Part shown: positions 1-25,290 of the stretch, in pieces
Layout: the number at the start of each line of letters is the position of its first letter
Position numbering within the stretch: position 1 is the first letter of the stretch
Assembly: GCA_019695435.1 (NCBI GenBank)
Contig: JACTVF010000003.1
Location: forward strand, 1 to 25,290
Length of the DNA: 25,290 nucleotides
Reading direction: 5' to 3'
From: Methanoregulaceae archaeon
GTDB taxonomy: Archaea; Halobacteriota; Methanomicrobia; Methanomicrobiales; Methanospirillaceae
Translations under genes and position numbers: made by a program
Notes under the pieces: generated by a model
Told to the model about the DNA's origin: nothing
Database searches by the model: none
The model's input: only the letters and a program-made list of their open reading frames with translations

Positions 1-1332
1 ATCGGCGCTTCGCAGGACTCGTCCAAGATGGGATACGCCGTCATGCATAACCTCCTGCATTTCCCGGGACAGCTCTACCCGGTCAACAACAAGCGTGCGG
101 AGATCCAGGGACTCAAGGCCTACCCCACCATCACCGCCATCCCCGCCCCGGTCGATCTTGCGGTCATCACGGTCCCGGCCATCCATGTGCCAGCCGTGGT
201 GGAAGAATGCGGGGCAAAAGGCGTCCCGATGGTTATCATCATCACCGCCGGGTTCAAGGAGATGGGTGCCGATGGCAAGGCGCTCGAGGACCGGGTCGTG
301 GCAATCGCGAGGGGGCACGGCACGCGGATTATCGGGCCCAACTGCCTCGGCATGATCGTCCCCCCACGGGGCATCGATACCACCTACGTCCACCAGTCGC
401 CAAAACCCGGTAACATCGCATTCATCTCGCAGAGCGGGGCTATTATCAATACGGTTGTGGACTGGAGTCTGGCAAAGAACATCGGTTTCTCGAACGTCAT
501 CTCGGTCGGTAACCAGTGCGACCTCGACTTCCTCGATTACCTCCGGTACGTGGAAAAGGATCCCAGGACCAAAGCGATCATCATGTATATCGAGCAGATC
601 ACGGACGGCAAGGCGTTCATGGAGGTCGTTTCCGAGGTGGCAAAGTCCAAGCCGGTGATAGCCATCAAATCCGGGTCCTCCCGCAGGGGCCAGGTGGCCG
701 CGTCCTCCCACACCGGTTCGCTCTCCGGCTCGTATGAGGTCTACATGGAAGCGTTCCGCAAGTCCGGTGTCATTGCGGTACACACGCTGACCGGTGCGTT
801 CCTTGCTGCGCAGGTGCTCGCCCACCCCAAGCGGTATCCCAAGGGGAAGCGTGCGGTCGTCATCACCAATGCCGGCGGGTTTGCCGTACTCTCATCGGAT
901 TATGCCGAGCGGTACGGTATCGAGCTCATCGATCTTCCCGCGGGTGTTGTCGACGAGCTCAACGAGTTCCTTCCCGAGTTCTGGAACAAGGGTAACCCCA
1001 TCGATCTCCTGGGCGATGCAAGCGAGAAGCGCTTTGAGAAGACCTTTGAGGTGCTCGCAAAGCACGGCGACCTCTGGGATATGGCCTTTATCGTCGGTTT
1101 CCCCAACCTTGTGCTAACGTCCGAGCATCTGGCAAAACAGATCCTGAAGTTCTCGGAGCACACCGATAACCGGCTGATCGCGACGCTCCTTGGCGGGGAC
1201 TCGATGAACGTGGGCCGCGAGATGTTAAAAGAGCATGACATCCCCAGTTTCGACGAACTCGATTTCACCTACCGTGTGATGGGCCGCGTGCTCTGGCAGA
1301 AGTTCCGGGTTAAGGCGCCGGGCCTGCTCTAA
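1..1332 (+). CDS. Acetate--CoA ligase (ADP-forming), alpha subunit, 5'-truncated by window edge
   Basis: The frame is open from base 1 and the first codons read IGASQDSSKMGYAV, the conserved start of the CoA-binding Rossmann domain of ADP-forming acyl-CoA synthetases, so the true start lies just outside the window and about 443 residues are visible. The protein has the CoA-binding domain first and then two succinyl-CoA-ligase-like domains. The segment ASSHTGSLSGSY carries the histidine that is phosphorylated in this family. The enzyme interconverts an acyl-CoA plus ADP and phosphate with the free acid, CoA and ATP in the cytoplasm. The reading frame ends after the alpha-type domains, so the ATP-grasp beta subunit must be a separate gene; it is not downstream and could lie upstream. 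Family assignment is firm. The acyl substrate (acetate, or branched or aromatic acids) cannot be told from sequence. Confidence 0.88.
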   Translation: MGASQDSSKMGYAVMHNLLHFPGQLYPVNNKRAEIQGLKAYPTITAIPAPVDLAVITVPAIHVPAVVEECGAKGVPMVIIITAGFKEMGADGKALEDRVVAIARGHGTRIIGPNCLGMIVPPRGIDTTYVHQSPKPGNIAFISQSGAIINTVVDWSLAKNIGFSNVISVGNQCDLDFLDYLRYVEKDPRTKAIIMYIEQITDGKAFMEVVSEVAKSKPVIAIKSGSSRRGQVAASSHTGSLSGSYEVYMEAFRKSGVIAVHTLTGAFLAAQVLAHPKRYPKGKRAVVITNAGGFAVLSSDYAERYGIELIDLPAGVVDELNEFLPEFWNKGNPIDLLGDASEKRFEKTFEVLAKHGDLWDMAFIVGFPNLVLTSEHLAKQILKFSEHTDNRLIATLLGGDSMNVGREMLKEHDIPSFDELDFTYRVMGRVLWQKFRVKAPGLL

Positions 1333-1347
1333 AGAAATCCTGTATCC

Positions 1348-1362
1348 TTTTTTGCTCCTTTT
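1348..1362 (+). terminator. U-tract terminator after the acyl-CoA ligase gene
   Basis: A T6 run (1348-1353) followed by a second T4 run (1359-1362) begins 16 bases after the stop codon. Archaeal RNA polymerase commonly terminates at such tracts without a stable hairpin. No strong stem precedes it. Confidence 0.35.
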
Positions 1363-1680
1363 CAGTGATTCTGTGGCTGGGTCTGTATGAACCTGGCCTG
1401 GCGCATGCGATGGAATGGGGAGCAGCGGTTTTCCGGCTATCTCCTGGCCCCGGCGGATGACTCATGAGGTTGTCCCACCACGTCTGCTGACAGGAGGGGT
1501 ACCCCCATCAGCCGGTCTTTTTCCGGAAAATGTCCGGCACAGCAGCTGAATATTTTCAAAAATGTTCAGGTCCAGAGCTGAAGATTCCGGAATCTTTAAC
1601 CAGTGAGCCGGGCAACATGCCTTTGTTTTTGGCAGATTCAGAGGATGGGGGCTGATGCCCTGTACTCCCGCAAGCGAGGA

Positions 1681-1790
1681 GTTCCGCCGCCCCCGCGGCG
1701 GATCAGTAACTAAAATCAATACAAAAAAAACACCCTGCCCCGCCGTGCCCCGGAGGGGCCCTGATGCGGGGAGCCCTCATACATTTTTAT
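1681..1790 (+). repeat. Dispersed GC-rich hairpin repeat, copy A
   Basis: The copy starts with a perfect 7-base stem (CCGCCGC 1684-1690, loop CCCC, GCGGCGG 1695-1701) followed by ATCAGT. An A-rich spacer and ACCCTGCC come next, then a second stem, GCCCC-GGA-GGGGC (1747-1759), then CCTGATGCGGGGAGCCCTC and a T-rich end. The same order of elements occurs at 4332-4450 (+) and 6424-6528 (-), with a partial copy at 23942-23985 (-). Copy A lacks the extra GGGGCGCCCC segment that copies B and C carry at the tip of the first hairpin. Confidence 0.8.
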
Positions 1791-1815
1791 TGATGGTATT
1801 CGGATAAGAGCGACT

Positions 1816-1920
1816 ATGCTCATGCCCGGTGACAAGATCGTTTATCACTTTTTTGATCCGGGACAGCCTTACGTGAGAAATGCCAACGAAAAAACACCTG
1901 TCAGAAGATTAATGCGGTAA
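1816..1920 (+). CDS. Possible small ORF, 34 residues, unknown
   Basis: An ATG at 1816 opens a 34-codon frame ending in TAA; it begins MLMPGDKIVYHFFD and ends RRLMR. There is no good Shine-Dalgarno site, and the frame stays open upstream into the repeat, so the start is uncertain. No family is recognised. It may be a chance frame or the remnant of a gene. Confidence 0.15.
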   Translation: MLMPGDKIVYHFFDPGQPYVRNANEKTPVRRLMR

Positions 1921-1980
1921 AACAGGGGCGGGGCCGTCAGACAGCATTATAAACTTGCAATAAAAGGAGTGTGGGGTAAG

Positions 1981-1997
1981 AAAAACACAGAAAAAAA
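1981..1997 (-). terminator. U-tract terminator after sppA
   Basis: Read on the minus strand, the sequence just after the sppA stop has a T7 run (complement of 1991-1997) and then a T5 run (1981-1985), which fits hairpin-independent archaeal termination. Confidence 0.4.
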
Positions 1998-2007
1998 TCG
2001 GGTGCAA

Positions 2008-2814
2008 TTATTTCCGTTCATCCGCCAGTTCCTTCGCACCCTCGATCGCATCGTTGAGGTTGCCCAGCTTGTCGACAAGATTGATCCTTACCGCATCGGC
2101 CCCCCGGATCACCCGGCCATTATCGATATTCGACCGTGCAATCATCCGTTGCGTCGTCACATCATTGATGAACTCGTTGAAACTCTCGTTTACTACCTGT
2201 TGGGCGTAGGCCTGCTCGGTGGGGGTAAGCGCATGGGATGTTGACCCCATGTCCTTCATAGCCCCGGATTTGACGATCGTGACATTATAGCCTTCCTGAT
2301 TCATCCAGCCGCTGACATCTGAAAATGTCCAGATGACCCCAATACCACCGGTAAACGTATCGGGATCTGCATATATTTCGTTCCCGTGGGCGCTCACGTA
2401 GTACGCGGCAGATGTGGCCATGTCCCCCATCGAGATGACGACCGGTTTTTTCTCCTTTGCATACTCCAGATCGTTGATGATCTCCTCTGCCGCCGCCGGC
2501 GTCCCACCGGGACTGTTCACCCGGAGTACGATGGCCTCAACCATCGGGTCGTCAGCTGCATCTCGCAGCTGGTTGCCAACGTACTCGCTTCCGACGCTGT
2601 CCTCATTAGAAAAATCACCGGTCGAGAGTGTGCCCTCCATCCGGATGACTTTGACGCCAGGGTGCTCATTGCCTGTGATATAGTACACTGCGATGAAGAT
2701 CCCGATCACAAGGATAATACCGACAATGATTACCAGGAACCATTTCAGCCCGGCGCTGTGCGGTGCCGGACCCGGCGCAGCAAGCACCGGAGATATTTCA
2801 GGGATTTGTGCCAT
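2008..2814 (-). CDS. sppA: Signal peptide peptidase SppA (S49 family serine protease)
   Basis: This 268-residue protein has a Pro/Ala-rich N-terminus, one membrane segment (about 24-46) and an S49 peptidase domain. The oxyanion region is RVNSPGG (98-104). The nucleophile is Ser135 in GDMATSAAYY. A lysine lies exactly 52 residues later (Lys187 in KSGAMKD), the spacing of the Ser/Lys dyad in Bacillus SppA. The C-terminal GRVIRGADAV...LVDKLG block is also typical of the family. At 268 residues it is the short, single-domain form. It probably degrades cleaved signal peptides or membrane proteins, with the active site outside the cytoplasmic membrane. It follows arfC by 12 bases on the same strand, so the two are probably cotranscribed although functionally unrelated. 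No clear ribosome site precedes the ATG. Confidence 0.9.
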   Translation of the reverse strand: MAQIPEISPVLAAPGPAPHSAGLKWFLVIIVGIILVIGIFIAVYYITGNEHPGVKVIRMEGTLSTGDFSNEDSVGSEYVGNQLRDAADDPMVEAIVLRVNSPGGTPAAAEEIINDLEYAKEKKPVVISMGDMATSAAYYVSAHGNEIYADPDTFTGGIGVIWTFSDVSGWMNQEGYNVTIVKSGAMKDMGSTSHALTPTEQAYAQQVVNESFNEFINDVTTQRMIARSNIDNGRVIRGADAVRINLVDKLGNLNDAIEGAKELADERK

Positions 2815-2826
2815 AAGGGTAAGCTC

Positions 2827-3507
2827 TTAGGTATACAGCACGTCAAACTCGGAAACGAGGTTGCTGCCGCACATGTAATATTTCTTAAGATTTAACCGGA
2901 TCATCTCATCTTCTGTATTGATATGCATTCCGCCAACAAGGGACGGCGTATCCGATCCGCCGACGATAAATGGCAGGTGGATGAGCCGGATCTCGTCGAC
3001 AAGTTTTTCATGGAGCATGTGCCAGTTCAGCGTAGGGCCCCCTTCAATCATCAGTTTTTTTATGCCGAAGTCATCGTGCAGGATCTGCATGAGGAGGGGC
3101 AGCTCGACATGATCCTTTCCTGCAGTTACGACAGTCACACCCTTTGCCCGCATCGCTGCAACCCGGTCCTCCGGTGCCCGGCCGGATACCGCGATGAGTG
3201 TCCTGGCATCGGGGCCGAGGACGTTTGCATCAAGAGGGATATCTGCCATGCTGCACGGGATGACGCGGAGCGGGCTTTTGCCGGGCACGAGCCTTACAGT
3301 CAGAAAAGAATTATCGATCCGGATGGTGTTTGCACCGACCATGATCGCATCGTAGGCGGCCCGTGTCTCGTGGAGCAGGATCTCGGTCTCATGCGCCATG
3401 TATTTCATCAGGATCTTGCTGGAAGCACCTTTTTTCAGGGTAAGCTTGCCGTCAGCGGTGATCTCGGACATCATCAAGACATGCGGACGGGCCGTTGTTG
3501 CTGCCAT
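2827..3507 (-). CDS. arfC: 2,5-diamino-6-ribosylamino-4(3H)-pyrimidinone 5'-phosphate reductase
   Basis: This 226-residue protein has the RibD C-terminal (dihydrofolate-reductase-like) fold. Visible signatures are SEITADGKLTL near the N-terminus, DAIMVGANTIRIDNS (53-67) and the NADPH-binding LMIEGGPTLN. There is no deaminase domain, as expected for the archaeal and fungal pathway, in which the ribose is reduced before deamination. The enzyme reduces the ribosyl side chain of the diaminopyrimidine phosphate to the ribityl form in riboflavin/F420 precursor synthesis. It is the first gene of a two-gene unit with sppA. A purine-rich GAGAGTG lies about 10-17 bases before the ATG. The family is clear; the exact substrate is inferred from archaeal homologues such as MJ0671. 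Confidence 0.88.
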   Translation of the reverse strand: MAATTARPHVLMMSEITADGKLTLKKGASSKILMKYMAHETEILLHETRAAYDAIMVGANTIRIDNSFLTVRLVPGKSPLRVIPCSMADIPLDANVLGPDARTLIAVSGRAPEDRVAAMRAKGVTVVTAGKDHVELPLLMQILHDDFGIKKLMIEGGPTLNWHMLHEKLVDEIRLIHLPFIVGGSDTPSLVGGMHINTEDEMIRLNLKKYYMCGSNLVSEFDVLYT

Positions 3508-3657
3508 TGCTGTTACACTCTCTGTTCTTCCTTAGACGCGTGACGTAAATAATATGATGATTCCCTGAAGGCAATAATAATACCTACGGGTTGATTCGTC
3601 CGGTAATCCGGCATTATCCCGTAACTATTAATGGTACGTGTACCCATGATGTGAGCT
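3508..3657. promoter_or_regulatory. Divergent promoter region, arfC-sppA and phosphatidyltransferase
   Basis: These 150 gene-free bases separate two divergent start codons. The minus strand has a TATA-like ATATTATTT (complement of about 3547-3556) some 45 bases before the arfC ATG. The plus strand has an AT-rich CTATTAAT (about 3624-3632) about 30 bases before the ATG at 3658. No operator-like inverted repeat stands out. Confidence 0.4.
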
Positions 3658-4290
3658 ATGAACATTACCGCTCTCCGGCCCCGGTTCAAACAGTACCTTG
3701 AACCGGTTGCAGGGGTTTTTATCCGGTGCGGTATCACCCCCAACCAGTGTTCATTCCTTGCTCTTGTGACAGGGATTGCCGCTGCGGCCCTTTTTGTAGA
3801 ACGCTGGTTTCTGATCGGAAGCCTGCTCTTACTGCTCTCGGCTCTCTTCGATCTGATCGACGGCAGCATCGCACGCCGTACCAACTCTCACACAAACTTC
3901 GGGGCGGTTTTTGACTGGATCGTGGACAAGTATGTAGATGCCCTGGTGCTCCTTGGCGTCGGTCTCTCGGGGATCGCAATCGTGAGCGGGTTCCTGCCGG
4001 TCCCGAAAATTGCGGACTTTGCCATCATCGGGCTTGCCATGACCGGCTCGCTGATGAACACTTTCATCAAGCCAGTCGTCTACGCGGAGATCGGGTACCG
4101 GGAAAAAGTGGAAGGCAAGATCGACGACCCACTGGAGGGCGTCGGGTTCTTCGGCCGGCCCGAGACCTTCCTTGTGCTGATTATAGGGGGTGTTACCGGG
4201 TTCATCTGGGTATCGGTGATCATCATCGCGATCTGCACGAACCTCTCGGCGATCCAGCGAATTGCATACCTGTATAAAACGCTCTCGTAA
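3658..4290 (+). CDS. CDP-alcohol phosphatidyltransferase (archaeal phospholipid synthase)
   Basis: This 210-residue multi-pass membrane protein carries the complete family signature D-x2-D-G-x2-A-R-x8-G-x3-D-x3-D, with Asp65, Asp68, Gly69, Ala72, Arg73, Gly82, Asp86 and Asp90. These residues bind the divalent metals and the CDP-lipid. It would transfer a phosphoalkyl group from CDP-archaeol to a polar head-group acceptor at the cytoplasmic membrane face. Archaeal relatives make archaetidylinositol phosphate, archaetidylserine or archaetidylglycerol phosphate; the short length and single domain fit the archaetidylinositol-phosphate type best, but the acceptor is not proven by sequence. It stands alone and converges on artA. 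Archaeosortase anchoring in haloarchaea needs phospholipid enzymes of this superfamily, so a link is possible but speculative. Confidence 0.85.
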   Translation: MNITALRPRFKQYLEPVAGVFIRCGITPNQCSFLALVTGIAAAALFVERWFLIGSLLLLLSALFDLIDGSIARRTNSHTNFGAVFDWIVDKYVDALVLLGVGLSGIAIVSGFLPVPKIADFAIIGLAMTGSLMNTFIKPVVYAEIGYREKVEGKIDDPLEGVGFFGRPETFLVLIIGGVTGFIWVSVIIIAICTNLSAIQRIAYLYKTLS

Positions 4291-4331
4291 GACAAGGGGG
4301 TCTTTACCTCCCCGCCATGTACGATGAGTCC

Positions 4332-4450
4332 CACCGCCCCCCGAAGGGGCGCCCCCCGCGGCGGATCAGTGACGGCAAATCAATACGAAAAAACTCCCTG
4401 CCGCTGTGCCCCGGAGCGGCCCTGATGCGAATGAACCCTCACACCGTTTT
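4332..4450 (+). repeat. Dispersed GC-rich hairpin repeat, copy B
   Basis: The order of elements matches copy A: a first GC-rich hairpin ending GCGGCGGATCAGT, an A-rich spacer, ACTCCCTGCC, then GTGCCCCGGAGCGGCCCTGATGCG, AACCCTCACA and a T-rich end. The first hairpin carries the extended tip CCCCGAAGGGGCGCCCC that copy C shares and copy A lacks. In the second stem GGAGCGGC replaces GGAGGGGC, a single mismatch. Confidence 0.8.
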
Positions 4451-4557
4451 ACCAGTTTTTATCGTTCCTTAGTGAACTCAATTCGTTTACATCTGATCCT
4501 CCAGGTTTTGTCATTTTTTTATCCGCCCGGATTCCGTGTGGGAGAACGGAATCCTCT

Positions 4558-4586
4558 AAAAAAAACAAAAGAACGGGATCGTCCCG
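4558..4586 (-). terminator. Hairpin plus U-tract terminator after artA
   Basis: On the minus strand a CGGGA-CGA-TCCCG hairpin (4574-4586) is followed by T-rich sequence ending in an eight-T run (complement of 4558-4565). The shape is that of an intrinsic terminator, about 20 bases after the artA stop codon. Confidence 0.55.
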
Positions 4587-4607
4587 CTGGGAAACACGGC
4601 CCGGTCG

Positions 4608-5510
4608 TTACTGTTTTCCCGTCTCGTCCGGTATTTCCGCCGGCGCCGGCTCAGGCCCGGGTACCGGTTCGGGAGCCGGTGCAGGTTTGTTGGGCCCGTT
4701 TCCCCTGATCCGTCCAAATTCCCTGATGACCTCCCCATAATACAACTGGTACAGTTCATCGGCAAACGTCCCGAGTTGCGGTATGAGGGTGAAGAGGCCG
4801 TACGCGATGACGATCAGGACGACCAGTGCGAGCATCTCCGCGATCACGTTGTGCGCCCAGAAGAAACTCTCGTACCCGAGCTCGCCGTTTCCCGCGATAT
4901 CAGGGAAGTATGGGAACCACTGGCCGGTATAGGCCATGATCACAAAGACATTCCTGAACAGGTTGAGGATATAGATGGTCGGCGCGACGAGAAGAAATGC
5001 ATAGAGTTTCTGCCTGAGCGTGGTCGTTACCGCGGCGGCAACCCCGAGCATGATCGCAATGCTCTGGATACCGGTACAGGCAAGGATGATCTCGACCCGG
5101 AACCCGTTCTGCGTGATGATATTCCACGTATCAAGGCTGACCGGGTAGTTTAAGAGATTCAGCAGCCAGACGATCTCGCCCACGACCGTCGAAATAAGCC
5201 AGTCACCGGCCACGGGCAGGTACGTGAACGGTGCGTAGATCAGGAATGCCACGGCAGCGGCCCGGGAGAGGTGGAGGACTGCTGTATTCTCGGCAAGCAG
5301 GTATTTTATGGTGATAAACAGGAACGGGACCGAGAGCACCGCCATGAGCGGGTAGAGGAAATTGTCCTCGGAAAAATATTCCGGCAGTGCTGCAAAGAGA
5401 AAGATGACGATAAAGACCCAGCCGGTGATCGCTGCATATTTCCGGTGGCGACCGGGTATCAGGGATGCCAGAAATCCGATACAGGATATCAGGACAAGAT
5501 ACTCGATCAT
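4608..5510 (-). CDS. artA: Archaeosortase A (exosortase-family transpeptidase)
   Basis: This 300-residue integral membrane protein has about eight hydrophobic segments. The exosortase/archaeosortase active site is complete: Cys145 in ILACTGIQS, Arg186 in NLFRNVF and His220 in FFWAHNVIAE. Archaeosortase A recognises C-terminal PGF-CTERM tripartite signals on surface proteins, cleaves them and couples the new C-terminus to an archaeal lipid. The ACTGIQ motif and the overall length match this subfamily. A Pro/Glu/Ala-rich tail (about 273-293) follows the last membrane segment and is not part of the catalytic core. The frame also has GTG at 5513, directly before the ATG at 5510; the ATG is preferred. 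No target PGF-CTERM protein lies in this window, and the targets should be elsewhere in the genome. Confidence 0.9.
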   Translation of the reverse strand: MIEYLVLISCIGFLASLIPGRHRKYAAITGWVFIVIFLFAALPEYFSEDNFLYPLMAVLSVPFLFITIKYLLAENTAVLHLSRAAAVAFLIYAPFTYLPVAGDWLISTVVGEIVWLLNLLNYPVSLDTWNIITQNGFRVEIILACTGIQSIAIMLGVAAAVTTTLRQKLYAFLLVAPTIYILNLFRNVFVIMAYTGQWFPYFPDIAGNGELGYESFFWAHNVIAEMLALVVLIVIAYGLFTLIPQLGTFADELYQLYYGEVIREFGRIRGNGPNKPAPAPEPVPGPEPAPAEIPDETGKQ

Positions 5511-5645
5511 CACAGATCTATCTGCGCTTAATCAAAAAAAGGATTCTCTCATGACACATCCCTCCGGCAGGGAAATGACCGCGCCATACCTGTCTGCGTG
5601 GATGAGCAAAAAGGAACAACCACGCCGGAAGGTATGGGATAATCA

Positions 5646-5666
5646 CCTTAATCTTGTATTATAACC
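5646..5666 (+). promoter_or_regulatory. TATA region for tfs
   Basis: An AT-rich stretch, CTTAATCTTGTATTATAACC, is centred about 25 bases before the ATG at 5681, and no Shine-Dalgarno sequence lies between. This is the arrangement of a leaderless archaeal transcript. Confidence 0.4.
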
Positions 5667-5680
5667 AATACTGTTATCCG

Positions 5681-5995
5681 ATGTTTTGCCCGGAATGTAA
5701 GACTATGCTGATATCATCTGGCGGCCAGCTCAAATGCCGCAAGTGCGGATATATCAGAAAGATCGAGTCTACTGAACACATGACGCGCGAGAAAAAGCGC
5801 ACGGAGAACGAGATCACCATCGTGGATGATGAAGATGATAAAGTAAAAACGATGCCCACGATCCAGATCAAGTGCCCCAAGTGCGAGAACAATCTCGCCA
5901 TCTGGTGGCTCCGCCAGCTCCGGGCGGCTGATGAGAGTGAGGTGCGGTTCTTCCGGTGCACCGAGTGCGGCCACACATGGCGGCAGTATGATTAA
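5681..5995 (+). CDS. tfs: Transcription factor S (TFS), RNA polymerase cleavage factor
   Basis: This 104-residue protein has two zinc ribbons joined by a charged linker. The N-terminal ribbon has Cys3, Cys6, Cys19 and Cys22; the C-terminal ribbon has Cys65, Cys68, Cys93 and Cys96. The C-terminal ribbon keeps the acidic pair Asp84-Glu85 in the RAADESEVRFFRC loop. In TFIIS and TFS this pair reaches the polymerase active site and stimulates cleavage of backtracked RNA, so the protein should be cleavage-competent. An upstream TTG at 5654 is in frame, but the ATG at 5681 gives the canonical MFCPECK start and is preferred. The gene is divergent from artA and is probably transcribed alone. Confidence 0.93.
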   Translation: MFCPECKTMLISSGGQLKCRKCGYIRKIESTEHMTREKKRTENEITIVDDEDDKVKTMPTIQIKCPKCENNLAIWWLRQLRAADESEVRFFRCTECGHTWRQYD

Positions 5996-6166
5996 GTAAT
6001 AATCATACCTATACAGTCCAATTTTTAAAATCTCAATAAATCATTGCCCGATTCTTTTTGTTTGGTGTGAAATTGTAACTATATCCAATTCAAATTTTCG
6101 TTGGGTTGGACATCTACAGATAGAATGCGACGCATGATCTCAGACACACCCGCCGCAATTACACGG

Positions 6167-6547
6167 TCAATCAGTAGTTTTTGATCCCTTGATAAGATCA
6201 AAACCCTCGACTTTTTTTTTCATTCCCCCGGTCCCATTTTTGCCATTAAGGATAAGATCCATCTTGTAATCTGAAAAGCCCAAAAGCCTTTTCGCTGTCA
6301 GTCGGGGTATTGAGTAGATCCCCAGATCTGATTTCTGACCGCGATCCTTAATGAAGTTCAGGAGTTTGAGATCATCCCTGGTGACATACCGGCTGATTTT
6401 GCTCCGGAACAAAAAACCGGTAAAAATATGCGAGGGCTCCCCGCACCAGGGCCCCTCCGGGGCACGTGAGGGCAAGGGAGTTTTTGTGGACTGATCCGCC
6501 GCCAGGGGCGCCCCTTCGGGAGCGGCGACATTCATTGTAGATCCCAC
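6167..6547 (-). CDS. Doubtful hypothetical protein whose N-terminus is translated repeat
   Basis: This is a 126-codon frame. Residues about 7-41 (including APEGAPLAADQSTKTPLPSR) come from repeat copy C and are Pro/Ala-rich low-complexity sequence. The rest, such as RYVTRDDLKLLNFIKDRG and YSIPRLTAKRLLGFSDYK, has a protein-like balance of hydrophobic and charged residues and is encoded in AT-rich DNA unlike the neighbouring genes. No family is recognised and no convincing ribosome site is visible. It could be a chance frame, a small transferred gene, or the end of an older gene interrupted by insertion of the repeat. An inverted repeat near its 3' end (6179-6203) could terminate a transcript. 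Confidence 0.25.
   Translation of the reverse strand: MGSTMNVAAPEGAPLAADQSTKTPLPSRAPEGPWCGEPSHIFTGFLFRSKISRYVTRDDLKLLNFIKDRGQKSDLGIYSIPRLTAKRLLGFSDYKMDLILNGKNGTGGMKKKVEGFDLIKGSKTTD
6424..6528 (-). repeat. Dispersed GC-rich hairpin repeat, copy C
   Basis: Read on the minus strand, the copy runs CGCCGCTCCCGAAGGGGCGC, then GGCGGCGGATCAGT, an A-rich spacer, ACTCCCTTGCC, GTGCCCCGGAGGGGCCCTGG, TGCGGGGAGCCCTCGCA and a T-rich end. It matches copies A and B element by element but sits in the opposite orientation. Confidence 0.8.
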
Positions 6548-6597
6548 ATGAGGGAGGACAGGTGCTGCTTCCAGTCGCTCGGTGTTTTACCGTTTGT

Positions 6598-6631
6598 AAA
6601 AAACCGGGTTTTCTCCAGAACCCAAAAAAAA
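6598..6631 (-). terminator. Hairpin and double U-tract terminator after truD
   Basis: Minus-strand order after the truD stop is a T8 run (complement of 6624-6631), a hairpin GGGTT-8-AACCC (6606-6623) and a second T6 run (complement of 6598-6603). It works as a terminator by either the U-tract or the hairpin rule. Confidence 0.5.
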
Positions 6632-6635
6632 CGTT

Positions 6636-7907
6636 TTATACCATCCGGATCGGGTCGGCCTTCATGTACTCCCGGCATACCGTGGTTGCATAGTGGCCCG
6701 GGGGCAGGGTGAACTTCAGGCGCACGTTTGTTCCCTGCACGGAAACATCGACCGAGGTTTTAAGGGCGATCGGGCGCCACGCCCCGTCAAACTTTGTCCT
6801 GACAAACGCCGCGGCCTCACGGAAATTATCTGCCGTGATCTGCAGGTCGGCAAGAATGTCCCTGATAGCATCATTTCCGGTGATGGCATCTGTCTTGTCC
6901 CTGCCTGGCATAAACAGCGCGATGCTGCACCGGCCCCGGGCCAAGTGGAGCGTGACGGCTGGGATGTTTGCCGCGGTCACTGCATCAGTGCGGCCGTTTG
7001 CGAAGATCAGCCGGTCTCCCGGAACCGGATCCGTAAGGGTATGGCCCTCTGCAAGCCGGTGCGAGAGCGCGCAGTTGAAGAGGTATGACTGGAACGCGGA
7101 GACAAACATCGAGAGTAATTTTGGCGGCAGCTGCCGGAGTGCCCCGGCATAATCGCCCGGATGGGCATTGAGATAGGAGACCATCGAACGTTCAAAGGAC
7201 ATCTGCACCGGCAGCTCGCGGAGGGCAACGGCCGGGTCACGGGTATCCATAAACACCGTCCTGACCCGGCGGACCTCTTCGTTCTCGAGAGGGAATGCCA
7301 GGCCCACATAAGTTATCACCGCTTGCTCGTAATTACCGTGCAGGATCAGTTCCCCGATCCGGTGCGTCAGCGGGCGGATGACGCCGAAACGCTGGAGCCC
7401 GAAATAGTTGGGCAGGGCCTTTGATGCGGCCTCCGTTACGGCAGAGACCCGGCCGGCCAGGTCCTCCGGGTCAGCGGCCCGGATACAGATATTGAACCGG
7501 TTGCCCTCAAGATCGCCAAGCGAGAACTGCTCGTTCGACTGCCCAACCGGCTCAAGAGTGATGTCCTTGAGGTAGAGTGCGGCAATCTCCTCCGGCGTCA
7601 CCTTGTACAGCGAGATGAGCTGCGTGGTCCGTGCGTTCCTGTCTTTGGTCCCTGCCCAGCCGATCCTCCGGTGGCTGATATTGAGCCGGCGGGCGATCTC
7701 CTTGACGGCGTGCTGGAGCTCCCAGTTGGTCTTGGTGAGCCGGCAGATCAGGTACGGGCCGGTCGTCTGGCCTTTTCCTGCAGGGGAGATCTCGTCAACA
7801 AGGAAATCTTCCGGTACCGTGCGGAGCGCCCCCCCGATACCCGGGGTACTGGTCGCGTAGTACTGCATCCCGAGCTCGCGTTCGAGCGCATAAGGACTCT
7901 CTTTCAT
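6636..7907 (-). CDS. truD: tRNA pseudouridine(13) synthase TruD
   Basis: This 423-residue protein has the archaeal/eukaryotic-length TruD architecture. The catalytic aspartate is Asp89 in GWAGTKDRNARTTQ, the TruD family signature. Also visible are FLVDEI (35-40), NYFGLQRFG and a C-terminal REYMKADP block, which close the catalytic domain around the inserted TRUD domain. It converts U13 of tRNA to pseudouridine and, in archaea, may modify other positions. Its ATG overlaps the stop codon of pth2 (ATGA), so the two genes form a translationally coupled tRNA/translation-quality operon. Confidence 0.93.
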   Translation of the reverse strand: MKESPYALERELGMQYYATSTPGIGGALRTVPEDFLVDEISPAGKGQTTGPYLICRLTKTNWELQHAVKEIARRLNISHRRIGWAGTKDRNARTTQLISLYKVTPEEIAALYLKDITLEPVGQSNEQFSLGDLEGNRFNICIRAADPEDLAGRVSAVTEAASKALPNYFGLQRFGVIRPLTHRIGELILHGNYEQAVITYVGLAFPLENEEVRRVRTVFMDTRDPAVALRELPVQMSFERSMVSYLNAHPGDYAGALRQLPPKLLSMFVSAFQSYLFNCALSHRLAEGHTLTDPVPGDRLIFANGRTDAVTAANIPAVTLHLARGRCSIALFMPGRDKTDAITGNDAIRDILADLQITADNFREAAAFVRTKFDGAWRPIALKTSVDVSVQGTNVRLKFTLPPGHYATTVCREYMKADPIRMV

Positions 7908-8266
7908 AAGAGCGAAAGTGTCCCGGTGATCCTGTCAAGATCTTCAGATTTTGCCGGTCCGAGACCAAGGGCGGTGATGGTGCCGGGCGGGATCTCGGTC
8001 ATGCCGGCATCCTGTATCAAGGATGTGGAAATCCCGTCCTGTTCCGCGAGCATCTTGATCTCGAAAAGGGTTCGCTCGCTGTCCGCTTTGAGCACCACTT
8101 TTTTCTGACCCTCTGCCTGCCATGCTTTACGCAGCGTCTTGTCCGCACTCTCGAATGCCCCGATGGATGCATGCGCTGCCTGTGCGCATTTTTTGCCGCA
8201 GCTCATCCTGACATCGTTTCTGACGATGAGGCACTGTTTGTACCTGAATACCGGCTCCTGTGCCAT
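7904..8266 (-). CDS. pth2: Peptidyl-tRNA hydrolase, archaeal type (Pth2)
   Basis: This 120-residue protein hydrolyses peptidyl-tRNA released from stalled ribosomes. Family signatures are KQCLIVRNDVRMSCGKKCAQ, AAHASIGAF and the C-terminal TEIPPGTITALGLGPAKSED. The frame is open 40 codons further upstream, but those codons are basic, not conserved and longer than the usual Pth2 (about 115-120 residues). The ATG at 8266 gives MAQEPVFRYKQ, a normal start, and lies a few bases after the transcript start predicted from the TATA element at 8293-8304. It is the first gene of the pth2-truD operon. Confidence 0.92.
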   Translation of the reverse strand: MAQEPVFRYKQCLIVRNDVRMSCGKKCAQAAHASIGAFESADKTLRKAWQAEGQKKVVLKADSERTLFEIKMLAEQDGISTSLIQDAGMTEIPPGTITALGLGPAKSEDLDRITGTLSLL

Positions 8267-8292
8267 TCGCAGTAATCTTCGCGGTTTCATCC

Positions 8293-8304
8293 AATATAGG
8301 TATA
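8293..8304 (-). promoter_or_regulatory. TATA element of pth2-truD
   Basis: The minus-strand sequence TATACCTATATT is centred near 8298, which predicts a start of transcription near 8272, about six bases before the chosen ATG. This supports a nearly leaderless transcript and the short Pth2 start. Confidence 0.45.
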
Positions 8305-8540
8305 GCATTCGGAGGATGACTTCACCCACCCGGGACATACCCCGTACCGGTGGCTTCAGGAGAGCCCGGTCGGCCCGTGCGATCAAAAAAGAAGACCGGC
8401 CCGGTGATCCATTTCCGAAATATGTTTAATACTCCGCCTTGCGAACGTAAAACACAACGAATATAAACGGCATCTATGGGGGTTATTCAAGCACGCTCAG
8501 TCTCTCGGCAGTAACCAAACAGATCGGTGGACTTGTCGCG

Positions 8541-9221
8541 GTGAACAAGGTAGACCTGGAGATAGAAAACGGCCAGATTGTCGGCCTTGTGGGGCCAAAC
8601 GGTGCTGGGAAGACAACACTCTTAAACATCATCTCCGGCATTATTTCCCCGACTGCCGGGAAGGTCTCGTTCTGTGGCGAGGACATCACCGGCATGAAAC
8701 CGGACCGGATCTGCCGGAAGGGGATCGCAAAAACATTCCAGATCGCCGAATCCTTCCCTAACCTGACCGCAAAGGAGTGCGTGATGATTGGCGTCCTCTT
8801 TGGGAATGACACGGCACCGGGGATGAAAGAGGCACAGTCTCAGGCGCTTTCGATACTTGCAGAGGTCAACTTCCCGCCCGGGAAGGCCGAAACCCTTAAC
8901 CGGAACCTCAATGTCGTCGAGCTTAAGCGCCTGCAGCTCGCCCGAGCGCTTGCATCCCGCCCGAATCTCCTGCTGCTCGACGAACTCACCACCGGTCTCA
9001 ACCCGAAAGAAAGCAACGAGGCCGTGGATCTGATCCGGAAGATACGGGACCGGGGAATATCCATCCTCATCATCGAGCATGTCATGAGTGTCATCATGGG
9101 GGTCTCCGACCGTCTCGTCGTACTCGATCACGGTGAGAAGATCGCCGACGGACTACCGCAAGAGGTCGTGAACAACCAGCGGGTCATCGATACATACCTC
9201 GGTGACTTCAACGCGTTTTAG
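8541..9221 (+). CDS. livG: Branched-chain amino-acid-type ABC transporter ATP-binding protein LivG, 5' end anomalous
   Basis: This ABC ATPase energises the LivHM permease. Counting from GTG at 8541 it has Walker A GPNGAGKT (18-25), Walker B LLLLDE, switch IIEHVMSVIMGVSDR and a C-terminal TYLGDF end typical of LivG. The signature loop is the variant LNVVELKR and the Walker B tail reads DELTTGLNP, not DEPAAGLNP. The GTG start gives 226 residues, about 30 short of E. coli LivG. The missing first strand is encoded in the same frame just upstream (LSLSAVTKQIGGLVAV, ending at the GTG), but that frame contains no ATG, GTG or TTG back to the stop at 8448. An ATG at 8476 is out of frame and runs into TAA at 8512. 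A one-base error or mutation in the G5 run at 8478-8482 would restore a normal start. livF follows after 14 bases. Confidence 0.82.
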   Translation: MNKVDLEIENGQIVGLVGPNGAGKTTLLNIISGIISPTAGKVSFCGEDITGMKPDRICRKGIAKTFQIAESFPNLTAKECVMIGVLFGNDTAPGMKEAQSQALSILAEVNFPPGKAETLNRNLNVVELKRLQLARALASRPNLLLLDELTTGLNPKESNEAVDLIRKIRDRGISILIIEHVMSVIMGVSDRLVVLDHGEKIADGLPQEVVNNQRVIDTYLGDFNAF

Positions 9222-9235
9222 GTGAGGAGAGAAAC

Positions 9236-9931
9236 ATGCTCGCGGTGACCGGCCTCAACGTCTTTCACGGGAACCTGCAGGTCGTCTGGGATCTGAGCTT
9301 CCGGGTGGAGAAGGAGGAGATTGTGACCCTGATCGGTCCGAACGGTGCCGGGAAGACGACCACGGTCGAAACTATTGTCGGGCTCAACCGGAACGTATCA
9401 GGCTCGATCGTCTTCGAAGGAGAGGATATTATCGGCTGTCCCCCGAACGATCTCTTCAAAAAAGGCCTCGCACTCGTTCCGGAGAAACGTGAGATCTTTT
9501 CGAAGATGCCGGTCAGTGAGAACCTCTTCCTCGGCGGGATCGGCTCGGACGGAACCCAAAAAACCCTTGCGCATGTTTACCAGCTCTTCCCGATCCTGCG
9601 TGAGCGTGAAGACCAGATGGCCGGCACCCTGAGTGGCGGCGAGCAGCAGATGCTCGCGATCGCTCGGGCGCTTATGTCGAGGCCCCGGCTCCTTATCCTC
9701 GACGAACCCTCGACAGGACTCTCACCTCTTCTTGTCGGGCAGGTCTTTAAGGCCCTCGAACAGCTTGGCCGGGAAGGGATGACGATTCTCCTCTTGGAGC
9801 AGAACGTCCGGAATGCTCTTGCTATGTGCCACCGGGGGTATGTCCTCGAGAACGGAAGGATCATCAAAGAGGGGAAGGCAAAAGAGCTCATGCGTGACCC
9901 GCACATCCAGAAAGCGTATCTCGGATTTTAA
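9236..9931 (+). CDS. livF: Branched-chain amino-acid-type ABC transporter ATP-binding protein LivF
   Basis: This 231-residue protein is a complete ABC ATPase: Walker A GPNGAGKT (34-41), signature LSGGEQQMLAIARAL, Walker B LLILDEPSTGLSP and a switch region ILLLEQNVRNAL typical of LivF. The C-terminal ending HIQKAYLGF is also typical. It pairs with LivG as the second nucleotide-binding subunit on the cytoplasmic face of LivHM. The ATG is preceded by GGTGAGGAG at a suitable distance, right after the livG stop, so the two are one transcription unit. Its stop codon faces the livM stop codon 47 bases away. Confidence 0.93.
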   Translation: MLAVTGLNVFHGNLQVVWDLSFRVEKEEIVTLIGPNGAGKTTTVETIVGLNRNVSGSIVFEGEDIIGCPPNDLFKKGLALVPEKREIFSKMPVSENLFLGGIGSDGTQKTLAHVYQLFPILREREDQMAGTLSGGEQQMLAIARALMSRPRLLILDEPSTGLSPLLVGQVFKALEQLGREGMTILLLEQNVRNALAMCHRGYVLENGRIIKEGKAKELMRDPHIQKAYLGF

Positions 9932-9940
9932 GGGTAGGTG

Positions 9941-9969
9941 CAGAGAGCATTTGAAAATTTTTTTCTCTG
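9941..9969. terminator. Bidirectional terminator between livF and livM
   Basis: An inverted repeat CAGAGA (9941-9946) / TCTCTG (9964-9969) encloses an AAAATTTT core and a T7 run (9958-9964). Both converging liv units end here, within 47 bases. Confidence 0.45.
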
Positions 9970-9978
9970 AAGAAATTA

Positions 9979-10983
9979 TCAGAAAAACCACCAGACGCTC
10001 CTTTGCGGCCTCGCACCGGATCCTTTTCTTCCACGTTCCTTCCACCATACCTGCACCCGTTCCGGCAGGTTCACGAGCCCCTTTGGCAGGAAGATGATCG
10101 TGAGGATGAGAATGAATCCGACGATGACGTACCTGCCGAACGTGAGTCCCGTTTCCTTGAGCCCCTCCCAGATGATCGTGAGCACGATCGTCCCGATGAC
10201 CGGTCCTGCAATGGTACCGAGGCCCCCGAGGATTACATAGGTAATTGGCCAGAACGAGTTGTTGACCCCATACAGATCCGGGGTCAGGTAGCCGATATGG
10301 TAAATCTGCAGTGCACCGGCGACCCCGGCGAGGTAGGCACTCATGGCAAACGCGAGGAGGCGGTAACGGACAGGATCGACCCCGGCAGCCCGGGCTTCCA
10401 GCTCGTTCTCCCGGATTGCGAGAAACGCAAGGCCGATACGGGACTTCATGATATACCAGATCGCGGCCAAAGAAGCGATCGTAATAACGAGAACCACGTA
10501 GTATTCGATGAACTGGTAACCGGGGATGGACGGGCTGATGAGCCGGGGCGAGGCGATCCCATCCCAGCCGCCGGTGACCGGGGCGAGAACGCTGACGGTC
10601 AGCGTCTGGACGATAATGGCAAACCCGAAGGTGACCATCGCGAGGAACCACTCCTTGAGCCGGACGCAGGTAAGCCCGATGAGGATACCGATGAACGCGG
10701 CGACTGCGGCCCCGAGGAAGATGGTAACAAACGGGGGAATCCCGCACCGCACCGCAATCAGGGTTGCAGCATATGCACCGATGCCGAAGAATGCAGCGTG
10801 ACCGAGCGATCCCTGGCCGGTGAATGCAAGCAGGTTCCACGCCGATGCAAAGATGATGGATATAAGCATCAGAACGAGGAGATTTAAGAGGAACATATTG
10901 TCCGAGAGGAAAGGTAAGGCCGCGGCGATAACGAGTGTTGCAGCGAGCCCGTATTTTGTCAGCTTATCCCGCCCGAAGTTCAC
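9979..10983 (-). CDS. livM: Branched-chain amino-acid-type ABC transporter permease LivM
   Basis: This 334-residue membrane permease has about ten hydrophobic segments. Family signatures are GQGSLGHAAFFGIGAYAA near the N-terminus and the cytoplasmic coupling loop AIRENELEARAAGVDPVRYR. With LivH it forms the translocation channel. It starts with GTG at 10983, supported by a GAGGG ribosome site a few bases upstream, and lies 6 bases after the livH stop. The last 20 residues (RKGSGARPQRSVWWFF) are basic and not part of the family core. Confidence 0.92.
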   Translation of the reverse strand: MNFGRDKLTKYGLAATLVIAAALPFLSDNMFLLNLLVLMLISIIFASAWNLLAFTGQGSLGHAAFFGIGAYAATLIAVRCGIPPFVTIFLGAAVAAFIGILIGLTCVRLKEWFLAMVTFGFAIIVQTLTVSVLAPVTGGWDGIASPRLISPSIPGYQFIEYYVVLVITIASLAAIWYIMKSRIGLAFLAIRENELEARAAGVDPVRYRLLAFAMSAYLAGVAGALQIYHIGYLTPDLYGVNNSFWPITYVILGGLGTIAGPVIGTIVLTIIWEGLKETGLTFGRYVIVGFILILTIIFLPKGLVNLPERVQVWWKERGRKGSGARPQRSVWWFF

Positions 10984-10989
10984 GATCCC

Positions 10990-11868
10990 TCAATCCCCCT
11001 TCTCCCCGAACAACCCGGTCGGCCGGATGACAAGGACGACGATCAGGATAATAAACGAGACCGCGTCCTTCCATATCCCGCCGAGAAGGAACGCCGCTCC
11101 GTTCTCGGCAATACCCATCAGGAGCCCGCCGATGATCGCACCCGGGATACTGCCGAGCCCGCCAAGGATAATAATGGTAAAAGCCTTCACCGCCGGCATC
11201 GATCCTATGTACGGGTTGAAGACCTGCCCGCTCACCACCCAGAGTGTCCCTGCCGCGGCCGCGAGCGCGCACCCGAGGCCGAAGCTGATGACATCGATCC
11301 GCTCGACATCGATCCCGACGAGCATCGCCCCCTTTCGGTTCTGGCTCGTCGCCCGCATCTCCATGCCGGTCTTCGTCTTTTTGAGGAAGAGGTAGAGGGC
11401 AATGAGGATCATGGCGGTGAGGGCCACGATGATGATGTAATCGAGCGGGACGCTGAGCGGGCCGAGAGGGACCGTGATCCCGTCATAGGGACTCCTGACG
11501 CTCTGCCAGGAGTCCCCCCATATCATCGCGGCGCCATTCTGGAAGATATAGATGAGCCCGATGGAGAGGAAGATCTCGTTGAGTTTACCGGTGCCGAGGA
11601 TCGGCCGGAAACAGAGCCGTTCGACAACCGCCCCGATGCCGATGAGCGCGAGCATGGACACCAGGATGATCAGGTAGGGATTGATGCCGGTCAGGAAAAA
11701 GACTGTCGCGGTGATGTATGCACCGATCATCAGGAACTCCCCATGCGCGAAGTTGACGATCTTCATGACCCCGAAGATGAGGTTCAGGCCGGTGGCGAGC
11801 AGGATATAGATACAGCCGGCGTACAGCCCCCAGAACAGGATCTGCAGAAATATCCCAAGGTTGTCCAT
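10990..11868 (-). CDS. livH: Branched-chain amino-acid-type ABC transporter permease LivH
   Basis: This 292-residue permease has about eight membrane segments. It has the LivH signature GLNLIFGVMKIVNFAHGEF in the first third and the coupling loop MRATSQNRKGAMLVGIDVER, which contacts an ATPase subunit. The C-terminal RPTGLFGEKG block is standard for the family. It lies 68 bases after livK and 6 bases before livM. No strong ribosome site precedes the ATG. Confidence 0.92.
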   Translation of the reverse strand: MDNLGIFLQILFWGLYAGCIYILLATGLNLIFGVMKIVNFAHGEFLMIGAYITATVFFLTGINPYLIILVSMLALIGIGAVVERLCFRPILGTGKLNEIFLSIGLIYIFQNGAAMIWGDSWQSVRSPYDGITVPLGPLSVPLDYIIIVALTAMILIALYLFLKKTKTGMEMRATSQNRKGAMLVGIDVERIDVISFGLGCALAAAAGTLWVVSGQVFNPYIGSMPAVKAFTIIILGGLGSIPGAIIGGLLMGIAENGAAFLLGGIWKDAVSFIILIVVLVIRPTGLFGEKGD

Positions 11869-11936
11869 CGCTGCCTGCCGTAATTTTGTCTATGGTATGA
11901 AATCAGCTACCTTTGATAAAAAGGGATGGAACGGAT

Positions 11937-13268
11937 TTACGCGCTGCCGGCCGTATACCAAGAAGGCAGTGCAAAGTCCGTTGTCTTGAGGTTGTCCGGC
12001 CAGACGATCGAGGGCCGTGTCTCACCGATGGTCACGTTGTACGAGAGCTGCTCCATCCAGAGATCGAAGCTCGACTCCCGGAAGTCCGGTGAGAACGAGA
12101 TGGTCTGATTCTTCATCGCCTCGATGACCTGAGGCATATTCAGGTTGACAAGCGCCTGTTTCACTGCTGCCTTGTCCGTGGTCCCGGCATTGCCGATTGC
12201 CTGTGCCGCGATGAAAACTCCATCATAGGTAGAAGCACCCATCATGTCCGGGTAGGTTCCGAACTTGGCGAAGTATGCCTGCTTGAACGCGGCCTGATCA
12301 ACAGTGACTGGTCCTGTGGGAGCAGTGTAGGGTGAAAACCGGCTTTCGATAATCGATCCTTCGCCATACTGCCCGAGGTCCTTGTAGAACTGGGCATTGT
12401 CATTGTTTTCAGGGGAGAGGAAGATGGTGTTGAGGCCAATATCCCTGCGTGCCTGCGTGATGGCCGGGGCACCTTCATTCGGGAACGCACCGAGATACAG
12501 GGCATCAGGGTTTGCTGCCTTGATTGCGGTCAGCTGAGTCCTGAAATCGCTCTCGCCCATCTTGAAGCTCTGCTGGGAGACAAGAACAATATTGAGATTG
12601 TTCTTCGTGATCGTATTATTCACTGCAGTCTGGATCCCTTTCCCGAAGGCTGTGTCCTGGTAGAGCAGGGCAAGCCGGAACGGGCGAGCATCTGAAGCGT
12701 TGAGTTTTCCATTGACGGCAGGACGTATAACCTGGTCGATGAACTGTGTGGTGTACTGGCCGTATGTGTCGGTTGTCGGGCAGTGGTGGAAGATATAACT
12801 GGTATCAATATCGGTCCGGTGGGTGATAATGGGGCTCGATGCACCGGTAACGATGTACGGCACCTTGTACTCAGCGATGGTCTGTTCGTACGCTGAGGTA
12901 ACCGCGCTCGAATACCCGCCGACGAGGATATCAACATTGTCGTCCGTGATCAGCTTGGTCGCTGCGTCCTGCCCGCCAGCCTGAGTGGACTCGTCGTCTC
13001 CAACGATCAGCTTGATCTGGGCCTTCGAACCATCTTTTAAGGTGACGCCGCCACCTGCGTTGATCTTGTCGGCGGCGACCTGTGCCGACTGCCACATGCT
13101 GGTGCCGACATTGCTCGCCGGGCCGGTCAGCGATGCGATGACACCGACCTTGATGACGCCCTGAGATGCCGATGTCGTCTGCTGCTGCGTAGCTGCTTGC
13201 TGGGTACAGCCGGCAATGAGTGCGGCCATGATGAGCAGGACCGCGATGAAAAGAACCTGATATTTCAT
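11937..13268 (-). CDS. livK: Branched-chain amino-acid-type ABC transporter substrate-binding lipoprotein LivK
   Basis: This 443-residue protein begins MKYQVLFIAVLLIMAALIAG followed by Cys21, a lipoprotein signal peptide with an LIAGC lipobox. A Gln/Thr/Ser linker follows, then a type-I periplasmic-binding fold with the leading IKVGVIASLTGPASNVG typical of Leu/Ile/Val-binding proteins. It captures the solute outside the membrane and delivers it to LivHM; the solute could be branched-chain amino acids, other amino acids, amides or urea. The frame extends 10 codons upstream, but the ATG at 13268 gives a clean signal peptide and has GGGGGATGTGA just before it. It is the first gene of livKHM. Confidence 0.92.
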   Translation of the reverse strand: MKYQVLFIAVLLIMAALIAGCTQQAATQQQTTSASQGVIKVGVIASLTGPASNVGTSMWQSAQVAADKINAGGGVTLKDGSKAQIKLIVGDDESTQAGGQDAATKLITDDNVDILVGGYSSAVTSAYEQTIAEYKVPYIVTGASSPIITHRTDIDTSYIFHHCPTTDTYGQYTTQFIDQVIRPAVNGKLNASDARPFRLALLYQDTAFGKGIQTAVNNTITKNNLNIVLVSQQSFKMGESDFRTQLTAIKAANPDALYLGAFPNEGAPAITQARRDIGLNTIFLSPENNDNAQFYKDLGQYGEGSIIESRFSPYTAPTGPVTVDQAAFKQAYFAKFGTYPDMMGASTYDGVFIAAQAIGNAGTTDKAAVKQALVNLNMPQVIEAMKNQTISFSPDFRESSFDLWMEQLSYNVTIGETRPSIVWPDNLKTTDFALPSWYTAGSA

Positions 13269-13279
13269 TTCACATCCCC

Positions 13280-13347
13280 CTATGCTATGATATAGCAAGG
13301 CATAGTATCTGTTATTGGTTGACCTGAAAAAAATATCGATTTATATG
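13280..13347 (-). promoter_or_regulatory. livKHM promoter with nested inverted repeats in the leader
   Basis: A minus-strand TATA element, CATATAAAT (complement of 13339-13347), predicts transcription from about 13317 and a leader of about 49 bases. Within that leader lie two nested perfect inverted repeats: TGCTAT-GAT-ATAGCA (13283-13297) and CTATGC...GCATAG (13280-13285 and 13300-13305). They sit just before the ribosome site and could be a repressor site or an RNA structure. Confidence 0.4.
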
Positions 13348-13540
13348 TCTGGAGAAAGACCGTTGAGAACCGCCTGCCGGGGTCTCTCTGGGACAAGCCG
13401 GATCTGGAACTCAGTCATGGCATCTTTTCTAGGGTGACTGCGCTGTCCACCGGGACTCACCTCATGCCTGCGATCATGAGAGTACCCTGTTTCTAAAACC
13501 TCATCTGGCAGGAGCGCCTATCATAAAAAAGACATACTCG

Positions 13541-14212
13541 ATGGACAACCTCAGACCTGATCGGATCATCCGCTCCCGCCGCCGGACTATCTCCCTTGAG
13601 ATTACCAGAGATGCGGTGCTTATCGTGCGGGCGCCCCTGCGGACTACGGACGCGTACATCGGGAACCTGATCAGAGAGAAGCGTGCGTGGATCGAAAAAA
13701 AGATGGCCGAGATGAGGAGCCGGCCGGTCACCCATGAACGGCGCTTTGCCCGGGGTGAGGAATTTTTGTTTCTCGGGAAATCCTACCCGCTTGAGGTCCT
13801 TGCCGGCAGCGATGCCGGGATCACCCTTGGCGACCGGCTCTACATCGGCGAAGATCGGCTGCCGGAGATTTGCGGGCTCCTCACGGCGTGGTATACGGAA
13901 AAAGCGGCCGAGATCCTCCCGGTACGGGTTGCCGGGTTTGCCGCCATCCTCGATTACCGGCCAAAAAAGATCCGGATCTCCGATACCCAGCGGCGCTGGG
14001 CCTCCTGCAGCACGTCAGGGACGCTCTCGTTCTGCTGGCGCCTCGTACTTGCCCCTCCGGAAGTGATCGATTACGTGATCGTTCACGAACTTGTCCACAT
14101 GCGCCAGCCGGATCACTCGAACCTCTTCTGGGAGAAAGTGCGCAGGGCCATGCCGGACTACGAGCGGCAACGGGACTGGCTGCGCGAGAACGAGCGGATG
14201 CTTTCGATCTGA
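13541..14212 (+). CDS. YgjP-like (M48-related) zinc metallohydrolase
   Basis: This 223-residue protein belongs to the YgjP/DUF45 family. The zincin motif HELVH is at 182-186, and a further histidine, His192, lies in RQPDHSNLFW. The family block RRWASCSTSGTLSFCWRLVL (151-170) corresponds to the usual R-W-G-S-C. The E. coli homologue YgjP has been linked to nucleotide pyrophosphatase activity, while other members are annotated as peptidases; the substrate here is unknown. No Shine-Dalgarno site is visible, but an AT-rich ATCATAAAAAAG about 15-25 bases upstream suggests a leaderless transcript. The gene is divergent from livK. Confidence 0.87.
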   Translation: MDNLRPDRIIRSRRRTISLEITRDAVLIVRAPLRTTDAYIGNLIREKRAWIEKKMAEMRSRPVTHERRFARGEEFLFLGKSYPLEVLAGSDAGITLGDRLYIGEDRLPEICGLLTAWYTEKAAEILPVRVAGFAAILDYRPKKIRISDTQRRWASCSTSGTLSFCWRLVLAPPEVIDYVIVHELVHMRQPDHSNLFWEKVRRAMPDYERQRDWLRENERMLSI

Positions 14213-14288
14213 TCGGCCAGAAAAGAAAAACGGTCTATGCACCGTCATCATCACTCCGGTCCCGGCACACGCCGTACATCACCTCAAT

Positions 14289-14299
14289 ATACTTTATTA
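14289..14299 (+). promoter_or_regulatory. TATA element of the glycosyltransferase unit
   Basis: ATACTTTATTA, centred near 14295, predicts a transcript start near 14321, seven bases before the ATG at 14328. Confidence 0.4.
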
Positions 14300-14327
14300 G
14301 TGCAATGATAATTCAGGGAAGTATCTG

Positions 14328-15416
14328 ATGGCGCACGTGCTGGTATCACCATTGAACTGGGGATTAGGCCATGCCACACGCGATATCCCGGTGATACGGA
14401 CCCTGCGCGAGCACGGCCATGACGTGACGATCGCCGCATGCGGCAACGCTCTTTCGGTGCTCATACAGGAATTTCCGGACGCCCGGTATATCGAGTACCC
14501 GGATTACCCGGTACCCTTCAGTTCCGGGCATCTCTTTGTTCCGAAGTTTTGTGCTGCAATGCCCTTCATGCTCAAGGCGGTAGTACGGGAACACGCGACC
14601 CTCGGGAGCATCCTTAAAAAAGACCGGTACGACCTTGTCATCAGCGACAACCGGCTGGGTGTCTTCTCTTCAGAAGTGCCCTCGATCTTTATCTCTCACC
14701 AGCTCCACTACCACCTTCCGCTCCTGTATTGGCCGGCAGAACTCCTTGCCATCCCGGTCAACCGGTACCTCCATGAACGTTACGACCGCATCATCGTACC
14801 AGACAATCCTCCAGGCCCGCTCTCCCTTGCCGGCAAACTCTCCCGGCCACAGACGGACGTGGCACGCGAACGGGTCTTCTTCTCGGGAATCCTCTCGGGA
14901 ACCCGGCAGATCGCGTGCGCACAGGATCTCGATTATCTCGTTGTCATCTCCGGACCTGAACCACAGCGGACCCTTCTCGAGAAGATCCTCCTTGCGAAAG
15001 TCGGGGACCTCGATGGCTCCGGGGTCGCCCTGCTGGGCAGCCCAAAGAGACCAAAGGCGGCAACCCGGCGCGGGGACTGGACCTGCGTATCGTATGTCTC
15101 AACCGAAGAGAAGACCGAACTGATGAACCGGGCCCGGTGCATGATCTGCCGCTCTGGATACACAACACTGATGGAACTTGCCGAGCTCGGGAAAGACCGG
15201 GCGCTCTTAATCCCGACCCCGGGGCAGACCGAACAGGAGTACCTCTCGTGGTACTATAAACAGATGGGCTGGTATCATTCACAGGATCAGGATCGACTGG
15301 ACCTTGTGGATGATATCGAAGAGACCCGAAAGTTCCACGGGTTCCCGGGGATGCCAAAGACTATGGAGAACACGAAGAGGCTCTACGACGAGCTGCTGGC
15401 GGGGTATCTTGAATGA
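14328..15416 (+). CDS. GT-B fold glycosyltransferase, MurG/GT28-like
   Basis: This 362-residue protein starts with the nucleotide-sugar transferase motif GLGHATR (12-18), seen in the GT28/MurG superfamily. The C-terminal half has the donor-binding segment CRSGYTTLMELAELGK (274-289) and a PTPGQTEQEYL loop (296-306), which corresponds to the sugar-nucleotide pocket. It lacks a membrane segment and is probably membrane-associated at the cytoplasmic face. It would transfer a sugar from a UDP- or similar donor to a lipid or polymer, for instance in surface glycan synthesis; the acceptor is unknown. It is followed after 9 bases by a small membrane protein that may be its partner. Confidence 0.82.
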   Translation: MAHVLVSPLNWGLGHATRDIPVIRTLREHGHDVTIAACGNALSVLIQEFPDARYIEYPDYPVPFSSGHLFVPKFCAAMPFMLKAVVREHATLGSILKKDRYDLVISDNRLGVFSSEVPSIFISHQLHYHLPLLYWPAELLAIPVNRYLHERYDRIIVPDNPPGPLSLAGKLSRPQTDVARERVFFSGILSGTRQIACAQDLDYLVVISGPEPQRTLLEKILLAKVGDLDGSGVALLGSPKRPKAATRRGDWTCVSYVSTEEKTELMNRARCMICRSGYTTLMELAELGKDRALLIPTPGQTEQEYLSWYYKQMGWYHSQDQDRLDLVDDIEETRKFHGFPGMPKTMENTKRLYDELLAGYLE

Positions 15417-15425
15417 GGCATATCC

Positions 15426-15644
15426 ATGGATGATCTGGTAACATCCGGCATCATCGCCCTTTTGGTATTTTATGCTGGCATTGTACTGGTGGTGTACGGG
15501 ATCCTCAGGTTGCTGGCCCTGGTTATTCAGGCAGTCCTTGCCGGCAATTATCTGCTATTCGGTGAGTTTGTCGCTTGTATCACCGGTGCGGTTCTCGTAT
15601 ATATTGCCGTAGGGCTCTGGCTGCGTACGGCCGGGACGATCTGA
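15426..15644 (+). CDS. Small two-segment membrane protein, unknown
   Basis: This 72-residue protein consists almost wholly of two hydrophobic helices (about 8-38 and 42-66) with few charged residues. TGAGG lies about 9 bases before the ATG and overlaps the stop codon of the glycosyltransferase, so it is probably cotranslated. No family is recognised. It might anchor the glycosyltransferase or take part in the same membrane process, on position alone. Confidence 0.6.
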   Translation: MDDLVTSGIIALLVFYAGIVLVVYGILRLLALVIQAVLAGNYLLFGEFVACITGAVLVYIAVGLWLRTAGTI

Positions 15645-15648
15645 AAAC

Positions 15649-15662
15649 CCCGGATGACCGGG
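15649..15662 (+). terminator. Small hairpin after the glycosyltransferase unit
   Basis: CCCGG-ATGA-CCGGG begins four bases after the stop codon of the small membrane protein. No T-tract follows directly, so termination here is uncertain. Confidence 0.25.
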
Positions 15663-15761
15663 AGATCAGGATCCTGGTAAAAAGATCTGCATTGGCCGCA
15701 TGCGAGAGACATGCCTGCCGGATTAGGGAGAGAAAAAGATTGACTAGTCTATTAAGGAGGA

Positions 15762-17753
15762 TCACAGAGCCCGGGGCTCTGTCGGTTTTGCCAGGTTTAC
15801 CCGCTCAAGTGCGAGTGCCGCCTGGTTCGCAAATGCAGTGAGGATACGGGACTGATCGTACGTTATGACACCGTTTGGCTCGACCGGCTGAACACCCAGG
15901 ATTCCAAGTACTCCCCGGGAACTCTGGAGGGGAATATACCGGAGTTTTGATCCGTGCAGCGTATCGGTATCATAACCAGCGGTGGTGCCGTGCTGGAAGG
16001 CCCAGGTCGCCACGGCAATATCATCTGCATCAAGGACAAGCCCCGGGCTCTGCGCATGCACCGCCAGACGGCCGTTTTCCGGAAGGAAAAATGCACTCTC
16101 CCACTGGAAAATTTCCCGTATGTGCTGCGAAACCGCGTTCATGATCGTCGCAGCATCCACAGCACCGGCAAGATCCTGCGAGAGTGCATAGAGCGTGCCG
16201 GTTTCTTTTTCACGGATCTGCGCTGCATCGGCATGCCTGCGTGCCTGGGCGACAAGCAGGCTGATCACGGTACCCACGATAATCATGCCGGCAAAGGTGA
16301 TGAGGTACTCCGTGTTGGAGGGTCGGAAGGTAAAGTAGGGCGCCACAAAGAAGAAATTGAACGCGAGGACCCCGATAACTGAGGTAAAAATGGCGGGCCT
16401 GAGTCCCCGTTTGAACGCGATGACGACAACAGCAAGCAGGTACAGCATCACGACATTGACCGGGGAAATAAAGGAGTGGATCAGAAGGCCGATGATGGTG
16501 ACCGCAACGACAAGAATCAGGCTGTCCACGTAATCCCGGGGTGGCGTGGCGGGCAGCAGGGGTTCCAGGTCTTCTGGTGTTTCTGGCAGATCTTTACTGC
16601 TGCTGATCACGTACACGTCGATGGGCCCGCTGTTATGGATAAGCTGATCGACCACCGAGCCAAAGACATATTCCTGCCACCGGGGGCGCAGGGTCTTACC
16701 GATAATGATCCGGGTAACGTTATGCTGCCGTGCATACTCAAGGGCGGAATTTGCCACGTTGAGTCCGAACACGCTGGCGGTCGTCGCCCCCAGTTTTTCT
16801 GCAAGCTGGAGCGACCGGTCGACCTGCTCCTTTGCTTTCTGTGAGAGCCGGTGGTGTGCCGGTGTTTCGACGTAGAGTGCACACCAGCGTGCATTGATCC
16901 GGTCAGCCTGCCGGCGGGCCGTCCGTATCAGCCGCTCAGCGAGAGGCCCCGGGCCGATGCAGACCAGCAGGTATTCACCGACCGGCCAGGGGCCGGGGAT
17001 CGAACGCGTCTGCATATACTCGAGCATCTGGTTGTCCACGCGTTCTGCCGCCCGGCGCAGCGCAAGTTCACGGAGTGCATAGATATTTCCCTCGTTAAAG
17101 AACTGTTCTATCGCCCGGGCTGCCATATCAGGAACGTATACTTTGCCTTCGCGGAGGCGCTGGAGAAGTTCAGGTGGTGCCAGATCGACCACCTCGATCT
17201 CGGCTGCCTCGTCGATCACCCGGTCGGGGACCTTTTCCTGCATGATGACACCGGTGATCCGGGCAACCACATCGTTGAGGCTCTCAATGTGCTGCACATT
17301 GAGCGTGGAATATACGTCGATCCCTTCCGCGAGCAGTTCTTCTACATCCTGGTACCGTTTCGGGTGCCGGGAGCCGGGTACGTTTGTGTGGGCCAGTTCA
17401 TCAACAAGGACAAGCTGTGGGTGTGCGGCAAGGATTGCATCAAGATCCATTTCGGGAAGTTTTACCCCATGGTACTCGATACTGCGGATGGGAATGGAAG
17501 AGATCCCCTCCATGAGTTCCTCGGTCTCACGCCTCCCATGGTGCTCGATATACCCGATCCTGACATCGATACCTTCATCTTTCCTGAGATGTGCTGCCTT
17601 AAGCATCTCGTAGGTCTTCCCCACTCCCGCGATGTAGCCAAGGAAAATCTTGAGTTTGCCCCGCTTTTTCTGCAACTCTTCTTTTTGTACGCACGCAAGC
17701 AGTGCATCGGGGTCAGGGCGCTGGTGCTGACGACAATCGGCGGGGGCGGGCAT
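15762..17753 (-). CDS. kdpD: Truncated KdpD-like K+ sensor without histidine kinase domain
   Basis: This 663-residue protein has the first three quarters of KdpD. It has the RPDPDALL start, Walker A IAGVGKT (41-47), Walker B LVLVDELAHTN (114-124), a universal-stress-protein-like domain (about 257-385), four DUF4118 membrane segments (about 410-503) and a GAF domain (about 520-651). It ends there. The HisKA and ATPase domains of full-length KdpD (E. coli, 894 residues) are absent and not encoded downstream, where the opposite strand carries another gene. No kdpE is present. It follows kdpB by 9 bases, so it is made with the pump. Related kinase-less KdpD proteins exist in other lineages; their output is not settled. 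Here it may bind or tune the pump, or signal through another protein. The Shine-Dalgarno site is weak. Confidence 0.88.
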   Translation of the reverse strand: MPAPADCRQHQRPDPDALLACVQKEELQKKRGKLKIFLGYIAGVGKTYEMLKAAHLRKDEGIDVRIGYIEHHGRRETEELMEGISSIPIRSIEYHGVKLPEMDLDAILAAHPQLVLVDELAHTNVPGSRHPKRYQDVEELLAEGIDVYSTLNVQHIESLNDVVARITGVIMQEKVPDRVIDEAAEIEVVDLAPPELLQRLREGKVYVPDMAARAIEQFFNEGNIYALRELALRRAAERVDNQMLEYMQTRSIPGPWPVGEYLLVCIGPGPLAERLIRTARRQADRINARWCALYVETPAHHRLSQKAKEQVDRSLQLAEKLGATTASVFGLNVANSALEYARQHNVTRIIIGKTLRPRWQEYVFGSVVDQLIHNSGPIDVYVISSSKDLPETPEDLEPLLPATPPRDYVDSLILVVAVTIIGLLIHSFISPVNVVMLYLLAVVVIAFKRGLRPAIFTSVIGVLAFNFFFVAPYFTFRPSNTEYLITFAGMIIVGTVISLLVAQARRHADAAQIREKETGTLYALSQDLAGAVDAATIMNAVSQHIREIFQWESAFFLPENGRLAVHAQSPGLVLDADDIAVATWAFQHGTTAGYDTDTLHGSKLRYIPLQSSRGVLGILGVQPVEPNGVITYDQSRILTAFANQAALALERVNLAKPTEPRAL
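15764..15782 (-). terminator. Perfect 19-base palindrome at the kdpD stop codon
   Basis: ACAGAGCCC-G-GGGCTCTGT forms a 9-base stem that includes the last kdpD codons and the first base of its TGA. A T-rich stretch (TCTTTTTCTCTCCC on the minus strand, about 15728-15741) follows roughly 25 bases later. It fits a terminator or an mRNA 3'-end structure for the kdp operon. Confidence 0.4.
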
Positions 17754-17762
17754 AGGACAGGT

Positions 17763-19862
17763 TCACACTCCAAGGAAGATAAGCAGCATATCGATGATCT
17801 TTATTCCGATGAAGGGGGCAATAATCCCGCCGACACCGTAGATCAGGACGTTGTTCCTTAATGCCTCTTCTGCCGACATCGCACGGTACTTCACACCCCG
17901 CAGGGCAAGCGGGATAAGCGCGACGATAATAATCGCGTTGAAGATCACGGCGGCAAGAATCCCGTTATGGAGACCGAGGATGTTGAGCGCAGTAAGAGAT
18001 GGGTACGTGGAGGCAAACGCGACCGGGATGATAGCGAAGTACTTGGCGATGTCGTTTGCTATGGAGAATGTCGTGAGCGCCCCCCGGGTCATCAGGAGCT
18101 GTTTTCCGATCTCTACGATCTCGATGAGCTTGGTCGGGTTGGAGTCGAGATCGATCATGTTCGCCGCCTCGCGGGCCGGCTGGGTCCCGGTGTTCATGGC
18201 AACCGCGACATCGGCCTGTGCAAGCGCCGGCGCATCGTTCGTCCCGTCCCCGGTCATGGCGACCATCCGCCCGCCCTGCTGGTACTCGCGGATCAGTTTG
18301 AGCTTGCTCTCGGGTGTGGCCTCGGCAAGGAAGTCATCGACCCCGGCCTCGGCCGCGATCGTTGCAGCGGTTAGCCGGTTATCCCCGGTGATCATGACCG
18401 TCTTGATGCCCATCTTTCTGAGCTGGATAAACCGTTCCTTGATCCCGCCTTTGACAATATCCTTTAAGTGGATGACCCCGAGCGCTTCCCCGTTCTGCGC
18501 AACAACCAGAGGGGTGCCACCGGCACGGGATATGGTGTCTACCGTCTCTTTGAGCTGGTCCGAGACGGTGTTCCCGCTGGACTGGATGTACTTAAACAGT
18601 GCATCGGCCGCACCTTTCCGGATATGGAGGTCGCCCTGGTCGACGCCGCTCATCCGGGTCTGGCTGGAGAACGGGACGAACTGCATGCCGGCATCGGGCC
18701 CCGATGCACCGACCGTCCGGCCGCGGAGCTCGTACTTCTCTTTTGCGAGGACCACGATGCTGCGGCCCTCAGGCGTTTCATCGGCAAGAGAAGCGAGCTG
18801 CGCGACTCCCGCGAGATCCTCGATGGAGGTACCGTCCACCGGGATGAACTCAACTGCCTGCCGGTTCCCCAGCGTGATGGTCCCGGTCTTGTCAAGCAAA
18901 AGGACGTCCACATCCCCGGCAGCCTCGATGGCCCGGCCCGATGTCGTGATCACATTCCGCTGGATCAACCGGTCCATGCCCGCGATGCCAATCGCTGAGA
19001 GAAGCCCTCCGATGGTGGTCGGGGCGAGGCAGACAAAGAGCGCCACAAGTACCGTGACCGTGATCGTGGTCCCGGCGCCCGCGGCCTGGACGCTGTACGC
19101 GGAGAACGCATAGAGGGCTGCGGCGACAACGATAAAGATCGAGGTCAGGCCCAAGAGCAGGATGTTGAGCGCGATCTCATTGGGGGTCTTTTGCCGCTTT
19201 GCTCCCTCGATGAGGCTGATCATGTGGTCGAGGAATCCTTCGCCGGGGTTTGCGCTCACTCTGACGATCAGCCAGTCGGAGAGGATGATCGTCCCGCCCG
19301 TGACGGCACTCCGGTCTCCCCCGGCCTCGCGGATGACCGGGGCGCTCTCACCGGTGATTGCGCTCTCGTTGACCGATGCGATGCCTTCAAGGATCTCGCC
19401 GTCCACCGGAATTGCGTCGCCTGCCCTGACATAGAAGAGGTCGGATTTTTTTAACACCGATGAAGAGACGAGGGTAAAATCGGATTCCGCGGGCTCGCAC
19501 CCTTTCACGATCCGGTATTTCTCCTTCAGCCGCTTTGCGGTCGTGTCCTGCCGCATCTTCCGCAGCGACTCTGCCTGTGCCTTGCCCCGCCCCTCGGCAA
19601 GCGCCTCGGCAAAGTTGGCAAAGAGTACCGTGAACCAGAGCCATGCGGAGATGGCGCCGATAAAGCCGGCCGGCGCTTCACCGGCCCCGGTGAGCGCCTG
19701 GATGTACAGCACGGTGGTGATTGCGCTGCCGACCTCCACCGTGAACATTACCGGGTTCTGGATAAGCGTCCGGGGGTCGAGCTTGAGAACCGCATCCACG
19801 ACCGCACGCTGGTAGAGGCCCGGGACTGCCGCCGGGCTGCGGGGCTTTTTCACTTCAGACAT
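17763..19862 (-). CDS. kdpB: Potassium-transporting P-type ATPase, catalytic subunit KdpB
   Basis: This 699-residue P-type ATPase hydrolyses ATP to drive K+ uptake through KdpA. Key motifs are complete: TGES (170-173) in the actuator domain, the phosphorylated Asp324 in DKTGTIT, the nucleotide-domain segment ending [16 protein letters not shown] (492-499) and TGDGTNDAP (537-545). The TGES serine (Ser173) corresponds to the inhibitory phosphorylation site of E. coli KdpB. The frame extends to 19910, but the ATG at 19862 has GGAGG about 8 bases upstream and gives the normal MSEVKK start. It overlaps the kdpCA stop by 8 bases, indicating translational coupling. Confidence 0.95.
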
Positions 19863-22281
19863 GGACGAGACCTCCTGCAACCATTCCCATGTACTCCGCG
19901 ATAGGGCCAAGCGAGAGCGCCGGCAGGAAACTGAGCGCCCCCACGATCAGGATCACAAAAACCAGCCACAGGATAAAGAGCGGACGGTGGTCCCTGAGGG
20001 TCCCTTCGCTCGGGGGCACGATCTTTTTGGTCACGAGCGATCCGGCAAGAGCGAGGGTCAGGATAATGATCACGTAGCGCCCGATAAACATCGCGATCGC
20101 GGTGGTGATGTTGTAAAAGAGGCTGTTGGCATTCAGCCCGGCAAAGGCGCTGCCGTTATTCTGGGAAGCCGAGGTATACGCGTACAGGATCTCGGTAAAG
20201 CCGTGCGGCCCGGGGTTTGCGACGCCGGCCTGGCCGGCCGTCGTGATGACGGCAAGGGACGTGAACGCGAGGATCATGATGATCGGGATGAGGATGATGA
20301 TCGTGGCCATCTTCATCTCGTACTGCTCGATCTTCTTGCCATAGAGCTCGGGAGTCCGTCCCACCATCAGGCCGGCAATAAACATCGCAATGATCACAAA
20401 GATGAGCATGCCGTAAAGGCCGGATCCGACGCCTCCAAAGACCACTTCGCCCAGGTGCATGTCAAAGAGCACGATGCCGCCGGCCACCGGCATAAACGAG
20501 TCATGCATGGAATTGACCGCGCCGCAGGATGTGCTGGTGGTGATTACGGCAAAGAGGGCAGAGGAGACAGTCCCGAACCTCACCTCTTTTCCCTCCATGT
20601 TCCCACCTGACTGGAGCGCCGAGGGCGTCTGGTCGACCCCGAGCGGCGCAAGCGCCGGGTTGCCTGCCTGTTCGGACCAGATAGCAAGGCCGAGGAGAGG
20701 CAAAAAGATCAGGGTCATGGCAAGGATCAGGGCAACACCCTTGCGCCTGGAGCCGATCATGGTCCCGAACGTGATGCAGAGTGCGGCGGGGATAATGATC
20801 ATGGCAAACATTTCGACAAAGTCTGAAAACGGCGTGGGATTCTCCAGCGGGTGGGCCGAGTTGGCGTTGTAATATCCCCCGCCGTTTGTCCCGAGCATCT
20901 TGATGGCGATCTGCGAGGCGACCGGCCCGAGCGGGATGGACTGGGTGGTGACGAGTGTTCCCGTGGTGTCATTGACCGGATCAAGGAGCGGCACGGTGAC
21001 CGGCCCCGCAAAGGTCTGGGGCGTGCCCTGCGAGACGAGCACAAGGGAGATGACCAGAGCAATGGGCAGGAGGATCATAACGCTGCGCACCAGAAGCACC
21101 CAGAAGTTGCCGATGGTCGAGGCTGACCTGCGCGAGAACGCATAGATGAGTGCGATAAGAACGGCAAGCCCGACTGCCGCAGAGATAAAGTTCTGGACAA
21201 CGAGGCCGGCCATCTGCGTGAAGTAGCTGACGGTTACTTCCGGCACATATGCCTGCCAGTTGGTGTTGGTCGCAAAACTGATCGCGGTGTTGAGCGAAAG
21301 ATCCCAGGGAACAGCCCCGAGTCCTGCCGGGTTGAGGGGCAGGAATTGCTGCACTTCCTGGAGGATAAATACGGCGGCAATACAGGGGATGGCAAAGACC
21401 ATGACGGCGACGGCAAACTGCTTCCAGTCCATCTCCTCTCCGGCTGCAACCCCACAGACGGTAAGGACTCGTGTTTCGAGCCAGCCGAGAACCGGGGAGA
21501 GGCTGTTTGGCTTACCGGTGAAGATCTTTGCCATCCATGCACCGAGGGGTATTGAAATGAGTGCGACGATGACAATGAAGAGGATCACTTGGATCCAGTC
21601 TGCGATCCGCATGCCAAAAACGAGATCCGGGGGGTGTGCAGTAAGGGGGGATGATCCGGTATGGGGCACGGAGACGGTATGCTCCGAAAGATCGTCAAGG
21701 GCAAGGTTCAGCGAGAGGACGTTGACCCGGGGTTCGCCAAAGATCCCAAACTGGCGGGGCTCGGTCTGCGCGGCAATGAGTGCTGATACGTCGGATACGG
21801 ACAGGTTACGTTCGCGGGCGACGCGGGGCGCCTGGTAGTACGCGGCGGCGACCGAGATGTCCGGGTCAAGGCCGCTTCCCGATGCAGTGACAAGATCAAC
21901 CGGGATCTCATTTGTGTTACCGGGATCGACAGCGTGGAGGGCATCGATCCGGGCCTGTACCTGCTGCACGAGCGCCGGGTTATTGGGCCCGAGATTGGAC
22001 CCGGTTGATGACCCGGCATTATACGGTACCGGCGTTGTTGCGGAGGGACGGCCCCAGAAATACTGCGGTGACGAGAACGGCTGGCCGACCTGCGATGACC
22101 CGGCCACCTGCCCGTCATGCTGCAGGAGGTCCCCATTTGCCTGGGCGGGGAATACCACCTGGGAAATACCGGTGACAACAAGCGGGTACAGGATGCCCAC
22201 GACGAGCGTGAGCAGCAGGAAGATCAGAACTGCTGGTTTTACCTGTCTTTTTATCAGTGCCCCGATCGAATCGGAAGTCAT
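19855..22281 (-). CDS. KdpC-KdpA fusion: chaperone and K+-channel subunits of Kdp ATPase in one polypeptide
   Basis: This 808-residue protein joins a whole KdpC to a whole KdpA. Residues 1-200 are KdpC: one membrane helix (about 17-40), FPAQANG (44-50), FWGRPSAT (75-82), [15 protein letters not shown] (129-143) and the final [14 protein letters not shown] Ser/Pro/Thr-rich linker (about 201-225) follows. Residues about 226-808 are KdpA with all four pore signatures: TNTNWQ (338-343), [15 protein letters not shown] (464-478), TSCGAVN (584-590) and NNGSAFAG (708-715). The usual Phe-Phe after the second filter is Tyr-Tyr. KdpC normally has its C-terminus outside and KdpA its N-terminus outside, so the fusion fits the membrane topology. 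GAGGT precedes the ATG by 9 bases. It is the first gene of an operon with kdpB and kdpD; no KdpF is seen. An internal ATG at residue 224 lacks a ribosome site. Confidence 0.93.
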
Positions 22282-22361
22282 AGAATGAGTACCTCATGCG
22301 TGCCACGGCCCGTGTATTTCCGGACCGGCAGATCCTGCGCGTACGAGGGTTTCAGGTTATT

Positions 22362-22369
22362 GTATTTAT
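22362..22369 (-). promoter_or_regulatory. TATA element of the kdp operon
   Basis: The minus-strand ATAAATAC, within GCATAAATACAATAACC, predicts a transcript start near 22340 and a leader of about 59 bases before the kdpCA ATG. Confidence 0.45.
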
Positions 22370-22440
22370 GCATGTTAGCCTTGTAAGAATGGTGATGTTT
22401 GTTAAATTAGACTTTTTGTAGGTGAAGAAAAACAATTTTT

Positions 22441-22635
22441 GTGTCAACACATATGGTATGAGGAATGGAGGGGCGCGAGTTTTCAGACCCCGTGTTTACC
22501 GTTTTGCCGTGTTGTATAAACTCTGCATGAGTGTTTACACCATGGTCAGTGTCTGTTAATGGATCACCCGGCCCGGATATCTCTGAAAAACAGCGATCAG
22601 AAGGGAACCGATCCGGGGCTAACACAGGTTAACAC
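22441..22635. promoter_or_regulatory. Cluster of GTGTTNAC-like motifs upstream of kdp
   Basis: Two palindromic-core sites, GTGTCAACAC (22441-22450) and GTGTTTACAC (22531-22540), share the pattern GTGT-N2-ACAC. Related half-sites are GTGTTTAC (22492-22499), GTGTTG (22509-22514), TAACAC (22620-22625) and TTAACAC (22629-22635). They lie upstream of the kdp TATA box and upstream of the divergent hydrolase gene. They are a candidate operator array; the regulator is unknown. Confidence 0.35.
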
Positions 22636-22890
22636 GGCCGGGCGTCTGCGTCCTATGAGATCACAGCATGCAGTATAAACAATTATCATTGCATATACCC
22701 TTTCATTATCTGAATTTGTCTCCGCCCGATCATGCCCCGGATGCCGTAAATGCTGTGGGCATCAAATCGACAAAAATCAACGGGAAACGCGGAGACACCG
22801 ATCCTGTTCCCGGTCAACGGGCACCCGGAACCGATGGCGATCCTGCCAATCGAGAAAAACTCCGGTAAGAGAGGGAGATGTGATGGAACC

Positions 22891-23823
22891 ATGACAGAAA
22901 ATCTGCTGAAACCGGCCGACCGGGTTGAAGTGACCGTTCTTGTCGACAACTATATCGATCTCTTTGTACCGCCGGCAACAGCCGTAGACCACCGGCTGCC
23001 GTTTGACCCGGGCCGCATGCTTCGCGCGGAGCACGGCTTTTCCAGTCTTGTCCGGGTCTTCTCTGGGAAAAAGGAGCATGTGATCCTTCTTGATGCAGGG
23101 CTCTCATGTGACTGCCTCATTCATAACGCCCGGCAGCTGGGTCTCGATCTGAATGAGGTCGAAGCCGTGGTTCTGAGCCATGGTCACTTCGATCATTTCG
23201 GTGGGCTTGATGAGTTTTTCCACAGTACCACACACCAGGTCCCGCTCGTTCTCCACCCTGATGCATTTCTTGTACGGAGGATGAACAGCCCGGTGAAAGG
23301 ACCATTCGATCTCCCTTATCTCGATAAGGTCACATTAAAAAAGGCCGGAGCAGATCTGCAGCTTCGCAGGGAGCCGTCCACCCTTGGCGCCGGCCACATT
23401 CTCGTGACCGGGGAAGTAAAAAGAACAACCTCTTTCGAGAAGGGGCTCCCGGGAATGGAGACCCTGGCCGGAGACCACTGGAAAGCCGATCCCATCCGTG
23501 ATGACCAGGCGGTCGTCATCAACGTCCAGGGCAAAGGCCTTGTCGTGATCAGCGGCTGTGCCCATGCGGGTATCATCAACACGGTGGAATATGCAAAAAA
23601 GATCACGGGTATTGACGCAGTCCACGCGGTCATGGGTGGGTTTCATCTCACCGGGACGGCTTTTGAACCGGTGATAGGTCCCACCATCGATGCGATGAAA
23701 AGGGTGAACCCGGCATACGTCGTTCCGATGCACTGCACGGGGTGGAAAGCGATCCACCGGTTTGACGAAGAGATGCCAGCTACATTCATTCTCAATACGG
23801 TCGGGACGACATACCGGTTTTAA
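22891..23823 (+). CDS. Metallo-beta-lactamase-fold hydrolase, MJ0301-like
   Basis: This 310-residue protein has the zinc motif H-G-H-F-D-H (His97, His99, Asp101, His102 in LSHGHFDHFGG), and later ligand candidates His225 (SGCAHAGIIN), His252 (GGFHLTG) and His281 (VPMHCTG). The layout matches the archaeal group that includes MJ0301, reported as a dihydropterin-ribofuranosylaminobenzene phosphate synthase in methanopterin synthesis. Members of this group vary in activity, so that role is a possibility only. The frame is open to 22750, but the ATG at 22891 has GTGATGG 4-10 bases upstream and starts the conserved part (the VTVLVDNY strand). It is divergent from the kdp operon across 609 bases. 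Confidence 0.85.
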   Translation: MTENLLKPADRVEVTVLVDNYIDLFVPPATAVDHRLPFDPGRMLRAEHGFSSLVRVFSGKKEHVILLDAGLSCDCLIHNARQLGLDLNEVEAVVLSHGHFDHFGGLDEFFHSTTHQVPLVLHPDAFLVRRMNSPVKGPFDLPYLDKVTLKKAGADLQLRREPSTLGAGHILVTGEVKRTTSFEKGLPGMETLAGDHWKADPIRDDQAVVINVQGKGLVVISGCAHAGIINTVEYAKKITGIDAVHAVMGGFHLTGTAFEPVIGPTIDAMKRVNPAYVVPMHCTGWKAIHRFDEEMPATFILNTVGTTYRF

Positions 23824-24155
23824 GAACGGATTTTCCTGTCCTCTTTATTTCGGACAATAACAAAATACGGAAACCCTCTGCCCAGGATAAACGCATATGA
23901 GGCGATTGAGTTCACTCCGGAACTACAAAGATCGATAACAATGTGGGGGTTCCCCATATTAGGGCCCTCCGGGGCAAAGTACTCATCGTTCACGGAAGGG
24001 AGACTACATCCTCACGGATAAGCGTCAGAAACAACGGTCGCCATCATCTGCCGGGATTGCAGCCTGGATGCAAAAAAAGAGCCCCTGTCTCACTTTCTTA
24101 TCGTACACCCGGGAATAACCTGTCGTTGCAGCCGGTTATGTGTCTTCTGTCGAAA
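23824..24155. other. Convergent intergenic region with partial repeat
   Basis: This lies between the convergent hydrolase and membrane-PAS genes. It holds T-rich sequence after the hydrolase stop (about 23832-23850) and the partial repeat copy D. Nothing else is recognised. Confidence 0.5.
23942..23985 (-). repeat. Dispersed GC-rich repeat, partial copy D
   Basis: On the minus strand the sequence TGCCCCGGAGGGCCCTAATA followed by TGGGGAACCCCCACAT matches the second half of the repeat (GTGCCCCGGAGGGGCCCTGATGCGGGGAGCCCTCA in copy A) with a few changes. The first hairpin with GCGGCGGATCAGT is absent. Confidence 0.6.
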
Positions 24156-24857
24156 TCAGGCAGGTCTCATTACAATCTGTACCGCTGTCCCGTTGTCCCA
24201 GAATACGGTTCCCAGAAACATATCGACGCTCACTTCGCTCCCGTCCTTCCTGACGAGCCGGACGTTGTCAAGGTTCATCCGCGCACCGAGTGCGGCCTGA
24301 TCGACCCGCTGCCGGAAGAGGGCCTGGAACCCAGGATCGATCATACTGACAATATCGCGGCCCATGAGGTTTTCGCCCGGACCAGCGCCGATCAAACGGC
24401 TGCCCGCAGTATTTATGTAGGCGATCCCATCCTGTCGGTATACCACGATCCCTTCCGGCAGCCACTCGATGAGAGAGCGGTAACGCTTTTCACTTGACGC
24501 AATATCCTCGACATTCGATACGTAATCCTTGATAAAAAACGATGCAATAACCAGGATCAGCGCAAAGAAGATCCGGTCAATCAGCGCGTATCCTATCGGT
24601 AAATCACGCGGGGACAGGAAAAGGCTCGCCGCCATCAGAAGAATAAACACACCGGTCATAAGAACCGGTGCATATTTCCAGCTGAGATACACAGTGAGGA
24701 AGAGGGGGATGAGATACAGGATCCAGATCATCACGCCCAGAGGTGTGATGATGTCGAAAACAAAAATGAGTGCAGTTGAAAGAGTGATATACACGACAAT
24801 ACGGAGAAAATCCTCCCTTCGTTGAACCGGCCAGATGAGCCTTCCCGTGTCCACCAT
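24156..24857 (-). CDS. Membrane protein with one PAS domain and no output domain
   Basis: This 233-residue protein has about four membrane helices (roughly 18-37, 41-58, 63-82 and 91-110), a short linker, and one PAS domain (about 123-231, with RYRSLIEWLPEGIVVYRQDG at its start and VRLVRKDGSEVSVD in the later strands). It ends right after the PAS fold, so there is no kinase, cyclase or DNA-binding output. The DNA after the stop does not continue a kinase in any frame that I can follow. It is probably a ligand or redox sensor acting through a partner, or a shortened sensor kinase. AGGAT precedes the ATG. It lies about 215 bases after the ABC ATPase gene on the same strand and has its own TATA element. 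Confidence 0.72.
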   Translation of the reverse strand: MVDTGRLIWPVQRREDFLRIVVYITLSTALIFVFDIITPLGVMIWILYLIPLFLTVYLSWKYAPVLMTGVFILLMAASLFLSPRDLPIGYALIDRIFFALILVIASFFIKDYVSNVEDIASSEKRYRSLIEWLPEGIVVYRQDGIAYINTAGSRLIGAGPGENLMGRDIVSMIDPGFQALFRQRVDQAALGARMNLDNVRLVRKDGSEVSVDMFLGTVFWDNGTAVQIVMRPA

Positions 24858-24876
24858 ACATGATCCTGTCGGATCT

Positions 24877-24888
24877 TATTATAAAAAT
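24877..24888 (-). promoter_or_regulatory. TATA element of the membrane-PAS gene
   Basis: The minus-strand ATTTTTATAATA, centred near 24883, predicts a transcript start at about the ATG (24857), so the message is short-leadered or leaderless. Confidence 0.45.
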
Positions 24889-25072
24889 CTGGTGGATGGT
24901 GGTCAGGGTCATGCCTTCATGAACGGTATTCGTGTCCGTGAACCGGACAGTTCTATTACAGGTGCGGGTCACACTTAGATCCTTTTGGGGAGAAGCGATC
25001 GTACCCGGTCGTGAGGTGAAGATGTGCGCCACTCCTCCCCACACCGGATACGACTACAACGGTGTCGCCGGT

Positions 25073-25290
25073 TCACGGGCAATGGCAGACCGTGCACATC
25101 TCCGGCATCTCACCAGGAATTCCTTCCCACTCTTTTTTTCCGTTGCAGAGTACGCAGGCCCGGTCCCCGATATCCGTGCTGTCGGCGAGCCGGTGCGTGA
25201 CCACGATACAGGGGATCTGCATCTTCCTGACAAACCGGCGCGTGAGATCCTTTACCGTCTGTGTACTCTCTGCGTCAAGCGCGGTAAACG
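25073..25290 (-). CDS. ABC transporter ATP-binding protein, C-terminal fragment cut by window edge
   Basis: The last 72 codons of a minus-strand gene are visible; the rest lies outside the window. The fragment reads FTALDAEST (D-loop after Walker B), then TRRFVRKMQIPCIVVTHRLA with the switch histidine, then GDRACVLCNGKKEWEG, the end of an importer-type ABC ATPase domain. The last residues are cysteine-rich (MCTVCHCP), and with CVLC this gives five cysteines in about 27 residues, which is unusual for an ABC ATPase and might bind a metal. The substrate cannot be judged from this piece. The gene ends at TGA (25073-25075). Confidence 0.75.
   Translation of the reverse strand, partial: FTALDAESTQTVKDLTRRFVRKMQIPCIVVTHRLADSTDIGDRACVLCNGKKEWEGIPGEMPEMCTVCHCP

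Follow-up and report, generated by a model that had tools for sequence, protein, structure and literature searches.

A KdpC-KdpA fusion gene in Methanoregula and some related methanogens

In Kdp pumps KdpA and KdpC are usually separate polypeptides, a customary rather than a defining trait, and the locus described here raises the question of whether one 808-residue frame that encodes both is a real pump subunit. The window, ie the whole stretch of DNA analysed, comprises 25,290 nucleotides of contig JACTVF010000003.1 from a Methanoregulaceae archaeon. An earlier note on it had claimed a full-length KdpC followed in frame by a full-length KdpA with four pore signatures, and that description holds. 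The frame is open, and the Pfam KdpC model (PF02669) matches residues 15-196 at 253 bits over model positions 2-181 of 182, while KdpA (PF03814) matches residues 234-798 at 766 bits over positions 2-548 of 548. The NCBIfam models TIGR00681 (kdpC, residues 12-197) and TIGR00680 (kdpA, residues 225-799) both exceed their cut-offs, the latter with 705 bits against 387.7. The four pore signatures, searched as motifs taken in part from an alignment to KdpA in the PDB, are all present (TNTNWQ at 338, GTNGGG at 464, TSCGAV at 584 and NNGSAF at 708). The KdpC part combines a single predicted N-terminal helix with an outer domain, the profile being covered at nearly full length. The coordinates and length first given for the gene are exact, and its strand is added here (Table 1).

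Table 1. Features of the kdp locus, in coordinates of the window
Feature	Position	Strand	Basis
kdpCA, fused KdpC-KdpA gene, 808 aa	19855..22281	minus	open frame, ATG start; Pfam and NCBIfam
KdpC part (residues 12-200), with a membrane helix predicted at 18-36	21682..22248	minus	NF001454/TIGR00681/PF02669; hydropathy
Linker (about residues 198-226), roughly constant in length but not in sequence	21604..21690	minus	alignment of 36 fused rows; dN/dS about 0.31
Internal ATG (Met224), candidate separate start of the earlier note; not conserved	21610..21612	minus	Met in 13/36 rows; start-signal comparison
KdpA part (residues 225-799), with the four pore signatures and, by prediction, ten membrane helices	19885..21609	minus	TIGR00680/PF03814; motifs, hydropathy
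kdpB, 699 aa, ATG at 19862 (start picked from sequence), 8-nt overlap with kdpCA; TGES and DKTGT motifs	17763..19862	minus	TIGR01497; motifs
KdpD-like gene, 663 aa; KdpD, Usp, DUF4118 and GAF domains; Walker motifs G-x5-GKT and VLVDE	15762..17753	minus	Pfam/NCBIfam; motifs

The gene is followed by kdpB and then by a KdpD-like gene. KdpB scores 998 bits with TIGR01497 (cut-off 527.9) and contains both the phosphorylation motif DKTGT and TGES. The N-terminal domain of KdpD is clearly recognised in the third gene (PF02702, 318 bits; GYIAGVGKT at 39 and VLVDE at 115), and no Pfam histidine-kinase domain was matched in it, at its C-terminal end or elsewhere, at E values up to 0.001. A class of KdpDs in which the kinase end is truncated has already been described (PMC11018627). 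The KdpF profile PF09604, which targets a short and easily missed peptide, exceeded its cut-off in 4 of 14 control genomes and in none of 8 fused and 5 unfused ones (13 in all), and none of 15 weaker matches lay at a kdp locus. An Rfam search returned no match at gathering score, and a scan for sigma-70 promoters and terminators gave nothing informative.

The two parts are joined by a linker that had been called rich in Ser, Pro and Thr, and across 36 aligned fused proteins its composition agrees (Pro 14%, Ser 14%, Ala 9%, Thr 9%). These rows were chosen for having KdpC and KdpA in a shared frame, and their openness is in itself no test; the differences in linker length among them are in frame only. 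In 19 hand-picked and partly overlapping pairs, dN/dS was 0.13 for KdpC, 0.31 for the linker and 0.10 for KdpA. Eleven membrane helices are predicted, with loops alternating by the positive-inside rule, which places the KdpC domain, the linker and the beginning of KdpA all on the outer side. The argument that the order C before A is the one that fits the topology is thus upheld by the prediction.

KdpA might nevertheless be made, also or only, from a start within the linker, giving a working complex with unfused C and A subunits. Met224, named in the earlier note as such a start, sits exactly where KdpA begins, and an ATG, GTG or TTG codon occurs somewhere in the examined stretch in 31 of the 36 rows. 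However, in the remaining 5/36 there is no start codon in that stretch, and the column of residue 224 holds Met in 13 rows, Leu in 12, Ile in 6, Val in 3, and Gly and Arg in 1 each. The best internal Shine-Dalgarno match reached at least 4 bases in 8/36 rows and at least 6 in none, compared to 27/34 and 6/34 at the start of kdpCA itself and 27/31 and 14/31 at that of kdpB, a comparison of modest weight, as the real starts are also the best of several candidate codons and the stretches differ in length. No separate start is conserved. An independent start of KdpA translation at Met224 appears unlikely, given that Met is found there in only 13 rows, that changes in linker length keep the frame and that dN/dS in the linker is about 0.31; we regard a pump with unfused C and A made in this way as improbable.

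Alternatively, an extracellular protease might cleave the finished fused chain within the linker, leaving an ordinary KdpABC complex. The predicted outside location of the linker and its abundance of Pro, Ser, Ala and Thr would suit such a cut, but no conserved cleavage motif is visible by eye in the 36-row alignment, and a length that is roughly kept while the sequence drifts is what would be expected of a tether. Processing of this kind seems to us a poor prospect.

The recurrence of the joined frame shows how widely the arrangement is inherited. A search of 232 genomes of the order Methanomicrobiales, as the earlier note had proposed for the archaea, gave 72 with KdpC, of which 35 have it fused to KdpA, 34 unfused and 3 not assignable; the fused gene is found in Methanoregula and some related methanogens. 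Six of the 35 are single-contig assemblies (G140, G158, G192, G193, G194 and G207). Among 265 long KdpC-bearing database proteins, 258 have C then A, with a linker of 24-34 residues, and none has A then C. Draft genomes do contain frame errors, and in some database members KdpA is apparently cut by a frame change, but the artificial loss of a stop codon through an error of assembly or sequencing is very unlikely, to the point of being negligible, because the same join recurs in 35 of the 72 KdpC-bearing genomes, six of them single-contig, as well as in the 258 database proteins. An apparently unfused KdpA in G141 proved to be a cut fused gene, ie its frame reaches the contig end and keeps linker residues.

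That the fusion is not a standard form of the complex, as had been surmised, is borne out by the 34 unfused genomes of the order and by all 41 bacterial loci examined, where KdpC lies in a frame other than that of KdpA. No C-A fusion was found in the sampled Pseudomonadota, Chloroflexota, Bacillota or the class of G417, nor in the PDB, where the 6 distinct matched sequences are 3 KdpA and 3 KdpC chains. Long open frames had hinted at bacterial fusions in the phylum of G541, but none of eight KdpC frames (the four KdpC-bearing ones of at least 690 aa plus four shorter) holds KdpA, the frames merely overlapping. On plasmids (467 records matched, 22 with at least 80% query coverage), the three apparent C-A neighbours examined, two from Deinococcus and one from Burkholderia, have separate genes with KdpA before KdpC. 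Searches of the open-licence literature gave no paper that describes the fusion, as judged by titles and the opening lines of abstracts; an excerpt of PMC4645200 cites the Methanoregula boonei genome paper for kdp. A further fused copy (L116), its KdpC part broken, is present in the same genome assembly, and in a relative, G168, it is the KdpA part that is broken (L090). No KdpC was detected in 18 of the 39 genomes that share the window's genus code, some of which are incomplete assemblies, so the pump seems to be dispensable.

In the KdpA tree 27 fused rows lie on one side of a branch with an SH-aLRT support of 100 and no unfused row among them; 25 fused rows are likewise separated in the KdpB tree (SH-aLRT 100), and 21 group together in a wider KdpA tree (SH-aLRT 99). 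A quick KdpC tree put the fused rows in two groups, with a single clade not rejected (p-AU 0.77). The deepest branch of the fused proteins consists of P0158, P0161, P0180 and P0213. A single origin of the fusion is most likely, in a pump lineage whose present members are found in Methanomicrobiales. A bacterial donor of that lineage is only suggested, because AU tests do not reject a clade that unites the fused pumps of methanogens with the unfused ones (p = 0.59 for KdpC, 0.43 for KdpA and 0.42 for KdpB). For KdpC such a clade was rejected (p = 0.003) only in a test that omitted L139, L142 and L143, which group with the unfused pumps.

We therefore consider, with a probability of roughly 0.85, that this is a genuine inherited KdpC-KdpA fusion, tethered on the outside, which pairs with KdpB as a two-polypeptide high-affinity K+ uptake pump. 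In the membrane, the N-terminus of the kdpCA protein would face the cytoplasm, the KdpC helix being followed by the KdpC domain and linker outside and then by the ten KdpA helices. With the product of the neighbouring, end-overlapping kdpB gene it would form a pump of two large polypeptides, in which the KdpA filter would select K+ and pass it through a KdpA-KdpB tunnel to the ATP-consuming KdpB, as in E. coli KdpFABC. The tether would couple synthesis and assembly of KdpC and KdpA, presumably to the benefit of assembly, and would place each KdpC on its own KdpA. It should be tolerable, because KdpC and most of KdpA do not shift relative to each other in the solved states of the E. coli pump. 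A bolder form, to which we give slightly less than even odds, is that KdpC is permanently part of the channel subunit of this KdpCA-KdpB pump, that KdpF has been dispensed with, and that the kinase-less KdpD acts solely as a serine kinase that turns the pump off.

The role of KdpC is termed uncertain or less clear in passages of PMC6255902 and PMC12629597. As told in part of the former, KdpC was early on proposed to be an outer gate that caps KdpA, and later cryo-EM found it immobile and suggested a role like that of a beta-subunit (PMC6255902). The consequences that the earlier note drew from the fusion, a fixed stoichiometry and a KdpC domain kept above the KdpA pore, are conjectural. A natural tether provides evolutionary evidence for KdpC and KdpA acting as one fixed unit. 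The fused protein is also a ready construct, with its 1:1 ratio fixed, for transport and cryo-EM work, and could help to test whether the placement of KdpC affects K+ affinity. Among the names shown for fused proteins in source databases, most are KdpA or A chain, so the KdpC part may be missed and KdpC may be recorded as absent from the genomes concerned.

The fusion is an inherited variant of a well-known pump. The structures 5mrw, 6hra, 7bgy and others in the PDB represent KdpFABC, the P1A-type K+ pump of E. coli. Its KdpA aligns to residues 229-798 of the fused protein (575 bits) and its KdpC to residues 14-211 (167 bits), and the window proteins share its pore, phosphorylation and TGES motifs. 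Unlike the E. coli pump, the window has C and A in one chain, the order CA-B and no recognised KdpF. Unfused Methanomicrobiales operons (eg L122, L127 and L135) encode the same subunits and, after them, a KdpD of comparable length that aligns over most of the window KdpD, but in separate frames and in the order A-B-C-D rather than CA-B. Their KdpBs are 58-62% identical to that of the window, whereas within the fused rows chosen for the trees the figure is 73-92%. Bacterial operons, including L180 and L179 from the phylum of G542, L047 and others, also differ from the window in having separate A, B and C genes; the highest identities among the bacterial rows chosen are 74% for KdpB (L180), 58% for KdpA (L179) and 65% for KdpC (L047).

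The kdpCA gene is a real, conserved fusion inside a known pump. In its 808-residue product KdpC was placed at about residues 12-200 and KdpA at about 225-799, with Pfam, NCBIfam and comparison with PDB chains concordant. Both matches are near full model length (Pfam, NCBIfam), and all four pore signatures were found in the KdpA part. The in-frame fusion of KdpC followed by KdpA claimed in the earlier note is thus borne out. PDB KdpC position 188 falls at about residue 198 and KdpA position 4 at about residue 225, ie roughly 26 residues lie between the parts. None of 13 genomes, eight fused and five unfused, had a match to the kdpF profile PF09604 above its cut-off, versus 4 of 14 control genomes; this is weak evidence of absence, because unfused operons also give none and the peptide is tiny. 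An Rfam search of the window at the gathering score gave no match.

Features of the window and of two further kdp loci
Feature	Position	Strand	Remarks
kdpCA	19855-22281	(-)	single open frame, 808 codons, start ATG
kdpB	start ATG 19862	(-)	start chosen from sequence; 8-nt overlap with end of kdpCA
KdpD-like gene	15762-17753	(-)	663 residues, 9 nt after kdpB; KdpD, Usp, DUF4118 and GAF domains (Pfam, NCBIfam)
ABC transporter genes	9979-13298	(-)	branched-chain-amino-acid/urea-type, binding protein and two permeases; ordinary
Second kdpCA-B-D set (L116)	G000:C357:4000-11952
Unfused kdpC, kdpA, kdpB (L147)	5938-6621, 3211-4905, 1188-3233	(-)	gap of ~1 kb between kdpC and kdpA-kdpB

KdpC was found in 72 of 232 genomes of the order Methanomicrobiales. 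It shares one frame with KdpA in 35 of these, including two that run off the contig inside KdpA (G171, G204) and one broken further into KdpA (G168). The fused genomes fall in family codes f1, f2 and f3, and the KdpA part of the f3 case is identical to that of a database protein named Methanocorpusculum vombati. Another 34 are unfused, 33 from loci that were read and one (G073) judged from open frames only; in all 33 KdpC has its own frame after KdpB, and KdpA is visible ahead of KdpB in 28. The remaining three were counted in neither class, G137 and G138 being cut by a contig end and the G139 locus not having been read. Unfused operons run A-B-C-D and fused operons CA-B-D; in some, KdpD is absent or lies beyond the sequence read. 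Within the window's genus code, KdpC is present in 21 of 39 genomes, fused in every one, and 18 show none. The single-contig genome G158 of the same genus has two fused sets (L097, L098), in one of which no KdpD gene was seen within the stretch read. In L116, a second fused set in the window's own assembly, the KdpC coding sequence falls into two overlapping frames, and the set is either a broken paralogue or on a contig of another strain. Two archaeal operons of family code f7, outside the fused clade in trees, have an unfused kdpC upstream of kdpA-kdpB (L147, and L146, where two kdpA genes flank kdpB).

Outside the order the longest KdpC-holding frame in a whole-phylum draw (KdpC in 36 of 392 genomes) was 392 aa, too short for the fusion, and for the class of G417 (KdpC in 32 of 219 genomes) it was 390 aa. 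Bacterial whole-genome sampling covered three phyla: Pseudomonadota (134 of 398 genomes with KdpC; KdpA in none of 8 long KdpC frames checked), Chloroflexota (57 of 201; longest frame 529 aa) and Bacillota (18 of 199; 232 aa). Of 46 loci from named genomes, four (Methanoregula) are complete fusions and one is truncated at a contig end; the other 41 are bacterial and unfused, with KdpC and KdpA in different frames in each.

Three protein database searches used query words from the KdpC part and long proteins only, and so favour fusions by design. They gave 629, 338 and 486 matches, the second scoring just the 8000 candidates with most words in common. The third, with KdpC of the bacterial-looking protein P0217 as query, still gave mostly C-then-A joins among its best 120. 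Taken together, the best 120 of each search comprised 265 different long KdpC-bearing proteins, 258 with KdpC then KdpA, six with KdpC and KdpB, one with KdpC and KdpD, and none in the reverse order, KdpA then KdpC. The nearest relative of the KdpA part was a fused row for 256 of the 258 and a bacterial row for two. The joins to KdpD (one) or KdpB (six), in P0217, P0230, P0235, P0236, P0241, P0258 and P0269, could reflect frame errors or be fusions of another kind; KdpB and KdpD are both neighbours of KdpC in the usual gene order. By eye, six fused proteins (P0012, P0035, P0043, P0127, P0205, P0068) have KdpA cut short with an apparent out-of-frame tail, likely reflecting assembly indels.

The earlier note had named separate translation of KdpA from the internal ATG at residue 224 as something that would refute the fusion. 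Of 36 fused rows, the window and 35 non-duplicate loci, all picked because KdpC and KdpA share a frame, 13 have Met in that column, and in a rough comparison start-site signals in the linker were weaker than those of real starts, which argues against separate initiation. The linker spans 25 to 34 residues between fixed columns; its letters vary freely, yet richness in Pro, Ser, Ala and Thr is kept. Its dN/dS of 0.31, compared with 0.13 for KdpC and 0.10 for KdpA (19 hand-picked pairs, some sharing rows), indicates that it behaves as protein.

Hydropathy predicted a single KdpC helix and ten KdpA helices, 11 in total. Lys/Arg number 2-4 in each of the six inner loops and 0-2 in the outer loops, the KdpC domain excepted (8 Lys/Arg, 17 Asp/Glu). 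Helix count and loop charges together predict an outer position for the KdpC domain, for the linker and for the N-terminal end of KdpA; the KdpA N-terminus of E. coli is outside too. The C-before-A order accordingly fits the predicted topology, as had been claimed: a C-to-A tether needs no added helix, and the reverse would need the outer KdpA end joined to KdpC's inner N-terminus. One paper mentions a suggested role of KdpC and KdpF as structural chaperones (PMC12629597). The fusion would secure co-synthesis and assembly of KdpC and KdpA.

In quick trees with hand-chosen rows, a branch with SH-aLRT 100 set apart the 27 fused rows for KdpA and another, also at 100, the 25 fused-locus rows for KdpB, with no unfused rows among them. 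A wider KdpA tree, which included eight chosen database proteins, the most divergent ones among them, placed all 21 fused rows on one side of a branch (SH-aLRT 99), with P0158, P0161, P0180 and P0213 as the deepest branch of the fused family. KdpC, a short domain, split the fused rows into two groups in its own quick tree; the tree holding them together was more likely and was not rejected (p-AU 0.77). Identity of the window's proteins to bacterial rows reached 74% for KdpB, 58% for KdpA and 65% for KdpC, versus 62%, 49% and 51% to unfused methanogen rows. A common clade of fused and unfused methanogen pumps was not rejected by AU tests. According to PMC4645200, horizontal transfer has been suggested as the source of methanogen kdp. 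The CAB order is a circular permutation of ABC, and might, at a guess, have arisen by tandem duplication and loss.

The fusion was not found described in the literature searched. It would surprise a Kdp specialist and is useful for testing KdpC, and is no new kind of machine. The E. coli KdpD N-terminal domain phosphorylates KdpB Ser162, according to PMC11018627, which proposes KdpD versions without histidine-kinase function as purely post-translational pump regulators. The window KdpD resembles that class, no histidine-kinase domain being recognised at E up to 0.001 (Pfam/NCBIfam profiles), and its probable role is that of a serine kinase for KdpB alone. It retains Walker motifs and the window KdpB retains TGES, which from sequence makes it likely that shut-off operates as in E. 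coli. The six distinct PDB Kdp sequences matched, three KdpA and three KdpC, are all separate chains, whereas in the window the two are one.
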